Source: a virus
Virus record (IMG/VR): IMGVR_UViG_3300042888_001941
Coordinates: 62,001 to 126,000 of that record
Reading direction: 5' to 3' (one strand)
DNA: 64,000 bases
Every line of letters begins with the position of its first letter. The first letter of the stretch is position 1. The notes beneath the pieces are model-generated. The model worked only from the letters and a program-made list of their open reading frames with translations. It was not told where the DNA came from and made no database searches. Position numbers and translations under genes: made by a program. Shown piece after piece: positions 1-64,000 of the stretch.

Positions 1-57
1 GTGGTGACAAGTTACTGATGGCGTCCCAGGCTGTGGCGATAATTAAATTATAACAGG

Positions 58-333
58 TTAAGGCTGCTTAAGCGTATTTACCCAACCTACAAGAGACTCA
101 AGGGATAGGTCCATCATGCCGTCTTCCCCTAGAAGGTCCTCAAGGCGGCCAATGATGTCGGACAGTTCTTCCTCTGTGACACCCGTAAGACGCATAATGT
201 GTTCTTCCATAAGACCCATTAGCTCACGCATAAAGTCTATCGGCACCAGGGCAAGACCCTCTTCTTTCAGGTACTGCATTAGAACATCATCATCCCTATC
301 AAAGTCAGGATCTATATCATCTTCGAATGCCAT
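58..333 (-). CDS. Small acidic hypothetical protein
   Basis: A 91-residue, strongly acidic protein, mostly predicted helical, with an Asp-rich N-terminus (residues 4-16) and a Glu/Leu-rich middle. I do not recognise a family. The start is the ATG at 331-333. It has no Shine-Dalgarno sequence, but a -10-like TAGTAT lies six bases upstream, which suggests a leaderless transcript. It diverges from the secreted-protein gene at 437. Its acidity and size would fit a small regulator or inhibitor, but nothing in the sequence proves this. Confidence 0.6.
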   Translation of the reverse strand: MAFEDDIDPDFDRDDDVLMQYLKEEGLALVPIDFMRELMGLMEEHIMRLTGVTEEELSDIIGRLEDLLGEDGMMDLSLESLVGWVNTLKQP

Positions 334-339
334 TGATAG

Positions 340-351
340 ATACTATCTTAC
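340..351 (-). promoter_or_regulatory. Candidate leaderless promoter, -10 element
   Basis: On the minus strand GTAAGATAGTAT ends six bases before the ATG of the 91-residue gene. The same block, with one substitution, precedes the glycine-rich gene at 2838. The -35 region (17 bases further up) overlaps the repeated motif GCGGTGACA at 359-367. Confidence 0.45.
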
Positions 352-436
352 AATAATCGCGGTGACAGTTTTACGTTTTAGCCCTTACGTGATATTGTTT
401 ATTATATTAAATGACACACGACCAAAGGAAGATTAA

Positions 437-1564
437 ATGAAAAAGCTTATATCTACTCTCGGACTTATCTCTGCATTAGCATTAGTCGCATCACCTGCGC
501 AGGCGCGCTGGGCAATTGACTATGACCCAGTCGGTTCTATCTTTAGAATGGTAGAAGATGATCTGCTCCAAACCAGAGCAGACGGTTACTTTGTTATCTC
601 TGCAGAGGAGATTACGACTGCTAGAGAAGCCGCGCCTACAGCGCCAAGCAAGTATGCTGTTATCATTGGCGGTGTTGTTGACAAGATAGTTACGTGGGAC
701 GGTTACAGTCCACACGCAAAGATTAAGGATAACAGCGTAGTAGTTAAGATCCCAGCTGAGGGCGGCGTTAAGTACGTTGACCCTAAGGGATTCATTCGTC
801 TTAAGGCAATCACCCAAGGATCAATTATCTCTGTTGTTGATGCTCCAGGATCTACCATTACTCCTACACTTGTTGATATTGAGTATGTTCCTGTCGTTGA
901 ATTACCTGAGGAGCCAGTAGGACCTGCGGTGACAGAAGCAAACTCTGCAGTTGTTGTAAGCCAATCCGTCGCGGTGAACAACTCGATTTCTCTTAACATC
1001 CAGGTTCCTGATGTTGCCAATCTTCCTTCAACGTCATCTGTATCTGTCTATGTTGTAACTGACGGTAGATCTACCACTGCTATTGGTCTAGCACCGTCAC
1101 AAACTGCGGTGACAGTAACAGACGTGCCTCAAGGACAAAACGTTACGGTTAAGACAGTGATTCACGACTCTGTGACGAACACTGAGACGGTTGTTTCCAA
1201 TCCGGTGATTGCTACAACGCCTGTTGCGGTTCCTGTCTCTACACCCGCTCGAGACGCCTCACATGACCTTGCTACAGTTGCTGCTCCAGTAACTCAGGCA
1301 GTAACCACTGATTCATCGGGCGCTCGTAGTGCATCTATCTCAATACCTGCGGTGACAAACTTCGATGGTAACAAGACCTGGGCAACCCTTATGGTTGTTG
1401 ATAAGAAGACAGGGTCTACCACGGCAATTGGAACTGATGGCTCAGCCCAGACTCTAGACGTTAATTCACTAGGGTCTAACAGTGACTATGAGGTTAAGCT
1501 TGTTCTCCGCGATTTAGCAACAGGACAAGAGACAACTATCTACGGTCAAACAATTACTAAGTAG
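437..1564 (+). CDS. Secreted protein with two beta-domain repeats
   Basis: A 375-residue protein. Residues 1-23 form a typical Sec signal peptide: Lys-Lys, a hydrophobic core, then Ala-Gln-Ala before Arg24. Residues 24-145 form an unrecognised domain with several Gly/Val beta segments. Residues about 165-375 hold two related beta domains; both contain a Ser-Thr-Thr-Ala-Ile-Gly motif and end in similar strands, which suggests fibronectin-III-like or Ig-like folds. A good ribosome site (AAGGAAGA) precedes the ATG. A phage product exported by the host could act at the cell surface, in superinfection exclusion or as a virion decoration, but the role is unknown. Three copies of GCGGTGACA lie inside it. 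Confidence 0.8.
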   Translation: MKKLISTLGLISALALVASPAQARWAIDYDPVGSIFRMVEDDLLQTRADGYFVISAEEITTAREAAPTAPSKYAVIIGGVVDKIVTWDGYSPHAKIKDNSVVVKIPAEGGVKYVDPKGFIRLKAITQGSIISVVDAPGSTITPTLVDIEYVPVVELPEEPVGPAVTEANSAVVVSQSVAVNNSISLNIQVPDVANLPSTSSVSVYVVTDGRSTTAIGLAPSQTAVTVTDVPQGQNVTVKTVIHDSVTNTETVVSNPVIATTPVAVPVSTPARDASHDLATVAAPVTQAVTTDSSGARSASISIPAVTNFDGNKTWATLMVVDKKTGSTTAIGTDGSAQTLDVNSLGSNSDYEVKLVLRDLATGQETTIYGQTITK

Positions 1565-1571
1565 CAATTCT

Positions 1572-1581
1572 GTGCTAGTAT
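1572..1581 (+). promoter_or_regulatory. Candidate leaderless promoter, extended -10
   Basis: GTGCTAGTAT is an extended -10 (TGnTAnnAT) ending six bases before the ATG at 1588. There is no Shine-Dalgarno sequence in between, so the 147-residue gene would be translated from a leaderless mRNA. Confidence 0.45.
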
Positions 1582-1587
1582 TACTTA

Positions 1588-2031
1588 ATGCCTAATCTAA
1601 AGCGTTCCTGTAGCTCTTGCACTAAGTGCTGCGAAGGCTGGCTTACTGGAGAAGCTTTAGGCTACTCGTTTTTTCCAGGCAATCCTTGTCACTTTGTCTC
1701 CGTAGGTAAAGGGTGCACCGTTTATTCTAAAAGACCAAAGGAGCCTTGTAAGTCTTATAAGTGTAGTTGGCTCGTAAACGAAGATCTGCCTGAATGGATG
1801 AAACCTGATGAAGTAAATGCCATTGTAGATTTTAGAGAGACAGATGGCATTCTCTACATGCAAGTCATTGAAGCTGGATCTGTTTTAGAGTCTCGTGTCT
1901 TAAGTTGGCTAATTCAATACGCTTTAAGAAGTAAGTATAACTTCTTATGGAGTATCAATGGCGAAAAAAACTGGATTGGAAATGTAGAATTTAATGAGCT
2001 CATGCTTAAAGAAAGTAAAGTACAAAAATAG
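1588..2031 (+). CDS. YkgJ-like cysteine-cluster protein
   Basis: A 147-residue protein with an N-terminal cysteine cluster typical of the YkgJ-like zinc/iron-chelating family. C8, C11, C14 and C15 form CxxCxxCC, followed by C34, C43, C54 and C59. The family is thought to bind a metal or Fe-S cluster; its biochemical role is not established. The C-terminal half is Trp-rich and lacks cysteines. It lies just after the secreted-protein gene and converges with the glycine-rich gene at 2035. The start is the ATG at 1588, apparently leaderless. Function in the phage is unknown. Confidence 0.75.
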   Translation: MPNLKRSCSSCTKCCEGWLTGEALGYSFFPGNPCHFVSVGKGCTVYSKRPKEPCKSYKCSWLVNEDLPEWMKPDEVNAIVDFRETDGILYMQVIEAGSVLESRVLSWLIQYALRSKYNFLWSINGEKNWIGNVEFNELMLKESKVQK

Positions 2032-2034
2032 TAG

Positions 2035-2838
2035 TTATCCTGTAGCTTGAGTCTTTAAGTATCGGACAATAACTACCCCTGAGCCACCGTCGTACCCAGG
2101 ATATTGAGCGCTGCCGCCGCCAACGTATCCGCTGTTAGCTCCGCCTCCTGTCCCTGAAGCTCCATTTGAGTTCCCACCACGTGAACCACCAACTCCAATA
2201 GTCCCTAAGCCGTAAATGTTAGAACCAGTTGTTCCGCCGTACGTTCCTGCGGCGACTCCAATTCCACCACCTGAACCCGAACCAGGCAGACCAAACGGGT
2301 TACCAGCATCTCCAGCGTCTCCGTTACCTCCCTGAGAACCAGTTCCATATAAGGAAGAAGTATTTGCTCCACCACCACCACATCCTCCATTCCCAGGATA
2401 CTGACCAGAACCTTGACCAGCGTATCCTTGCCCAGCTCCACCACCAATTGCTGTTAACCCAAAACCAGTAGAGTTGTTTCCATTAGAGCCAGTAGACGAC
2501 GAACCTGCACCAGTCCCAGCTCCGCCTGCACCGATAACTATTGAGTAGCTGCCTGTTAAAGTAGTGTTTGTAAGCGCTTGTTTGCCACCAGCACCACCTG
2601 CTCCGCCAATCTTTGGAACAGCGCCAGTCTTAGTGCTGCTGTTAAATCCACCAGCGCCGCCTCCACCGCCTGCTATCACGGTAACGTCAGCTACAATAGT
2701 GCCAGTCACTACTAATGCGTCGCTTGAAGTAAACTTTCTATAGTAGTAAGTTGCATCTGAAGAGGAGGTTCCGCCACTAACTGTTGCTAACCTACGAGAC
2801 TCTCCTCCATGAGAAGCTCTTGCGCCTAGGATTGTCAT
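2035..2838 (-). CDS. Glycine-rich tail fibre/adhesin protein, reverse orientation
   Basis: A 267-residue protein. A short N-terminal segment (1-55) leads into a long glycine-rich region (about 55-255) with runs of Gly broken by Ala, Ser, Asn and Tyr. It ends in the Gly-Ser-Gly-Val-Val-Ile-Val-Arg-Tyr signature shared by all glycine-rich genes of the window. Such domains resemble the polyglycine-II adhesins of phage S16 gp38 type, so a receptor-binding role at a fibre tip is likely but inferred. It is the only gene of this family on the minus strand. Its first 12 residues closely match those of the plus-strand gene at 8698. The start looks leaderless. Confidence 0.75.
   Translation of the reverse strand: MTILGARASHGGESRRLATVSGGTSSSDATYYYRKFTSSDALVVTGTIVADVTVIAGGGGGAGGFNSSTKTGAVPKIGGAGGAGGKQALTNTTLTGSYSIVIGAGGAGTGAGSSSTGSNGNNSTGFGLTAIGGGAGQGYAGQGSGQYPGNGGCGGGGANTSSLYGTGSQGGNGDAGDAGNPFGLPGSGSGGGIGVAAGTYGGTTGSNIYGLGTIGVGGSRGGNSNGASGTGGGANSGYVGGGSAQYPGYDGGSGVVIVRYLKTQATG
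2804..2838 (-). repeat. Inverted partner of the 8698 gene start
   Basis: The first 35 bases of the minus-strand glycine-rich gene match the first 35 bases of the plus-strand gene at 8698 at 30 of 35 positions. The two form imperfect inverted repeats about 5.9 kb apart, flanking the serine recombinase. Four of the five differences are at third codon positions, which also fits simple paralogy. Confidence 0.6.
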
Positions 2839-2844
2839 GCGGGT

Positions 2845-2856
2845 ATTCTATCTTAC
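2845..2856 (-). promoter_or_regulatory. Candidate leaderless promoter, -10 element
   Basis: On the minus strand GTAAGATAGAAT ends six bases before the ATG at 2838. It matches the block upstream of the gene at 333 at 11 of 12 positions. Confidence 0.45.
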
Positions 2857-2895
2857 CTACGGATAAATGATAGTAATTTAAGTTTCAACTACTTT

Positions 2896-2933
2896 ACTTC
2901 TTAGTAAGGCACCAAGAAGTCTTACTAAGAAGT
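2896..2933. repeat. Perfect 13-bp inverted repeat in a divergent promoter region
   Basis: ACTTCTTAGTAAG at 2896-2908 and CTTACTAAGAAGT at 2921-2933 are exact inverted copies separated by 12 bases. The spacer contains another AAGAAGT, so two alternative stems are possible. There is no following T-run, so it is not an ordinary terminator. It lies between divergent fibre genes and could be an operator, recombination site or RNA switch. Confidence 0.7.
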
Positions 2934-2981
2934 CCCCAGCCTGTGATAAAGTATAGGCTATAGAGGAAGAATGGGATAAAT

Positions 2982-3340
2982 ATGTCCGCTGGTATCCATA
3001 ACATTATTGTTGAGCAAGGCGCTACGTTCAATCAGACCTACACATGGAAGATTAACTCTAATGCAGTTAACCTTTCTAGCTACACTGCCCGCCTTCAAGT
3101 TCGCGGTAACGGCTCAGGCAAGACCTGGATTCAAGACCAGGTTATCTCTCTTACCTCTGACGTTAATGGCGGAATTGTGCTTGGCGGCGCTGCAGGAACT
3201 ATCGCTGTCTCTATTTCTGCCACGGCAACAACTGCTATTCTTCCAGGCAAGTACTTTTATGATCTTGAGCTCGAGTCAAACGACGCAACAGTAACTCGTC
3301 TTCTTAAGGGAACATTCACCGTGTCTGCAGAGGTGACTCG

Positions 3341-3344
<4 letters not shown>
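2982..3344 (+). CDS. Fibre-associated beta protein, BppU-N-like
   Basis: A 120-residue, beta-rich protein that starts with a hydrophobic strand and Gln-Gly-Ala-Thr-Phe, then a Tyr-Thr-Ala-Arg-Leu-Gln-Val-Arg strand. It ends with a Tyr-Phe-Tyr-Asp-Leu-Glu-Leu strand and Leu-Leu-Lys-Gly-Thr-Phe-Thr-Val. This pattern resembles the N-terminal domain of baseplate upper proteins, which attaches fibres to the baseplate, and is common as a small protein before fibre genes. The assignment is by pattern only. Its stop codon overlaps the TTG start of the following long fibre by four bases (TTGA), indicating translational coupling. Confidence 0.65.
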
Positions 3345-6718
<3,374 letters not shown>

Positions 6719-6720
6719 TA

Positions 6721-6936
6721 ATGTCAGACGTGAATGAGTTTAACGCTGAAACTGGCCAGGCAGTCCTGCGCCCATACACTGAAGAAGAACTTGCTCAAGC
6801 GGAGCATGACGCTAACATTGTGGCGACACCAGAAACCGTCTCAATAGAAGAAGATGCGCTAAAGATTTCAGCCTTGGTCAAGCTTCAAACCCTTGGTTTA
6901 ACAGAAGAAGAAGCTCGCGCAATTGCTGGTCTATAA
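6721..6936 (+). CDS. Small protein downstream of fibre gene
   Basis: A 71-residue acidic protein with Arg-Pro-Tyr-Thr-Glu-Glu-Glu-Leu in the middle and a helical C-terminus (Leu-Thr-Glu-Glu-Glu-Ala-Arg-Ala-Ile-Ala-Gly-Leu). I chose the ATG at 6721, two bases after the fibre stop. An in-frame upstream ATG at 6697 would lie inside the fibre gene. Small proteins of this kind often follow fibre genes as assembly helpers, but I cannot assign a family. A strong terminator follows at 6980. Confidence 0.6.
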   Translation: MSDVNEFNAETGQAVLRPYTEEELAQAEHDANIVATPETVSIEEDALKISALVKLQTLGLTEEEARAIAGL

Positions 6937-6979
6937 GCCTTTCTAGAACACCTAATAACCTAGTTACAAGCCTCCAAAG

Positions 6980-7020
6980 CATACACCCTTCAACTTAAGG
7001 GTGTATGGCAGTTTCTTTCT
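6980..7020 (+). terminator. Rho-independent terminator
   Basis: CATACACCCTT (6980-6990), a six-base loop and AAGGGTGTATG (6997-7007) form a perfect 11-bp stem, followed by a T-rich tract. It ends the 2982-6936 fibre operon. Confidence 0.85.
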
Positions 7021-7092
7021 CATGTTTCTTTGTAAAAATTGTACATTAGAACGGACAAAGTATTATGTCTGTCAAAAATGTACATAGGCTAT

Positions 7093-7123
7093 TTGATACA
7101 TTTTTAGCTAAATAGAGTATGAT
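7093..7123 (+). promoter_or_regulatory. Candidate promoter of the serine recombinase (leaderless)
   Basis: TTGATA (7093-7098) and TATGAT (7118-7123) are spaced by 19 bases, and the ATG follows six bases after the -10. No Shine-Dalgarno sequence is present, so the transcript is probably leaderless. The upstream region contains several TGTAC-centred repeats. Confidence 0.45.
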
Positions 7124-7129
7124 ATCTCA

Positions 7130-7789
7130 ATGGAACTTGACGATAAAGTAGCGCTGCTTTACGCCCGTGTATCAACGTCTATGCAGGTTCAAGACGGAAT
7201 CTCGTTAGATGTTCAAGAGCGCGCGTTACGCAGCGCGGCAGAGCTTGCAGGATACAAAAATGTACAACTAGTACGTGAGGAAGGCCGCTCTGGCAAGTCA
7301 ATTAAAGGCCGTCCTGCCCTGCGTGGCGCCCTTACGGATCTTGAGTTAGGTAAAGCCCATGCTCTTTTTGTTACCCGCTTAGATCGCCTGTCTCGCTCGA
7401 CTCAAGACTTCTTGTCTATAGTAGATCAAGCCCACAAGTACAACTGGCGTCTTGTGCTGCTTGACCTCAACCTCGACACTTCATCCTACCAAGGAAGATT
7501 TGTTGTCACGATTATGTCCGCGCTTGCAGAGATGGAAAGATCTATCATCTCTGAGCGTCAAAAAGATGTTCACTCTCATAGACGATCTATAGGCAAAGTC
7601 TGGGGCAAAGATTTAGGGCCCAAGAAAAGAATACCTGATGATGTCTTAAATCGAATTTTTGCTGAGAAGGCGGCAGGTAAGTCAATGAACGGCATAGCTA
7701 GAAACTTAAATGCTGAAGGGATACCTGCTGCTTATGGCGGAAAATGGACAGCTTCATCTATTAAGTACGTGCTAGACAGAAACACTTAA
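7130..7789 (+). CDS. Small serine recombinase (resolvase/invertase type)
   Basis: A 219-residue site-specific recombinase. The catalytic domain (about 7-145) has the nucleophile Ser15 in Tyr-Ala-Arg-Val-Ser-Thr and the Arg cluster around 83-89 (Arg-Leu-Asp-Arg-Leu-Ser-Arg). A Met-Glu-Arg segment follows at the start of the E helix. The C-terminus (about 165-219) is the helix-turn-helix of the recombinase family (Ile-Ala-Arg-Asn-Leu-Asn, then Gly-Lys-Trp). The zinc ribbon and coiled coil of large integrases are absent, so it is more like a resolvase or invertase. It sits among fibre genes and between inverted glycine-rich gene starts, which suggests fibre switching. Resolution of multimers is an alternative. 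Confidence 0.9.
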   Translation: MELDDKVALLYARVSTSMQVQDGISLDVQERALRSAAELAGYKNVQLVREEGRSGKSIKGRPALRGALTDLELGKAHALFVTRLDRLSRSTQDFLSIVDQAHKYNWRLVLLDLNLDTSSYQGRFVVTIMSALAEMERSIISERQKDVHSHRRSIGKVWGKDLGPKKRIPDDVLNRIFAEKAAGKSMNGIARNLNAEGIPAAYGGKWTASSIKYVLDRNT

Positions 7790-7801
7790 TCCTTACTGGT
7801 G

Positions 7802-7807
7802 TAGAAT
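7802..7807 (+). promoter_or_regulatory. Candidate -10 for the glycine-rich pair
   Basis: TAGAAT preceded by TG lies just after the recombinase stop and 25 bases before the ATG at 7832, which has a clear Shine-Dalgarno (TAGGAG). No good -35 is visible. Confidence 0.35.
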
Positions 7808-7831
7808 AAGCCTATACTCTTTAGGAGAATA

Positions 7832-8701
7832 ATGAACATTCTTGGTACTGTAGCAAGTGCGTACACAGTTCTTAGTCCTACATCAATAGAGCTTCTTCTT
7901 GTTGGCGGCGGCGCTGGCGGTGGCGCTTCTGAAAACTCTGGTGGTGGAGGTGCTGGCGGCTATAGATACTTTGCGTCAACAGCAGTTACTCCTGGGACTT
8001 CTTACTCTGTTACAGTTGGCGGAGGAGGCGCTGGTGGTACGGTTAACGTAAACCGTGGAGGTAGCGGTGGAGGAACTACAGGCTTTGGCTTCACCGCAGC
8101 AGGCGGTGGCGGTGGTGGGTCTGGCACAGGTGCATCCCAGAAGACAGGTGCATCTGGTGGCTCTGGCGGTGGTGGTGGTTCATCATCCTCAGAAGGCTCA
8201 GGAAATACCCCGTCAACTTCCCCATCACAAGGTAACAATGGTGGACCAGGCTCAGGTTCTGGTGGAGGCGGAGGTGGAGGCGCTAGCCAAGCAGGAGTAG
8301 AAGGCAATTTTAGTAATACTGGCAGAGGCGGAAACGGAACTGCAAATTCAATCACAGGCTCATCGGTAACCTACGCAGGCGGAGGTGGTGGCGGTGCAGG
8401 AAGTAGTTCAACAAGACCCGCAGGTGGTTCTGGCGGAGGTGGAGCTGGAGGCAACAATCAATCTGGTTCACAAGGCGGAATTTCTGGAACTAATAACCTT
8501 GGTGGCGGTGGCGGTGGCGTAGGAAGCATCACGCCACCAAACTATGGTGGCGATGGTGGTTCAGGCGTAGTCATTGTCGCGTACCCAGACACGTTTGCAC
8601 CTTTAACTTCTATTAGTGTTGGGTTAAGCTATGACCAACCATCTCGCTCTGGCTACAGAGTCTATCGCTTTACAGCAGGAACAGGAACAATAACAATATG
8701 A
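7832..8701 (+). CDS. Glycine-rich tail fibre/adhesin protein
   Basis: A 289-residue protein. The N-terminus (Met-Asn-Ile-Leu-Gly) resembles that of its neighbours at 2838 and 8698. A hydrophobic strand leads into a polyglycine-rich region (about 25-245) with Gly runs, Ser and Asn loops, and the Gly-Ser-Gly-Val-Val-Ile-Val signature. The C-terminal 40 residues (Gly-Leu-Ser-Tyr, then Ser-Gly-Tyr-Arg-Val-Tyr-Arg-Phe-Thr-Ala-Gly-Thr-Gly) are shared with the next gene. It is a probable adhesin. A strong ribosome site precedes the start. The stop overlaps the next start by four bases (ATGA), so the two genes are coupled. Confidence 0.75.
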   Translation: MNILGTVASAYTVLSPTSIELLLVGGGAGGGASENSGGGGAGGYRYFASTAVTPGTSYSVTVGGGGAGGTVNVNRGGSGGGTTGFGFTAAGGGGGGSGTGASQKTGASGGSGGGGGSSSSEGSGNTPSTSPSQGNNGGPGSGSGGGGGGGASQAGVEGNFSNTGRGGNGTANSITGSSVTYAGGGGGGAGSSSTRPAGGSGGGGAGGNNQSGSQGGISGTNNLGGGGGGVGSITPPNYGGDGGSGVVIVAYPDTFAPLTSISVGLSYDQPSRSGYRVYRFTAGTGTITI

Positions 8702-8732
8702 CAATGCTAGGCGCTAAAGCTTCACATGGTGG
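8698..8732 (+). repeat. Inverted partner of the 2838 gene start
   Basis: The first 35 bases match the start of the minus-strand glycine-rich gene at 30 of 35 positions, in opposite orientation. With 2804-2838 this forms a candidate invertible-segment boundary. Confidence 0.6.
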
Positions 8733-9552
8733 CAGTTTCCGCAGAAAGCCTGCTACATTAGAACTTCTTCTAGTTGCTGGCGGAGGCTCAGGTGGCTCTA
8801 GTTTCTACGCAGGTGGAGGTGGCGCAGGAGGCTATGTTAGTGATCTTAATTTTACTACGCCATTAACTCCTTTTACAATTACAGTTGGCGCTGGCGGTGC
8901 AGCCCCCGTTAGTTCCGCTCTTGGTAATCCTGGAAACAATTCTGTGTTTGCGTCTATTACTGCAACTGGCGGTGGGTGTGGTCGCAAAGATGATTCTGCT
9001 ACACAGGAAACCTCGGGCGGCTCAGGCGGCGGTGGCGCTGGGTCTGGCGGCGGTGCTGGTAATTCAAGCCCTGGAAATGGAAGTCAAGGAAATCGTGGCG
9101 GTTTTGGCCACGGGCAAAGTTCTCAACTTGGCGGTGGTGGCGGAGGCGGTGGAGCAGGCGCAGTAGGTGGTAATGGCAGTTCGGGAACAGGTGGTGCAGG
9201 CGGAGCAGGCAGCGCTAATTCAATTACTGGCTCATCTGTAACTTATGCAGGTGGCGGCGGTGGCGCAGTAGTTCAAACTAGCGGAGCAGGCGCAGGTGGC
9301 TCAGGTGGCGGTGGAGTAGGTGGAAGAAATGGTTCTGGACCAGGCGCTGGTACAGTCAATCTTGGCGGTGGCGGTGGCGGAGCGTACTCATCAAGTAGCG
9401 CAGGTGGCGGCTCTGGCGTAGTGATTATCGCTTACCCAAACACTTTCCCAGCGCCAACATCAATTGGCGCAGGACTAAGCTATACAGAACCATCTCGCTC
9501 TGGTTATCGCGTGTATCGTTTTACAGCAGGAACAGGAACGGTAACTATCTAG
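8698..9552 (+). CDS. Glycine-rich tail fibre/adhesin protein
   Basis: A 284-residue paralogue of the preceding gene. The N-terminus (Met-Thr-Met-Leu-Gly-Ala-Lys-Ala-Ser-His-Gly-Gly) nearly duplicates that of the opposite-strand gene at 2838. The glycine-rich body spans about 25-245. The C-terminal 40 residues match those of the 7832 product almost exactly, while the glycine-rich loops differ. This is the pattern expected if recognition loops diversify between conserved ends. It ends before a bidirectional terminator at 9578. Probable receptor-binding tip protein; function inferred. Confidence 0.75.
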   Translation: MTMLGAKASHGGSFRRKPATLELLLVAGGGSGGSSFYAGGGGAGGYVSDLNFTTPLTPFTITVGAGGAAPVSSALGNPGNNSVFASITATGGGCGRKDDSATQETSGGSGGGGAGSGGGAGNSSPGNGSQGNRGGFGHGQSSQLGGGGGGGGAGAVGGNGSSGTGGAGGAGSANSITGSSVTYAGGGGGAVVQTSGAGAGGSGGGGVGGRNGSGPGAGTVNLGGGGGGAYSSSSAGGGSGVVIIAYPNTFPAPTSIGAGLSYTEPSRSGYRVYRFTAGTGTVTI

Positions 9553-9577
9553 TTATTGAACTACAATAAAAATTAGG

Positions 9578-9623
9578 AAGAGCCGGAAGCGTAGGGACTG
9601 TGTTTCTACGCTATCCGGCTCTT
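9578..9623. terminator. Bidirectional terminator between convergent genes
   Basis: AAGAGCCGG-A-AGCGTAG (9578-9594) pairs with CTACGCT-AT-CCGGCTCTT (9606-9623) around an 11-base loop. The flanks are A-rich on the left and T/A-rich on the right. It separates the plus-strand fibre genes from the minus-strand endolysin. Confidence 0.8.
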
Positions 9624-9694
9624 ATAAGTTCTGATACCTCTCCCGATACCAAAAACTTAGTTTGTACTATATACCTATATTGTACTTTTTGTTT

Positions 9695-10474
9695 CTATTT
9701 GACAGGAAGTCCTGTGATTGATTTCCAGGTCTTAGCGTCTACAATGCCAGTGACAGGGAGCTTCTTAGCCTTCTGATGGGCGATTACAGCCTTCTTTGTG
9801 ACTGGACCGAATTGACCATCGGCTGGTTTAATCTCAAGAGCAGCTTGAACTGTCTTAACGTGAATGCCTGACTCGCCTGGATCAATTGTCTCACCAGGGT
9901 AGACCTTGCCAGTTGTGTCCTTTTCCTTAACAGGCTTAGGCGCAACTGGAGCAGCTGCAGATCCAGCATAGTCTGGACGACCCCAACCAACAACGCCCAT
10001 AAGAAGTTTCTTCGCGTTGTTCTTGCGGAACCCGCGCTCCTTCTTGCAAGTTTCTCCGCCGTTACGTTGATCTCCGCTAGGAGCTCCCGCGGTGTTACCT
10101 TCAATGCAAACTGCAATACCAGTCTTAGCATCTGCCTTAACAACGATACCTACGTGAGAAATGCGATCTACGCCGTCTCCTGGGAAGTCAAAGTACACAA
10201 TGTCTCCTGCTTCAGGAACATTTACTCCGTCATTTTCGTACCAGCGCTTTTGCTTCTTGAAAGCGTCTGCGCCTGCTACTGTTGAGACAGTATTAGGTAC
10301 CTTAACTCCAGCTTGGTTTGCGCACCACATTACGAAGCTTCCACACCAAGGCAAGAAGTTTGCCTTTGTGAATGCTCCGTACTTGGTTTCATTATCTTTA
10401 GGACCTTCAATAGTTCCTACCTCAGCGAGCGCAACTTCAATAAGTCGTGCGGCTGTTCCTTGTGCTGCTGCCAT
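9695..10474 (-). CDS. Endolysin: CHAP amidase/peptidase with peptidoglycan-binding domain
   Basis: A 259-residue lysin that cleaves host peptidoglycan at the end of infection. The CHAP domain spans about 1-170, with catalytic Cys44 (Trp-Cys-Gly-Ser), His107 (Ser-His-Val-Gly-Ile) and Glu125/Asn127. An Ala/Pro/Lys linker (172-188) leads to a PG_binding_1 domain (about 195-255; Val-Gln-Ala-Ala-Leu and Asp-Gly-Gln-Phe-Gly-Pro motifs). No signal peptide is present, so a holin is expected; the membrane protein at 14025 is a candidate. It is the last gene of the leftward unit that begins with the primase-helicase. A Shine-Dalgarno (AGAGGAG) precedes the ATG. Confidence 0.92.
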   Translation of the reverse strand: MAAAQGTAARLIEVALAEVGTIEGPKDNETKYGAFTKANFLPWCGSFVMWCANQAGVKVPNTVSTVAGADAFKKQKRWYENDGVNVPEAGDIVYFDFPGDGVDRISHVGIVVKADAKTGIAVCIEGNTAGAPSGDQRNGGETCKKERGFRKNNAKKLLMGVVGWGRPDYAGSAAAPVAPKPVKEKDTTGKVYPGETIDPGESGIHVKTVQAALEIKPADGQFGPVTKKAVIAHQKAKKLPVTGIVDAKTWKSITGLPVK

Positions 10475-10491
10475 TTTTTGTTCTCCTCTAG

Positions 10492-11154
10492 TTACTTCAT
10501 TACGATTACTGATAATTTTACCTTAGGGCACTTGGCGTTGATGTCCTTAAGTACCTTCAGTTCTTTTTCGTCAACGGTCAACGACCAGCGGACCTTTACC
10601 TGCACCCACTGCTTAACATATTCGCAGTGATAGCTTGCAAGTGGCGGTAGCCATTCACCTGGGTCCTGGTCTGACTTCGAACGGTTCGAGCCTGCGGTGA
10701 CAGCGATGAGCGAGATTGTGTCTCCCATATCGTTTGCGTATACCTCACGCTTTGCCGCGTCCCACTTGTTTGCCCCTGAGTCCCATGCCTCGGCAAGAGG
10801 CACGAAATGATCTACGTCAAGAGCAGAAAAATTAGTAACGTTTACTCCGTCATAAGGAGAAAACCACTTACCTGTGTCTTTTACAATCTTGCATCCTGCG
10901 TCAACCTTTGGCTTTTCTAGCGCCTCTTGAAGAATAACGTCATTGCGTGTGTTGCAACCGTTCTTGTCGAGATCTGACCAGTGCTTGAAGTTACTACGTG
11001 AGTAGTTAGCGCGTACGTCTGGCGCTACCTTAAGGACCTTAATTGCTGCATCTACTGATGCAAATTTTTTAGGCGCGTCTGCTGCTTGAGCATATGTCAT
11101 TGTAGACATAAGTGCTAAAGCAGTCAGCGCGATTGCTGACTTGCTAATTTTCAT
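10492..11154 (-). CDS. Secreted HNH nuclease, GmrSD-C/DUF1524-like
   Basis: A 220-residue protein with a signal peptide (1-24, ending Ala-Gln-Ala). The HNH core contains Asp-Val-Asp-His-Phe-Val-Pro-Leu (His116), then Ser-Asn-Arg-Ser-Lys (Asn157) and Asp-Pro-Gly-Glu-Trp-Leu-Pro-Pro. This matches extracellular actinobacterial HNH nucleases related to the GmrSD C-terminal domain. Cys67, Cys88 and Cys177 could form disulfides. I chose the ATG at 11154, preceded by AGGAAA, because the longer reading would place residues before a perfect signal peptide. It would act outside the cytoplasm, perhaps on DNA released at lysis or entering DNA. That role is inferred. Confidence 0.82.
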   Translation of the reverse strand: MKISKSAIALTALALMSTMTYAQAADAPKKFASVDAAIKVLKVAPDVRANYSRSNFKHWSDLDKNGCNTRNDVILQEALEKPKVDAGCKIVKDTGKWFSPYDGVNVTNFSALDVDHFVPLAEAWDSGANKWDAAKREVYANDMGDTISLIAVTAGSNRSKSDQDPGEWLPPLASYHCEYVKQWVQVKVRWSLTVDEKELKVLKDINAKCPKVKLSVIVMK

Positions 11155-11161
11155 TGTTTTC

Positions 11162-13795
11162 CTATCGCGCGAATCGAGAAGCAACGTTCCAGTCAACTTC
11201 TCCTGACTGAACCGCACGCGGGATCAAAGAGCGACCATGTATATCAGCTCTTGAACCAAGACCGACGGTCTCAAAACCGCGCTCAGCAATTTTACGCTGG
11301 AATGCAATTTGCGTCATCGGACGTTCGCCACGCTCTTCTGACCAAGCGCGATAAATAGAGTACAGATGCTTGACGGGAATTGTTCCGCCTTCCATCTCTT
11401 TTGTCTCCTCATTGATGAAAATACCAAAGCGGTCTTCGTTCTTACGATACATATCCGCGGCTTCCGCAACTGCAGAGCACCAACCCAGCCCATCGCGAGC
11501 GCTAGATCCAAGCAGTTTAATTGCGCCCTCAACTGCCCAAGATAGAACAGCAGGGAGTCCACCTTCAGGGTCAAAGATATATGACTTTAACTCTGGGTCT
11601 GGACTTTCAGGAACCTTGTTAAGTGGGATTGGTCGAATACGACGCCACATTGCATCATCATTGATGATTGGACGGTGGTTTGTAGTAACCCAAAGCTTAG
11701 CTCGTGACTGGAATGTAAATGGTTTTTCACCAGGTGAACGTGCAGAGATTTCAGAAGAGCCTGTAAGCTTCTTAACTGAGTTTTCCTTCATGCGCTCGTT
11801 GTCTGGTAATTCGTCAACCCACACCATACGGCGTCCGCGTAACTCCGCCCAGTGATAAAGATCTGAGCCGTGCGCTTGCCCGTCGCCCTGAGCAAGGATA
11901 GAAGAGTCAAGAGGCCACGCGTATTGCTGAGTACCCATGCACTTAACAAGAGCTTCAACGAGAGTATTCTTACCAGACCCAGGAGGTCCATATACTAAGA
12001 ACATTACGTCATACGTGCGTAAACCTGTAAGTGAGTAACCAGCTGCTTTTTGGATCCACTCTTGTAGTTCTTTATCTCCGCCAGTTGCAAAGTCTAGGAA
12101 TTGCTCCCACTTAACATTGCGAATTCCTGGAGTGTAAGCAACAGGTGCGCGGCGAGTAATGTGCAAATCAGGACGGCCTTTAAGAAGCTCTCCAGTGCGC
12201 AAGTCAATGACACCATTGAGAACACCCATAAGAGTCTCATCTGAATCCCATGTGTCAACTGCGACAAGTACTCGTGGATCTGATGTTGCAGATTCAATTG
12301 ATCCTGCGATGCGGCTGTTAGATTTTGCCTGAAGAGCCCAACGCATAACATCTGCTTGCTTATCAGCATCCTCGTAGTTAACTACCTCTGACGCAATAAT
12401 CGGAGCAAGGCGCTTTGAAAGTTCTTGCATTTCAAGATTTTCTACATCTGGCTTCCAGTATCCGCCATCCCAGTGAAACCAACCAAGACCTGGCGTGTAA
12501 CGAACCGCAGGACCAAACGAGTCAATAAGACGACGGCCATTACCAGTATCTGTAAGTGTACGCTTACCCGGTTCTCCACCGTCCGCCTCAGATAAAGCAT
12601 CAGCATCTTTTGGAACGTTAATATTCGTAGCGCTCATTGCAGACGATGCAGAGTCACCGTCGTTGATTGACTGCTCTACCGCACCGCCAATAGTTCCAGG
12701 TAAACGATATGAATCGCTACTGTGGTCATAATCTTTTGATGACTGAGCTTCATCCTTCTTACGAATAGATTTAGCAATAGTATTTTCGTTTGTCTCCTGT
12801 TGAGACTTTTGTGCCCATTCATTAAGTCCTGGCCACATGCGCTCTGTTTTTGGGTTGTCAATAACAAATTGAATAGCGCGGCGGACGTGCATTAAGAGTC
12901 CGCCTTGACCTTCAAGCTCTAGAGGAGGGCGCACCTTCTCGGCGTTAAAGCGAATCATCATTGTTTCAACAGCTAGGCGGCCAGCCTCAGTGTTGATAGG
13001 AAACTTGTTTGCTAACGCGCATGTCATTGAGTAGATATCAACAGCGCGGGATCCTTCTTCAATTCCTTCTTCGAGTAAGCGCTCTACGTCAATGCGCTCT
13101 CCACCAAAGTCTAGATCTTCAAGAAACGTCCAATCGCCTTCGCCTAATCCTGTAGCAGATTTGCGGCCCTTCTTGCGTAGAGCCTGTAGAAGCTCTTCTG
13201 GCGCTTGTGCAATTTCAACTTCCCAAGGAGCTTTTCCTGGTGCCCACTCGTAACAAACTCCAGAGAAGTGACGTGACGGAGTGATAAGAACATATCCGTT
13301 GTGCTTAATATCAACGCCCGGAAGATTTGCCTTTTTAAGATTTCCAACAAGCGCTTCGTTTTCATCGCACTTATAAAACAAGTGACGGCCACGTAGAACT
13401 TTTCCACCAGCAACTGTGTATTCACCAGTGATTGCTTCTACGGTTGGAGGTAAGAATCCTTCAACTAATGCTTCAAACTTCTCAAAAGAATCAGGACCAC
13501 CTGAGCGTGGGTCAATATCAATTACAAAGAATCCACTGGCTTTGCACATTACGCCAATGTTCATTTGTGCGTCTTTATTCCACCACTGATTTATTGTCTC
13601 TGCATCTGTAGTAGCGTACTTGTTCCACTCTGGCAGCGATGGATGCTTGCCAACATCTTTTGGCTCGACGTGCGCACCACCGCATGTGCACCGCCCACCA
13701 ACGATTCCATAACACGGAAGTATTGACCAGCCATTGCTTGCATACCAGCTTGCCGCAGGACCTAGTCGGCCTTCTGCTGATTCCCACACACTCAT
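11162..13795 (-). CDS. Primase-helicase (Prim-Pol plus D5/P4-type helicase)
   Basis: An 877-residue replication protein. Residues about 5-205 form a bifunctional primase-polymerase domain: a Cys-x-Cys-Gly metal-binding motif near 36-39, Gly-Lys-His-Pro at 49-52, and the catalytic Asp93-x-Asp95. The middle links to a D5_N-like region (about 420-560). A superfamily 3-type helicase follows, with Walker A Gly-Pro-Pro-Gly-Ser-Gly-Lys-Asn-Thr near residue 605, Walker B-like Met-Val-Trp-Val-Asp-Glu-Leu, and the sensor Trp-Val-Thr-Thr-Asn-His. It should unwind the origin and synthesise primers. It heads a leftward unit with the HNH nuclease and endolysin, and is transcribed divergently from the 14025 gene. 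Confidence 0.93.
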   Translation of the reverse strand: MSVWESAEGRLGPAASWYASNGWSILPCYGIVGGRCTCGGAHVEPKDVGKHPSLPEWNKYATTDAETINQWWNKDAQMNIGVMCKASGFFVIDIDPRSGGPDSFEKFEALVEGFLPPTVEAITGEYTVAGGKVLRGRHLFYKCDENEALVGNLKKANLPGVDIKHNGYVLITPSRHFSGVCYEWAPGKAPWEVEIAQAPEELLQALRKKGRKSATGLGEGDWTFLEDLDFGGERIDVERLLEEGIEEGSRAVDIYSMTCALANKFPINTEAGRLAVETMMIRFNAEKVRPPLELEGQGGLLMHVRRAIQFVIDNPKTERMWPGLNEWAQKSQQETNENTIAKSIRKKDEAQSSKDYDHSSDSYRLPGTIGGAVEQSINDGDSASSAMSATNINVPKDADALSEADGGEPGKRTLTDTGNGRRLIDSFGPAVRYTPGLGWFHWDGGYWKPDVENLEMQELSKRLAPIIASEVVNYEDADKQADVMRWALQAKSNSRIAGSIESATSDPRVLVAVDTWDSDETLMGVLNGVIDLRTGELLKGRPDLHITRRAPVAYTPGIRNVKWEQFLDFATGGDKELQEWIQKAAGYSLTGLRTYDVMFLVYGPPGSGKNTLVEALVKCMGTQQYAWPLDSSILAQGDGQAHGSDLYHWAELRGRRMVWVDELPDNERMKENSVKKLTGSSEISARSPGEKPFTFQSRAKLWVTTNHRPIINDDAMWRRIRPIPLNKVPESPDPELKSYIFDPEGGLPAVLSWAVEGAIKLLGSSARDGLGWCSAVAEAADMYRKNEDRFGIFINEETKEMEGGTIPVKHLYSIYRAWSEERGERPMTQIAFQRKIAERGFETVGLGSRADIHGRSLIPRAVQSGEVDWNVASRFAR

Positions 13796-13850
13796 TGGAC
13801 GTCACCTTCTCGCATCTTTACGTCGTTAGCTCCAATCAAAACATTTATAA

Positions 13851-13860
13851 ATACTACAAC
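13851..13860 (-). promoter_or_regulatory. Candidate promoter of the primase operon; intergenic 13796-14024
   Basis: On the minus strand GTTGTAGTAT resembles the TG-TAnnAT promoter elements found elsewhere in the window and would give a leader of about 50 bases. The rest of this 229-base, AT-rich divergent gap holds no gene I can support. Its position next to the helicase makes it a possible replication origin, but I see no clear iterons. Confidence 0.3.
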
Positions 13861-14024
13861 TTTTAGAGAAGTAACATCATATCATTCTTTTAGGAATCTT
13901 GGTATACGGCGACTATAAAGGGTACGTGCCATAGATGTAAACAACCAAACCATAGTCGTTTATTAGCCACTAAATATACAATTAGCCCACGCTAGCTCTA
14001 CCCTTCTTGAAAGGCAATTAACCA

Positions 14025-14408
14025 ATGCAAGGTGTTTTTATGCAGCTAGGAATGATTGCCGCGGGTATCGCAAGCATAACGGCGGTCTTTGGTTTTGCTT
14101 ATGCAATGTATAAAATTGCAAAGCGTATCGAAGCTGCCATCGGCGTCGACGAAGAAGGAAGAACCATCTCTGAGCGTATGGGGAAGGTTGAGTACCAGCT
14201 CTGGGAAAACGGCGGATCTTCAATGAAGGACCAGATGAACGAAACCGCAGAGCTAGCAAAGAAGACAGCTGTCGAAGTTGGGTTCATAAAGCAGGTAATG
14301 CTTCACCTCGTAGAGCTCCCAGACTTATCCTACGTGAAGGAAAGCGCTCAAGAAGAAAAAGCAGTAGCAAAGCGCGGCAGTAAAAAAGCAAAAAATCCAG
14401 CGCAGTAG
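14025..14408 (+). CDS. Single-span membrane protein, DUF2746-like holin candidate
   Basis: A 127-residue protein with one hydrophobic segment (about 7-30, ending Met-Tyr-Lys-Ile-Ala-Lys-Arg). A soluble, charged region follows with Glu-Arg-Met-Gly-Lys-Val-Glu-Tyr-Gln-Leu-Trp-Glu-Asn-Gly-Gly, a pattern seen in DUF2746-type actinophage proteins. The C-terminus is Lys/Ala-rich. Proteins of this layout near lysis or replication genes are often proposed as holins. Here the endolysin lies in the opposite operon, so this is tentative. The start may be 14025 or the internal ATG at 14040, which has AAGG upstream. Confidence 0.65.
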   Translation: MQGVFMQLGMIAAGIASITAVFGFAYAMYKIAKRIEAAIGVDEEGRTISERMGKVEYQLWENGGSSMKDQMNETAELAKKTAVEVGFIKQVMLHLVELPDLSYVKESAQEEKAVAKRGSKKAKNPAQ

Positions 14409-14459
14409 AAGCAGTTTTAATCTTGTGCCTAAGTGTTAATGGCGCAGTAAAGTAGCGCT

Positions 14460-14477
14460 AACCTTGCCAACAAGGTT
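14460..14477. repeat. Perfect 7-bp hairpin
   Basis: AACCTTG-CCAA-CAAGGTT forms a 7-bp stem with a four-base loop, downstream of the membrane-protein gene. No T-run follows, so it is at best a weak terminator or a protein site. Confidence 0.4.
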
Positions 14478-14534
14478 GTAATAAAAGATTCTAAAACTCA
14501 TGCCTAAAGTGTGTACTACTCTGGAAATTCAGGT

Positions 14535-14561
14535 TATAGTTTTCCTTGTTAACAACTAGTT
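14535..14561 (+). promoter_or_regulatory. Candidate -10 and overlapping palindromes
   Basis: TATAGT (14535-14540) is followed by the palindromes TTGTTAACAA (14546-14555) and AACTAGTT (14554-14561), which would overlap the transcription start of the helix-turn-helix gene. This layout suits autoregulation by that gene product. Confidence 0.35.
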
Positions 14562-14575
14562 GCGGGGAGACGGAA

Positions 14576-14860
14576 TTGTCACTAGTCAAAAGACTGGATG
14601 AGGCTGCGAGTAAAAGCCGCCCAGGTTTAGCATGTAGGTTAGGCTCAATCCTTCGTGGCAGTGATATGTCTGACGAAGAAAAGACATATCTACAAAAGGT
14701 TTTAGAGACTCCAGCTGATGACCCAGCACGCATTCCAACAACTGCTATTACTCAAGCTCTTCATCAAGAAGGCTATCAAATCGGAGTTGCCGCAGTAAAT
14801 CGTCACCGCAGGCGCGAATGTCGCTGCTACGGAATGAGTCCAAAGTATCTGGAGGACTAG
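14576..14860 (+). CDS. Helix-turn-helix DNA-binding protein
   Basis: A 94-residue protein. Residues about 45-85 look like a winged or simple helix-turn-helix (Thr-Thr-Ala-Ile-Thr-Gln-Ala-Leu, Gly-Tyr-Gln-Ile-Gly, Val-Asn-Arg-His-Arg), followed by an Arg/Cys-rich tail (Arg-Arg-Arg-Glu-Cys-Arg-Cys). Similar small proteins in actinophages are annotated as DNA-binding proteins or small terminase subunits; I cannot choose between them. I picked the TTG at 14576 because GGGGAGA lies just upstream. The next gene starts five bases after the stop, so they form an operon. Confidence 0.65.
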   Translation: MSLVKRLDEAASKSRPGLACRLGSILRGSDMSDEEKTYLQKVLETPADDPARIPTTAITQALHQEGYQIGVAAVNRHRRRECRCYGMSPKYLED

Positions 14861-14864
14861 CCGC

Positions 14865-16082
14865 GTGGCATTCTCCGAAAATCTTGATAAACTGCTTTCA
14901 GCTCCAACATCTTCCTTTGCTCGTCGAATACGTCCCACGTACCCTACAGGATGGGAACCAGGCGTCCTTAGAGACAAAGACGGTGAGATTACCGTCACAA
15001 CTAATTTAGTCCCTAAGATTGACGATGAAGACTCCTGGAAGGCGGCTGTAGAGAGCTTAGGCGTATCAGTCCCAGAAGGTTGGGTTATTCGTTTATACGA
15101 AGCTCGATACGACCCAGCCGCATGGCACCGCGATGAAGAAGGCGGTGAGGCGGTAACTCGCCCAGCGTGGCGCTACAGATTCAAGGTCGAGCCAGCATCA
15201 GCATCTGCGATTAACTTTGACGATTTATTAGATTTAGTATCAAAGCATAAAGCGCACAAAACTTCAAACGAAAATATTGGAACAAAGCAGTGGATCCTAG
15301 CAACAGGTGACTGGCAGCTTGGAAAGATAGATGGCGACGGAGTAGAGGGCACCGTAAAGCGTATCCTAGAGTCTACCGACCGCTCAATTGAACGCATTAA
15401 AGAATTAAAACGTCTAAAGAAGTGGCCAGGAAGCGCAGTACTTATACTTACAGGCGACTGCGTTGAAGGTTTCGTATCTCAAGGTGGCGGAAATACATGG
15501 CGCACCAATCTTACGATGACAGAGCAAGTTCGCCTATATCGCCGTCTAGTCTTTGAGATAGTTACACGCCTTGCGGCTGAAACTGACAACTTAATGGTAG
15601 TTGCAGTTCCAGGTAACCACGGCGAGACTGTTCGCCTTATGGGTAAAATGGCAACTCGCATGGACGACTCATGGGACATCGACGCGGTTATTGCCGTGGC
15701 GGAAACTCTTGAGCAAAATAAGGCAGCCTATGGCCACGTCCGCTTTGTCACACCCGCAAAGGATGAAGGGACAATAGTTCTTGACCTAGGTGGAACTATC
15801 ACCGCGATTGCTCATGGACATCAAGTCAAGGGCGGAAATGTTCCCAAGTGGGTAGCAGAGCACGCTAAGAATATGGCACCTGTTGGAGACGCTCACCTCA
15901 TAGTGACTGGTCACCATCATCATTTGCACATTCAAGCTATGGGACCTCGCACCTGGATTCAAGTTCCAGCAATGGAATCAGAGTCAACGTGGTGGCGTGA
16001 AAAGACTGGAGAGGTATCTCCTCCAGGAATGGTCAGCGTTCTCGTAGGTGATAAGATATGGTCAGAGCTAGCGGTATTGTAG
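14865..16082 (+). CDS. Calcineurin-like metallophosphoesterase
   Basis: A 405-residue enzyme with an N-terminal region of about 140 residues and a metallophosphoesterase core. The signatures are in order: Gly-Asp-Trp-Gln-Leu-Gly, Gly-Asp-Cys-Val-Glu-Gly, Val-Pro-Gly-Asn-His-Gly-Glu, Ala-His-Gly-His and Gly-His-His-His-His. They supply the two-metal site of the family, which hydrolyses phosphodi- or monoesters. A homologous phage family is common in actinophages; its substrate is unknown, possibly nucleic acid. The GTG start has GGAGGA eight bases upstream. It is in an operon with the helix-turn-helix gene. Confidence 0.85.
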   Translation: MAFSENLDKLLSAPTSSFARRIRPTYPTGWEPGVLRDKDGEITVTTNLVPKIDDEDSWKAAVESLGVSVPEGWVIRLYEARYDPAAWHRDEEGGEAVTRPAWRYRFKVEPASASAINFDDLLDLVSKHKAHKTSNENIGTKQWILATGDWQLGKIDGDGVEGTVKRILESTDRSIERIKELKRLKKWPGSAVLILTGDCVEGFVSQGGGNTWRTNLTMTEQVRLYRRLVFEIVTRLAAETDNLMVVAVPGNHGETVRLMGKMATRMDDSWDIDAVIAVAETLEQNKAAYGHVRFVTPAKDEGTIVLDLGGTITAIAHGHQVKGGNVPKWVAEHAKNMAPVGDAHLIVTGHHHHLHIQAMGPRTWIQVPAMESESTWWREKTGEVSPPGMVSVLVGDKIWSELAVL

Positions 16083-16124
16083 GAAAACGCGCTCTATTTC
16101 ATTAACGTACATTCAACAAAGGCA

Positions 16125-16130
16125 TAAAAT
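16125..16130 (+). promoter_or_regulatory. Candidate -10 before the second collagen-like fibre
   Basis: TAAAAT lies in the 125-base gap between the phosphoesterase and the fibre gene. No convincing -35 is visible. The gap holds nothing else that I recognise. Confidence 0.25.
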
Positions 16131-16192
16131 GTAACTAGTATTCGCCTGCTTGCTTGCTACCGCTTTATAGAAGTAGACGCGTAGCGTAGTAA

Positions 16193-19384
<3,192 letters not shown>

Positions 19385-19427
19385 TTTAAGCGCAGTTTAT
19401 ACCTCTATCACCTTCTTCTGGTTAATA

Positions 19428-19433
19428 TAGAAT
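19428..19433 (+). promoter_or_regulatory. Candidate -10 before the third collagen-like fibre
   Basis: TAGAAT within TATAGAAT lies 42 bases before the ATG at 19475, suggesting that each long fibre is its own transcription unit. Confidence 0.35.
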
Positions 19434-19474
19434 AGCGCTTGGGAATCTCTCCCACTCGAGTGAAATGAGACTAC

Positions 19475-21643
<2,169 letters not shown>

Positions 21644-21660
21644 ACCCCTTCTTAACGGGA

Positions 21661-21698
21661 AACGCCCGCCTTCTTCGGAAGAGCGGGCGTTTTCTTTT
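21661..21698 (+). terminator. Rho-independent terminator
   Basis: AACGCCCGC (21661-21669) pairs with GCGGGCGTT (21683-21691), followed by a T-rich tract. It lies just after the third long fibre gene. Confidence 0.9.
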
Positions 21699-21716
21699 AA
21701 GATAAAAAGCTGGATT

Positions 21717-21729
21717 TATAGTATAGTAT
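21717..21729 (+). promoter_or_regulatory. Candidate -10 cluster before the fourth collagen-like fibre
   Basis: Two overlapping -10-like hexamers (TATAGT at 21717 and TAGTAT at 21724) lie 31-44 bases before the ATG at 21761, directly after a terminator. A new transcription unit is therefore likely. Confidence 0.4.
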
Positions 21730-21760
21730 CCCCTAGTGTCGCGCTAGATGAGAGAGACCC

Positions 21761-23206
<1,446 letters not shown>

Positions 23207-23242
23207 AATAAAATACATAACAAAGGAAAGGCGTAGTAACTA

Positions 23243-23560
23243 ATGGCTACAACTTCAAAGGTTCTTTTTCGTGGAGCGGCGACAACTAACACCGCGACTA
23301 CGTTGTACACTGTCCCTACGACAAGCACAACAACGGTCGTCACTAGCATCATTGTGACAAACACCGCAGCGTCCGGCGCAACATACACACTTGCGATTGA
23401 CGGCGTTGCTATTGCAACAACCGTTTCTATCGCCGCAAATGATACTGTCATCATGGATCTTAAGCAGGTCATTCCTGCAAACGCAACACCAAAGATTGTC
23501 ACCGGTGGAGCATCTGCAACAACAGTCAACTTCCACATTTCAGGAGTTGAAATAGTCTAA
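23243..23560 (+). CDS. Small beta-rich tail/fibre-associated protein
   Basis: A 105-residue, Thr/Val/Ala-rich protein (Ala-Thr-Thr-Leu-Tyr-Thr-Val-Pro, then Ile-Ile-Val-Thr-Asn-Thr). It shares its layout with the 109-residue product at 27929, including a Tyr-Thr-Val-Pro start strand, Ala-Ala-Asn-Asp-Thr and a Phe/Ile-Ser-Gly/Ser-Glu end. Such proteins are common next to fibre genes and probably bind at the fibre or baseplate junction; this is inferred. It opens cassette 1, has AAAGGAAAGG upstream, and its stop overlaps the next ATG by one base. Confidence 0.65.
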   Translation: MATTSKVLFRGAATTNTATTLYTVPTTSTTTVVTSIIVTNTAASGATYTLAIDGVAIATTVSIAANDTVIMDLKQVIPANATPKIVTGGASATTVNFHISGVEIV

Positions 23561-24435
23561 TGTCCATTCAACGTCTCTCGAACTCGGGACAGAGTGGATT
23601 TCGCTATAAGTCTCTTATAGCTGGGATCACGCCTGTTGCGTCGGTGCCTACGGTTGGCACTGCCACCGCACTCACCTTCAGCACCGCGTCTGTTACGTTC
23701 ACAGCGCCTGGTGCCTACGCTGGAGCGACGTACACCGCAACATCAAGCCCAGGCGGCCTCACTGGGACAAGCGCGTCTTCACCTATTACCGTTTCAGGAC
23801 TTTCAGAAAACACCGCGTATACCTTTACTGTCACCGCGACGAACGCTACTGGAACTTCAGGAGCAAGCGCTGCATCAAACTCAATTACTACACCTTCTGC
23901 ATTTACACCTGAGAGTGGATACGACTCGTTGGCTACTGTAACGTTGTCTTCGTCAGCGTCATCAGTTACTTTTTCTGGTATTCCTAGTGGGTATAAACAT
24001 CTTCAAATTCGTGGAATTATCAAAGACGTTACAACTGGGGCAGCGGATTACGATGCGCTAAGAATTCAATACAATGGCGATACAGCCACAAACTATTCTT
24101 GGCATTATCTTAAAGGCGAAGGCGTAGGTTCTGGCGGAGTTGGACAAGCATCTAGTTCATCTTACTTATGGAGCGGCACAGTAATACGTTCTGGAACTGG
24201 TCAGACTTCTGCATTTTCTACTTCAGTAATTGATATTTTGGATTATGCAAATACATCAAAATACAAAACTCAACGTTGGCTAAATGGTACAGAATTCAAT
24301 GCTCTTTACCCTTGGGTAGGGCTTGGATCTGGATTGTGGCAATCAACCTCCGCAATTACTTCTATTAAAATGTATATGGATACAGGTGTTAATTTTGCTG
24401 AGTATTCACAATTTGCACTTTACGGGGTGAAATAA
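23560..24435 (+). CDS. Fibre tip protein: Fn3-like plus cassette beta domain
   Basis: A 291-residue protein. The N-terminal 30 residues (Arg-Leu-Ser start) resemble those of the genes at 28271 and 31695. Residues about 35-120 form a fibronectin-III-like domain (Leu-Ser-Glu-Asn-Thr-Ala-Tyr-Thr-Phe-Thr-Val-Thr-Ala). Residues 125-291 form the cassette beta domain: Ser-Val-Thr-Phe-Ser-Gly-Ile-Pro, Ile-Leu-Asp-Tyr-Ala-Asn-Thr-Ser, Ser-Ala-Ile-Thr-Ser, and a Leu-Tyr-Gly-Val-Lys end. Unlike the following genes it lacks a glycine-rich part. Likely a virion surface protein; receptor binding is inferred. Confidence 0.7.
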   Translation: MSIQRLSNSGQSGFRYKSLIAGITPVASVPTVGTATALTFSTASVTFTAPGAYAGATYTATSSPGGLTGTSASSPITVSGLSENTAYTFTVTATNATGTSGASAASNSITTPSAFTPESGYDSLATVTLSSSASSVTFSGIPSGYKHLQIRGIIKDVTTGAADYDALRIQYNGDTATNYSWHYLKGEGVGSGGVGQASSSSYLWSGTVIRSGTGQTSAFSTSVIDILDYANTSKYKTQRWLNGTEFNALYPWVGLGSGLWQSTSAITSIKMYMDTGVNFAEYSQFALYGVK

Positions 24436-24436
24436 T

Positions 24437-25789
24437 ATGCCAACAAATACACATGTCGCACTTGATAAAGTAACAGTAGGAAGCGCTACTAACACAATTA
24501 CTTTTACTTCAATTCCACAGGGATATACAGACCTTGTAATGGTTGGTAGTGTTATACCTAGTGGAAGTGGATTGTCTCCACAAAGCCGAATAAATTCTGA
24601 TAGTGGAAATAACTATTCAAGAACGGTTTTGGCTGGCAATGGTTCATCTGCTAGCAGCTCACGTGGAAGCAATAATTCTAGTTTTTATTGGTATGAAAAT
24701 AACAGTCCTGCAACTGGTTCACCAACTCCATACATTATTCAATTTATGAATTATTCAAACACTTCAACATATAAAACAATTTTAGGTAGATATGGTGGAG
24801 CAGGAGTTGAAACAGTAACAAATGTAAACTTATATCGTTCTACTTCTGCAATCACTTCTTTTACTTTTTTTACAAGCGCATCAACTTTTGACGTCGGCTC
24901 CACCTTCTCGTTGTATGGCATCAAAGCACAGGTAACCCCTGGTACTGCTAAAGCAACTGGCGGAACTATTACCTACGACAACTTTGGTAGAGTCATACAT
25001 ACATTTACTTCAACAGGAACATTTACGCCTAGTGAAGCATTAACTAATGTTGAATATCTTGTTATTGCAGGTGGAGGCGGTGGTGGTTACTCAGGCGCAG
25101 GAGGTGGAGGCGCTGGTGGATACCTAACTTCAGCAAGTGGTGAAATATCAGGTGGTGGACAACCTACTCAAAGTCCTTTGTCGTTATCTGCGGCTGCATA
25201 TACAGTACAAGTAGGTGCTGGCGGTGCAGGTGCAAATGGTTCAAATTCAGCCGCTCGCGGTAGTGCTGGAGTCAATTCATTTATATCAGGTACAGGCATT
25301 ACTACAATTACAGCCACAGGTGGCGGTGGTGGCGGCTCTCGCAATGGTGATGAACTTAGCGGCGGTGCAGGAGGTTCAAGCGGTGGTGGTACGCGAAGTG
25401 GAGGTGCGGCAGGAACTCCTACTTCATCACCAATCCAAGGTTATTCAGGTCAAGGCGGTTTAAGCACTCCACCAGGCGGCGGCGGTGGCGGCGCGGGCGA
25501 ACTTGGTGGTACAGATGGTCAAGGCGATGGCGGTGATGGACTTACATCATCTATTAGCGGTTCAGCCGTAGTCAGAGGTGGTGGCGGCGGTGGTGGTGGT
25601 GGCGATGGTAGCCGCGTAACTGCTGGAGGAACTGGCGGTGGAGGTGCCGGTGGTTACAGCACAACTTCCGCTTCGGTTGCTGGAACTGCTAATACAGGTG
25701 GAGGCGGCGGTGGTGGCTCCAATGAAACTATTTACGTAAATGGCGCATCTGGCGGTTCAGGTATTGTCATCATTAGGTATCAAGGTTAA
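24437..25789 (+). CDS. Adhesin: cassette beta domain plus glycine-rich domain
   Basis: A 450-residue protein. Residues 1-165 form the cassette beta domain (Ile-Pro-Gln-Gly-Tyr-Thr-Asp-Leu, Met-Asn-Tyr-Ser-Asn-Thr-Ser, Ser-Thr-Ser-Ala-Ile-Thr-Ser, Ser-Leu-Tyr-Gly-Ile-Lys). A hinge (Lys-Ala-Thr-Gly-Gly, then His-Thr-Phe-Thr-Ser-Thr-Gly-Thr-Phe) follows at about 175-200. A glycine-rich domain fills 205-440 and ends Gly-Ser-Gly-Ile-Val-Ile-Ile-Arg-Tyr. The glycine-rich part resembles polyglycine-II adhesin domains. It is closely spaced within cassette 1. A receptor-binding role is inferred from architecture and locus. Confidence 0.75.
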   Translation: MPTNTHVALDKVTVGSATNTITFTSIPQGYTDLVMVGSVIPSGSGLSPQSRINSDSGNNYSRTVLAGNGSSASSSRGSNNSSFYWYENNSPATGSPTPYIIQFMNYSNTSTYKTILGRYGGAGVETVTNVNLYRSTSAITSFTFFTSASTFDVGSTFSLYGIKAQVTPGTAKATGGTITYDNFGRVIHTFTSTGTFTPSEALTNVEYLVIAGGGGGGYSGAGGGGAGGYLTSASGEISGGGQPTQSPLSLSAAAYTVQVGAGGAGANGSNSAARGSAGVNSFISGTGITTITATGGGGGGSRNGDELSGGAGGSSGGGTRSGGAAGTPTSSPIQGYSGQGGLSTPPGGGGGGAGELGGTDGQGDGGDGLTSSISGSAVVRGGGGGGGGGDGSRVTAGGTGGGGAGGYSTTSASVAGTANTGGGGGGGSNETIYVNGASGGSGIVIIRYQG

Positions 25790-25798
25790 GGAGATCTA

Positions 25799-27124
25799 AT
25801 GCCATCCAATTACGTACTTCTTCAACGCATTGAGTTAAACGCCTCTGCAGCAAGCGTTACATTTTCTAGCATCCCACAAACTGGCTATACCGATTTGAAG
25901 GTGGTTTGGTCAGGAAGATTGAGCGATGCTTCTACTGCAACTTACTGTAAACTTACATTCAACGGAAGCGCAGCAAACTTTACTGCAAAAAGATTAGCGG
26001 GAAGTGGTAGTGCTACGACAAGCGGTGATTTACCTCAATGGTCAGGTACTGCTCCTGGTACAAATGCTACTTCTAATACATTTTCTAATGTAGAATTTTA
26101 TATTCCAAACTATACAAGTTCCAATTATAAATCTTATAGTCTTGACACTGTTACAGAAAATAATGCAACAGAGGCATACGCTGAATTAGGCGCTGGTTTA
26201 TGGTCTGATACTGCTGCTATCACATCTATTACATTGACAGGAAATGCTGGTTCTTTTCTACAATACAGCACCTTCTCGCTATACGGCCTAGCAGACGTAA
26301 ATACCACGCCTGCTATCGCGCCTAAGGCTAGCGGTGGAAGCATTACCACAGACGGTACCTATTGGATTCATACGTTTAATTCAACAGGAACATTTACTCC
26401 TGCAGTGGCTCTTACTTGTGACTATCTTGTAGTTGCAGGTGGCGGTGGTGGTGGTGGTTCTGCTGCTGGTGGCGGTGGTGCTGGAGGATTGCGCTCAACA
26501 GTTACCGCAACAGGCGGCGGTGGATCTTTAGAATCTGCTTTGACTTTAACCGCTAGCACTAATTACACAGTTACAGTTGGTGCTGGTGGTGCTGTAGCTG
26601 CTGCGGTTAGCACAAAAGGAACATCTGGTGCTAATTCTATATTTTCAACTATAACCGCAACTGGCGGCGGCGGTGGCGGTGCTTTTACTGCGGTGGATGG
26701 TCTTACAGGTGGTTCTGGCGGCGGCGGTGGATTTGCTACTGGTGTTGGTGGTACTGGAACAACCAATCAAGGTTTTGCTGGACAGGCTTTTGTCAGCGGC
26801 GATAGTTCAAGTAACTTTATAGCTGGTGCAGGTGGCGGTGCTGGTGCTACTGGTTCTGGTGGTACAGGTGGTAATGGAGTTGCAACTTCAATAACAGGTT
26901 CTTCAGTAACCTACGCCGGCGGTGGCGGCGGTGGAGTGGGCTTCGATGTAACTGCTAAATTAGGCGGTTCAGGCGGTGGTGGCACAGGTTCTAGGAGAAA
27001 CACATCTGCTGGAACATCTGGAACAGCAAACACAGGCGGCGGTGGCGGCGCGGCAGACCTCGCTAGTGTTGGCGGTGGCAACGGCGGTTCAGGCATAGTA
27101 ATTATCAGATACACGATTGCATAA
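25799..27124 (+). CDS. Adhesin: cassette beta domain plus glycine-rich domain
   Basis: A 441-residue paralogue of the preceding gene, with AAGGAG upstream. The beta domain spans about 1-165 (Gly-Tyr-Thr-Asp-Leu, Ile-Pro-Asn-Tyr-Thr-Ser-Ser-Asn-Tyr-Lys, Phe-Ser-Leu-Tyr-Gly-Leu). The hinge Ala-Ser-Gly-Gly-Ser-Ile-Thr-Thr-Asp-Gly-Thr-Tyr-Trp-Ile-His lies near 178-192, followed by the glycine-rich domain (about 210-430). Segments such as Thr-Ala-Thr-Gly-Gly-Gly-Gly-Ser-Leu-Glu-Ser recur in the 28888 gene while others differ, which suggests recombination among family members. Confidence 0.75.
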   Translation: MPSNYVLLQRIELNASAASVTFSSIPQTGYTDLKVVWSGRLSDASTATYCKLTFNGSAANFTAKRLAGSGSATTSGDLPQWSGTAPGTNATSNTFSNVEFYIPNYTSSNYKSYSLDTVTENNATEAYAELGAGLWSDTAAITSITLTGNAGSFLQYSTFSLYGLADVNTTPAIAPKASGGSITTDGTYWIHTFNSTGTFTPAVALTCDYLVVAGGGGGGGSAAGGGGAGGLRSTVTATGGGGSLESALTLTASTNYTVTVGAGGAVAAAVSTKGTSGANSIFSTITATGGGGGGAFTAVDGLTGGSGGGGGFATGVGGTGTTNQGFAGQAFVSGDSSSNFIAGAGGGAGATGSGGTGGNGVATSITGSSVTYAGGGGGGVGFDVTAKLGGSGGGGTGSRRNTSAGTSGTANTGGGGGAADLASVGGGNGGSGIVIIRYTIA

Positions 27125-27136
27125 AGGAGCACAACA

Positions 27137-27505
27137 ATGGCACACTACGCTTTCCTAGACGATAACAATATCGTCACCGAGGTTATCGTTGGCAAGAACG
27201 AAGGCGAAGACGGTATTGACTGGGAGCAGCACTACGGTGACTTCCGCGGTCAGGTGTGTAAGCGCACCTCCTACAACACACAGGGCGGAGTCCACAACAA
27301 TGGCGGAACTCCATACCGTAAAAATTACGCGGGAATAGGGTACTCTTATGATGCATCTCGGGACGCCTTTGTTCCACCCAAGCCCTTTGCGAGCTGGTCT
27401 CTAAATGAAACCTCGTGTATCTGGGAGCCGCCTGTGGCGTACCCAACAGATGACAAGGCGTACTCATGGAATGAGTCAACAACTTCTTGGGAAGAAATAG
27501 CGTAG
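27137..27505 (+). CDS. Conserved phage structural protein of unknown role
   Basis: A 122-residue protein starting Met-Ala-His-Tyr-Ala-Phe-Leu-Asp-Asp-Asn-Asn-Ile-Val-Thr-Glu-Val-Ile-Val. This opening is typical of a small protein seen beside fibre genes in cyanophages and other aquatic phages. It contains Cys-Lys-Arg-Thr-Ser-Tyr-Asn-Thr, a Tyr-Arg-Lys-Asn-Tyr-Ala-Gly-Ile-Gly segment and two Trp-containing repeats near the end (Trp-Ser-Leu-Asn-Glu and Trp-Asn-Glu-Ser). The family is often annotated as structural, but its function is unknown. It closes cassette 1 and has AAAGGAG upstream. Confidence 0.7.
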   Translation: MAHYAFLDDNNIVTEVIVGKNEGEDGIDWEQHYGDFRGQVCKRTSYNTQGGVHNNGGTPYRKNYAGIGYSYDASRDAFVPPKPFASWSLNETSCIWEPPVAYPTDDKAYSWNESTTSWEEIA

Positions 27506-27535
27506 AAATCTCAATCATTATGGCGGGAAACGCGC

Positions 27536-27541
27536 TATAAT
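27536..27541 (+). promoter_or_regulatory. Candidate -10 before adhesin cassette 2
   Basis: A consensus TATAAT, 25 bases before the ATG at 27566, directly follows cassette 1. The region around -35 is weak. Confidence 0.5.
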
Positions 27542-27556
27542 ATGCACATCACATAA

Positions 27557-27925
<369 letters not shown>

Positions 27926-27928
27926 CGC

Positions 27929-28258
27929 ATGCCAACAGTTTATAAAACCCTCGGGCAGTCAAATCCTTCTGCTACAACAAATGCCTCACTGTACACGGTG
28001 CCTGCAACAACATCAACTGTTGTCTCAACAGTGACAGTATGCAACCAGGCGTCTACTGCAGGAACCTTCCGTATCGCGATTCGTCCTGCAGGCGCATCTA
28101 TTGCTGCTCAGCATTACATCGCGTACGACACTCCAATTGCGGCGAATGACACCATTGCATTGACTTTAGGCATTACCCTTGCGACGACAGACGTAGTTAC
28201 GGTTTACGCCTCCAGCGCAACAATGTCATTTTCAGCATTCGGTTCTGAAATTTCGTAA
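27929..28258 (+). CDS. Small beta-rich tail/fibre-associated protein
   Basis: A 109-residue protein paralogous in layout to the 23243 gene: Leu-Tyr-Thr-Val-Pro-Ala near residue 20, a Val-Thr-Val-Cys-Asn-Gln strand, Ala-Ala-Asn-Asp-Thr-Ile-Ala-Leu, and a Phe-Gly-Ser-Glu-Ile-Ser end. Similar short proteins are frequent in phage tail and fibre loci. It occupies the second position in cassette 2, four bases after the collagen-like gene. Role inferred only. Confidence 0.65.
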   Translation: MPTVYKTLGQSNPSATTNASLYTVPATTSTVVSTVTVCNQASTAGTFRIAIRPAGASIAAQHYIAYDTPIAANDTIALTLGITLATTDVVTVYASSATMSFSAFGSEIS

Positions 28259-28270
28259 GGAGACTAACTC

Positions 28271-28885
28271 ATGGCAGTTAGTCGTCTCTCTCAACAGAGT
28301 ATTCAACAGTCTTTTCCTAAAGGGAACACCTTATGGGACGGCACTACTGCTACGTCTGCGTTTGATAGTTTAGGGACTGTCTATGTTTCTTCTTCTGGCA
28401 GTGTAGGCATCGCGTCATTCACAAACGTGCCTCAGACGTACACTCACCTTCAACTGCGTCTTTGCGTTGTTGAATCAACTGCAGATTCATATTTTTTAGC
28501 TACGTACAACAGTGACACTGCTCAAGCAAACTATCCTCGTCATCGCCTTTGGGGTAATGGCGCTTCTGTCGGATCTAACTCGGCAGTCAACGTTGATGCT
28601 TCTACTAGAAGCGCTATGCTTGGATCACCATTGTACAGTACTACGCACCCTGGGGTAGTTATTGCCGACATACTAGACTACGCCAATACAAGCAAGAACA
28701 AGACTACCATGTCATTTTTTGGACAGGACGCTAATGGAAGCGGTATAGTCGAGCTTCATTCAAGCGTCTGGCTTAACACCGCCGCAATAACAAGAGTCGA
28801 TGTTCGTTGTAACCTGGCTGGCGGCGGCTCTGGTTCATCTACATTTAACGCTGGCTCGACAATTTCTCTGTACGGAGTTAAATAA
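28271..28885 (+). CDS. Fibre tip protein: cassette beta domain only
   Basis: A 204-residue protein. The N-terminal 40 residues (Ser-Arg-Leu-Ser, Gly-Asn-Thr-Leu-Trp-Asp-Gly) precede the cassette beta domain: Ser-Phe-Thr-Asn-Val-Pro-Gln-Thr-Tyr-Thr-His-Leu-Gln, Ile-Leu-Asp-Tyr-Ala-Asn-Thr-Ser-Lys-Asn-Lys-Thr, Asn-Thr-Ala-Ala-Ile-Thr, and a Ser-Leu-Tyr-Gly-Val-Lys end. It corresponds to the C-terminal part of the 23560 product and to the 31695 product, so it fills the same slot in cassette 2. GGAG upstream supports the start. Confidence 0.7.
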   Translation: MAVSRLSQQSIQQSFPKGNTLWDGTTATSAFDSLGTVYVSSSGSVGIASFTNVPQTYTHLQLRLCVVESTADSYFLATYNSDTAQANYPRHRLWGNGASVGSNSAVNVDASTRSAMLGSPLYSTTHPGVVIADILDYANTSKNKTTMSFFGQDANGSGIVELHSSVWLNTAAITRVDVRCNLAGGGSGSSTFNAGSTISLYGVK

Positions 28886-28887
28886 AA

Positions 28888-30255
28888 GTGGCTACCTACA
28901 AACCTCTGCAGTCAATCACTTTAACGTCAAACGCGTCAAGCGTTACTTTTTCTGGCATTTCGCAAGACTATACTGATTTAGTACTAGTTTCACAGACCCA
29001 GCAAGTAACATCAGGTGAAGATTTGGCAATTAGATTCAATAATGATTCTACTTCTATATACTCAAGAACGTACATCTGCGGCGATGGGTCAACCGCGCAC
29101 AGTGGAAGAAGCACAAGTCAGACTTATATAATTCTTGACCACCATGGGACACCGCCAACCTCAACAAGTTTTGGTAGTTCAATAGTTAATATACCGAACT
29201 ATTCAAACACTACTTTAAATAAAACGGTGCTCAACAGAAATGGTTCTATTGATTCATCACCAGCAGTGGCTACTGTTTCAAACGTAGGGCTATGGCGCTC
29301 AACGTCAGCAATTACTTCAATTACAGTTCTTTGCACGAATTCAAGTAATCTAAAAGCAGGCTCTACCTTTGACTTGTATGGAATTAAGTCAGGTACTCCA
29401 AAAGCTATTGGCGGAGATATCACTACTACTGATGGAACATATTGGTACCACGCATTTAAAAGCACCGGAGCATTTACAGTTCAACAAGGAGCTTCTTTAT
29501 CTGTTGACTACCTAGTTATCGCTGGTGGCGGTGGTGGCGGCAGCGTTGGAACACAAGGTGGCGGTGGTGGAGCTGGAGGATTGCGCTCAACAGTAACTGC
29601 AACTGGCGGAGGCGGATCATTAGAATCTGCTATCACTCTTGCTGGAGGAAGTGTTACAACTGTAGTTGTTGGCGCTGGCGGAGAAGTTGATAGCCAAGGA
29701 AGCAACTCATCATTTTCTACTATTACATCAACAGGTGGCGGTAGAGGCGGACATTACTCTTCAACAACTGGTGGAGATGGCGGTTCAGGTGGTGGCGCAG
29801 GAGCTGGCGCTGGTGGAACATACGTAGGCGGAGCAGCTTCTCCAAGTGGACAAGGTTACGCAGGCGGTGGTTCACCTGGCTCTAGTGGAAATCATCGTGG
29901 AGGTGGCGGCGGCGGAGCAGGCGCTGTTGGCGCAACAGCATCTACTAACGCTGGTGCAGGTGGCGCAGGCGTAGCTATTTCAGCTTTCGCGTCTGCAACT
30001 GGAACTGGTGTAAGTAACTTCTACGCTGGTGGCGGAGGAGGAGGCTCTCAATCAAACACTGCAACTGCTGGAGCTGGTGGCTCAGGTGGCGGCGGCTCAG
30101 GAGCTAAAGATGACCCAGGTGGAAACGTAACTGCGCATGCGACAGCAGGAACTGCAAATACTGGTGGAGGCGGTGGTGGCAGAGCTGGAAGTGGCACTGT
30201 AAGCACAGTTGGAAGAGGCGGTTCAGGTATTGTAATTGTGAGGTATGCAGTATGA
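28888..30255 (+). CDS. Adhesin: cassette beta domain plus glycine-rich domain
   Basis: A 455-residue protein with a GTG start two bases after the previous stop. The beta domain spans about 1-165 (Ile-Ser-Gln-Asp-Tyr-Thr-Asp-Leu, Ile-Pro-Asn-Tyr-Ser-Asn-Thr, Arg-Ser-Thr-Ser-Ala-Ile-Thr-Ser, Asp-Leu-Tyr-Gly-Ile-Lys). The hinge has Asp-Gly-Thr-Tyr-Trp-Tyr-His. The glycine-rich domain (about 205-455) ends Gly-Ser-Gly-Ile-Val-Ile-Val-Arg-Tyr. Its stop overlaps the next ATG by four bases. Same proposed role as its paralogues. Confidence 0.75.
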   Translation: MATYKPLQSITLTSNASSVTFSGISQDYTDLVLVSQTQQVTSGEDLAIRFNNDSTSIYSRTYICGDGSTAHSGRSTSQTYIILDHHGTPPTSTSFGSSIVNIPNYSNTTLNKTVLNRNGSIDSSPAVATVSNVGLWRSTSAITSITVLCTNSSNLKAGSTFDLYGIKSGTPKAIGGDITTTDGTYWYHAFKSTGAFTVQQGASLSVDYLVIAGGGGGGSVGTQGGGGGAGGLRSTVTATGGGGSLESAITLAGGSVTTVVVGAGGEVDSQGSNSSFSTITSTGGGRGGHYSSTTGGDGGSGGGAGAGAGGTYVGGAASPSGQGYAGGGSPGSSGNHRGGGGGGAGAVGATASTNAGAGGAGVAISAFASATGTGVSNFYAGGGGGGSQSNTATAGAGGSGGGGSGAKDDPGGNVTAHATAGTANTGGGGGGRAGSGTVSTVGRGGSGIVIVRYAV

Positions 30256-31634
30256 GTCTAGAAACTATGACAAAGATCTCTACTATAACTGTAGGTGCAG
30301 GAGGCTCTGCTTCTATTTCTTTTTCTAATATTCCTCAAGGTTACACCGATCTTGTACTAAAACTTTCAACAAGAACAGATGCGTCTGGCTGGACAACTAC
30401 AGGCTTGGTTTTGACTTTTAACGGGAGCAGCGCATCTACGTACAGCAGACGCACTCTTTACAACACATCAGCTGGCTCTGCTGGCAGCGATAGCACCTCA
30501 TCTACTACTTCATTTACTGGAGGAATTGTTTCTTGTGGTGCAAGCGCAACTTCTAATACCTTTGGCACGGCAAATATCTACATACCTAATTATTCTGATT
30601 TTAATAGTAAAAATATATCTGTAGAATCTGTAAGTGAAAATAACGGAACAGACACTGCTCAAACGTACACTTTCGGCTTGTTTGCAAATCCTGCTCCTAT
30701 TACGTCATTAACTCTTATAGACGCAAATGGCGGATCTTTTGTTCAACACTCTATAGCAACTCTTTACGGGGTTAAAGACACTATAAAAACCGCAGGCAAC
30801 TCAATCAAAGCAACTGGTGGAAACATATTCTACGATGGCACCTACGTCTACCATGCTTTCATGTCGACTGGTTCTTTTGCCCCCACTCAACGACTAACCG
30901 CAGACATTCTTCAAATAGCTGGTGGAGGTGGCGGTGGCGGTAACAATGGTGGCGGTGGTGGCGGTGCAGGCGGTCTTCTGTACTATGCAGCGCAAACACT
31001 CGCTCCAAACACATCTTACACTTGCACGGTAGGCGGTGGCGGAAGCGCTGGAGCTACTAATGCTCGAGGCGGACAAGGTAGCTCGTCTCAGTTCTATAAC
31101 CTTACGTCTTCTAATGGCGGAGGCGGTGGTGGTTCAGAAGGTGGAACTACTGCGGGTGGCTCTGGCGGCTCAGGCGGCGGCGCTGCTTCGTCTGGTGGCT
31201 CTACTGCTTCTGGTGGATCTGCAACTCCTTCAGGCCAAGGTAACGCTGGTGGTAACTCTGCAACAGATGGCTCAGGTCGCGCAGGTGGCGGTGGCGGTGG
31301 AGCAGGTGCTGCAGGACAATCAGGTTACCAGTCAGGCGGACCAAACTACTCCGGTGGTGACGGAGGAGACGGCTCATCTGCTTACTCATCTTGGGGAGCA
31401 GCTACTGGTTTAGGCGCATTGTCTGGTGGAACTTATTGGTTTGCTGGTGGAGGAGCTGGCCAGTCTGCATTCTATGTTAGCGGTCGTGCTGGCCGTGGTG
31501 GTGGCGGAGGAAGACTAGAAAATGGTCAACCAAATACTGGCGGCGGCGGTGGCGGAGACAACTATCGCGGCGGTGGAACTTTCACCTCTTCAACTGGAGG
31601 CTCAGGAATTATCATTGTGAGATACAAAGGCTAA
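30252..31634 (+). CDS. Adhesin: cassette beta domain plus glycine-rich domain
   Basis: A 460-residue paralogue, translationally coupled to the previous gene. The beta domain spans about 1-175 (Ile-Pro-Gln-Gly-Tyr-Thr-Asp-Leu-Val-Leu, Ile-Pro-Asn-Tyr-Ser, Thr-Leu-Tyr-Gly-Val-Lys). The hinge Lys-Ala-Thr-Gly-Gly, Asp-Gly-Thr-Tyr-Val-Tyr-His is near 195-208. The glycine-rich domain (about 222-460) has Tyr/Ser-rich insertions near the end, then Gly-Ser-Gly-Ile-Ile-Ile-Val-Arg-Tyr. It is the last gene of cassette 2. Confidence 0.75.
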   Translation: MSLETMTKISTITVGAGGSASISFSNIPQGYTDLVLKLSTRTDASGWTTTGLVLTFNGSSASTYSRRTLYNTSAGSAGSDSTSSTTSFTGGIVSCGASATSNTFGTANIYIPNYSDFNSKNISVESVSENNGTDTAQTYTFGLFANPAPITSLTLIDANGGSFVQHSIATLYGVKDTIKTAGNSIKATGGNIFYDGTYVYHAFMSTGSFAPTQRLTADILQIAGGGGGGGNNGGGGGGAGGLLYYAAQTLAPNTSYTCTVGGGGSAGATNARGGQGSSSQFYNLTSSNGGGGGGSEGGTTAGGSGGSGGGAASSGGSTASGGSATPSGQGNAGGNSATDGSGRAGGGGGGAGAAGQSGYQSGGPNYSGGDGGDGSSAYSSWGAATGLGALSGGTYWFAGGGAGQSAFYVSGRAGRGGGGGRLENGQPNTGGGGGGDNYRGGGTFTSSTGGSGIIIVRYKG

Positions 31635-31663
31635 CGCAAAACTAACACCGCAGGAAAACGCAG

Positions 31664-31669
31664 TATAAT
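31664..31669 (+). promoter_or_regulatory. Candidate -10 before adhesin cassette 3
   Basis: A consensus TATAAT in the 60-base gap between cassettes, 26 bases before the ATG at 31695. The preceding sequence (GGAAAACGC-x-TATAAT) resembles that before cassette 2 (GGGAAACGCGCTATAAT). Confidence 0.5.
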
Positions 31670-31694
31670 TTTTAACTGAGCAAAGGATACAGAG

Positions 31695-32255
31695 ATGGCG
31701 ATTAGAAGGTTTAGCACTGCAAGCATCAGTGCAGGCACTAATAAGTCGACTAAACTCTGGGATCAAGAGACCTTTCAAAGTGGAATGTTTGCGCTTGCTA
31801 CTGTGAGTTTAAGCACGTCTGCTTCTAGCATTTCTTTTACTGGCATTCCAACAGATTACACACACTTACAAGTACGTGGACTTCATAAGCACTCTGGGAG
31901 CGGCGCGTGGGCAACCATTGAACTTAATTCAGACACGACTGCCTCGAACTATACTTACCACAGATTATCTGGTGATGGTTCTACTGCATTTGCAGAAGCG
32001 AACGCTAGTTTGAATCGTTGTTTCACCTCTTACCCACACTGGGGTTCTGCCATAATTGATGTATTGGATTACGCCAACACAAGTAAGAACACTACAATTC
32101 GCACGCTTGGCAGCTGGGATGGTAATGGGTCAGGTGAAGTCAATTATGTTTCTAACCTATGGAAGAACACAGCAGCGGTTACAACTTTGACCATTAACCT
32201 ATCCTCTTTTGTGCAGTACAGCCACTTTGCACTTTATGGAATTAAGGCGGCCTAA
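31695..32255 (+). CDS. Fibre tip protein: cassette beta domain only
   Basis: A 186-residue protein with an N-terminal region like the 28271 product (Arg-Arg-Phe-Ser, Lys-Leu-Trp-Asp). The cassette beta domain follows: Phe-Thr-Gly-Ile-Pro-Thr-Asp-Tyr-Thr-His-Leu-Gln-Val-Arg-Gly, Val-Leu-Asp-Tyr-Ala-Asn-Thr-Ser-Lys-Asn, and an Ala-Leu-Tyr-Gly-Ile-Lys end. It opens cassette 3, which lacks the short beta protein of cassettes 1 and 2. The next start follows immediately after the stop. Confidence 0.7.
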   Translation: MAIRRFSTASISAGTNKSTKLWDQETFQSGMFALATVSLSTSASSISFTGIPTDYTHLQVRGLHKHSGSGAWATIELNSDTTASNYTYHRLSGDGSTAFAEANASLNRCFTSYPHWGSAIIDVLDYANTSKNTTIRTLGSWDGNGSGEVNYVSNLWKNTAAVTTLTINLSSFVQYSHFALYGIKAA

Positions 32256-33638
32256 ATGCCAATAACAACTACGCCAAACGGCGGTCCTCAAGGGGAGTTT
32301 AGCACTTACACTCCTATTTACGCGCAGACTTTATCTAGTGCTGCTGCCACAGTAACACTCTCAAATATTCCTACTACATACACAGATCTTAGAATCGTTG
32401 TTTCACCGGCAAGCAGCGACAATCTGTACGGAATGGATATGGTATTTAATGCAGACACCGCTTCTAATTACTCAATGACGGAGTTAAGAGGAAACGGAAC
32501 TTCTGCCCTTTCGAGCAGATTGTCCAATCAAACAAAAGCGTGGATTTATTACAACATCAACCCAGGAACTACTCTAGGCGATAACACAGTTCTTATTGAC
32601 GTGGTTAACTACGCCAACACCACAACCTTTAAGACTGCATTTTCTAGGTTTAATTCAATGGGTGGGTCATATCAAGGAACAGGCGGAATCGTAAACTTAT
32701 GGCGCAAGACCCCTGAAGCTATTACAAGCATTAAACTATCTATGACTGGCGCTAATTTTAAGATTGGCTCAACATTTACACTTTACGGAATCAAAGCAGC
32801 CGCCCCTGCTCCTAAGGCAACTGGTGGAGATGGAGTCTACACAGACGGTACTTATTGGTATCATGTATTTAACAGCTCTGGAATTCTTGATGTGCGACAA
32901 GATCTTACTTGCGATTACCTTGTAGTTGCAGGTGGCGCAGGCGCGGGCTACTTGTCTGGTGGTGGCGGAGCTGGGGGTTACAGGCACTTCACCTCTCAGT
33001 CTCTAACAGCAAAACAGTATCCAGTAGTAATAGGAGCGGGTGGCGCTAAAGCAAGCGTTACACGTACTTCAGGAGCAAACGGCAGTAATACGTCTTTTAA
33101 TTCTGTATCTTCAACTGGTGGTGGACACGGTTCTTTTGAAGACGGTAACGCTAATGCTGGCCTTGCAGCTAGTGCGGGTGGTTCTGGTGGTGGAGCACCA
33201 GTAGCAGAGCCGAGCAACGCGTACGGCGCAGGTAACGCGGGAGGTTACACTCCAGTTGAAGGTTACCGTGGTGGCGGTGGAACAGGAGACCGTAATTACA
33301 ACAATGGAGCTGGCGGCGGTGGTGGTTCTTCTGCAGTTGGTGGAAATGGTACAACGTCTTCCGGCGGTGCAGGTGGCGCTGGAACTTTAAATTCAATCTC
33401 GGGAACTGCAGTCTACTATGCAACAGGTGGCGGTGGAGCTTTTAACTTTAATGGGTCTCATGGAAGTGGCCTAGCAAACCTTCAAAGCGGCTCTGGAGGC
33501 AGCAGTAGCAGTGGAACTACTGCAGGAACTGGTAATCCAAACACTGGAAATGGCGCTGGCGGCAGATATAATGGCGGAACTGCTAGTGATTCTGCATCTG
33601 GTGGCTCAGGAGTTGTAATTGTGAGGTACGCGGTCTAA
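32256..33638 (+). CDS. Adhesin: cassette beta domain plus glycine-rich domain
   Basis: A 460-residue protein. The beta domain is about 20-185 (Ile-Pro-Thr-Thr-Tyr-Thr-Asp-Leu-Arg-Ile, Val-Val-Asn-Tyr-Ala-Asn-Thr-Thr, Thr-Leu-Tyr-Gly-Ile-Lys). The hinge (Lys-Ala-Thr-Gly-Gly, Asp-Gly-Thr-Tyr-Trp-Tyr-His) is near 188-205 and the glycine-rich domain about 220-455. It has a longer N-terminus than its paralogues. The stop overlaps the next ATG by one base. Proposed receptor-binding protein. Confidence 0.75.
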   Translation: MPITTTPNGGPQGEFSTYTPIYAQTLSSAAATVTLSNIPTTYTDLRIVVSPASSDNLYGMDMVFNADTASNYSMTELRGNGTSALSSRLSNQTKAWIYYNINPGTTLGDNTVLIDVVNYANTTTFKTAFSRFNSMGGSYQGTGGIVNLWRKTPEAITSIKLSMTGANFKIGSTFTLYGIKAAAPAPKATGGDGVYTDGTYWYHVFNSSGILDVRQDLTCDYLVVAGGAGAGYLSGGGGAGGYRHFTSQSLTAKQYPVVIGAGGAKASVTRTSGANGSNTSFNSVSSTGGGHGSFEDGNANAGLAASAGGSGGGAPVAEPSNAYGAGNAGGYTPVEGYRGGGGTGDRNYNNGAGGGGGSSAVGGNGTTSSGGAGGAGTLNSISGTAVYYATGGGGAFNFNGSHGSGLANLQSGSGGSSSSGTTAGTGNPNTGNGAGGRYNGGTASDSASGGSGVVIVRYAV

Positions 33639-34960
33639 TGGCTAATACACTTATTCCTATTCAGACTTATACACTTAGTTCAACTACTAACTCAGTGACA
33701 TTTTCCAATATCCCGCAAAATTATACTGACTTAAAGTTAGTTGTTAGTGGGCGTACTTCGCGTGCGGATAACGGCGACTATGCTCTATTGAGTCTTAATG
33801 GCGCTGAAGGCAACTCTGCAAGAGGTATCTGGGGTTATGGAACAACGATACTTTCAGACGACACAACTAACAATGCGTTAATTGTTCCTGGTAATACTGC
33901 AACGGCATCCACATTCAGCAATTTAGAAGTTCACTGCCCAAACTACACAAGTACTACAAGTAAGTCTGTGTCTATAGACGCTTCAGCAGAAGATAATGCG
34001 TCTGCCTCAAATGGAAATAAACTAAGCGCTATTTTATGGTCCAGTGGTTCTGCTTCAACTTCTGCTGTTACAACAATTACTTTAGCAGCGCGTTTTGGTA
34101 ACTTTTTATCAGGTTCTACTTTCACTCTTTACGGAATCTCAAACGGCGTAAAAGCAGTCGGTGGAACACTTACCGTTGCAGGCGGATACGCATACCATAC
34201 CTTTACTTCAACAGGTTCTTTCTTGCCTAATCAAAGAATCAAAGGCGCAGAAGTTCTAGTAGTTGCTGGTGGTGGTGGCGGCTGCGGGTACGGAGCAGGC
34301 GGCGCGGGAGGACTTTCTTACAAGTCTTCATCTACTTTTGACGTTGGTTTTTACACAGCAATAATTGGTTCTGGCGGAGCAAGCGGAATTTCTGCTGGCG
34401 GAGCGGTCGGTGGTTCTGGCACCAATTCAGTATTTGCAGGAATCACTTCTAATGGTGGCGGTGGCGGTCGTACTAATAACACTGGTCTTTCTGGCGGCTC
34501 TGGCGCTGGCGGATCCTACTCAAATCAAGCAGGTGGAGCAGCAACACAAGGAAACACTGGCGGAGCAATCGGATACGGAAATGCTGGCGGCACCGGGTAC
34601 TCAAACAACACTACTATCTTTAACGCGGGTGGCGGCGGCGGAGCGGGAGCTGCAGGTATTGCCGGGACAGTCACGCCGAATGATGGCGGAGACGGTTTGC
34701 AGACGTGGGCGTTGTGGGCAACTGTCACAGGCACAGGTGAAAGTGGCTACTACGCTGGTGGCGGAGGCGGTTGTAGCCGACAGACAAACAATATGGGTCG
34801 TGGAGGACGCGGCGGTGGTGGCGCTGGTGGAAACAGAAACACTTCTGCTGTTGCTGGCGCTGCTGTAGCTAATACAGGCGGCGGTGGTGGAGCTGGCGAT
34901 GATGACGCAGGTGGTGCAGGAGCTTCAGGTATCATAATTGTTCGTTATCCTTTAAGTTAG
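33638..34960 (+). CDS. Adhesin: cassette beta domain plus glycine-rich domain
   Basis: A 440-residue protein, last of the cassette genes. The beta domain is about 1-170 (Ile-Pro-Gln-Asn-Tyr-Thr-Asp-Leu-Lys-Leu, Cys-Pro-Asn-Tyr-Thr-Ser-Thr, Thr-Leu-Tyr-Gly-Ile). The hinge His-Thr-Phe-Thr-Ser-Thr-Gly-Ser-Phe lies near 188-196, followed by the glycine-rich domain (about 207-437) ending Ala-Ser-Gly-Ile-Ile-Ile-Val-Arg-Tyr. It is followed by the two glycosyltransferase genes on the same strand. Confidence 0.75.
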   Translation: MANTLIPIQTYTLSSTTNSVTFSNIPQNYTDLKLVVSGRTSRADNGDYALLSLNGAEGNSARGIWGYGTTILSDDTTNNALIVPGNTATASTFSNLEVHCPNYTSTTSKSVSIDASAEDNASASNGNKLSAILWSSGSASTSAVTTITLAARFGNFLSGSTFTLYGISNGVKAVGGTLTVAGGYAYHTFTSTGSFLPNQRIKGAEVLVVAGGGGGCGYGAGGAGGLSYKSSSTFDVGFYTAIIGSGGASGISAGGAVGGSGTNSVFAGITSNGGGGGRTNNTGLSGGSGAGGSYSNQAGGAATQGNTGGAIGYGNAGGTGYSNNTTIFNAGGGGGAGAAGIAGTVTPNDGGDGLQTWALWATVTGTGESGYYAGGGGGCSRQTNNMGRGGRGGGGAGGNRNTSAVAGAAVANTGGGGGAGDDDAGGAGASGIIIVRYPLS

Positions 34961-34985
34961 CGCGTGTAAATACAACATTCTTTAG

Positions 34986-34991
34986 TAAAAT
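34986..34991 (+). promoter_or_regulatory. Candidate -10 before the glycosyltransferase pair
   Basis: TAAAAT lies 17 bases before the ATG at 35008, in a 47-base gap. AAGG near 35000 may serve as ribosome site. Confidence 0.35.
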
Positions 34992-35007
34992 AGTGTAAGG
35001 TAGTACC

Positions 35008-36048
35008 ATGAAAGTAGCTGCCTACGCCATCGCGTTGAATGAAGAAAAGCATGCTGCCCGCTGGGCTGAAACCACAAAGGGCGCAGACTTCCGCCTTGTG
35101 TGTGATACTGGATCCACTGATAGAACCGTTGAGATCCTTCGTGAGCATGGCGTAATCGTTCATGAAATATCTGTAAAGCCTTGGCGCTTTGACGTTGCTC
35201 GTAACACCGCACAGAGTTTACTTCCTAATGACGTAGACGTATGCTTGTCACTTGACATGGACGAGCTTGTAGATGAAAACTTTTTTGATGAGGTTCGCAA
35301 GCAGTGGATTCCAGATGCTAACAAAGGCTGGTGCGATTTTGACACAGGTCACGTTTGGTTAGGTTGTCGTTTACACGCGCGTCATGGTATGTATTGGAAG
35401 TATCCAATTCACGAGGTATTCGTTCCGTCGCTTGATACACCGATTAGAAGCATAACAATTACTGGAACTAAGATGTATCACAAGCCGGATGACACAAAAT
35501 CACGCGGACAGTACCTACCTATGCTTGTTGCCGCGTCAAAAGAATTTGGAGAAGATCACCGCATCTGGGTCTATCTTACTCGCGAATACATGTTCTATAA
35601 GATGTGGGACCTAGTTCTATCAAGTGCTGAAAAAGTTCATGCGTTTAGTAAGGACTGGTATGTTGAGAGAGCTGCGGTGTGTCGTTGGGCAAGCGAGGCT
35701 TGCCGTATCCTTGGTCAACCTGAGACTGCAATGGTGTGGGCAGATCGCGCAATTGAGATTGATCCTTGCGGTGAAAATTACTTTGAGAAGGTTCGTTGCT
35801 ACTATGAGCGCGGCGACTGGTCAGGCATTTGGGAAACATCCAAGATAGTTGCTCGCTGCGAAAAAACAAGTCACTATCTTTCAAGTAAAGATCTGTGGGA
35901 ATGGCGACTCTACGATATGCAGGCTCTTGCAGCGCACAATCTGGGAGATAAGCCTAAGGCAATTAAGTACGGAGAACTTGCAATAGAAGGTAATCCAGTA
36001 GATCTACGATTAAGAAACAACCTAGTATTCTACAAACAAGGGATCTAA
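35008..36048 (+). CDS. Family 2-like glycosyltransferase with C-terminal helical repeats
   Basis: A 346-residue enzyme. The GT-A fold (about 1-200) begins Ala-Ala-Tyr-Ala-Ile-Ala-Leu-Asn-Glu-Glu. It contains Cys-Asp-Thr-Gly-Ser-Thr-Asp-Arg-Thr (nucleotide-sugar binding) and Leu-Asp-Met-Asp-Glu-Leu (the DxD-like metal site), then Trp-x-Tyr-Pro-Ile-His-Glu. Residues about 210-346 look like TPR helices. It should transfer a sugar from a nucleotide sugar to a protein or glycan. Lying directly after the fibre genes, it may glycosylate fibres. Its stop overlaps the next start (TAATG). Confidence 0.85.
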   Translation: MKVAAYAIALNEEKHAARWAETTKGADFRLVCDTGSTDRTVEILREHGVIVHEISVKPWRFDVARNTAQSLLPNDVDVCLSLDMDELVDENFFDEVRKQWIPDANKGWCDFDTGHVWLGCRLHARHGMYWKYPIHEVFVPSLDTPIRSITITGTKMYHKPDDTKSRGQYLPMLVAASKEFGEDHRIWVYLTREYMFYKMWDLVLSSAEKVHAFSKDWYVERAAVCRWASEACRILGQPETAMVWADRAIEIDPCGENYFEKVRCYYERGDWSGIWETSKIVARCEKTSHYLSSKDLWEWRLYDMQALAAHNLGDKPKAIKYGELAIEGNPVDLRLRNNLVFYKQGI

Positions 36049-36911
36049 TGGAGCAGCCAATTGTATTCGTTGCTCTACTTGCAAAACAAAAAGCGCAGGT
36101 ATTAAACTTCTTCCTAGAAACACTTGACGCGTGGGATTACCCTAAGGACAGAATTCATATCTACATCCGCACGAATAACAATACGGATAACACCGAGGAT
36201 ATTCTTGCTGACTGGATTGGTCGCAACGTACAGTCATACCGCAGCGTTGCGTTCGAGACACAGGACGTAGCAGAGCGAGTGCAGGATCTTGAGGTTCATC
36301 AGTGGACAGGTGAAAGATTTAGAGTTCTTGCAAAGATTCGTCAAGAAAGCTTACGCCAATGCTTACTCACAGACGCGGACTATTACTTCGTAGTAGATCT
36401 AGATAACTTCTTATACCCAGACACTCTTAAGGAAATGGTTAAACTTCAACTTCCAATTGTAGCTCCGCTTCTTAGATACGCTATTGCTGGAGGAGATCAT
36501 GCGGATATTCCGACTGAGGCAGCAAAGATAGAAGGACACCAAGGACAGTTCTATGCAAACTATCATCACCTTGTAGATGACTACGGCTCGATTGTAGCAA
36601 ACGACACATACTATAAAATTCTTGACCAAGCAATTAAAGGTCTTATTGAGTGTGACTGCGTGCATTGCACGTACTTAATTAAGCGCGAGTACATTGAACG
36701 CCTTAACTACACCGAGGAATCTGATCGTTGGGAGTACATGGTATTCTCAGAGTCTGCACGCAAGCAGGGTATTCCTCAGTACCTAGATAATCGACGCATC
36801 TGGGGAGTACTTACACTTACAGAGAACGAGAAGGCGTGTCGCTGGTGGATGGATCGCCTTAAGGATCCAGCAACTCAAACTGACCTATATCTTAACCGAG
36901 CGCTAGACTAG
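36048..36911 (+). CDS. Glycosyltransferase, GT25/procollagen-galactosyltransferase-like
   Basis: A 287-residue enzyme. It begins Pro-Ile-Val-Phe-Val-Ala-Leu-Leu-Ala-Lys-Gln-Lys. It has Ile-Arg-Thr-Asn-Asn-Asn-Thr-Asp-Asn-Thr and a metal site Val-Val-Asp-Leu-Asp-Asn-Phe near 125-131. Later motifs are Pro-Ile-Val-Ala-Pro-Leu-Leu and Asp-Cys-Val-His-Cys-Thr-Tyr-Leu-Ile. The ordering resembles the GT domain of collagen galactosyl/glucosyltransferases and related viral enzymes, but this is pattern matching. Coupled to the preceding glycosyltransferase. Its last nine bases overlap the convergent WhiB gene. Confidence 0.75.
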   Translation: MEQPIVFVALLAKQKAQVLNFFLETLDAWDYPKDRIHIYIRTNNNTDNTEDILADWIGRNVQSYRSVAFETQDVAERVQDLEVHQWTGERFRVLAKIRQESLRQCLLTDADYYFVVDLDNFLYPDTLKEMVKLQLPIVAPLLRYAIAGGDHADIPTEAAKIEGHQGQFYANYHHLVDDYGSIVANDTYYKILDQAIKGLIECDCVHCTYLIKREYIERLNYTEESDRWEYMVFSESARKQGIPQYLDNRRIWGVLTLTENEKACRWWMDRLKDPATQTDLYLNRALD

Positions 36912-37418
36912 CTTTTCTTTTTTCTTCTTAGTCTTTTTCTTTTTGGTTGAAGCCTTCAGTAGCTTCTCTTCCCGTTGTGAATGATACGCATCTACAGCAT
37001 TTGCGCTTGTTCGTGAGCGCCAGGTAAAGTCGCAAGCCTCGCATTGAACAAGACGCATGGTTGCCCAGCGTCCGCCATTAGGTGTGTTAACAACAAGTGT
37101 TTTAAGACGATTTGGTCGTGCGTTGCAATAAGGGCATTGCGGGAAACGTTGGCGACGTGATTCTTGTCCGTTCCAGGATACTGAAAGAGTACGACGAATC
37201 TCTCCTTCATCCTTTCCACCCCAGATACCCCAGATTTGTTTGTGCTCAAGCGCCCACTTTAAGCAGTCTTTACGAACAGGACATACGAAGCACAAGTTCT
37301 TTGCTTGATACTTTTCTGCAGGCTCTGTTGAAAAGAAGAAATCTTTTACCTTGTCGTTCTCTGGCAGCGAGCATGTAGACTCTTTTTGCCAGTTAAGCTC
37401 TCCTGGATTTAAGCTCAT
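36903..37418 (-). CDS. WhiB-family regulator with extra C-terminal zinc ribbon
   Basis: A 171-residue protein. The WhiB domain (about 8-75) has the four cluster cysteines Cys16, Cys43, Cys46 and Cys52 and the Gly-Ile-Trp-Gly-Gly turn, so it should bind a [4Fe-4S] cluster and the host sigma factor. Residues about 90-135 add a second Cys set (Cys-Pro-Tyr-Cys and Cys-Glu-Ala-Cys) that looks like a zinc ribbon, and the C-terminus is a Lys-rich tail. The extension is unusual for WhiB proteins, which are often near 100 residues. It is the last gene of the leftward block, probably redirecting host transcription. It overlaps the upstream gene by four bases. Confidence 0.9.
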   Translation of the reverse strand: MSLNPGELNWQKESTCSLPENDKVKDFFFSTEPAEKYQAKNLCFVCPVRKDCLKWALEHKQIWGIWGGKDEGEIRRTLSVSWNGQESRRQRFPQCPYCNARPNRLKTLVVNTPNGGRWATMRLVQCEACDFTWRSRTSANAVDAYHSQREEKLLKASTKKKKTKKKKEKLV

Positions 37419-37774
37419 TGAAGCACCTCAACCCAGGTGATCTCTGACATATTGTCAACAGCGTCTCCGTACTGAGTTTCACCGTCTTCATCACAAACGG
37501 TAAGATCAATATCGCCGTCTACTTCACCAGCATATCCATAAGATACATGAGCAGATTCAATAGCTTGAAAACCGTTGCCTAGTGTAACGGATATACCATC
37601 ACGTTGAAGTGCAGACGCGAGCGCGCGGCGGATAAGCTCGTTCTCTACGTCAACTCTCTCGTCGGTAAAAAAGACAAGTGAGTTATCGTGGATAGACTCA
37701 TATCCAGAGCCTGTCCATTCCTTCCAAAGCAGCTCGCCTTTACGCGAATCCTTCACAGTGAACCCTTCCGTCAT
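37415..37774 (-). CDS. Acidic hypothetical protein
   Basis: A 119-residue, strongly acidic protein with alternating strands and a C-terminal Asp/Glu-rich half (Gly-Glu-Val-Asp-Gly-Asp-Ile-Asp-Leu). No family recognised. Its stop overlaps the WhiB start (ATGA), so the two are probably co-expressed. The ATG at 37774 lies five bases after a TATTAT element, suggesting a leaderless start. A DNA mimic or partner of WhiB is possible but unproven. Confidence 0.6.
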   Translation of the reverse strand: MTEGFTVKDSRKGELLWKEWTGSGYESIHDNSLVFFTDERVDVENELIRRALASALQRDGISVTLGNGFQAIESAHVSYGYAGEVDGDIDLTVCDEDGETQYGDAVDNMSEITWVEVLQ

Positions 37775-37779
37775 AAAGG

Positions 37780-37790
37780 ATAATACACTG
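37780..37790 (-). promoter_or_regulatory. Candidate leaderless promoter, -10 element
   Basis: On the minus strand CAGTGTATTAT ends five bases before the ATG at 37774. The 114-base gap also holds a small palindrome (GACTA-TTTTT-TAGTC, about 37820-37835). Confidence 0.4.
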
Positions 37791-37888
37791 AATGGACGGA
37801 AAAGGTACGGTAAAACACCGACTATTTTTTAGTCAATAATTACCTTGGAGGTCGTATGAAAGTGTCTCTAAGAGTCACTGAGCGGCCA

Positions 37889-38416
37889 CTACATATTGTT
37901 GTAGGTGCCTAACACAAGCTCGCCAGAATGATCTGGCCATAGGTACTGGTAATACGCAGGGCGAAAGCCTTTATCCTCTGGCCAGCCAAACTGTGAGTAC
38001 CACTCGTAATCTTTGCGCAGTAGAGCAACGCGGTGAGTAGATGCGATCTGTTCGTACTTGTCCGTGTCCTTCAGCCAGTCTGGGAAGGTAAGCTCGTTGC
38101 TGATACGGTCAAGCTCAAGCGCGCGAGTAAGCGTGCCCTGGATCTTAGGAATCATAGTTGAGTTGTAACCGCGACGCAGCCACTCGTCACACATTGTAGT
38201 CGCATATAAGGCAAGACCTTTTTCATGGCCTTCCCACATCTTTGCTGCCGGATGATTGCGCCAGCCTTTAGGGTCACGATGTTCACCGCGAGGATCTAGT
38301 GACGTAAGTACAAGCATGAGTTGCCATGCCTCAAGTACCTGCTTGTTAAGGCGCTTGTTGTCGAGCTCCTGAGCAATATGCTCAAAGGAGTCAGTGTGAG
38401 GTAAGAATGTTTGCAT
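37889..38416 (-). CDS. Pyrimidine-dimer DNA glycosylase-like protein (Pyr_excise family)
   Basis: A 175-residue protein. It matches the T4 endonuclease V/Pyr_excise family pattern: Met-Gln-Thr-Phe-Leu-Pro start, Leu-Asp-Asn-Lys-Arg-Leu-Asn-Lys-Gln, Glu-Ala-Trp-Gln-Leu, Trp-Arg-Asn-His-Pro-Ala, Met-Trp-Glu-Gly-His and Glu-Trp-Leu-Arg-Arg-Gly-Tyr. Family members excise UV photodimers; whether this copy is active needs testing. It would suit a phage of sunlit water. An extended -10 (GTGATATAAT) lies upstream at 38443. Confidence 0.75.
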   Translation of the reverse strand: MQTFLPHTDSFEHIAQELDNKRLNKQVLEAWQLMLVLTSLDPRGEHRDPKGWRNHPAAKMWEGHEKGLALYATTMCDEWLRRGYNSTMIPKIQGTLTRALELDRISNELTFPDWLKDTDKYEQIASTHRVALLRKDYEWYSQFGWPEDKGFRPAYYQYLWPDHSGELVLGTYNNM

Positions 38417-38442
38417 GTATGCGTCCGTTCGTCATTATGGAA

Positions 38443-38452
38443 ATTATATCAC
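38443..38452 (-). promoter_or_regulatory. Extended -10 promoter candidate
   Basis: On the minus strand GTGATATAAT (TGnTATAAT) lies 26 bases before the ATG of the Pyr_excise gene. It is one of four GTGnTAnnAT elements upstream of minus-strand genes. Confidence 0.5.
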
Positions 38453-38456
38453 ATGT

Positions 38457-38738
38457 TTAGCGCTCGTCGGGGTTTGATTCCTCGATTGACATATCCTCGT
38501 CTTCATTATCCCGCTCATATGGCTCTATAGGCACGTATATGCCTACTACGGTAACTTTCCCGCAGGAAATACATTCACATACCGCGCCAGGGACTAGGTT
38601 AAGAGGAACGGTCACGCTTACCAACCGCGTGATGATATTTCCATTTTCATCAACGCTATCTGGTTCCCACGTGCTATTCTCACGAATCCAGCACAACTCG
38701 CACTGAGGTGCTAGGTCTTCGTCGTAGTCTCGTATCAT
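38457..38738 (-). CDS. Small zinc-binding-like protein
   Basis: A 93-residue protein with two Cys pairs (Cys-Glu-Leu-Cys at 13-16, and Cys-Glu-Cys-Ile-Ser-Cys-Gly near 54-60). They suggest one zinc-binding site. The C-terminus is acidic. No family recognised. It is directly coupled to the methyltransferase gene, whose stop overlaps its start by one base, so the two are co-expressed. It could be a DNA- or protein-binding partner. Confidence 0.6.
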   Translation of the reverse strand: MIRDYDEDLAPQCELCWIRENSTWEPDSVDENGNIITRLVSVTVPLNLVPGAVCECISCGKVTVVGIYVPIEPYERDNEDEDMSIEESNPDER

Positions 38739-39997
38739 TACGCGCGTGCTTCCATAGGCTTAGAGTACCACTTCTTCTTTGCGGCGTGTCGAGAAAAGTC
38801 CTTATCACCGTTGATTAAGTACTCACGGTCACCAATCTTTTCAGCATTGCCTTCTTGTGGATTTCCTTCTAGTGAATCCTTAATTGCCTTCGCAATAAAG
38901 TTTCCAGCCTGCACCGCGACTGCCTTGCCCCAGACTGCAGGAAGTGCTGAGTAATCCTTAACGCTTTCAATATCCCAGTCATCGGGAAGTCCCTGCATGC
39001 GTGCAGCCTCGCGGTGAGTAATCAAGCGAGGTTCAGTTGGGTGAACAACGTGATCTAGTGCAGAGCCAGTAAGTACGTTGCACCAGTGATCTTCTTTCCA
39101 GCGATATGGTTGTGAAAACCCAAGCTTAAATTCTTTACGAATAACACGCGGAGAAATATCCATCCACTTTTGCGGGAACTCACCATTGTTCTTTTCAACG
39201 GCCTTCTTTAGCGCACCGCCAGTGTCGCCATTGCCTTCCCAGGCGTCATTTCCAATAATGCTAAAGATCTCTTCAATGCGTTGAGCATGAATATTAGTCT
39301 TGCCGATGTGACCGTTAACCATTCCATTTTTTGAGCGCAGGTGCTTATTCCACTTAGTTGCTGGAGCTGCGTACGGTTGGCTATTCCATGTCAAAGGAAG
39401 TTTAGCAAGATCTCCAATAACGTCCATAATGCGTGGAAGCTCTGTCGGCTCAATATGCGTAACATCAAACTTAATGCCACTGCGAACAGCAATCCAGAAG
39501 TAACGAGGACGATACGAGAATCCACCAACTTGTAAGTTATTGTGTTTCACGTGGTACAGGTCGTACTTCTTGCCAGACAATTCTTCTAGCATATTGCGGT
39601 ACTTAACCATTACCTCACGCCCTTGCGTGTAAGCCTGCTGCACACTCTCGTAAACAACAAACTTAGGCGCAACCTTTGCAGCGTATCTAACAAATGCGCG
39701 TGTATGCTCGTGCGCCTTAGCGTCAGGACCGCGATTAGCTTCACCAGACCACACTGACCAACCGGAGCAGGGAGGGCAACCCATAACAATGTCAGCCTTC
39801 ATTACTGGCCATTCACTCGGGTCATCTGAGAACTGAGATACCCAGTTATTTCCTAGGTGATGACGGTTAGCCTCTGCAACTGGGTTACCAAAATCAAGTG
39901 TTCCAGTGCGCAGTTTCATTTCCATACCTTGTTGAATAAAACCAAGGCTCATGAAACCAGCAAGGCCGTTGCAGTCAATAAATTGTGGGTTAGACAT
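38738..39997 (-). CDS. C5-cytosine methyltransferase-like protein
   Basis: A 419-residue enzyme of the DNA C5-cytosine methyltransferase fold. Motif I is atypical (Asp-Cys-Asn-Gly-Leu-Ala-Gly-Phe, 8-15). Motif IV is Gly-Cys-Pro-Pro-Cys-Ser with catalytic Cys77. Motif VI reads Glu117-Ser-Val instead of Glu-Asn-Val, and motif VIII has Arg163-Pro-Arg165. A target-recognition region lies about 200-300, then Arg-Leu-Ile-Thr-His-Arg-Glu-Ala-Ala-Arg-Met-Gln-Gly and motif X. It should flip and modify cytosine, perhaps for self-protection. GGAGGG precedes the ATG. The motif I/VI changes raise the chance of altered chemistry. Confidence 0.85.
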   Translation of the reverse strand: MSNPQFIDCNGLAGFMSLGFIQQGMEMKLRTGTLDFGNPVAEANRHHLGNNWVSQFSDDPSEWPVMKADIVMGCPPCSGWSVWSGEANRGPDAKAHEHTRAFVRYAAKVAPKFVVYESVQQAYTQGREVMVKYRNMLEELSGKKYDLYHVKHNNLQVGGFSYRPRYFWIAVRSGIKFDVTHIEPTELPRIMDVIGDLAKLPLTWNSQPYAAPATKWNKHLRSKNGMVNGHIGKTNIHAQRIEEIFSIIGNDAWEGNGDTGGALKKAVEKNNGEFPQKWMDISPRVIRKEFKLGFSQPYRWKEDHWCNVLTGSALDHVVHPTEPRLITHREAARMQGLPDDWDIESVKDYSALPAVWGKAVAVQAGNFIAKAIKDSLEGNPQEGNAEKIGDREYLINGDKDFSRHAAKKKWYSKPMEARA

Positions 39998-40057
39998 GGG
40001 AATCCCTCCGTAATGTGTACGGAAGGACTGTATACCGCATTCGCAGTAAATGTCCTG

Positions 40058-40351
40058 CTATTCCGCGGTGTTTTCTAGCAAACCTACCTCGTAGCCACAA
40101 CCTGCGTATCCAGCAATATCAACCCAAGTGTCAGGCTGATACCCAGATTTTGACGCGTATCGCGCAACCTTCAACCCAACCATCATCATTGCAACATCTT
40201 CACGAGTGATAGGCACGCTGAGAATTATAGACCAGACCTTTGCTATACGTTCAAAGTTTTCTTCTGGTCCGCCGTACTGCGCATCTCTGTCACCAGTAAT
40301 AATAGATGCCGCGGTGCGTAAAGCCTCTACTCTAGGAAGATTTTCGCTCAT
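40058..40351 (-). CDS. DUF6378-like phage protein
   Basis: A 97-residue protein with the pattern Arg-x3-Ala-x2-Ile-Ile-Thr-Gly-Asp-Arg-Asp-x2-Tyr-Gly-Gly-Pro-Glu-Glu-Asn-Phe. It continues with Arg-Glu-Asp-Val-Ala-Met-Met-Met-Val and Asp-Ile-Ala-Gly-Tyr. This is the signature of the widespread phage family DUF6378. It sits in nucleotide-metabolism regions, and the all-helical layout suggests possible relation to MazG-like proteins. Function unknown. It overlaps the upstream 64-residue gene by four bases. Confidence 0.75.
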   Translation of the reverse strand: MSENLPRVEALRTAASIITGDRDAQYGGPEENFERIAKVWSIILSVPITREDVAMMMVGLKVARYASKSGYQPDTWVDIAGYAGCGYEVGLLENTAE

Positions 40352-40542
40352 TCTTGACCTACCTTTGTGCGAACAGTTACCCTAGCGTTTAGCAAAGCGT
40401 CAAGCTCAGTGATGTTCATTTCTGCTGATATAGGAAGAGTTGCCTCAGTGTCGTTTGCAAGTTTCTTCCACTTAAACTCCGCTTGCTCACGCAGTTCTTG
40501 AAAGTCATTCCCGCTAACTGTAAACTCAACCGTAGCTCTCAT
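40348..40542 (-). CDS. Small hypothetical protein
   Basis: A 64-residue protein with a beta-helix-beta layout (Ala-Thr-Val-Glu-Phe-Thr-Val-Ser, then a charged helix). No family recognised. It overlaps both neighbours (one and four bases), so it belongs to the operon. Confidence 0.55.
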   Translation of the reverse strand: MRATVEFTVSGNDFQELREQAEFKWKKLANDTEATLPISAEMNITELDALLNARVTVRTKVGQE

Positions 40543-40961
40543 TAGCGTATTCTTTTCTGCAGAAGATGCGGCGTGTAGTGCGCGCCATCAAGAACTGGCG
40601 TCTTATCGTCCATAGACTTAAAGATAATGTCGCCATAACGAACTCCAACAACTTTTCCGCGGCGTCCGTTATGCATAGCACCAGTAGATCCGTCATACGC
40701 GTCAGCCTTAACGCGGACCTCATCGCCTACCAGTATAGACCCTGGTTGCGCATCAACCCATAACTCGTCAGGCTTCTCAGGCACGATAGAGTGACCAAGA
40801 GCTAGCCTGCTGAACAGATCTATTACATCTTTAGTCTGATTGTCGGAAAGCTTCATGCCTCCCCATTCTTCAAGTAGTTTAAGGATAGCGTTACCTACGC
40901 CAACCTTAACCTTTGCTTCTTCCATTTGGGCTCTAACCCACTCAATGTTTACCTCAGGCAT
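40542..40961 (-). CDS. Hypothetical protein with SH3/KOW-like C-terminus
   Basis: A 139-residue protein. The helical N-terminal half (1-65) is followed by a beta-rich C-terminal half (Gly-Asp-Glu-Val-Arg-Val-Lys, His-Asn-Gly-Arg-Arg-Gly-Lys-Val-Val-Gly-Val-Arg-Tyr-Gly-Asp-Ile). The latter looks like an SH3/KOW barrel that often binds nucleic acid. No precise family. AGGAGG precedes the start, and it is tightly placed after the MazG-like gene. Confidence 0.6.
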   Translation of the reverse strand: MPEVNIEWVRAQMEEAKVKVGVGNAILKLLEEWGGMKLSDNQTKDVIDLFSRLALGHSIVPEKPDELWVDAQPGSILVGDEVRVKADAYDGSTGAMHNGRRGKVVGVRYGDIIFKSMDDKTPVLDGAHYTPHLLQKRIR

Positions 40962-40962
40962 G

Positions 40963-41448
40963 TTAGTTGTCCCCTCCTATTTCGTCTGGTAAGCACTTTA
41001 CACATATACCAAGATTTCTGCTGCGCCCAACGTCATCAATTGCGCGCTTGCATAGTTCACATTTTACGCCTTCATCTTTAACTTTGTACCCATTAAGCTG
41101 GCGTTCCTTATTGCGTTCCATTTTTTCAATATAGAACTTATCCAGCATTTCGTCTGTTCCACCCGCCGCAACGATGATATTTGCAACAAAGTGAAGAACA
41201 TCCACAGCTTCCTTAACAATTTCCTCGCGGTCCGCGTAAGGAGCATCGTGCTGCCAAGGCTTCCATGAGATAGCCTGGCGCATCTCTGCAAGTTCATCGT
41301 CAATGGCTAGCATGTTCCAGCGCATGTACTCAATCAACTTGCGAATATTCTGTGGCTTATCGCCTGTCATCTCTTCGTAGTTAATGAAGTATACGTTTTC
41401 CTGTAGATCACGTGTGCGACGCAACCAGTTATTAAACAACATTCCCAT
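40963..41448 (-). CDS. MazG/dUTPase-like all-alpha NTP pyrophosphatase with zinc finger
   Basis: A 161-residue protein. The all-alpha NTP-pyrophosphatase core (about 30-130) has the two acidic metal motifs Asp-Asp-Glu-Leu-Ala-Glu and Glu-Ala-Val-Asp-Val-Leu-His-Phe. It also has the Lys-x2-Arg-Asn-x2-Arg-Gln-x2-Gly-Tyr ending typical of dimeric dUTPases and T4 gp56-like dCTPase/dUTPases. The C-terminus adds a Cys-Glu-Leu-Cys/Cys-Val-Lys-Cys zinc finger. It should hydrolyse dUTP or dCTP to the monophosphate. In the proposed hydroxymethylcytosine pathway it would remove unmodified dCTP. Shine-Dalgarno AAAGG supports the start. Confidence 0.8.
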   Translation of the reverse strand: MGMLFNNWLRRTRDLQENVYFINYEEMTGDKPQNIRKLIEYMRWNMLAIDDELAEMRQAISWKPWQHDAPYADREEIVKEAVDVLHFVANIIVAAGGTDEMLDKFYIEKMERNKERQLNGYKVKDEGVKCELCKRAIDDVGRSRNLGICVKCLPDEIGGDN

Positions 41449-41450
41449 CG

Positions 41451-42470
41451 TTATACCTTTCCACTGTATAGCTTTAATGATTCAGTCAATGTAATTGCTG
41501 CATCTCGTTTGGTTGGGATTGCGTTTAAGTACGCGCTCCTTTGATCTTTTGCTAGTTGCATTCTTTCTTCTTGCGACATATGCTCAATTGCAGATGCAAG
41601 CTGCATCCATGAACTTCCAATGAAGCCACTTTCACGCCAGTCAGTAGCAACTGGAGTTAGAGCATTGAGACACTGAACTATGCGGTATGTCCACCATGTT
41701 CCGTTCTGGTGAGGGCTAATCAAAGCTCCTGTGCCACGAGCAATTTGATCTGCTACCTTATCGTCTGCCCAACCTTTATTCCACTTCATAGGAACTGTAG
41801 GATTGGCAAGCATGGCAATGGTTGATTTAGTCCATGGAGAAGAAAAGTTTTCTACTACCCATTTATCAGTTCGTTCAGAGTCAGAAGGTTCTGGCTCTGT
41901 GATTAAGTACCTATCAAGGTTAATTCCTTTAAGACTATTTCGCGCTGGTTCATGCAGTTGCTCTTGAATGTTTTCCTGCGCGGTCCACGGTAGCGTTGGG
42001 TACAACGTAGTAGCCCACTCGTTCGTAAGAAGCGCGTCTACAGTCTCTAGGAGACTCTTTAAGACATCAGGAGCGTTAGCTTGCGTATAACCTTTGCGAT
42101 ATGAGTAAAAAGGCTTCACAAGGTTGTCTGGGTTCTTTTTAATGGCGCGTAGACTAGACACGATGCGCGTAGGCTCTGGCGCGTCAATATAGAAAGATAG
42201 ACGACTGTCACCGCGAAGTAAACCTATAACCTTAAGAGCTCCATAGGTTCTATTTGCACTAAGACTAGTGATAGGGCTTAATCCAACAAGAATTTTGTTA
42301 AAACTCTTTAGGTCATCAAGCGTCCAGGACATTTCAGGATCTGATTGAGTGACCTCGTGCCCTTGTTGAGTAAGCACGTGTACTAGCAAACTTGCAAACG
42401 ATAACGTGCGTTTGTTTGCGTCTGCTGATACGTGTGGAGCAGACATGCCAGTTATAAGAATTTTGCTCAT
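41451..42470 (-). CDS. GT-B-like glycosyltransferase candidate
   Basis: A 339-residue protein starting Lys-Ile-Leu-Ile-Thr-Gly-Met-Ser-Ala-Pro, with a Rossmann-like N-terminal half. The C-terminal half contains Ala-Leu-Ile-Ser-Pro-His-Gln-Asn-Gly-Thr-Trp-Trp-Thr-Tyr-Arg, a GT-B-like donor-site region. The neighbour at 42467 has the corresponding Leu-Ser-Pro-Pro-Tyr-Pro ... Gly-Trp-Trp-Arg-Ser-Arg, so the two are distant paralogues. Proteins of this kind can glucosylate modified bases, as in T4, but protein or lipid targets are also possible. It overlaps the next gene by four bases. Confidence 0.65.
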   Translation of the reverse strand: MSKILITGMSAPHVSADANKRTLSFASLLVHVLTQQGHEVTQSDPEMSWTLDDLKSFNKILVGLSPITSLSANRTYGALKVIGLLRGDSRLSFYIDAPEPTRIVSSLRAIKKNPDNLVKPFYSYRKGYTQANAPDVLKSLLETVDALLTNEWATTLYPTLPWTAQENIQEQLHEPARNSLKGINLDRYLITEPEPSDSERTDKWVVENFSSPWTKSTIAMLANPTVPMKWNKGWADDKVADQIARGTGALISPHQNGTWWTYRIVQCLNALTPVATDWRESGFIGSSWMQLASAIEHMSQEERMQLAKDQRSAYLNAIPTKRDAAITLTESLKLYSGKV

Positions 42471-43678
42471 GCACGAGTCCCATCTGCGTTTAACGCAATA
42501 CCTTTGTCCTCACGAACGGCACGCTCAATGATGCGATTACAGTGCTCAACAAACGCTGAGTACTCAGGGATGTAAGGCTTAAGTGCTTCCTGTTGCGCAA
42601 TTGCCGCCGCAGCTAATTCAGCATCACTCATCTTCTCAACATCAGCAATTGTAAGCTTATAGGCGTCACCTAATGGATCACCTTCGCCCTTATCAGTAAC
42701 AAGAATAGACCCCACGTGCGCTGCGTATAGGAAACGACTACGCCACCAGCCAGAACCAGCGTGTGGGTAAGGTGGTGAAAGAATACCCCAGTGATTATTG
42801 TAGAACTCAAGTACGTCCTGCTCTGTGTCAAAGCGTTGGCCGCCAAGCTTCTTAATAAGTTTACGACTGCCTACAATTTCAACGGGCCACTCTAATGATT
42901 TACGTTCTAGCCAATTATCGTGCGGCATGAGAGCGCCAAGTACCCATGCACGCTTTTTATCAGCCGCAGGTTTTGCAATCACGGGCTGTAACGTAGGAAT
43001 GATAGTTGCTGTTGGGTCAAGAGCTTCAATAGGACCTAATTCATCAGGCATACGCTTGCGAACAATTGACCTATCACCAAATCCATACATAGGGCATACT
43101 GGAACCATGCCAGCTTCCCATCGCTTATCTACAAGATCAGTTGCTGCTTGAACAAGACGCTTTTCCCATGGTTTAATGTTTTCATCGTTGTCCATCATGT
43201 AATAACGTTCGATGTAGCACTTTTTCGCCGCCGCAGGGTTAACCTCACGGATTCTTTCAAGTGCAGCTTCAATGTCTGCGCGACTAAAGTAAGTTGCGCC
43301 TTCTTCACCGCGATGTTCAGTTCCTACAAGCAGATGCTTATACAACATCGCAGGTTTACGAATTAGCGCACGTGCTCCGTTGAATACAGTATTAAACTGC
43401 CAATCATCAAAGAAACCAACACAAGGAATGCCAGATGACAAAGCGTAGAGTGCACCCATCGCACCTTGGCGACCATTTAATGAGTTAAGGGGTGCAAGAT
43501 TGATCCACAGTACGTCATAAGATGACAGGTCTTCGCCAGGTGTAATCTTGCGCCAGTCAACATCGTGACCAGACTCACGCAATGCCCGAGCAATAGACGC
43601 AGGTACGTCAATCTTTTGAATAGTTCTTTTTTCTGTGTTTATCTGCAAAGCAGTAAACCCACTCATTAGAACTTTCAT
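42467..43678 (-). CDS. GT-B-like glycosyltransferase candidate
   Basis: A 403-residue protein. The N-terminal domain starts Lys-Val-Leu-Met-Ser-Gly-Phe-Thr-Ala-Leu. The second domain has Ala-Trp-Val-Leu-Gly-Ala-Leu, Pro-Val-Glu-Ile-Val-Gly-Ser-Arg and Trp-Gly-Ile-Leu-Ser-Pro-Pro-Tyr-Pro-His-Ala-Gly-Ser-Gly-Trp-Trp. This is consistent with a GT-B fold binding a nucleotide sugar. It shares the Leu/Met-x-Gly and Trp-Trp features with the 41451 product. A strong AAGGAGG precedes the ATG. It lies in the DNA-metabolism block, not the fibre locus, so DNA is an attractive acceptor (inference). Confidence 0.65.
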   Translation of the reverse strand: MKVLMSGFTALQINTEKRTIQKIDVPASIARALRESGHDVDWRKITPGEDLSSYDVLWINLAPLNSLNGRQGAMGALYALSSGIPCVGFFDDWQFNTVFNGARALIRKPAMLYKHLLVGTEHRGEEGATYFSRADIEAALERIREVNPAAAKKCYIERYYMMDNDENIKPWEKRLVQAATDLVDKRWEAGMVPVCPMYGFGDRSIVRKRMPDELGPIEALDPTATIIPTLQPVIAKPAADKKRAWVLGALMPHDNWLERKSLEWPVEIVGSRKLIKKLGGQRFDTEQDVLEFYNNHWGILSPPYPHAGSGWWRSRFLYAAHVGSILVTDKGEGDPLGDAYKLTIADVEKMSDAELAAAAIAQQEALKPYIPEYSAFVEHCNRIIERAVREDKGIALNADGTRA

Positions 43679-43757
43679 ACTACCTCCTTGTGGTTAAGTA
43701 CATTTGGAACACCGTCTGAACTTTACCAGGACAGACGGCGAACCAGACGCACTTAAA

Positions 43758-44324
43758 TTAGAACGGTGCTGCCGGTGGAGCCGCTGCTACAGCAGGTGCT
43801 GCTTCAGGGGCTGGTGCGGGTACTGCCTCAGCAACAGGTGCAGGTGCTGGAGCTGGTGCAGGTGCTGGTGCAGGTGCTGGTGCAGCAGCTGCAACTGGTG
43901 CACCTGGTGCAGGTATTGCAGATGTGTAGTAGTTCTTGATTTCGTTCTTCTTCTGACCCTGCCAGGTGCGAGAAGTAACAGCCGCACGGAATGCACGACC
44001 ACGAATCGCTTGCTCAATCTGAGCGTTTGATGGGTTAGTTGCGAAGAACTCGCGACCAAGACCAAGTGCCATCATCTTACGGAAGAACATTCCGAGAGCT
44101 GCGTTGTTGTCTGGTGTAACTACGAGGTTGTCCCAGATAAGTCGCTTTGCGTGCGCGCCATTTTGAACCTGTGCCTTAATAGCGAACATTGTTTTGCCAG
44201 ACTGTGAAGTCTTAGCAGTTGCTTCCACGATGACTAAATCATAGTCACCGTCTGGAAGTGGATCGTAGCCAGTTGATACTTCACCAGCTTCTTTGACGAG
44301 ATCTCCCCAATTGAGTGTACTCAT
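43758..44324 (-). CDS. DUF669-like, putative ssDNA-binding protein
   Basis: A 188-residue protein. The N-terminal domain (1-130) has the beta pattern of DUF669 proteins (Leu-Pro-Asp-Gly-Asp-Tyr-Asp-Leu-Val-Ile-Val, Lys-Arg-Leu-Ile-Trp-Asp-Asn-Leu-Val-Val, Gly-Met-Phe-Phe-Arg-Lys-Met), which are thought to bind single-stranded DNA. The C-terminal 50 residues are an Ala/Pro repeat and a short tail. It sits beside a Sak4-like ATPase and a Cas4/RecB-like nuclease, the usual context for a phage recombination module. The Ala-Pro tail is encoded by 12-base repeats at about 43836-43884. Confidence 0.72.
   Translation of the reverse strand: MSTLNWGDLVKEAGEVSTGYDPLPDGDYDLVIVEATAKTSQSGKTMFAIKAQVQNGAHAKRLIWDNLVVTPDNNAALGMFFRKMMALGLGREFFATNPSNAQIEQAIRGRAFRAAVTSRTWQGQKKNEIKNYYTSAIPAPGAPVAAAAPAPAPAPAPAPAPAPVAEAVPAPAPEAAPAVAAAPPAAPF
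43836..43884 (-). repeat. Short tandem repeats encoding Ala-Pro
   Basis: GGTGCAGGTGCT-type units repeat in register and encode the Ala-Pro tail of the DUF669-like protein. Confidence 0.7.
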
Positions 44325-44330
44325 AGCGGG

Positions 44331-45098
44331 TTAGTTTCCTTTCGTAGTTGGAGTTGCTTGTGCTTTTGGTCCGAAAATCATGTCGAGCATGCGTTCGATT
44401 CCAAGGTCTTGCTGTTCAACGATCTTTCCAAGTCGACCTTGTACTCGCTCGCCTGCTTCGTACTCGTCTGTACGTTCTACATACATACGTCTTGCCTTGA
44501 ACGGTGGTTGCAGTGGATCTGGATTTGGATGTGTCTCCACTGTAATTGCGCCAAGAATGTCGTAGAAGTATGGTGCTTGAATTGCAAGCTGACCCTGTAG
44601 GTACGGACGTGAACGACCGTCTGCTCCAGGACGAGCCATAGCAGTTAGCACAACAGCTTCTAGAGGTTGTGTAGGGTGCATTGTAAGGTCACGTAGGTCA
44701 CGCAATAGCGCACCCATATGACGAAGCAATTCGCCCCATTGTTGCATCTTCATTTGTTCAGTACCTGCAATTGAATCCATGCACTTCACTTGAAGTTCAG
44801 AGATAGAGTCAATGATGAGTGACTTGAACTGATGCTTTCCAGTTTGTAACCACTGGAATGTTTTAAGAACAACATCGTAGTCGCGAACGTTCACGACAAC
44901 TGTGTCCCAGGTGCCATCGGCAACTGGAGGTTCTTCTCGAATTGGATCCCAATACTTTACGGTGATAGGTAGGAAACGATGCCCACCTTCAACGTCAAGC
45001 ATGAGACGTGGATATGGTGCTGTCACCGCAAAGGTTGATTTTCCAACCTTTGACTCGCCATACACCATGATAGTGACCGAACGTTGTACTTCAGACAT
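44331..45098 (-). CDS. Sak4-like RecA-fold ATPase
   Basis: A 255-residue ATPase. Walker A is Gly-Glu-Ser-Lys-Val-Gly-Lys-Ser-Thr near residues 13-21, and Walker B-like Ser-Leu-Ile-Ile-Asp-Ser near 93-98. The sensor region has Glu-Ala-Val-Val-Leu-Thr-Ala-Met-Ala-Arg. This matches the AAA_24/Sak4 single-strand annealing and recombinase group. With the DUF669-like and Cas4/RecB-like neighbours it forms a recombination unit. I chose the ATG at 45098, five bases after AAAGGAAG, over a GTG one codon earlier. Confidence 0.85.
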   Translation of the reverse strand: MSEVQRSVTIMVYGESKVGKSTFAVTAPYPRLMLDVEGGHRFLPITVKYWDPIREEPPVADGTWDTVVVNVRDYDVVLKTFQWLQTGKHQFKSLIIDSISELQVKCMDSIAGTEQMKMQQWGELLRHMGALLRDLRDLTMHPTQPLEAVVLTAMARPGADGRSRPYLQGQLAIQAPYFYDILGAITVETHPNPDPLQPPFKARRMYVERTDEYEAGERVQGRLGKIVEQQDLGIERMLDMIFGPKAQATPTTKGN

Positions 45099-45140
45099 CA
45101 CTGCTTCCTTTCATCTTTTTGTTTGTTTGCTTTTGTAACA

Positions 45141-46073
45141 TTATGCATTTCCTTTTTTCTCTTCCGTAGACTTGTAATAGTCGTACGGATCAGCGGACTG
45201 GAAGGCGTCTTCAATTGCAGCCTCAGCGGCAGACCCATCATCAAACATAGGACAGATGCTGAAGAATGAGCATTTCCACTTGCAATCACGCGTTGCGTGT
45301 GGGTAGGCAATAAATCTATGATCTCCGCCTTCGTCAAGGTACTTGCGAGTATTCATCATGTCGGTAAGTACTCCGTGAATACGCTGCCAGAATGAGCGCA
45401 AGGCAAACACGTTGTGACGTACTTCCATCTGCTCATAGAAGGGAGGACGCGCATTTGCAGAGCGCTTTACCTTCTTGAGCATAGTAAAGATTCCACCCTC
45501 AGAGCGTTCACCTTCTTTGTTCTGCGCTGTCTCGAGCATCATATAGGTAAGAATCTGTTCGTTCATGTGCGCCATAGACGCAAAGTCAGTAAACGAACCA
45601 CCGACTGTCTTGAAGTCGCGGAACATACGCACACCGTCAGCCTTACGACGAACACGCATATCAATCTTGCCTTGCAGAATAACACTGTCGTCCATAAGAG
45701 GCATTTCAATAATTTCTTCAGTAGAAATCATTTCTAATTCAGCATCAATGCCGTTCTCTTCAACCCACTGTATGTACCCATCAAGCATGATGCGCCCAAG
45801 TTCAGCCTCGGACTCAAGGTCATAGGTATCACGGTAGCTTTCAATAAGCTTTTGCTTATCAATTTCAACAAGTTGTGAGTGCGCCTCAAGCAAAGGTATG
45901 TTCTTTGAGTAGTACATATCTAGAGCTTCGTGAACGCGTGAACCAAGCGCAAGTGCGCCTGTCATCTGTTGCGTCTTAGGTTGTAAGCGACGGTAATAAC
46001 TCAACCACCATCTCCTACGACAATCTTTGAAGGTTTGGATCTCTGAGTTAGAGATTCGTATAGGTTGGGTCAT
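45141..46073 (-). CDS. Cas4/RecB-like PD-(D/E)XK nuclease
   Basis: A 310-residue nuclease. The N-terminus has Ser-Asn-Ser-Glu-Ile-Gln-Thr-Phe-Lys-Asp-Cys-Arg-Arg and Gly-Ser-Arg-Val-His-Glu-Ala-Leu. Catalytic motifs are Gly-Lys-Ile-Asp-Met (Asp) and Asp-Phe-Lys-Thr (Asp-x-Lys). A C-terminal Cys cluster follows (Cys-Lys-Trp-Lys-Cys-Ser-Phe-Phe-Ser-Ile-Cys-Pro), which with Cys18 could hold a [4Fe-4S] cluster as in Cas4/AddB. It should resect DNA ends for recombination. The stop/start overlap with the helicase gene is four bases. Confidence 0.85.
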   Translation of the reverse strand: MTQPIRISNSEIQTFKDCRRRWWLSYYRRLQPKTQQMTGALALGSRVHEALDMYYSKNIPLLEAHSQLVEIDKQKLIESYRDTYDLESEAELGRIMLDGYIQWVEENGIDAELEMISTEEIIEMPLMDDSVILQGKIDMRVRRKADGVRMFRDFKTVGGSFTDFASMAHMNEQILTYMMLETAQNKEGERSEGGIFTMLKKVKRSANARPPFYEQMEVRHNVFALRSFWQRIHGVLTDMMNTRKYLDEGGDHRFIAYPHATRDCKWKCSFFSICPMFDDGSAAEAAIEDAFQSADPYDYYKSTEEKKGNA

Positions 46074-47872
46074 AGTTTTCCTGCCTTATCGTCCTTGAGT
46101 AGTGATAGAAGCTTTTCTTTATCGCGAACAATTTGTTCAAAGTTATCAGCCTTAGTTTCGAGAACCTGAATAACACGTTCCTCAATAGTTCCATCAGTTA
46201 CATAGTCTGTAACGATAATTGAGTCGTGAATTTCAGATCCAATTCTATGAACACGGTCAAGTGCTTGGCGATGATCAACTAGTGACCAAGGACGCTGCAG
46301 CATGATAAGACGACGAGCTGCAGTCAGTGTAATGCCAACACCGCCAGCCTGTGCTGTAAATAGAATCCATTTAATCTTGCCAGATTGAAAGTCGTCAACC
46401 GCTTGTTGGCGCTCATCTTCATCCTGCATTCCAGTGATGAGACCGTGCTCAATCTTTTCCTTAGTAAGCTCAGCGCTTAGCAAGTAAATTAGTTGACGTG
46501 ATACTGCGCAAACGGCAACGGAGTCATCACCAAAGTCTCCAGCCTTCATGTCGTCAATAACTGCATCTACCTTTGCAGATGGCGCAATAAGTGATGTTGT
46601 GATTTCGCCCGTCTCTTCATCTACAGCCATTTCAGCGTATGAACTAGCGAACTGCAGTAGTCGAATAGTCTGAGTTAGCGGACTTGGAGCTGTTATAGCG
46701 TCGCCGTCTTCTAACTCGGCAATCATAAGATCGCGCATCTGGTTGTAAGCCTTTTGCTGTTTAGTGCTCATCTCAACATCGCGACGTTCAAACATCATTT
46801 CTGGGAGCCAAGGAAGTACCTTTGCCTTTAGCATACGACGCATTCTTGGGTTAAGTCCTTGATAGAACTCTTGTTCCATATGAGGCTTGATGCCTAGAAC
46901 CATCATGCCGCCAAAGGCATTCAGCATAGTGTTAACCATGCGTTCAATCCAACGTGTCTTGCTTGGCCACTCTTCAGGGCTAATCCAGTGAAGGATTGCC
47001 CATAGGTCAAGCACATTGTTTGCAATAGGTGTACCAGTTAGCGCGTAACGAATATCAGCATTTCCAGTTGCAGCCCATAGCGCACGTGTCTGCTTAGATT
47101 TTGGCTCCTTAGAGCGGTGAATTTCATCTGCAATTACTGCCCTAAAGTCGATCTTGTTAAGTTCTCGTATGTGAACCTCGCAACGATTCTCTGTAACCTT
47201 CTCATCGTGGCCGCCGCAGTCCTTGCAACGAGCAAGCGCAACTGACCCATAGGACGCTAATCGTGAGTGAGTGCGCAGTGATTCCCAGTTGATAACATAG
47301 ATATCTGCATCTTCCTCGAACTGTTTACGGCGTTGAGCAGTAGATCCTTTGATAACCACCACCTTGCGACCTGGCCACCATCTGTCAAACTCACGCTTCC
47401 AGTTTTTCTTTAATGTATTAGGGCACACAATAAGCGCTGGGAAGATTTCTTCACCGCCATCTTGTAACCATTTAAGCGCACGAATTGCTTGAGCTGTTTT
47501 ACCTAAACCAGGTTCATCTGCAAGTAAAGCTCTACGGGCTGTTGCTAGAAACTTGACGCCCGCGCGTTGATGAGGGAACAGGTCCTCGTTGCCCTCTTCC
47601 AGGGCCTCGAGTTCACGAAGTTCGTTCGCTGGGGTAATACGTGTCGCCAATTCATTGGCCGCCCAGGACCCTAATCTAGGTCCTATAGTAAGGTCAGTTT
47701 TGAAGGTAGAACGTAGCGCTAGGCATGTTGCCCAACTTGTAGGCACGGACCACAACTGCGCACCTGGGTCCCATTTAGCTCCAGGTATAGATTTGCAAAG
47801 TTCCTTAAAGCGCCACTCTGCATTTATAACTATGCGCTTGTTTGATTCGTCAAGCTCTACGGCTACTGCCAC
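46070..47872 (-). CDS. SNF2-family helicase/translocase
   Basis: A 600-residue ATPase. Motif I Ala-Asp-Glu-Pro-Gly-Leu-Gly-Lys-Thr lies near 122-130, motif II Ala-Asp-Glu-Ile-His near 250, and Ala-Leu-Thr-Gly-Thr-Pro-Ile-Ala-Asn-Asn near 277-286. The second RecA lobe contains Gln-Ala-Gly-Gly-Val-Gly-Ile-Thr-Leu-Thr-Ala-Ala and Asp-His-Arg-Gln-Ala-Leu-Asp-Arg-Val-His-Arg-Ile-Gly. This is a DNA translocase or remodeller of the SNF2 type used by phages in replication and recombination. I prefer the GTG at 47872 over the TTG one codon earlier because AAAGGA is better spaced. Confidence 0.9.
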   Translation of the reverse strand: MAVAVELDESNKRIVINAEWRFKELCKSIPGAKWDPGAQLWSVPTSWATCLALRSTFKTDLTIGPRLGSWAANELATRITPANELRELEALEEGNEDLFPHQRAGVKFLATARRALLADEPGLGKTAQAIRALKWLQDGGEEIFPALIVCPNTLKKNWKREFDRWWPGRKVVVIKGSTAQRRKQFEEDADIYVINWESLRTHSRLASYGSVALARCKDCGGHDEKVTENRCEVHIRELNKIDFRAVIADEIHRSKEPKSKQTRALWAATGNADIRYALTGTPIANNVLDLWAILHWISPEEWPSKTRWIERMVNTMLNAFGGMMVLGIKPHMEQEFYQGLNPRMRRMLKAKVLPWLPEMMFERRDVEMSTKQQKAYNQMRDLMIAELEDGDAITAPSPLTQTIRLLQFASSYAEMAVDEETGEITTSLIAPSAKVDAVIDDMKAGDFGDDSVAVCAVSRQLIYLLSAELTKEKIEHGLITGMQDEDERQQAVDDFQSGKIKWILFTAQAGGVGITLTAARRLIMLQRPWSLVDHRQALDRVHRIGSEIHDSIIVTDYVTDGTIEERVIQVLETKADNFEQIVRDKEKLLSLLKDDKAGKL

Positions 47873-47900
47873 CAATCAATCCTTTCGTCGTTATGTATAC

Positions 47901-47910
47901 ATACTAACAC
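47901..47910 (-). promoter_or_regulatory. Extended -10 promoter candidate
   Basis: On the minus strand GTGTTAGTAT lies about 28 bases before the SNF2 gene, in the only sizeable gap of the central block (47873-47954). Confidence 0.5.
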
Positions 47911-47954
47911 GCTTTTACAAAAAAGAAACTACATTTTGACCTAGTAAGTGGTTT

Positions 47955-48407
47955 TTATTGAAGTAGGCGTAATGGCTTCCAACCTACCTTTACACAGCGG
48001 AGTAGCCCATGGCGTATCGCATCAAGTGCGTGGCCTTCGCCACCACGGTGCCAATACTCTAGTTTCTTTAGTTTTGGATTATCAAACATTGCCTTAGCGT
48101 CTGCAGGAGATTGAAAGTAGATGTCATCTGCCTTTCTCCCTGCGTCCATAAGACACTGCTTGAGAATACCAATCTGCTCCAGTGAGTAAGGCGCCTGTGA
48201 GTTTTTTACCGTCTGCATGTTGATGGTAAATCTTTCACAGACAACCTCAGCCTCAGGATAAAGACTTAGTGTTTCACGAATAGGTTTGGCGTACTCGTCT
48301 TGCTGGTATTCTCCAGACCAAAGCATCACTGGCTCTTGCCCTTGCTCAAGCGAGAACAAAGCCATTCCTGTCGCCTTACCTGGGTCTACTGATAGTACGT
48401 ATTTCAT
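47955..48407 (-). CDS. RuvC-like Holliday junction resolvase
   Basis: A 150-residue nuclease with the RNase H/RuvC fold. Asp8 sits in Leu-Ser-Val-Asp-Pro-Gly-Lys-Ala-Thr-Gly, Glu58 in Val-Val-Cys-Glu-Arg-Phe, and a C-terminal Gly-Glu-Gly-His-Ala-Leu-Asp-Ala-Ile-Arg-His supplies acidic residues. It should cleave branched DNA before packaging. Its start overlaps the stop of the polymerase gene by four bases. Homologous proteins are common in actinophages. Confidence 0.85.
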   Translation of the reverse strand: MKYVLSVDPGKATGMALFSLEQGQEPVMLWSGEYQQDEYAKPIRETLSLYPEAEVVCERFTINMQTVKNSQAPYSLEQIGILKQCLMDAGRKADDIYFQSPADAKAMFDNPKLKKLEYWHRGGEGHALDAIRHGLLRCVKVGWKPLRLLQ

Positions 48408-50230
48408 CGGTATTTTTCGCCCCAGTTCTCCATAGGTCCGTCGATTCCAGATGTAAGTGGGACTTCCCAGCCTTCTCTAGTAGTCATGCATTCTTGCACA
48501 ACCTTCATAATCTCTTGCGCGTCCTTACGCGGAGCATTCAACACAATTTCGTCGTGTACAGGAACGATAAGAAGTTCGGTTAAATCTGCCTGGTCGAGTT
48601 TAATCAAATTAGACTTAAAGACTTCAGCCGCGCCTCCTTGAATTAAGTAATTCACAAGCGTGTAAGCTCTATCTTCATCGCAAGGAAGCCTACGGCCTGT
48701 CCATGTGTAGACGTATCCTTGTCCTTCTTGCCTAAAACGTCTAACGCCTGCGTCTTCAATTTGCTTTTGGAAGAACGCCATTCCAGGGAATCTCATATCA
48801 AACGCATCTGATACCGTGCGCATCTGAGGCTCAGCAACGCCTGCAGTTAACGCTTGCTTTGCAACGCCTGCGCCATAGAGTCGTCCGTAGACAGTTCCTT
48901 TAATAAGATTACGGCGCTTATCTGAGCGCTGCATCGTTGGGTCATTGTAGATCTCGCGTCCAATCTCGGTAAACGGATCTGAGCCTGTAGCATCTGCGCG
49001 ATTAAACAACGTGATGAGATTCTGGTCACCAGACAGAGATGCGAACATACGGAACTCAACCTGGTCAAGGTCCGAGGTAATAATGACGTGGTCTTCATCC
49101 TTAGGTATAAACGCTGTGCGAACAGTGTCATCACCCTTAGGCAGTGTCTGCAGCGCTGGGTTTTGTATAGACATACGTGACGTACGAGCGCCAAGAGTCT
49201 TGACAGATGGGTGAACAAACCCATTCACATTGTCGTTAATAAAGTTAGCAAAGTAGGTATTGGCAAGTTTATCTGCCTTACGCTGCTTAAGAACAACCTC
49301 GGCTAGAGCCTTTACCTCATCATTTCCTGTAATTGAAAGTAACTTAAGTTGATCCTTAGATGCAGACTTCTGTCCTGAAGGTGTAAATTCAAAGATCTCT
49401 CCGCCAAGAGATTCAAACAACCGCACCAATTGAATGTTACTTGAGATTGATACGCCGTTATACTTTTCCTTTGCCCAGCCTTTAACAGACTCAGCATAGG
49501 CGGTTAGCTCATCAAACTTACGCTTAGAGTAATCTAGGTCAATACGAGCGCCATTGATTTCCATACGAGTAACAATGCGGCGTGCTGCCATTTCCAATTC
49601 ATACGCCTTGTTGTACGGTCCTCCTGGGCCACACTTTTCCCAGAACATTTCCCACAGACGCATTGTAAGAACGCAGTCGAGTGCGCCGTACGCCCAGTAC
49701 GGTTGGAAGTTAGTAGGAACAGTTCCCCACGTCCAGCCATTTTCAATAAGTGAAATATCAAGTGATTCCTGCAATGCAACTGCACGACCATCAACGTGTA
49801 ATGCAGCAAGACGTTTTAGCGCCCCAGACCCAAGCGGATCAATGATGTGCGCCATAATCATAGTGTCATGCGCACGGTGCCAAGGCAGTTTCCAATCTGA
49901 CTGAATATCAAACCAGCGAGCTTCAAACGCAATGTTGTGGCAGACTATAGGTCCATCAAAGCGCTCCATTGCCTCATAGAACACGCCTTTCCACTGGTCC
50001 CATGGAATCGACCAACCTTGCTCTGCATCGCCCACCTGGACCAAACGTAGGCGTCCATGCCATGGTGATAGCGCATGGTCACGTGGGTTACCAGGCAACT
50101 CACCAGTTTCAGTGTCGATTGCGATAGCGTTATGTGGACGGCGTTGGCCAATCCACTCAAGAAACGCTTGAGCTTTTTCAACGCTGTCAACAAGGTGAAG
50201 TTGAACGTCCTGCATGCCTTTAGTTGTCAT
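48404..50230 (-). CDS. DNA polymerase I (family A) with 3'-5' exonuclease
   Basis: A 608-residue replicative polymerase. The 3'-5' exonuclease domain (about 1-215) has Asp39-Thr-Glu41. The polymerase domain has motif A Ser-Asp-Leu-Asp-Gln-Val-Glu-Phe-Arg near 383-391. Motif B is Arg-Arg-Asn-Leu-Ile-Lys-Gly-Thr-Val-Tyr-Gly near 435-445, and motif C is Pro-Val-His-Asp-Glu near 560. Motif B has Tyr where E. coli Pol I has Phe762, as in T7 polymerase. No 5' nuclease domain is present, as usual for phage enzymes. It would incorporate hydroxymethyl-dCTP if the modification pathway is real. Confidence 0.95.
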   Translation of the reverse strand: MTTKGMQDVQLHLVDSVEKAQAFLEWIGQRRPHNAIAIDTETGELPGNPRDHALSPWHGRLRLVQVGDAEQGWSIPWDQWKGVFYEAMERFDGPIVCHNIAFEARWFDIQSDWKLPWHRAHDTMIMAHIIDPLGSGALKRLAALHVDGRAVALQESLDISLIENGWTWGTVPTNFQPYWAYGALDCVLTMRLWEMFWEKCGPGGPYNKAYELEMAARRIVTRMEINGARIDLDYSKRKFDELTAYAESVKGWAKEKYNGVSISSNIQLVRLFESLGGEIFEFTPSGQKSASKDQLKLLSITGNDEVKALAEVVLKQRKADKLANTYFANFINDNVNGFVHPSVKTLGARTSRMSIQNPALQTLPKGDDTVRTAFIPKDEDHVIITSDLDQVEFRMFASLSGDQNLITLFNRADATGSDPFTEIGREIYNDPTMQRSDKRRNLIKGTVYGRLYGAGVAKQALTAGVAEPQMRTVSDAFDMRFPGMAFFQKQIEDAGVRRFRQEGQGYVYTWTGRRLPCDEDRAYTLVNYLIQGGAAEVFKSNLIKLDQADLTELLIVPVHDEIVLNAPRKDAQEIMKVVQECMTTREGWEVPLTSGIDGPMENWGEKYR

Positions 50231-50699
50231 TCAAGTCCTTAAATATCGTTACATCAATTTCACATTTGGCGAAATACTCAACTGTGGCCTCTGGGTTTCT
50301 ATGAGCTGCAATCGTGCTAACACGCATAACAACTTTAGATACTCCAGAGTTAGAAATCAGCTTTGCGCATTGAATGCACGCTGCGTCGGTAATATACACT
50401 GTCCCGCCCTCAACTCGTGAGCGATCTACGTAGAGAAGCGCATTTGCCTCTGCATGAATAGATGGGCAAGAATCGTAAACGTTATCCAGAGGAGTTTCAC
50501 CGCGAGCACGAGCGCACCAGTTCATGCACTCGCCTTCCGCAGGAAACGTAGCAGCAGGACCGTTGTATCCCGTTGAGCTAATACGTTGATCCTTTGAGAC
50601 TACAACCGCACCTATTTGAGCGCGGCTACAACGAGATCTAAGAGCTACTGTATCTGCGACAGTCATCCACACCTCGTCCCATGATGGACGATTACTCAT
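50220..50699 (-). CDS. dCMP deaminase
   Basis: A 159-residue zinc enzyme of the ComEB/dCMP deaminase family. It has His82-Ala-Glu84 and Cys108-Ile-Gln-Cys111, plus the N-terminal Arg-Ser-Arg-Cys-Ser-Arg-Ala-Gln-Ile-Gly-Ala-Val-Val and the Tyr-Asn-Gly motif. It converts dCMP to dUMP and feeds thymidylate synthesis. It overlaps the polymerase and the next upstream gene. In T4 the dCMP deaminase coexists with dCMP hydroxymethylase, the same pairing proposed here. Confidence 0.92.
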   Translation of the reverse strand: MSNRPSWDEVWMTVADTVALRSRCSRAQIGAVVVSKDQRISSTGYNGPAATFPAEGECMNWCARARGETPLDNVYDSCPSIHAEANALLYVDRSRVEGGTVYITDAACIQCAKLISNSGVSKVVMRVSTIAAHRNPEATVEYFAKCEIDVTIFKDLNDN

Positions 50700-50874
50700 T
50701 CATACCTCGAAACAGCGAGTGCTTCATTGCCTCGGAGACAAGAAACATAGCTTCCCTACGAGAAAATCCAGCAGTCTTTAACTCTTCATACATAACGTGA
50801 AGAGTAATGGAAGCCTCACGTAAAGGAGAAAGATAGAGTTCTTCTGCCTTTTCATGTTCTTCCTTACTTGCCAT
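50692..50874 (-). CDS. Small helical protein
   Basis: A 60-residue charged, helical protein (Glu-Glu-Leu-Tyr-Leu-Ser-Pro-Leu-Arg-Glu, then Phe-Ser-Arg-Arg-Glu-Ala-Met-Phe-Leu). No family recognised. I chose the ATG at 50874, preceded by GAGGAGAAAG, rather than an upstream reading that would extend further into the synthase gene. It overlaps the synthase-family gene at its start and the deaminase at its end. Confidence 0.6.
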   Translation of the reverse strand: MASKEEHEKAEELYLSPLREASITLHVMYEELKTAGFSRREAMFLVSEAMKHSLFRGMNE

Positions 50875-51736
50875 TTTCTTTCTCCTCGTTCTTTTCAATA
50901 GCACGAATCATTGCGTTTGCGTACCACTGCTCAAACGGATGTAGATTAAAGAGTAGAGTCTTTTCCTGCTTGTGAATAGCAGCTGTAAGAGCTCCTTCAG
51001 CACGTCGTTGTACCTGTTCCCAGCTAAGTCCAGTAATAGGTGGAATGTCCTCATACGGCTCAGTTGTATGCTTTAGGTTTTCAGCCGCGTCGTAATGCTG
51101 TTCATAGATATGAAGAGATCCAACGTGATGAGCGTACGTGCCTGCTTGAATTCCTAGAACAGATGCCATAGCAATCTGAACACGCGTAAACTGGAAGAAG
51201 TCGTATGCAGCTCCTAGCCATACATCGTTTGAGCGCATGTAAACACTCATGTTAAGTTTATTGTCACGGATACGGAACTGATGCAAGATTGTACACGGGT
51301 AATCGCGCTTACTTGGCAAAAGATCAAGTACTGGATCCCAGATGGTAACAACCGCTTGTCGTGTATCTGGGTCTGCTTTTAATCGCTCAATAACAGGACC
51401 GTACTGGTCAATAGTACGTGAACCGTACGCACCATGGAATAGTCCATTGTCCTCTGCGTAGTTCTTAAACATTGGACCTACTGCCATAACAAGCTTAGGC
51501 GTTGTTGCGCCTGCAAGTAGCTGACATGCTTCAACCGCACCAATACCAGGAACAGTTCCGCGGTTAACACCTAGTGGTAGTGTGTCATGCACATTCTCAA
51601 TGCGAATTATTGCGTCCTCAATCTCACGGGTCTTCATACCGCGAGGAGCAGCCTCTTTACCGTGCTTAAGAACGTGCTGAACAAGGTCAACATAGCCGTT
51701 AACTCCGTCAGGAATGTTAATTATTGCAGTATCCAT
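50864..51736 (-). CDS. Thymidylate synthase family, probable dCMP hydroxymethylase
   Basis: A 290-residue enzyme. Catalytic Cys148 lies in Tyr-Pro-Cys-Thr-Ile-Leu-His-Gln-Phe. The phosphate-binding Arg168-Ser169 is followed by Asn-Asp-Val-Trp-Leu-Gly. The nucleotide-base position, Asn in true thymidylate synthases (L. casei Asn229, 31 after the Cys), is Asp179 here, also 31 after the Cys. T4 gp42 dCMP hydroxymethylase uses Cys148 and Asp179 as well. The His-x3-Leu-His-Ile-Tyr motif is present. The reaction would be dCMP plus methylene-tetrahydrofolate to hydroxymethyl-dCMP. It overlaps the kinase gene. A dUMP-using phage thymidylate synthase remains the alternative. Confidence 0.85.
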   Translation of the reverse strand: MDTAIINIPDGVNGYVDLVQHVLKHGKEAAPRGMKTREIEDAIIRIENVHDTLPLGVNRGTVPGIGAVEACQLLAGATTPKLVMAVGPMFKNYAEDNGLFHGAYGSRTIDQYGPVIERLKADPDTRQAVVTIWDPVLDLLPSKRDYPCTILHQFRIRDNKLNMSVYMRSNDVWLGAAYDFFQFTRVQIAMASVLGIQAGTYAHHVGSLHIYEQHYDAAENLKHTTEPYEDIPPITGLSWEQVQRRAEGALTAAIHKQEKTLLFNLHPFEQWYANAMIRAIEKNEEKENGK

Positions 51737-52743
51737 GGATCATCCTCTTTCAGTTTGTTATCGGCGCTTTGTTGTATTGCTTGTCCATACTCTAGACTGT
51801 TCTTGTAATTAAATCGTCGTACGTGTTGCGGGTGCGGCAGTACATCATACTCGCTTGCAGGAATTCCAGCCGCCATGATTCCTTTTTCGGCGTTTCGTCC
51901 TAAGGCAACAACACGTGGTGACCCAAGGTCTTCCCAGAGATCATACAGATCATCAATGTCAATATCTGCTACGTTAACAATTCCACACTTGGGCCATAGC
52001 TCTGTAGGAAGAGCGCTGAGTAGAAAATCACCGGAGTTATTATCAACAGGCATGAATGGAAGCTTAGTTTCCTCGCCGTACTCCTCAAGGATATTGCGCT
52101 TATCTCCAACAAGCAAAACCTTAGGTGTAGGGCTTCCAATATACGTAGGATACTTTGTAAGAATAGGTTGAACTAGCCCAGACATTGCCTCAGCAACGTC
52201 AACAATATGTTTGGCAAGCTCTGGAACACTATCAAGGCTGTCGGCTGGAGGAGTAAGACGCTCGGTTAAACTTACTGACACGGCTGACGCAATAGAGTAG
52301 TTCTCAAGGATTTCCTTAAGGTCACTTACCTTTACGAACTCGTCACCGCGAGATTCTAGACGACGCTGAATAACATCAAGAGGTTGATACAACCAAAAGG
52401 AGGCAACTCCACGAGACATGAGAAAGAGTTCAACCCAACGCCAACCAGCTTTACCTAGTAGACCAAAGCCGTCGGTGTTTGTGAGAGGACGGTACTTAGG
52501 AGCGTACGTTATTTCGCCCCAGTGCCAGCGGTCTGACAGACCATTGCAATCTTGTGAAAAGTTAATGTGCTCTACACTATTAACGTAATCCTTAAGGACC
52601 CAACGGCGTGTCTCTTCAAGCGGACGACCTTTGTGAAACTGCATGAAGTGCTTATCGGGGTGACGCCGTTTGATTTCATTGGCAACTGCCTCAATAAGCG
52701 AGGTTTTACCAGATGCGTCGGTTCCTTCTATAACTATAAACAT
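51721..52743 (-). CDS. dNMP kinase fused to uracil-DNA-glycosylase-like domain
   Basis: A 340-residue two-domain protein. Residues 1-205 form a thymidylate-kinase-like P-loop domain (Gly7-Thr-Asp-Ala-Ser-Gly-Lys-Thr14, and Leu-Ser-Asp-Arg-Trp near 70). Residues about 210-340 match the uracil-DNA-glycosylase superfamily outline: Lys-Val-Leu-Leu-Val-Gly, Leu-Pro-Phe-Met-Pro ... Ser-Gly-Asp-Phe-Leu-Leu, Val-Val-Ala-Leu-Gly-Arg-Asn-Ala, and Leu-Pro-His-Pro-Gln-His. The catalytic Gly-x-Pro-Gly-x-Glu is not preserved. The kinase would raise modified or normal dNMP to diphosphate. The glycosylase-like half may bind a base or nucleotide rather than excise it. AAAGGA precedes the ATG. Confidence 0.8.
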   Translation of the reverse strand: MFIVIEGTDASGKTSLIEAVANEIKRRHPDKHFMQFHKGRPLEETRRWVLKDYVNSVEHINFSQDCNGLSDRWHWGEITYAPKYRPLTNTDGFGLLGKAGWRWVELFLMSRGVASFWLYQPLDVIQRRLESRGDEFVKVSDLKEILENYSIASAVSVSLTERLTPPADSLDSVPELAKHIVDVAEAMSGLVQPILTKYPTYIGSPTPKVLLVGDKRNILEEYGEETKLPFMPVDNNSGDFLLSALPTELWPKCGIVNVADIDIDDLYDLWEDLGSPRVVALGRNAEKGIMAAGIPASEYDVLPHPQHVRRFNYKNSLEYGQAIQQSADNKLKEDDPWILQ

Positions 52744-52769
52744 TTGCGTCCTTTGTCATGTGTCGTGAA

Positions 52770-52775
52770 ATTATA
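52770..52775 (-). promoter_or_regulatory. Candidate -10 (TATAAT)
   Basis: On the minus strand TATAAT lies 26 bases before the kinase ATG. The -35 is weak. It may drive the kinase-synthase-deaminase-polymerase genes. Confidence 0.4.
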
Positions 52776-52791
52776 TTACGTAAAGTGCGAT

Positions 52792-53262
52792 TTAGGGTAT
52801 AAGCTCTACCTTATAAATAGACTCAATTCCTTTATCAAGTTCTGCCGCATCTTGTAGAAGACGCTCGGCAACCTTAGTTAGATAGCGTGCGCCACCTTGG
52901 TCGTACTTGTACAGAGCCTCAAGCACTGCATTTGGATCTTCACTTACTTGCGCCCAGTAACGATACTTCTCAGGGAAAACCATCACCGCACTTTTTGAAG
53001 CATTGCATTCTTCACAAGGAACAGCGTCATCTGTAAGCTCAGTTGCATTTACCTCGCTAAGACCATAGCGCTTTACGAGAGGGCAGGCAGCTCCGTGGAA
53101 GATAACTGATACACCTACGCGAGAAAGAATGTATGAACCATTCTCTGTCTTGTAAAGTTCAAACTCAATCCAGCGTGTTGATCCACGACGCCATGATGAA
53201 GATTCACTTAGGAGACGCCCGTTGAACTGCAGAGTCCTGGCGCTATCCTTAACTTCAAACAC
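52792..53262 (-). CDS. Conserved phage hypothetical protein
   Basis: A 156-residue protein. The N-terminal half is beta-rich (Phe-Glu-Val-Lys-Asp-Ser-Ala-Arg-Thr-Leu-Gln-Phe-Asn-Gly, Trp-Ile-Glu-Phe-Glu-Leu-Tyr). Then come His-Gly-Ala-Ala-Cys and Cys-Glu-Glu-Cys, which may bind metal, and a helical end. I recall similar uncharacterised proteins in actinophages, but cannot name a function. The GTG start overlaps the stop of the upstream 58-residue gene (TAGTG). Confidence 0.65.
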   Translation of the reverse strand: MFEVKDSARTLQFNGRLLSESSSWRRGSTRWIEFELYKTENGSYILSRVGVSVIFHGAACPLVKRYGLSEVNATELTDDAVPCEECNASKSAVMVFPEKYRYWAQVSEDPNAVLEALYKYDQGGARYLTKVAERLLQDAAELDKGIESIYKVELIP

Positions 53263-53438
53263 TATTTTGTCTCTCCCTGTCGAACGTCCTGGTTGACTAT
53301 ATCGTTTACTTCCATGAGCTGAGTTAGATCCGCGCGGAGAGACGCGATGGTAGCCTCGTACTGCATAACAAGCTCACCAATGCGCTGTTGAAGGGCAATG
53401 ATGACAAGTTCGTTCTTCGTCTTTGGGGCTTCAAACAT
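53262..53438 (-). CDS. Short coiled-coil protein
   Basis: A 58-residue protein read from the ATG at 53438 (Met-Phe-Glu-Ala-Pro-Lys-Thr-Lys-Asn-Glu-Leu). It is almost entirely helical with heptad-like Leu/Ile/Val spacing (Leu-Gln-Gln-Arg-Ile-Gly-Glu-Leu-Val, Leu-Arg-Ala-Asp-Leu-Thr-Gln-Leu-Met). It starts two bases after the preceding gene ends, and its stop overlaps the GTG of the next gene, so it fits the operon. No function assigned. Confidence 0.65.
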   Translation of the reverse strand: MFEAPKTKNELVIIALQQRIGELVMQYEATIASLRADLTQLMEVNDIVNQDVRQGETK

Positions 53439-53440
53439 GG

Positions 53441-53662
53441 CTATTCCGTTAGGGCAGCGCGTTGAGCCTCTAGGGCAGCAATCTGAGCTTCAGCCGTGGC
53501 AATAGTGTCATTGGCTCTTTCAATGTTATACGCACTTGGAGACGCGGATGCATTTTCTTCAATAATAGTCAGCTCAGCGTTGTACTTATTGAACATCGCA
53601 TTCTTGATGTGGGACTCAATAACGCCGATCTTTTCTTCGTTGCTTAAGCCAATCTCAGTCAT
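53441..53662 (-). CDS. Short helical protein
   Basis: A 73-residue helical protein with a heptad-rich C-terminal half (Ala-Glu-Ala-Gln-Ile-Ala-Ala-Leu-Glu-Ala-Gln). I chose the second ATG (53662), five bases after AAGGAG, over the ATG at 53665. It is the first gene of the leftward replication block, followed by another coiled-coil protein, which suggests that the two could interact. Confidence 0.6.
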   Translation of the reverse strand: MTEIGLSNEEKIGVIESHIKNAMFNKYNAELTIIEENASASPSAYNIERANDTIATAEAQIAALEAQRAALTE

Positions 53663-53733
53663 CATTTCTCCTTGCGTCTATTTAACGTCCTTGTAACGCT
53701 AAATTGTATCTTACATCTTGACTATTTGTATGT

Positions 53734-53743
53734 ATTCTAACAC
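53734..53743 (-). promoter_or_regulatory. Extended -10 promoter candidate
   Basis: On the minus strand GTGTTAGAAT lies about 70 bases before the first gene of the replication block, in a 141-base gap. It is nearly identical to the element at 47901. Confidence 0.5.
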
Positions 53744-53803
53744 GTTTCTTTTTGCCAATAAAGTGTCTTTGGCTCCTGTGTGCCGCAGGCTTTATCCCTG
53801 TAA

Positions 53804-54394
53804 TTATGCTACTGTATTAAATGCACTATTCCAGTTTTCTTCTGTCATCTCGTTTCTAATCACTGACAGGTACGACGGGCCTTTAGTAAAGTACCAGTGC
53901 TCAGGCTCGGCAAAATGAAAAAATATCATTGCAACGTGATTTTCTTTAGGATTGGGAAAGTCTTCTCTCCAGTGCATTTGGTCGTTTCCATAGTAGGCAA
54001 GAGCCTGATTTGGATGAAGAGTATACGCTTTATTTTCTACCCATAGGTCCCACGGGTTCTTTTGATAGACGCACATGTCGATAGTGTAGGTACACGCGTT
54101 ATCGTCCTTGTGCTTGTACAGACTTGCGCTTTCCCCCTCGTAGTGAGAAAAAAGAGTGTAAGTAGGCATGAGGTTTTCACTACCAAAAGTGGATCTAGCT
54201 AAAGGAATAAGCTTTGTAGTGTACTCCTTTAGTTCTTCCATCGTGTTGTCTGCAACAACATATCTAGAAAATCCTTGCTGATACTCAAAAGATTTATAGT
54301 CTGAGAACAGTGACTTTAGACTGTTAAAGTCGTCTTGATTAAAGACGTCATTTAAGACAGCAGGTTCTTTTACAAAAGTCACTATTCCCACCAA
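53804..54394 (-). CDS. 2-oxoglutarate/Fe(II) oxygenase-like protein
   Basis: A 196-residue protein. His95-Lys-Asp97 and the later His141 fit the iron triad of 2-oxoglutarate oxygenases. They are flanked by typical strands (Leu-Phe-Ser-His-Tyr-Glu, Leu-His-Pro-Asn-Gln-Ala-Leu-Ala-Tyr-Tyr, His-Val-Ala-Met-Ile-Phe-Phe-His-Phe). The 2-oxoglutarate-binding basic residue is not obvious. It would hydroxylate a side chain or base. Its start overlaps the next oxygenase gene by 13 bases, so the pair is co-expressed. Substrate unknown. Confidence 0.75.
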   Translation of the reverse strand: MVGIVTFVKEPAVLNDVFNQDDFNSLKSLFSDYKSFEYQQGFSRYVVADNTMEELKEYTTKLIPLARSTFGSENLMPTYTLFSHYEGESASLYKHKDDNACTYTIDMCVYQKNPWDLWVENKAYTLHPNQALAYYGNDQMHWREDFPNPKENHVAMIFFHFAEPEHWYFTKGPSYLSVIRNEMTEENWNSAFNTVA

Positions 54395-54981
54395 CCAACA
54401 ATTGCGTACCTTGTCCCGCTAACAACTGGATGAACTGTATGAGTATACACGTAGTTAGAAGGGAACATAATCATTTGATCCGCAACTGGTTTTATCTTTA
54501 GATTAAAGTTAACAAATTCTATTTCGCCACCTTCGTAATCTTCATTTAGATAGTAGCTCATGGATAAAGTTCTAGGGTACTGTTTCGAGTCATCATAGTG
54601 CTTTACGAAGTGATTATCTTTTCCATACTTTAAAAGTTGCCAACCTTCGTTTATCGTCCAGTGATGCGCCGAGTACAGAGACCTGTAGTCATCTACAGTT
54701 GGCAGTAGTTTTTCATCTATTTTTGCAGAAAGTTCTGTAAACACGCTCGGATTATTTTTGAACTCTGGGTGCTTATCGTACGATGGCAATGATATTGCAA
54801 AGCAGTCTCTGGCGCTTTTATTCACCATGCTGTCACCGTCAGCGCCGTCCGACTGTGAGGCTTGATACCAGCTAAGTTTCTTTTCAGCTACAAGATTTTC
54901 AATGTACGCAATTAGCCCTAAGGAGTCTCCCGTCACATTCGTATAAGAAATTATTCCTGGAGCTAGTTCTTCTCTACTCAT
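54382..54981 (-). CDS. Prolyl-4-hydroxylase-like 2-oxoglutarate oxygenase
   Basis: A 199-residue enzyme. The C-terminal half is the P4Hc double-stranded beta helix: His128-Tyr-Asp130, then Ser-Tyr-Tyr-Leu-Asn-Glu-Asp-Tyr-Glu-Gly-Gly-Glu. The distal ligand His181 lies in Tyr-Thr-His-Thr-Val-His-Pro-Val and the 2-oxoglutarate-binding Arg191 in Gly-Thr-Arg-Tyr. The full set is present, so activity is likely. The substrate could be Pro in fibres or in the Thr-Pro repeat protein at 55670, but this is inferred. It is the upstream member of an oxygenase pair. Confidence 0.85.
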   Translation of the reverse strand: MSREELAPGIISYTNVTGDSLGLIAYIENLVAEKKLSWYQASQSDGADGDSMVNKSARDCFAISLPSYDKHPEFKNNPSVFTELSAKIDEKLLPTVDDYRSLYSAHHWTINEGWQLLKYGKDNHFVKHYDDSKQYPRTLSMSYYLNEDYEGGEIEFVNFNLKIKPVADQMIMFPSNYVYTHTVHPVVSGTRYAIVGWWE

Positions 54982-54984
54982 AAC

Positions 54985-55215
54985 CTACCACTTACCTAAA
55001 GGGCACTTAGAGACTTCAATTTTTGTTTTTGCCGTCATGAAGCAACCGCACTGCTTGCATTGGTTAGTAATACTTATAATTTCTGGGCACGCCACGCATA
55101 TGCTCATTCTTTCTTCTTGCAACTCTTTACTAGCGTATCTTGTTTGCGGGTTTAGAAAATCTAATGGTGTTGATCCGTTTTTTTCTTTGTACTGCTGCCA
55201 TCTACTTTTTTCCAT
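54985..55215 (-). CDS. DUF6171-like small cysteine protein
   Basis: A 76-residue protein ending with Cys-Val-Ala-Cys-Pro, Cys-Lys-Gln-Cys-Gly-Cys-Phe-Met and Lys-Cys-Pro-Leu-Gly-Lys-Trp. This is the pattern of a small phage zinc-binding family (DUF6171-like) found near tail and oxygenase genes in aquatic phages. Function unknown. It lies three bases after the oxygenase gene start. Confidence 0.7.
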   Translation of the reverse strand: MEKSRWQQYKEKNGSTPLDFLNPQTRYASKELQEERMSICVACPEIISITNQCKQCGCFMTAKTKIEVSKCPLGKW

Positions 55216-55614
55216 TTAGTCCCACCCTAATGTAGGTGATAGCTGAGACATGTCTCTTCCATCAGTCAATATAAACTTTTCTCCGTCAAACTTTGATTGC
55301 AAGGCAAATGCGTATTTTCCGTATGGGTATTTATCCATGTCTACTACCTGAGGATTACTCAGTAGAACAGAGCCAAAATACTCAGAGGTGCGCAGCTCTT
55401 CTAGAATCTCTCCGTCTTTCATAAAGCGTACAGTTATGCCATCGTGCTCTGGGTACTGGTCAGAAATGTCAATAACTTCATCAGCTTCTAAAAATATCTT
55501 TGAGTGTTCAACTGTGAGGCCAGCATCATAGAGCACATCGCCGTCAATCACCCAACAAAGGGCGACGCCTTTTACGCCTTTGTACACAAATTCTATTTGT
55601 TCGTCCGTTAGCAT
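55216..55614 (-). CDS. Hypothetical protein
   Basis: A 132-residue, beta-rich acidic protein (Ala-Leu-Cys-Trp-Val-Ile-Asp-Gly-Asp-Val-Leu, Ile-Thr-Val-Arg-Phe-Met-Lys-Asp-Gly). No family recognised. The ATG at 55614 has GGGAG five bases upstream; an ATG one codon earlier is too close. It opens the small oxygenase operon and has an extended -10 element upstream. Confidence 0.6.
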   Translation of the reverse strand: MLTDEQIEFVYKGVKGVALCWVIDGDVLYDAGLTVEHSKIFLEADEVIDISDQYPEHDGITVRFMKDGEILEELRTSEYFGSVLLSNPQVVDMDKYPYGKYAFALQSKFDGEKFILTDGRDMSQLSPTLGWD

Positions 55615-55650
55615 CATTTCTCCCTACGTATTACTTTACTACTATAACAC

Positions 55651-55660
55651 ATATTGAAGA
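55651..55660 (-). promoter_or_regulatory. Extended -10 promoter candidate
   Basis: On the minus strand GTGTTATAGT (TGnTATAGT) lies 36 bases before the ATG at 55614, immediately downstream of the tail gene stop. Confidence 0.5.
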
Positions 55661-55669
55661 TTTATTTCA

Positions 55670-57301
55670 TTAGCATGTAGCAGGTGAGCATGCTGTTCCA
55701 GCTCCGCCAGACCAGCAATCAAATGATCCACCAAAGCCGCTTGGGCAACAGAAGCCGCCAGTAACCTGTGACCTACTGCATGTAAATAAGGTAGGCGTTG
55801 GCGTTGGTGTAGGTGTAGGCGTTGGCGTTGGTGTAGGTGTAGGTGTAGGTGTAGGTGTAGGTGTAGGTGTAGGTGTAGGTGTAGGTGTAGGTGTAGGTGT
55901 AGGTGTAGACGGCGCACTAACTGTTACGTAGCTAGATCTCGCAGTTGTAGAGCCTTTGCTGTTCGTTGCAGTAATTGCAATACGTAACAGGCTTCCATAG
56001 GTACCTACATAGAATGAAGGAGGTGAATAGGTAGCTCCAGAAGCGCCACCAATAGCTCCACCCACTGCCTCCCATTGGTACGCGTAGGTTCCGTCTGGAT
56101 CCCACGTGCCCACAGCAGCTGCGTACGTTGTTGTTCCAGCAGTGCCTGATGTAGGAGTAACTGATGGAGCAACAGTATTGACTGGTGCTGTAAGAACCTT
56201 AGAAAGAACTACGTTTGACTCTGCCTCAGCTGATGTTCCTCCGGAGTTTGATGCTGTCGCAAACGCCTTAAAGTAGTAGGCAGGAGGAGCCGCGTCACCA
56301 TCTGTAATCGTGTACGTAAGTGACGTTGAAGTAGTACTTGCTTTTAAGATGGTGCCGATAGCTCCTGGCACAGGAGGATTTGAGGTAGCTGCGTAAAGAC
56401 GCAAACTGTATGACGTTGGTGAGTCACTCCACCCTGAAGTCGATGCTGTCAAAGTAGTACCAGCATACTGTGTCCCAGAAGGAGACAAGGTTACAGTTCC
56501 ACCAGAAGGCGCACTTACTGGAGCATTAACTGTTACATAGCTAGATCTAGCGTCCGTGGACCCCGACCCGTTTGTTGCAGTAACCTTACACCGCAGCTGA
56601 GTTCCATAGTTGGTTACATAGTCAGAAGGAGGAGAATACGTGCTTGACGTAGCTCCAGATATACTTCCAGAGATTGCCTCCCACTGGTACGCGTAAACAC
56701 CGTCTGCGTCATCTGGGTCCCATGAACCATTTGTTGTAGAGTACGTTGTAGTTCCTGCAGTTCCGCTTGAAGGCGTTACTGACGGCGCGGTTGTGTTGAT
56801 AGGCGCTGGCTTATTAACACTTACAGACGTACTTGTTGACGTTGTAGTTGTTGAAAACGTAGAGTTTGTTGCGGTCACAACGAAGCGATAATAAGACGTA
56901 AACGCTGGCATATCTGCGAGCGTAAGCGCGTAAGTAACGGTGTTTGATCCGCCAATAGAAGGGTTAGCTATTGAAGTTGCTGACCCTATATTTGACCACG
57001 AAGAGTTGTCAGCTGACTTCTGAAATACGTAGGTAAGAGAAGTTGAGTTAGTCCAACGGTAGTTTGTTCCAGTAAGAGTTGAAGGGTATGTCGCGTTGTT
57101 GCGAGAAATTTCTACTCTTTGAGCAATTGAAGGCGAGATTGTGCCAGGAAAGAACTTTTTCCAGACTTGTACGCCTCCAGAAGATACCGAGACATATCCA
57201 CTGTTAATCTTTTTCCAGACTTGAACTCCGCCTGATGAAACAGAGACATAGGCGCTAGTTATCTTCTTCCAAACATCGCCAGACGAGACGTAGATATCCA
57301 T
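55670..57301 (-). CDS. Tail-tip protein with Ig-like domains, Thr-Pro stalk and Cys-rich end
   Basis: A 543-residue protein. Residues 1-50 contain a repeated unit (Val-Trp-Lys-Lys-Ile ... Ser-Val-Ser-Ser-Gly-Gly). Beta domains resembling Ig/Fn3 folds fill about 60-460, including two near-copies with Ala-Tyr-Gln-Trp-Glu-Ala and Thr-Ala-Thr-Asn-Ser/Gly. A Thr-Pro dipeptide repeat (about 463-503) forms a stiff linker, and the last 38 residues carry six cysteines (Cys-Cys-Pro-Ser-Gly). The layout suits a surface tail protein with an exposed tip. The Thr-Pro repeat is encoded by a hexanucleotide tract, so length may vary. Confidence 0.78.
   Translation of the reverse strand: MDIYVSSGDVWKKITSAYVSVSSGGVQVWKKINSGYVSVSSGGVQVWKKFFPGTISPSIAQRVEISRNNATYPSTLTGTNYRWTNSTSLTYVFQKSADNSSWSNIGSATSIANPSIGGSNTVTYALTLADMPAFTSYYRFVVTATNSTFSTTTTSTSTSVSVNKPAPINTTAPSVTPSSGTAGTTTYSTTNGSWDPDDADGVYAYQWEAISGSISGATSSTYSPPSDYVTNYGTQLRCKVTATNGSGSTDARSSYVTVNAPVSAPSGGTVTLSPSGTQYAGTTLTASTSGWSDSPTSYSLRLYAATSNPPVPGAIGTILKASTTSTSLTYTITDGDAAPPAYYFKAFATASNSGGTSAEAESNVVLSKVLTAPVNTVAPSVTPTSGTAGTTTYAAAVGTWDPDGTYAYQWEAVGGAIGGASGATYSPPSFYVGTYGSLLRIAITATNSKGSTTARSSYVTVSAPSTPTPTPTPTPTPTPTPTPTPTPTPTPTPTPTPTPTPTPTLFTCSRSQVTGGFCCPSGFGGSFDCWSGGAGTACSPATC
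55791..55908 (-). repeat. Hexanucleotide tract encoding Thr-Pro repeats
   Basis: GGTGTA (with GGCGTT variants at one end) repeats in tandem on the plus strand. Slippage would alter the Thr-Pro linker in units of two residues without breaking the frame. Confidence 0.85.
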
Positions 57302-57314
57302 TTATATCTGTACT

Positions 57315-58574
57315 TTACGCTTCTCTTACAAGTAATACCGTGCCATTAGTTGTTCCCGAGCTTGCGCCTGAAGTGGGTTCAGTCTGTGTAATTCTTATGT
57401 TACGAGCAGCTTCTTGGCTTTCACCAGCGGCTCCATCAATGATAACGCCATTAGCGTTAATTCTTACTCCGTGAGTGCCTTGATTGAGCGCAATAGTAGT
57501 ACTACTCATTGAAAAAGTAAGCGCTGTAGACGTTCCTCCTTGTAGAAAAATGCCATTTGGAGTGACACTTGACTCATTTCCGTAAATCTGCATATTTGCT
57601 CCAGCGCCGATTGAAGAACCAGGAGCGTAAAAAAATATGGTGTGTGAACTGACAGAAATTACTCCTGGAGCAGTGCCACTTCCGTAAAAAAGCATATTAT
57701 TAGCTGAAGTAGAATTTAGCTCAATGCGCGGAGTAGTTGATTCATTCGCTGTTCGTATAATTCCACCAGTGATAGTTGCACCGCTAATAGTACTTCCGCT
57801 TTGAATACTGCCCTTAAACACAGCAGCCCCTGTAGATGCGCTAATAGAAAATGTTGCACCAGTACTAGAATTAGTACTTGTCGCATCAAAACCAGCAATT
57901 CCTGCAGAGTTCATAACAATACGTGCGCCAGTTGTTGCTGACGCCCCTGAGTAGACAGTTATACCGTTAGTGTTTACAGCAGTTATTTGATTACTAGCAT
58001 TTACAATCGTGTCCGCGCTTGGCTGAAGCGACGCTATTGCCGCATTGTACGCAGACTGCGCCGCAGCTGAAGCAGCCGCAGAGTCCTGGGTTAAAGACCA
58101 AGCTGTGCCATCCCAAGTATAAAGTTTATCATTATCATTAGTGTCAATCCACATATCACCTACTTCGTAGGTTCCACCTGTCGGTTGAGCGTCTTGATAA
58201 TACGTAGAATTTTTTTCGTCTGCTGTTGCTTGAGCTACAGGATCCGTGATGAAGACGTAATCTTCAAGGTTTTCGCTGTATACTTTCTGTCCGCCTGTAT
58301 CAGGGTCAACAACGGTTGTTCCTTCTTTTAAGATATCTGGGTCAGTGCCAGAAACTACAGTCGTGCCAAAGGACACTTCAGTAGGCGTCACACCATCAAC
58401 AACAATATTCTTTGCTACAACAGTGCGGTACTTAATTTTTTCAGCGGTAACAACGTTTCTTTTTAGTCGCTTAGCGCCTGGGCGCTTTTCGACAACGCGA
58501 ATCCGACGCTCTACGTCTGATACAACCTTACCAATCGTCTTACGACGTCTGCGTCTGCTAGCCAATCTTGTCAA
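57315..58574 (-). CDS. Minor tail protein
   Basis: A 419-residue protein. Residues 1-40 are basic (Arg-Arg-Arg-Arg-Lys near the start). A module with Gly-Asp-Met-Trp-Ile-Asp-Thr-Asn-Asp-Asn-Asp ... Leu-Tyr-Thr-Trp-Asp-Gly-Thr-Ala-Trp (about 140-165) is of the type seen in the collagen-like fibres. An Ala-rich helix follows, then a repetitive beta region with Gly/Ser/Thr. Its place between the Gp37-like gene and the Ig-domain gene indicates a tail-tip or side-fibre component. It overlaps the upstream gene by 17 bases. Confidence 0.75.
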   Translation of the reverse strand: MTRLASRRRRRKTIGKVVSDVERRIRVVEKRPGAKRLKRNVVTAEKIKYRTVVAKNIVVDGVTPTEVSFGTTVVSGTDPDILKEGTTVVDPDTGGQKVYSENLEDYVFITDPVAQATADEKNSTYYQDAQPTGGTYEVGDMWIDTNDNDKLYTWDGTAWSLTQDSAAASAAAQSAYNAAIASLQPSADTIVNASNQITAVNTNGITVYSGASATTGARIVMNSAGIAGFDATSTNSSTGATFSISASTGAAVFKGSIQSGSTISGATITGGIIRTANESTTPRIELNSTSANNMLFYGSGTAPGVISVSSHTIFFYAPGSSIGAGANMQIYGNESSVTPNGIFLQGGTSTALTFSMSSTTIALNQGTHGVRINANGVIIDGAAGESQEAARNIRITQTEPTSGASSGTTNGTVLLVREA

Positions 58575-60762
58575 CCTCCGGCTCTGTTACAAGAAGGAGC
58601 TGTACCGTTTCAGGAAAGCTTGGAACATCTGGAACTGACACCTTATATCCATCAATTTTTCTTACAAGAACTGTATCGCGTGGCTCGAGGTCGCTGCCAA
58701 GACGCATTCTTACAAACTCGTCTTCAACTACGATAGAGCACCAGTCTCCAGGTGCGTACTCACCAATCTTAGGAGATAAAGAGCCATTTACGCTAACTGA
58801 AATATCAGAGATAGGCGTGCGCATCTCTGCAAGATATCTTTGCGCGTGGTCGTATAGCGCTTCTTCATCACTTTCATCGTTACGTGATTCTTCTTGGTCA
58901 ATAAGAGGCCAGCCATCAGCCAAAAGATCCGTCGCGCTAGCGACAGCGTACGGTTGACTTGCGTCTTCTCCAAGATCTGAGTCATTTCCAACAACAAAGA
59001 AGCGTGTTGCAGAGTCTTCTGCGTTCTCTTCCATCGTCATGCTAATAATACTGCCTGGGTACTCGAACACAAGCTTGTCTGCACCAAAACGACTAATAGG
59101 CGATACTTCTCCTTCTGTAGGAGGGTCTGGAAAGTCAATAGCCATTAGCACAAACTCACGAGCGAACACGGGAATGTTTCCAACGTACTCTAGGTGGCAG
59201 TCAATACGATACTCAAAACCTTTAACAGTGTCTGAGTACTCGTCAAGTGCTTCTCCAACATTCTTAAGCTCAAAGCCACGGTAAGAAGTATTAGGAACGT
59301 TTTCTCCGCTATACTCATCGGTAGAATAATAAATGTCAATATCAGAGTTACCAGGGAACGGGCCATACGTCCCAACGGATACAGTAGGAGTTACAGTTGC
59401 TGTAGCTCCAGTGACTGCAGTCTGTGGCATGTCAGTATCAGCAAGATCAAAGGTAAATGTGGTTGATGTAGGGGTCTCAACAATTACATGAGATGTGTCA
59501 AACACGGTAACTGGCACCTGTACAACAAGAGATCCTGTAGGCGAGACTGCAGTTGAAGGGACATTAGATGCTTGTTTAGCGTACGTCAACGTAGTAGTAG
59601 AAGGAACGTTGTCGATGTAGTAAACACCGTTGAATGTAGAATCAACTCCGGATATGGTAATGGTGTCGCCTATGTTTGCCCCATGAGCAGTAGACGTAGT
59701 TATTGTTGCAATATTAGCAGTTAATTGCTTATTACTGATTGCCACAGCCGACCCGTCTACGCCAGAGATGACAACAGTGTCTCCAATGCTAAAACCGTGC
59801 GCAGCTGACGTTGTAATTTTTCCAATAAAGTCAGTAATACTTTTAAAGGTAACTGTCTTTGTTGACGCACTAAGCGCTGTAGAGGAGACGTTGCTAGCGG
59901 TAATGTTTGTAGTAAACGTGGTAGCAGTAGGCGTAGCTACAACGTCATGAACTCCATTGAATGTAGAGTCAACGTTAAACATGGTCACAGTCTGCGTAGG
60001 TATTAGACCGTGAGGAGATGCAGTAGTTAGTGTAGCAATGTTGCTCGTAAGAGCTTTATTTGTAATAGCGATATCAGTTCTTAGCGCAGGCTCTATCTCT
60101 GTGTTAGGAAAGGTGATGCCGCTAAAGTCGCTAAGTATCTCGTCAATGAGCTGGCGTACGTAGTCGTATGTATCTACACGAACGTAGACAGTTACATCGA
60201 TGTACTCGCCATTAGGAATTCCAGACGAGGCAATTGTGAACTGATCTGTCCCGTTAGCAGTGGACACAGTGTAGTAGTCATTATGCTCGTACATGTCTGT
60301 TGTAGAAAAAACAAGGCGCACAGGAGATCCTACAGGAAAGTCATACTCTAAGTTCTGTAATGTTACAGTTGCGGTTCCGCTTGATACGACAACGTCAGCT
60401 CCAAAGTCGTGAGTCCAAGTCTTCCATATGTTGCGGTGGTGAAGATAGCTTGTAAACTCTGAGCCGTTTACACTCAATGTTCTTTCAAGAACATCGTATG
60501 AGCGACTCCATATGATGCCACCCCAGATGCACACTTGGTCACGCACAATGTAGAGACCAGTCTTACCTGGCATTGTGCTATTATAAAGATCCATATGAGC
60601 AGTCTCCGGGATAACTGGGATAGTCCCACTAAATGAGCCAGCAGCCTTAATAGATCTCTCAAAGCTAACGCTGCGGAATGGAATTTCAGCAAGCACTGTA
60701 TTGCTGAGCAGGTCAGTAGTAAAGTACCTGTACTCTGCGGACGTGCCGTCTGTCGCTGCCAT
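58558..60762 (-). CDS. Tail protein, ReqiPepy6 Gp37-like
   Basis: A 734-residue protein. The N-terminus (Pro-Phe-Arg-Ser-Val-Ser-Phe-Glu-Arg, Gly-Ser-Phe-Ser-Gly-Thr-Ile-Pro) and the C-terminal part (Gly-Asp-Trp-Cys-Ser-Ile-Val-Val-Glu) match the Gp37-like tail family of actinophages, a baseplate-hub type protein after Dit. The middle (about 230-475) appears to carry an insertion of repeated modules with Val-Asp-Ser-Thr-Phe-Asn-Gly, also found in the 16208 fibre and the Dit-like protein. AAGGAT precedes the ATG. Confidence 0.8.
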   Translation of the reverse strand: MAATDGTSAEYRYFTTDLLSNTVLAEIPFRSVSFERSIKAAGSFSGTIPVIPETAHMDLYNSTMPGKTGLYIVRDQVCIWGGIIWSRSYDVLERTLSVNGSEFTSYLHHRNIWKTWTHDFGADVVVSSGTATVTLQNLEYDFPVGSPVRLVFSTTDMYEHNDYYTVSTANGTDQFTIASSGIPNGEYIDVTVYVRVDTYDYVRQLIDEILSDFSGITFPNTEIEPALRTDIAITNKALTSNIATLTTASPHGLIPTQTVTMFNVDSTFNGVHDVVATPTATTFTTNITASNVSSTALSASTKTVTFKSITDFIGKITTSAAHGFSIGDTVVISGVDGSAVAISNKQLTANIATITTSTAHGANIGDTITISGVDSTFNGVYYIDNVPSTTTLTYAKQASNVPSTAVSPTGSLVVQVPVTVFDTSHVIVETPTSTTFTFDLADTDMPQTAVTGATATVTPTVSVGTYGPFPGNSDIDIYYSTDEYSGENVPNTSYRGFELKNVGEALDEYSDTVKGFEYRIDCHLEYVGNIPVFAREFVLMAIDFPDPPTEGEVSPISRFGADKLVFEYPGSIISMTMEENAEDSATRFFVVGNDSDLGEDASQPYAVASATDLLADGWPLIDQEESRNDESDEEALYDHAQRYLAEMRTPISDISVSVNGSLSPKIGEYAPGDWCSIVVEDEFVRMRLGSDLEPRDTVLVRKIDGYKVSVPDVPSFPETVQLLLVTEPEVDKIG

Positions 60763-60803
60763 TATTTATCCTTCGTCGTAAAAGTCGTTGAAACTATTGT
60801 ATT

Positions 60804-62441
60804 CTATCCGAGCCAAGCTGAGCGGTAAAAAACTTCAAGAACTGCTGTCGAATTTGCGTTGCCATCATCATAGAAGCTAAACACATTGTCGCCTGGCGCA
60901 AGAAGAATCCACTCTGAAAGTACGTCAATTAACCCGCGCTTTCCAATCGCATCTCCGTTAAGTGCAACCTCGTGCTCTCGTGTGTCAACTTCAAGAATGT
61001 CAGGGCCAAACGTAACTGTGCCAGAAGCTCCAGTTGATGAAACGTTATTTGCTGTCTTAGCGTACGTTAGGGTTGTTGTAGTTGGAACTGTAAGAATTGT
61101 GAACGTGCCATTGAACGTAGAGTCCACACCTGAAACAACGATTTGATCTCCAGCAAGAAGCCCGTGCGCAGAAGATGTAGTCAACGTCGCAATATTGCTT
61201 GCAAGAGCTTTGTTAGAAACCGTAGGCGTAAGAACTCCGCGAAGGGATCCAATAATAGTGACTAACTCATCGGTGGTTCTATTGAATATAGAAGCGGGTC
61301 CAGTCAGTGGGCCAGTAACTTGAAGAACTACTGACGCATACGCTGTGCCAGTGTTTGTCACCGTGCCAGCCCCGCTTGCAGCAGGAGACACGCTTTCTCC
61401 AGGAATAGTCACTGAACGATAGCCTAACTCATGCGCCTCGTACCATTCGTACTTTAGAGGGTCTGGAGCCTTTAGTCCAATAGAGAACTCTGTGCGCCCA
61501 CGTGCATTTACGGTCCTAATCTCCGGGCGCCCTGAGAGACGAACGTAGGACGCCTTGGTAGGGTTTTCATTGGTGCGTAGCCAATCGCCAACGTATACTA
61601 AATCTGTGTTCTTAATGAGCTTGTCACGAGCTGCGGCAACCTGCGAGGCACTAGGGGTGATAAACACTCCGTTAAGTGTAATTACGCGTGCGTTATAACG
61701 TCCACGTACATCGTACGAGCCATCACCGTATCCGCGAGGAATATCACGAACCTCTGGCTCGGGGTGCGTCCACCAACCTTCAATATCTGTGCAAACCCAG
61801 ACAACACCGTCTTCATCAATTGTGTTAAGAACAAGGCTACCAAGAGAGATGTCAGCGTTAAGCTGCATACCTGTAATCTTAGGAAACGGAACTGGGCTAA
61901 GACCCTTATTAACTGCTGTTGTTTCATACGCCTGCGTTACATCGTCAAAGTATTCTTCAACGTAAGAATTAGCCTCGAAAAGAATGGCGTCAAGCAAAAA
62001 CTTCTTAGATACTGTCCCTGCTGTAGGCTGAACTACTGAGATAAGTGCAGCCACAGCGTTAGCAGGAGACGTAAACACACCGCCAAGGCGAGTCCAGTCT
62101 ATTCCGTTAACAATTTCAATGGAGGTAGTGTTTGAAGTAGATATAAGTGATCCGCCGCTGACAGCGGTGTACCAGGCAACATTGATTCTAAGTGTGCCAG
62201 TCTCTGAGTCTGCTGGAACTTTCACGTACGCAGATACTGCGTACGAGGTTGAAGCTGACACCGCGATTCGTGATGCAGTAACCGCACCTGAGTCTGACGC
62301 TGCAGCCTTTGTTACCTCAAGGCAGGAGGAGCCAAAGAAAGCGTCATAGGTAACACGCGCAATAGTACTTGAGCCAGTTAGTGACCAGCCTGTTGTATTT
62401 GTCTTAAAGGATGGATTAACAATTAGGTTAGTTCTAGCCAT
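60804..62441 (-). CDS. Distal tail (Dit)-like protein with carbohydrate-binding module
   Basis: A 545-residue protein. Residues 1-160 resemble a CBM4/9-type module (Arg-Thr-Asn-Leu-Ile-Val-Asn-Pro-Ser-Phe, Gly-Trp). The middle (190-360) has Dit features (Arg-Gly-Tyr-Gly-Asp-Gly-Ser-Tyr-Asp, Gly-Arg-Tyr-Asn-Ala-Arg, Leu-Lys-Ala-Pro-Asp-Pro-Leu-Lys-Tyr). A Val-Asp-Ser-Thr-Phe-Asn-Gly module lies near 435-475. I chose the ATG at 62441, preceded by GGAGGTG, over a longer reading inside the tape-measure gene. It links tail tube and tip and may bind host sugars. Confidence 0.82.
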   Translation of the reverse strand: MARTNLIVNPSFKTNTTGWSLTGSSTIARVTYDAFFGSSCLEVTKAAASDSGAVTASRIAVSASTSYAVSAYVKVPADSETGTLRINVAWYTAVSGGSLISTSNTTSIEIVNGIDWTRLGGVFTSPANAVAALISVVQPTAGTVSKKFLLDAILFEANSYVEEYFDDVTQAYETTAVNKGLSPVPFPKITGMQLNADISLGSLVLNTIDEDGVVWVCTDIEGWWTHPEPEVRDIPRGYGDGSYDVRGRYNARVITLNGVFITPSASQVAAARDKLIKNTDLVYVGDWLRTNENPTKASYVRLSGRPEIRTVNARGRTEFSIGLKAPDPLKYEWYEAHELGYRSVTIPGESVSPAASGAGTVTNTGTAYASVVLQVTGPLTGPASIFNRTTDELVTIIGSLRGVLTPTVSNKALASNIATLTTSSAHGLLAGDQIVVSGVDSTFNGTFTILTVPTTTTLTYAKTANNVSSTGASGTVTFGPDILEVDTREHEVALNGDAIGKRGLIDVLSEWILLAPGDNVFSFYDDGNANSTAVLEVFYRSAWLG

Positions 62442-62442
62442 G

Positions 62443-64000
62443 CTATGCACCTCCACGGCGTAGTTGGAATGCGATCTGGCGTGAAACCATATTAGCAAGC
62501 TCTGATTCGTTCATACCTTGCGATGGGTATACGTTAATTGTCATTCCTCCTCCGCCACCAGAAAGCATCTGAATCATTGCCTTATCACGCTTTGATAATC
62601 CGTCTGGGTCAAGAGGCTCTACACGCTCTGCACGACCAGCTTCTCCGATACGTGCAAGAGTTCCACCAACAGAAGGAGAAATAATTCCGCCTTCTGCAAG
62701 CGCTGGGAATCCTAATGTAAAACTTGGAAGAGTCTTACCAAGTATAGTTGCTCCACCAATTTTTAGTTTTTTAGGCGCTACGTTTAGATTCCACCACTGC
62801 TTGGCGTTGTTCCATGCATTTTTTAGTCCGTCAATTAGCCCGTTCCAGACGTTGCCTAGTATCGCTTTCATGCTCGCGACAAAGTTTCTAGCTGATGTTT
62901 TAATATTTTCCCAGTTTTGCGCAATAGAAATAACTGCTCTTCCAATAGGGCCGGTAAGCGCTCCTATTACTGCAACCCAGTTTGCTTTTACCCAACCAAT
63001 AAAACCTGTAATAATTTCTTTTACCTTTGCAAATGCTGCATCTACCGCTGTTCTAAACGCTTCGCTATTCTTATAAAGAAGAGCAAATCCCGCTATAAGG
63101 AGTCCAATTGCAAGAAGAATAGCTCCAACAGGGTTAGCGGCCAAGGCAAGACCGAACACTCGTAAAGCAGCAGCTCCGCCTTTTACTGCCGTAACAAACG
63201 CTCCACCAAGAGCCTTTGCAAGAGCAAGTAGCCCTCCGCCTACCGCTTTAAAGGCGGCAGCGCTCATGGCGTAAAGTTTTGCAGTGAATCCACCAGTTGT
63301 TAAAGTTGCTAATCTCTGAATACCAGTAAGTTTTCCTATGGTGCTTGCTAAGAAAATAATGTTTCCAGCAACAACCTTAAATCCAAACGCGGCAGCGCCA
63401 AATGCCAAGCCAAGTGCGCTAAATGTTCCAAATATTTTTGCTAAAAAGTCAAAAGCTGCTTTTACTGCTGGAATTGCTAAAAAGGTATTTAATGAGCTCA
63501 GCAAAGCGTTTAGAGTATTAAAGAAAGCAGTTATGCCGCCAGAAGAAGTAGTAAGCTCTGCAAAACGAATAAACGAAACTATAAAGGTTGCAAGAGCTGG
63601 GCCACCAGCATTAAGCTCCTTAAGAAGACCGCCAAATGAAGGAGCTGCTGTTTTAAGTATGTCAAAGAACTTTTTAACATTAGGATCTGCACCAGCCTTA
63701 AGAATCTCTTTTATAAACGCGCCAATGGACCCTAAGACTGCCTTAGAGTTTTCAGCCGTGCCTTTAAAGTAATCAGATAGCGCAGTTTGTCCTTCAATAC
63801 TCCCAGAAAACTTTTCAAACTCTGCTGTGACGTCCTTAAAGTACTCGATGAGGATGTACCCGCCACCGCCAGGTGTAAAGTTTGCCCTGACAATATTGAC
63901 AATTCCACTAATAGCATTTCCAAAAACTTCACCAATTTTTGCTGCTATATCTCCAGCCTTGTTGAAAAACTTTTCTAGCTCTCCATTTGCCTCAGCGGTG
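62443..64000 (-). CDS. Tape-measure protein, C-terminal part (5' end outside window)
   Basis: The frame is open from the stop at 62443 to the right edge, so at least 518 C-terminal residues are present and the start lies outside. It is Ala/Gly/Lys-rich and mostly helical, with hydrophobic segments (Ala-Leu-Gly-Leu-Ala-Phe-Gly-Ala-Ala-Ala-Phe-Gly and Ala-Ile-Leu-Leu-Ala-Ile-Gly-Leu-Leu-Ile-Ala-Gly). The C-terminus ends Ala-Phe-Gln-Leu-Arg-Arg-Gly-Gly-Ala. This is typical of siphovirus tape-measure proteins that set tail length and form a membrane channel. A TTG at 63504 would give a false short gene. Confidence 0.88.
   Translation of the reverse strand, partial: TAEANGELEKFFNKAGDIAAKIGEVFGNAISGIVNIVRANFTPGGGGYILIEYFKDVTAEFEKFSGSIEGQTALSDYFKGTAENSKAVLGSIGAFIKEILKAGADPNVKKFFDILKTAAPSFGGLLKELNAGGPALATFIVSFIRFAELTTSSGGITAFFNTLNALLSSLNTFLAIPAVKAAFDFLAKIFGTFSALGLAFGAAAFGFKVVAGNIIFLASTIGKLTGIQRLATLTTGGFTAKLYAMSAAAFKAVGGGLLALAKALGGAFVTAVKGGAAALRVFGLALAANPVGAILLAIGLLIAGFALLYKNSEAFRTAVDAAFAKVKEIITGFIGWVKANWVAVIGALTGPIGRAVISIAQNWENIKTSARNFVASMKAILGNVWNGLIDGLKNAWNNAKQWWNLNVAPKKLKIGGATILGKTLPSFTLGFPALAEGGIISPSVGGTLARIGEAGRAERVEPLDPDGLSKRDKAMIQMLSGGGGGMTINVYPSQGMNESELANMVSRQIAFQLRRGGA

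What the first reader, a model, noticed from the sequence alone, without database searches (positions are those of the whole stretch)
35008..36911. Two glycosyltransferases placed right after the collagen-like/adhesin locus
Seen: the collagen-like tracts have Thr at most Y positions, and two coupled glycosyltransferases follow the locus; the second resembles collagen galactosyltransferases. Known: Thr-rich collagens in Bacillus BclA and in worm cuticle are O-glycosylated, which helps stabilise the triple helix. Inference: this phage glycosylates its own fibres.
Basis: partly seen in the sequence, partly recalled or inferred. Interest (0 to 1): 0.6.

Follow-up and report, generated by a model that had tools for sequence, protein, structure and literature searches.

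The report
Phage enzymes sugar-coating its collagen fibres
A freshwater phage ends its tail-fibre gene cluster with two sugar-attaching enzymes, one of them related to a domain of the human collagen galactosyltransferase; the same enzymes sit beside threonine-rich collagen-like genes in many other phages and in unrelated bacteria, so the phage most likely decorates its own collagen-like fibres with sugars.

Summary
GT1 (35008-36048) and GT2 (36048-36911) are real, overlap by one base, and end the tail-gene run. Thr fills 75% of 526 collagen Y positions. GT2 is specifically a relative of human collagen galactosyltransferase COLGALT1 (profile E=2e-32, model Z=30.9), but only of its N-terminal GT-A domain (GalT-N), reported as catalytically dormant in man. 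GT1 is a GT-A+TPR peptide-glycosyltransferase type, like GmaR, SunS and ThuS, with the layout published for C. difficile SgtA, which puts GlcNAc on collagen Thr.

Support for fibre glycosylation is comparative. In Mesorhizobium, 30/30 evaluable Thr-rich collagen loci have a GT-A/TPR gene as divergent neighbour, against 0/6 loci with little Thr at Y; nine of those neighbours join a GT1-like and a COLGALT1-like part, in the phage's gene order. In unselected viral contigs, GT1 accompanies Thr-Y collagens (14/111) but not Lys-Y ones (0/99). Some sister phages add sugar-nucleotide or methyltransferase genes beside GT2.

Best reading: GT1 starts and GT2 extends O-glycans on fibre Thr. No glycan, donor or activity has been shown. 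Thr at Y alone proves little; it is common in bacterial collagens.

The parts
35008..36048 (+). GT1: GT-A glycosyltransferase with C-terminal TPR-like helices, 346 aa; probable initiating peptide O-glycosyltransferase
   Evidence: phrog_13126 E 3e-68; GmaR E 1e-7 and TPR proteins by profile; AF2 model pLDDT 78, Foldseek top hits ThuS/SunS peptide glycosyltransferases 4e-12, then TPR proteins
35254..35262 (+). DxD metal/donor motif of GT1 (D83-M-D85)
   Evidence: invariant D83 and D85 in alignments A2 and A3
36048..36911 (+). GT2: single GT-A domain homologous to the GalT-N domain of COLGALT1, 287 aa; probable second glycosyltransferase
   Evidence: COLGALT1 E 1.8e-32 by profile; AF2 pLDDT 91; VIA-align Z 30.9 to COLGALT1, 26.7 to LH3 AC domain, 21.9 to mimivirus R699 AC domain
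36396..36404 (+). DxD motif of GT2 (D117-L-D119, followed by N120)
   Evidence: D-x-D-N in 80 of 80 family domains; aligned to human D166-x-D168, required for COLGALT1 activity (PMC3244457)
3341..6718 (+). gene with collagen-like tracts, 188 triplets, Thr at 126 Y positions; candidate acceptor
16208..19384 (+). collagen-like tail-fibre gene, 137 triplets, 117 Y-Thr; candidate acceptor
   Evidence: Pfam Collagen 1e-58
19475..21643 (+). collagen-like fibre gene, 101 triplets, 77 Y-Thr; candidate acceptor
   Evidence: Pfam Collagen 2e-44
21761..23206 (+). collagen-like fibre gene, 81 triplets, 59 Y-Thr; candidate acceptor
   Evidence: Pfam Collagen 5e-35
27566..27925 (+). short collagen-like gene, 19 triplets, 15 Y-Thr; candidate acceptor
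   Evidence: Pfam Collagen 5e-9
33638..34960 (+). Gly-rich adhesin-like gene directly upstream of GT1; alternative acceptor
   Evidence: Pfam Gly_rich_2 E 1e-12
36903..37418 (-). whiB-like gene convergent with GT2; fixed landmark of the slot in relatives
   Evidence: WhiB annotated at the same place in DSL-LC01; found near GT2 across loci

Best explanation
GT1 and GT2 form a late-expressed cassette that O-glycosylates Thr residues in the Y positions of the phage's collagen-like fibres inside the host cell, probably before the chains trimerise. GT1 (GT-A plus TPR) would bind the fibre chain and put the first sugar on Thr, as C. difficile SgtA does on BclA3. GT2 (GalT-N-like GT-A) would add the next sugar or act as the collagen-specific partner of GT1. 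Glycans would replace the stabilisation that Pro and Hyp give elsewhere (only 3.5% of X/Y residues are Pro here) and shield the fibres. Shown: gene structure, homology, conservation of DxD motifs, and the association with Thr-Y collagens. Inferred: activity, donor sugar, acceptor residue, order of action and benefit.
For: GT2: COLGALT1, LH3 and mimivirus R699 are the top structural matches. GT1: matches GmaR and ThuS/SunS, which modify proteins or peptides; its size and layout equal SgtA's (358 aa, GT-A + 4 TPR, gene next to bclA3; PMC7157674). 58 of 59 evaluable phage loci keep GT1 next to GT2. 12 of 13 records scanned carry collagen: 11 of the 12 long GT2 contigs plus DSL-LC01; the exception has GT2 at its contig end. 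Bacterial proteins fuse a GT1-like part and a COLGALT1-like part in the same order and lie divergent from collagen genes with 97-100% Thr at Y. Mesorhizobium: 30/30 evaluable Thr-rich collagen loci have a GT-A/TPR neighbour, 0/6 low-Thr loci do. Viral contigs: close GT1 homolog near 14/111 Thr-Y and 0/99 Lys-Y collagens, p=1e-4. Some sister phages carry sugar-nucleotide or methyltransferase genes beside GT2.
Against: No glycan, donor or activity is shown. GalT-N is reported as catalytically dormant in human COLGALT1 (PMC13382579), although its DxD is needed for activity (PMC3244457). Gly-rich adhesin genes, not collagen genes, lie directly upstream of GT1. Most Thr-Y collagens in the viral sample (97 of 111) have no close GT1 homolog in the stretch fetched (about 9 kb on average). 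Thr-Y content does not differ between GT1-positive and GT1-negative loci (0.74 vs 0.71, p=0.57). Several bacterial GT2 homologs (Paenibacillus, Polycladospora, TM6, an actinobacterial MAG) have no collagen gene within 10 kb. Related genomes are not independent data points.
Confidence: 0.7

Rival explanations
1. The two enzymes glycosylate virion proteins other than the collagen tracts, such as the Gly-rich adhesin modules directly upstream or capsid and tail-tube proteins, to shield or tune them.
For: Adhesin genes, not collagen genes, are the direct neighbours of GT1. Mycobacteriophages are reported to glycosylate capsid and tail-tube proteins with their own enzymes (PMC12363180, citing Freeman 2023).
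Against: The homologs follow Thr-Y collagens in Mesorhizobium. Lys-Y collagen contigs lack close GT1 homologs. GT2's nearest structural relatives are collagen-modifying proteins.
Confidence: 0.15
2. The enzymes modify host cell-surface glycans, giving superinfection exclusion or receptor change.
For: This role has been proposed for glycosyltransferases of freshwater actinophages (PMC10202952).
Against: The genes close the structural-gene run. GT1 carries TPR-like helices and matches peptide glycosyltransferases. A lipid or cell-wall acceptor does not explain the collagen association.
Confidence: 0.07
3. The enzymes glycosylate hypermodified phage DNA against host nucleases.
For: Suggested for glycosyltransferases of Ca. 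Planktophila phages (PMC10202952). The window also encodes a C5 cytosine methylase.
Against: GT2 is a GT-A enzyme of the COLGALT1/LH3/Mnn9 kind, whereas the classical T4 DNA glucosyltransferases are GT-B (own knowledge). The bacterial homologs sit beside collagen genes.
Confidence: 0.04
4. GT2 is not an enzyme but a non-catalytic scaffold that presents the collagen chain to GT1, as GalT-N and the LH3 AC domain are described to be in animals. The acceptor would still be the fibre, but GT1 alone would do the chemistry. (This is a variant of the best explanation, not exclusive of it.)
For: GT2 aligns with GalT-N and with the AC domains, not with the catalytic GT25-type domains. GalT-N is called a dormant structural scaffold (PMC13382579).
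Against: D-x-D-N is kept in 80/80 homologs and a VHCTYL-like motif in 73/80. No GT25 partner for it to support was found in the window. Mnn9, solved with GDP and Mn, is also close (Z 21.4).
Confidence: 0.2

Closest known systems
Human COLGALT1/GLT25D1 collagen galactosyltransferase (LH3 and mimivirus R699 more distantly)
   Same: GT2 shares the GalT-N GT-A fold over nearly its whole length (Z 30.9, 258 residues, 24% identity) and the DxD site.
   Different: The phage protein lacks the catalytic GT25-type GalT-C domain. Its likely acceptor is Thr, since Lys is 1.3% of Y positions. The donor is unknown.
Clostridioides difficile SgtA, beta-O-GlcNAc transferase of collagen-like BclA3
   Same: GT1 has the same size and layout (GT-A + TPR, 346 vs 358 aa) and comes from a locus with Thr-Y collagen genes (PMC7157674).
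   Different: SgtA's sequence was not compared here. The phage has a second, COLGALT1-like enzyme and the acceptor would be a virion fibre.
Listeria GmaR and SunS/ThuS peptide glycosyltransferases
   Same: GT1's nearest solved relatives by profile (GmaR, 1e-7) and by fold (ThuS/SunS, 4e-12).
   Different: Their acceptors are flagellin and a bacteriocin peptide (own knowledge), not collagen.
Mimivirus collagen modification (L230, R699)
   Same: A virus that encodes both collagen-like proteins and collagen glycosyltransferases (PMC9546862, PMC11838735).
   Different: Mimivirus modifies hydroxylysine in a eukaryotic host; here it is a tailed phage with Thr-rich tracts.
Mycobacteriophage virion glycosylation (Che8, Corndog, Myrna)
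   Same: Phage-encoded glycosyltransferases that modify virion proteins (PMC12363180).
   Different: There the capsid and tail tube are modified; whether those enzymes are related to GT1 or GT2 was not tested here.

Membership tests
COLGALT collagen galactosyltransferases | N-terminal GalT-N GT-A domain | tested here: met
   E 1.8e-32 and Z 30.9
COLGALT collagen galactosyltransferases | C-terminal GT25-type catalytic GalT-C domain | tested here: not met
   GT2 ends after the GalT-N-like domain; a GT25 query finds no homolog in the window. The Mesorhizobium fusion does have it: residues 404-882 align to COLGALT1 24-494, E 1e-41
COLGALT collagen galactosyltransferases | transfers Gal from UDP-Gal to collagen hydroxylysine | not testable with these tools
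   needs biochemistry; Lys is only 1.3% of Y positions
SgtA/GmaR-type peptide O-glycosyltransferases | GT-A domain followed by TPR repeats | tested here: met
   Pfam below cut-off but concordant, profile hits, AF2 model with helical C-terminus and TPR matches
SgtA/GmaR-type peptide O-glycosyltransferases | sequence homology to a member | tested here: met
   GmaR E 1e-7 with profile A2; SgtA itself not compared
SgtA/GmaR-type peptide O-glycosyltransferases | O-linked sugar on Ser/Thr of a protein | not testable with these tools
   needs MS or an in vitro assay
Phage virion glycosylation systems | phage-encoded glycosyltransferase among structural genes | tested here: met
   GT1 and GT2 end the + strand tail-gene run
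Phage virion glycosylation systems | glycans on virion proteins | not testable with these tools
   no virion of this phage is available
T4-type DNA glucosyltransferases | GT-B fold | tested here: not met
   GT2 model is GT-A, nearest to COLGALT1, LH3, Mnn9 and SpsA; GT1 nearest to ThuS/SunS

The most novel reading that the evidence does not exclude
A prokaryotic collagen O-glycosylation system that matches Thr-Y collagens with a GT-A/TPR initiator and a COLGALT1-type enzyme exists in bacteria and in tailed phages. The phage GT2 would be an active, free-standing form of a domain that has become dormant in the animal collagen galactosyltransferase, and fibre glycans would take over the helix-stabilising role of hydroxyproline.
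Probability: 0.4. Interest if true: 0.8.

Novelty: new variant of a known kind. Interest (0 to 1): 0.62.

Why it matters
Phage-encoded virion glycosylation and bacterial or giant-virus collagen glycosylation are each known. I found no report of a tailed phage pairing Thr-rich collagen fibres with a relative of the animal collagen galactosyltransferase. If true, it would explain how near-proline-free phage collagens could hold a triple helix. It could give small enzymes for making glycosylated collagen in bacteria. It would also link the animal enzyme to bacterial proteins that align with it over both domains and sit beside collagen genes.

Tried and rejected
GT2 tblastn against 50,697 phage records: no match, so no named phage record with GT2 was found. 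NCBIfam gives no family for either enzyme. Two human COLGALT1 structure papers named by PMC13382579 are not held, so the statement on domain activity rests on the review. Search of the own record for prolyl-hydroxylase-like proteins found one 2OG-Fe(II) oxygenase (54382-54981, -); rejected as a likely collagen hydroxylase because Pro is 0.4% of Y positions. Thr-Y content and proline content do not differ clearly between GT1-positive and GT1-negative viral collagens, so composition alone does not predict the enzyme. A repeated promoter-like motif before GT1 was sought; the stretch occurs once.

Full report
WHAT IS THERE. The window is 62001-126000 of a 136,434-bp virus record. GT1 (35008-36048) and GT2 (36048-36911) are the last genes of the + strand tail region and meet a convergent whiB-like gene at 36903. 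A TAATG junction joins them. Five genes carry collagen tracts with 526 Gly-X-Y triplets: Thr 74.9%, Gln 8.4%, Lys 1.3%, Pro 0.4% at Y; Ala 40%, Leu 14%, Val 14%, Pro 6.7% at X. Only 3.5% of X/Y residues are proline, unlike the prophage collagens of E. coli, which have Pro at close to half of the X positions (PMC3368898). Between the last collagen gene and GT1 lie adhesin-like modules, several with Gly-rich sequence.

GT2. Pfam sees a marginal Glyco_tranf_2_4/Anp1 match. phmmer against the PDB finds only collagen-modifying enzymes at E<1: COLGALT1 at 4e-17, LH3 weakly. With 18 homologs the profile reaches COLGALT1 at 1.8e-32 along residues 2-256 in two collinear pieces. The AlphaFold2 model (pLDDT 91) has as best PDB matches COLGALT1, then LH3, then mimivirus R699, then a gap to Mnn9. 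VIA-align places it on COLGALT1 from residue 49 (to 320 in 9u7i), LH3 293-542 and R699 250-455, that is, on GalT-N and the accessory (AC) domains. Among predicted viral structures the best hits are giant-virus proteins, one named as a procollagen-lysine dioxygenase and one as a PLOD-like GT protein. A 2026 review states that GalT-N is catalytically dormant in man and GalT-C active (PMC13382579), while an older mutagenesis study found the D166A-D168A mutant inactive (PMC3244457). The phage and bacterial family keeps D-x-D-N in 80 of 80 domains.

GT1. It belongs to PHROG 13126, 'beta-1,4-glycosyltransferase'. The profile finds GmaR at 1e-7 and TPR proteins. The model (pLDDT 78, less certain) has a GT-A half and about ten C-terminal helices; its best matches are ThuS and SunS peptide glycosyltransferases, then TPR proteins. 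C. difficile SgtA, 358 aa, GT-A plus four TPRs, encoded next to bclA3, adds beta-O-GlcNAc to Thr of collagen repeats in vitro (PMC7157674).

PHAGE RELATIVES. 62 IMG/VR loci carry GT2. Of 59 in which the neighbouring position can be read, 58 have GT1 beside it; the exception is the most divergent, L060. In L048, L049, L051, L052 and L058 GT1 is on the other strand; in the two of these that were aligned (L048, L052) it carries a C-terminal extension that by eye resembles the separate SAM methyltransferase of L017. Of 13 records scanned with the Pfam collagen model, 12 match, including L060's; the one without, L055's, has GT2 at its contig end. Between GT2 and whiB some relatives carry an NAD-dependent epimerase and a GT-like gene, some a methyltransferase, and in the L055 type an oxidoreductase (best NCBIfam match UDP-GlcNAc 3-dehydrogenase, below its cut-off), a DegT aminotransferase and a hexapeptide acetyltransferase. 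The annotated relative DSL-LC01 has collagens, a tryptophan halogenase, a GT1 homolog and WhiB in a row, without GT2.

BACTERIA. A scan of 84,980 species found 25 relatives of GT2; 15 have a collagen-tract gene in the fetched stretch, 10 of them with 95-100% Thr at Y in the main tract. Most are fusions: GT-A and TPR, then a GalT-N-like domain, then in some a GT25 domain. A 934-aa Mesorhizobium protein aligns with human COLGALT1 over residues 404-882 in one stretch (E 1e-41) and with GmaR at 4-153. In 146 Mesorhizobium genomes, 15 have a strong GT2 match (E<1e-50) and all 15 have collagens, against 70 of 131 others (p=2e-4).

DISCRIMINATING TESTS. (a) Mesorhizobium collagen loci were fetched with flanks. 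Of loci with high Thr at Y whose upstream side lies on the contig, 30 of 30 have a GT-A/TPR gene as divergent neighbour: nine the GT2-type fusion (one of them, L144, split over three overlapping ORFs; one, L148, without the GT25 part); 17 a GT-A/TPR protein of about 1,260 aa, in 15 of these followed by a close GT1 homolog (E<1e-75), the other two being cut by the fetched edge; four other GT-A/TPR proteins. Six loci with Thr at 18% or less of Y have none (p=5e-7). I made this count from the printed tables; it includes two low-Thr tracts that may not be true collagens (L181, L182), and the genomes are related, so the p-value overstates the case. Eleven loci cut at a contig end were left out. (b) Viral contigs were drawn by a Thr-Y or a Lys-Y DNA pattern without regard to enzymes. 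A close GT1 homolog lies in the fetched stretch of 14 of 111 Thr-Y loci and 0 of 99 Lys-Y loci (p=1e-4); in L257, L297, L298 and L207 it lies under 30 bases from the collagen gene on the same strand. Thr-Y content and proline content do not separate GT1-positive from GT1-negative loci, so the enzyme is one option among several for such fibres.

MECHANISM. Most likely GT1 docks on the unfolded fibre chain through its TPR part and glycosylates Thr at Y, and GT2 extends the sugar or acts as collagen-specific partner. Fusion of both parts in one bacterial protein, in the same order, supports joint action. Donor, linkage and order are inferred. The low proline content suggests that glycans stabilise the helix; that is a hypothesis.

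LIMITS. All evidence is from sequence and predicted structure. The tree of GT2 domains separates a phage clade (98/95) from a bacterial clade (99/99), with an actinobacterial MAG protein and L060 outside; it was rooted at the midpoint and does not show direction of transfer. Human COLGALT1 was not placed in it.

VERDICT. Observation confirmed; interpretation partly supported; new variant of known kinds (phage virion glycosylation, bacterial and giant-virus collagen glycosylation).

Noticed in passing
L142:9233-12037 and other Mesorhizobium loci: Bacterial proteins that align with human COLGALT1 over both domains, with an extra GmaR-like N-terminal GT, lie divergent from collagen-like genes with about 99% Thr at Y.
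   Followed up: partly
L055:3599-6178, and the same slot in L053, L054, L056, L057: Oxidoreductase, DegT aminotransferase and hexapeptide acetyltransferase genes between GT2 and whiB (read in L055; the others have a gap of similar size): a likely phage-borne amino-sugar nucleotide pathway beside the glycosyltransferases.
   Followed up: partly
L048:10861-12537 (-), L052:10870-12522 (-): GT1 on the opposite strand with a C-terminal extension resembling a SAM methyltransferase found as a separate gene in L017; possible glycan methylation.
   Followed up: partly
L064:18433-20004: In phage DSL-LC01 a gene annotated as tryptophan halogenase overlaps the start of the GT1 homolog, in the place where the window has an adhesin gene.
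   Followed up: no
window 41451-42470 and 42467-43678 (-): Two paralogous genes without a Pfam match, related to a DSL-LC01 gene annotated as glycosyltransferase; conserved in most relatives.
   Followed up: partly
window 54382-54981 (-): 2OG-Fe(II) oxygenase (PF13640, 66 bits); substrate unknown.
   Followed up: no
L065:5207-6816: A freshwater actinobacterial MAG has a GT2 homolog overlapping a GT25-like gene, as if COLGALT1 were split in two genes; no collagen gene in the fetched stretch.
   Followed up: no

What the first reader, a model, noticed from the sequence alone, without database searches (positions are those of the whole stretch)
40963..52743. A T4-like route to glycosylated hydroxymethylcytosine DNA in an actinophage
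In one leftward block lie a MazG/gp56-like pyrophosphatase (40963), two GT-B-like glycosyltransferases (41451, 42467), a DNA polymerase (48404), dCMP deaminase (50220), the gp42-like enzyme (50864) and a dNMP kinase (51721). Each maps to a T4 counterpart in cytosine hypermodification. I know of no well-established example in a low-GC actinophage.
Basis: inference. Interest (0 to 1): 0.8.

Follow-up and report, generated by a model that had tools for sequence, protein, structure and literature searches.

The report
Sugar-coated hydroxymethylcytosine DNA in actinophages
This uncultured phage of actinobacteria carries the genes to replace cytosine in its DNA with hydroxymethylcytosine and add sugar to it, as phage T4 does, but with a virus-only family of sugar-adding enzymes that appears uncharacterised and that lab-grown Gordonia phages share, so the idea can be tested now.

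Summary
In detail: every named gene is at the stated coordinates. The central reading, a T4-like route to glycosylated 5-hydroxymethylcytosine (hmC), is well supported by sequence and gene order; no chemistry has been done. The thymidylate-synthase-like enzyme has the full dCMP-hydroxymethylase residue signature, invariant in 96 relatives, and lacks the RB69 (5-hydroxycytosine) and dUMP signatures. The MazG-like protein is a T4 gp56-type dCTPase homologue. Both glycosyltransferases are predicted GT-B folds, one resembling T4 beta-glucosyltransferase, but neither belongs to the T4 families by sequence. GT2 belongs to an uncharacterised, essentially virus-only family. In 80 other viral contigs it lies just downstream of a dCMP hydroxymethylase (53, all with the hmC signature) or a TET/JBP-type oxygenase (15), never both; in 47 a UDP-galactopyranose mutase gene follows directly, suggesting a galactofuranose donor in those phages. 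In the window's own clade the sugar slot is swappable while hydroxymethylase and GT1 stay. Cultured Gordonia phages (GMA2, GodonK, Forza) carry the same module, so nucleoside mass spectrometry would settle it. The donor sugar here and the conserved cytosine-5 methyltransferase are unexplained. New variant of a known kind.

The parts
51721..52743 (-). dNMP (thymidylate-like) kinase with an extra C-terminal domain (possibly uracil-DNA-glycosylase-like); overlaps the hydroxymethylase ORF by 16 nt
   Evidence: PHROG 761 thymidylate kinase 3e-13; PDB YorR 1.5e-4; C-terminal UDG hint only E 0.15 in the DSL-LC01 orthologue
50864..51736 (-). dCMP 5-hydroxymethylase (thymidylate synthase superfamily)
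   Evidence: best PDB match MilA CMP hydroxymethylase 5e-23; E69, R126, D145, C148, S169, D179 match the dCMP-hydroxymethylase signature and are invariant in 96 relatives
50220..50699 (-). dCMP deaminase
   Evidence: PF00383 1.6e-18; PHROG 174 1e-42
48404..50230 (-). DNA polymerase family A with 3'-5' exonuclease
   Evidence: PF00476 2e-52
42467..43678 (-). GT2: predicted hmC-DNA glycosyltransferase (GT-B fold), phrog_14998-type virus-only family
   Evidence: family HMM built without actinophage members: 7e-47; model matches T4 BGT 1qkj 4e-5 and AGT 1y6g 1e-3; family linked to dCMP hydroxymethylase or TET and UGM
41451..42470 (-). GT1: paralogue of GT2, predicted second DNA glycosyltransferase; overlaps GT2 by 4 nt
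   Evidence: AlphaFold pLDDT 93.6, GT-B folds in PDB; homologous to GT2 by profile; GT2-GT1 4-nt overlap in 140 of 150 loci
40963..41448 (-). T4 gp56-like dCTP/dUTP pyrophosphatase
   Evidence: hhalign to T4 gp56 96.8%, 2.2e-10, about 40% identity over 83 columns; PF08761 4e-11
38738..39997 (-). C5 cytosine DNA methyltransferase conserved with the module; role unexplained
   Evidence: PF00145 1e-23; motifs PCS, ESV, RxR, REAARMQGLPDDW; conserved in DSL-LC01, GMA2, GodonK, Forza
43758..44324 (-). DUF669 protein marking the edge of the variable sugar slot
   Evidence: PF05037 9e-8; same gene precedes GT2 or the alternative cassette
44331..48407 (-). replication/recombination genes inside the block: RecA-like AAA, PD-(D/E)XK nuclease, SNF2-type helicase, RuvC-like
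   Evidence: same order in DSL-LC01, where they are annotated
37889..38416 (-). pyrimidine-dimer DNA glycosylase (T4 endonuclease V family)
   Evidence: PF03013 3e-20

Best explanation
The block is a DNA-base hypermodification module that replaces cytosine by glycosylated 5-hydroxymethylcytosine. The gp56-like enzyme (40963) removes dCTP to give dCMP. The thymidylate-synthase-family enzyme (50864) hydroxymethylates dCMP using methylene-THF. The adjacent kinase (51721) and host kinases raise it to hmdCTP, and the family A polymerase incorporates it. After replication the GT-B enzymes GT2 (42467) and GT1 (41451) add sugar to hmC in DNA, probably in sequence or at different contexts, and so shield the DNA from restriction. 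Shown: gene content, residue signatures, homology, predicted fold, gene linkage. Inferred: all activities, order of the GTs, and biological role. Not known: the donor sugar. In other phages the GT2 family is coupled to UDP-galactopyranose mutase, so a furanose (galactofuranose) donor is the leading guess there; this phage has no recognisable mutase and would have to take its donor from the host.
For: Hydroxymethylase: D at Cys-3 (T4 Asp145, the residue that activates the water; Leu in thymidylate synthase) and D at T4 Asp179 (Asn in dUMP enzymes), plus R and S at the two sites that turn MilA from CMP to dCMP (residues from PMC6400193); all invariant in 96 relatives and distinct from RB69-type E/MRSQN enzymes. 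dCTPase: aligns to T4 gp56. GTs: predicted GT-B folds, GT2 matching T4 BGT and AGT. GT2 family in 80 other viral contigs (24 clusters): 53 with an upstream TS-family enzyme (7-1658 bp), every one of the hmC signature; 15 with a TET/JBP-type oxygenase instead; 47 with UGM directly downstream; all on the same strand. Almost absent from 84,980 cellular genomes: one hit, itself hydroxymethylase-GT-UGM. Two T4-like phages with GT2 and UGM also carry true dCMP hydroxymethylases. Module conserved in cultured Gordonia phages and DSL-LC01. MetaGPA found Asp177 in thymidylate-synthase homologues to mark modified-cytosine phage DNA (PMC8670742).
Against: No chemistry on any member. GT1 and GT2 have no solved sequence relative and the GT2 model is only moderately confident (pLDDT 77). 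A C5 cytosine methyltransferase with intact motifs is conserved in the module, odd if all cytosines already carry a C5 substituent. A few relatives lack GT2, although they replace it with another sugar cassette. No UDP-sugar biosynthesis gene was recognised in the phage itself.
Confidence: 0.82

Rival explanations
1. The DNA carries glycosylated 5-hydroxycytosine (RB69/NP type): the TS-family enzyme is a 5-hydroxy-dCMP synthase and the sugar is attached directly to C5-OH.
For: Such enzymes are TS-superfamily homologues of hydroxymethylases and exist in T4-like phages (PMC13390438); a sister group here carries a kinase, HAD phosphatase and NTP-transferase sugar cassette that resembles the RB69/Thanatos set.
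Against: RB69, Ac42 and a Rhizobium phage enzyme have Glu at Cys-3 and MRSQN instead of Asp and MRSND; the window and all 96 relatives have Asp like T4 gp42, MilA and SPO1 gp29. None of the 53 GT2-linked enzymes is of the RB69 type.
Confidence: 0.06
2. The TS-like enzyme and kinase only serve nucleotide supply (dTMP), and the two glycosyltransferases decorate virion proteins or host surface glycans.
For: Annotated as thymidylate synthase and hypothetical proteins in relatives; dCMP deaminase is present and no ThyX was found in the phage; UGM in DSL-LC01 was read as a cell-wall gene (PMC10611076).
Against: Asp at position 179 and Asp at Cys-3 do not fit the known dUMP-using thymidylate synthases. 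GT2 family members sit beside hydroxymethylases or a TET/JBP oxygenase across most of 24 clusters, and are nearly absent from cellular genomes.
Confidence: 0.05
3. hmC is present but only partly glycosylated or only partly replaces cytosine, with C5 methylation at remaining cytosines by the 38738 methyltransferase.
For: The conserved C5 methyltransferase with intact motifs; a different C5 methyltransferase also lies next to GT2 in 12 other viral contigs.
Against: Two overlapping GT genes kept in almost all relatives argue for substantial glycosylation.
Confidence: 0.15

Closest known systems
T4 glucosyl-hmC pathway (gp56, gp42, gp1, agt, bgt)
   Same: dCTPase homologue, dCMP hydroxymethylase signature, dNMP kinase, dCMP deaminase, two GT-B glycosyltransferases; also a T4 endonuclease V-type glycosylase nearby
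   Different: family A polymerase; hydroxymethylase from another branch of the superfamily (grouped with phage G and SPO1 enzymes in a small tree); GTs not sequence members of the T4 families; an added C5 methyltransferase; sugar unknown
RB69/NP arabinosyl-hydroxycytosine (Mosigvirus) and Thanatos deoxypentose-cytosine
   Same: TS-superfamily enzyme plus sugar genes; the sister cassette (GT-like, kinase, HAD, NTP-transferase) resembles their sugar-supply genes
   Different: key residues differ from RB69 (Asp/MRSND here, Glu/MRSQN there), predicting hydroxymethyl and not hydroxyl
TET-based hmC phages with TET-associated glycosyltransferase (TAGT)
   Same: same acceptor base expected; the GT2 family is found next to TET/JBP oxygenases in other phages
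   Different: no Tet_JBP match in this genome; GT2 has no Pfam match, so it was not recognised as TAGT
Brevibacterium phage LuckyBarnes (PMC6588365)
   Different: 50.8-kb singleton; no residue, family or chemical analysis in that paper; not compared here by sequence
Actinomycetia phage DSL-LC01 and Gordonia phages GMA2, GodonK, Phendrix, Forza, Sixama
   Same: same module and order; hydroxymethylase 62% identical in DSL-LC01 and about 34-40% in Gordonia phages
   Different: DSL-LC01 has UGM between GT2 and GT1; Gordonia phages carry further GTs; none was interpreted as an hmC pathway in the papers found

Membership tests
dCMP 5-hydroxymethylase | Asp at T4 D179 position (dCMP instead of dUMP) | tested here: met
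   D179; invariant in 96 relatives
dCMP 5-hydroxymethylase | Asp three residues before the catalytic Cys (T4 D145, water activation) in place of TS Leu | tested here: met
   KRDYPC; 95 of 95 relatives with a residue there
dCMP 5-hydroxymethylase | catalytic Cys148 and Glu60 | tested here: met
   C148 and E69
dCMP 5-hydroxymethylase | deoxy preference over CMP: Arg and Ser at MilA K133 and A176 | tested here: met
   R126, S169; MilA has K, A
dCMP 5-hydroxymethylase | makes 5hm-dCMP | not testable with these tools
   needs enzyme assay
5-hydroxy-dCMP synthase (RB69 type) | Glu at Cys-3 and MRSQN motif | tested here: not met
   Asp and MRSND; the feature is inferred from three sequences, not from published mutagenesis
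thymidylate synthase / dUMP hydroxymethylase | Asn at position 177/179 | tested here: not met
   Asp
T4 gp56 dCTPase | sequence homology including the VD..HF..N.....Y..K...N..RQ..GY motif | tested here: met
   hhalign 96.8%, 2.2e-10
T4 gp56 dCTPase | hydrolyses dCTP | not testable with these tools
   related solved proteins are dUTPases
T4 alpha/beta-glucosyltransferases | sequence homology | tested here: not met
   profile comparison with BGT below 8% probability; no PDB sequence hit. AGT was compared by fold only
T4 alpha/beta-glucosyltransferases | GT-B fold | tested here: met
   GT2 model: BGT 1qkj 4.1e-5, AGT 1y6g 1.2e-3; GT1 model pLDDT 93.6, matches GT-B enzymes such as SenB
GT2 virus-only family (phrog_14998 type) | match to family HMM built from other viruses | tested here: met
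   7e-47 for GT2, 1e-11 for GT1; T4 BGT no hit
GT2 virus-only family (phrog_14998 type) | adjacent UDP-galactopyranose mutase (in 47 of 80; frequent, not defining) | tested here: not met
   no PF03275 in this virus record; DSL-LC01 has it
TET pathway | Tet_JBP oxygenase in the genome | tested here: inconclusive
   no hit in the virus record, but the control genomes were silent too; the same model does match phage C48C1
TAGT (TET-associated glycosyltransferase, Pfam) | match to a Pfam family | tested here: not met
   no Pfam family at E up to 1 for GT1 or GT2

The most novel reading that the evidence does not exclude
GT2 represents an unrecognised, virus-only family of hmC-DNA glycosyltransferases that use a furanose donor (UDP-galactofuranose made by the adjacent UDP-galactopyranose mutase, or taken from hosts that make it, as Mycobacteriales do), giving galactofuranosyl-hmC DNA in many T4-like, siphoviral and actinobacterial phages. 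The slot between the DUF669 gene and GT1 acts as an exchangeable sugar cassette on a fixed hmC base.
Probability: 0.45. Interest if true: 0.78.

Novelty: new variant of a known kind. Interest (0 to 1): 0.64.

Why it matters
It points to a large group of actinobacterial phages, mostly uncultured, whose DNA is probably hypermodified. It also names a virus-only glycosyltransferase family whose genetic partners (dCMP hydroxymethylase or TET, plus UGM) predict both its acceptor base and its donor sugar. If right, it adds a sugar chemistry on DNA that I found no report of in the papers searched, supplies candidate enzymes for hmC labelling and mapping, and explains a possible restriction-evasion trait in phages of Gordonia. 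Cultured members make it testable at once.

Tried and rejected
Near-identical DNA in named phages: none. UGM, Tet_JBP and ThyX in the virus record: none found (the Tet_JBP control genomes were silent). 5-hydroxy-dCMP synthase reading: rejected on residues. Sequence homology of the GTs to T4 BGT: not found, nor to any PDB sequence. The papers by Lee et al. 2025 and Mahler et al. 2025 on hydroxycytosine glycosylation are not in the library, so I know them only through PMC13390438. Paper searches for galactofuranose or UGM in phage DNA modification gave nothing relevant. A paper on the phage HY126 glycosyltransferase (PDB 9ir0), which matches both models, was not found. The C-terminal domain of the kinase could not be identified beyond a weak UDG hint. 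The two genes at 53804-54981 with 2OG-Fe(II) oxygenase-type matches were considered as base oxygenases; they match other 2OG-Fe(II) families, not Tet_JBP, and were set aside.
Full report
What is there. The window is bases 62001-126000 of a 136,434-bp uncultured virus record. A WhiB-type regulator and its relatives, a Dishui Lake actinophage and Gordonia phages, point to an actinobacterial host. GC is about 47%. Family scans give a dUTPase_2/dCTPase-like protein, two unassigned proteins, a family A DNA polymerase, a dCMP deaminase, a thymidylate-synthase-superfamily enzyme, a thymidylate-kinase-like protein and, just downstream, a C5 cytosine methyltransferase. One correction: the polymerase is family A, unlike T4's.

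The hydroxymethylase. The best solved relative is MilA, a CMP 5-hydroxymethylase. The published T4 structure paper (PMC6400193) gives the diagnostic residues: Asp179 selects dCMP over dUMP; Asp145, three residues before the catalytic Cys148, activates the water that becomes the hydroxyl and is Leu in thymidylate synthase; K133R and A176S turn MilA from CMP to dCMP. The window protein has all the dCMP-hydroxymethylase states (E69, R126, D145, C148, S169, D179), and these are invariant in 96 homologous ORFs from viral contigs. A side-by-side table separates four classes: hydroxymethylases of dCMP (T4, Aeromonas phages, phage G, the window clade and Gordonia phages), hydroxymethylases of dUMP (SPO1; the Montesquieu sequence has the same residues), thymidylate synthase, and RB69-type enzymes with Glu and MRSQN. 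The last class is reported to make 5-hydroxy-dCMP, not hmdCMP (PMC13390438); the window is not of that type. In a small tree the window, DSL-LC01 and Gordonia enzymes group together (0.98) beside SPO1 and phage G, not with T4 gp42, so the T4 likeness is functional and not one of direct descent. An independent study found that Asp at this site marks modified-cytosine phage DNA (PMC8670742).

The dCTPase and kinase. The 40963 protein and its Gordonia and DSL-LC01 orthologues align to T4 gp56 over 83 columns at about 40% identity (hhalign 96.8%, 2.2e-10). The kinase ORF overlaps the hydroxymethylase ORF by 16 bases, as expected if its substrate is the new nucleotide (inference).

The glycosyltransferases. 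GT1 folds with high confidence (pLDDT 93.6) and GT2 with moderate confidence (76.9). Against the PDB, GT1 matches GT-B enzymes such as SenB, and GT2 matches MshA and T4 beta-glucosyltransferase (1qkj, 4.1e-5), with T4 alpha-glucosyltransferase further down; both match a phage HY126 glycosyltransferase. By sequence profile neither is related to T4 BGT, but they are related to each other. GT2 scores 7e-47 against a family profile built only from other viruses.

What GT2 relatives do. I took 80 viral contigs with GT2 relatives, found with a query set in which only DSL-LC01 belongs to this actinophage group, and looked at the neighbours. In 53 a TS-superfamily enzyme lies 7-1658 bp upstream; all 53 carry the dCMP-hydroxymethylase residues (one lacks the N-terminal Glu column), and none is of the RB69 or dUMP type. 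In 15 a TET/JBP-type oxygenase lies there instead, never both. In 47 a UDP-galactopyranose mutase follows directly, usually in a short overlap. Twelve have a C5 methyltransferase next. All partners are on the same strand (115 of 115). The 80 contigs fall into 24 sequence clusters, so this is not one lineage counted many times. Named examples: cyanophage C48C1 has Tet_JBP (3e-17), GT2 and UGM and no hydroxymethylase; T4-like Aeromonas avDM4 and Erwinia FBB1 have GT2, UGM and a true dCMP hydroxymethylase. In 84,980 cellular genomes the scan confirmed one relative, on a 20-kb contig with hydroxymethylase-GT-UGM; the scan depends on a short pattern, so it may miss divergent members. Together this ties GT2 to hmC in DNA and makes protein or lipid glycosylation unlikely.

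Own clade: a fixed base and a changeable sugar slot. Among 45 related contigs that reach far enough, 37 carry both GT2 and GT1. The GT1 start lies at the last sense codon of GT2, a 4-nt overlap, in 140 of 150 loci (ORF ends there exclude the stop codon; loci overlap between searches, so they are not all independent). In a sister group GT2 is replaced, in the same place, by another GT-like gene plus a phosphotransferase-like kinase, a HAD phosphatase and an NTP-transferase, while hydroxymethylase, GT1, dCTPase and methyltransferase remain. In DSL-LC01, UGM lies between GT2 and GT1. Gordonia phages have further GTs there. The simplest reading is one hmC base with interchangeable decorations.

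What stays open. The window phage has no UGM by family search, so its donor is unknown; UDP-galactofuranose is plausible only if the host makes it. The C5 methyltransferase is conserved from Gordonia phages to the window with intact motifs, which is puzzling on fully substituted DNA. It may act on residual cytosine, on host DNA, or early in infection; I cannot tell. No chemical data exist for any member found here. The GMA2 paper noted glycosyltransferases and methylases as possible anti-restriction genes but did not propose hmC in the passages read (PMC4524720); the DSL-LC01 paper read UGM as a cell-wall gene (PMC10611076). LuckyBarnes is an annotated actinophage precedent for hydroxymethylase plus two GTs (PMC6588365).

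Verdict. A glycosylated-hmC pathway is the best explanation (0.82). As a kind it is known from T4; the enzyme families, the UGM link and the swappable slot make it a new variant.

Noticed in passing
window 38738-39997: A C5 cytosine methyltransferase with intact catalytic motifs is conserved with the hmC module in Gordonia phages, DSL-LC01 and the alternative-cassette phages; a different C5 methyltransferase sits next to GT2 in 12 other viral contigs. Why an hmC phage keeps one is unexplained.
   Followed up: partly
L228:10001-14277, L233, L231, L230, also L069, L074, L088: Sister phages replace GT2 by another GT-like gene, an APH-like kinase, a HAD phosphatase and an NTP-transferase, resembling the sugar-supply genes of RB69/Thanatos, while keeping the hmC-type hydroxymethylase and GT1.
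   Followed up: partly
L032:10849-11889: In one relative a GT-A-like glycosyltransferase gene (by eye) is inserted between hydroxymethylase and dCMP deaminase.
   Followed up: no
window 51721-52158 (C-terminal part of the kinase): The dNMP kinase has a conserved C-terminal domain with a weak uracil-DNA-glycosylase-superfamily hint (E 0.15 in the DSL-LC01 orthologue).
   Followed up: partly
window 37889-38416: T4 endonuclease V-type pyrimidine-dimer glycosylase in the same block.
   Followed up: no
window 53804-54981: Two tandem genes with PHROG matches of the 2OG-Fe(II) oxygenase type (one also Pfam 2OG-FeII_Oxy_3); the PHROG name 'ferrochelatase' looks like a misannotation.
   Followed up: no
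L005:1588-2574 and L005:3303-3866 (same virus, outside the window): A histone-deacetylase-domain protein (1.5e-52) and a proteasome-subunit-like protein encoded by the phage.
   Followed up: no
L006:17992-19998 (same virus, outside the window): Possible glycan gene group by eye (glycosyltransferase-like, nucleotidyltransferase-like) with a FkbM methyltransferase (PF05050).
   Followed up: no
window 3341-6718: 1125-aa protein with collagen triple-helix repeats, followed by a serine recombinase at 7130-7789 near glycine-rich genes.
   Followed up: no
L014:10586-14033 (phage C48C1): TET/JBP oxygenase, GT2-family and UGM genes overlap head to tail in a Kyanoviridae phage: a compact candidate for sugar-modified hydroxymethyl-pyrimidine DNA.
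   Followed up: yes
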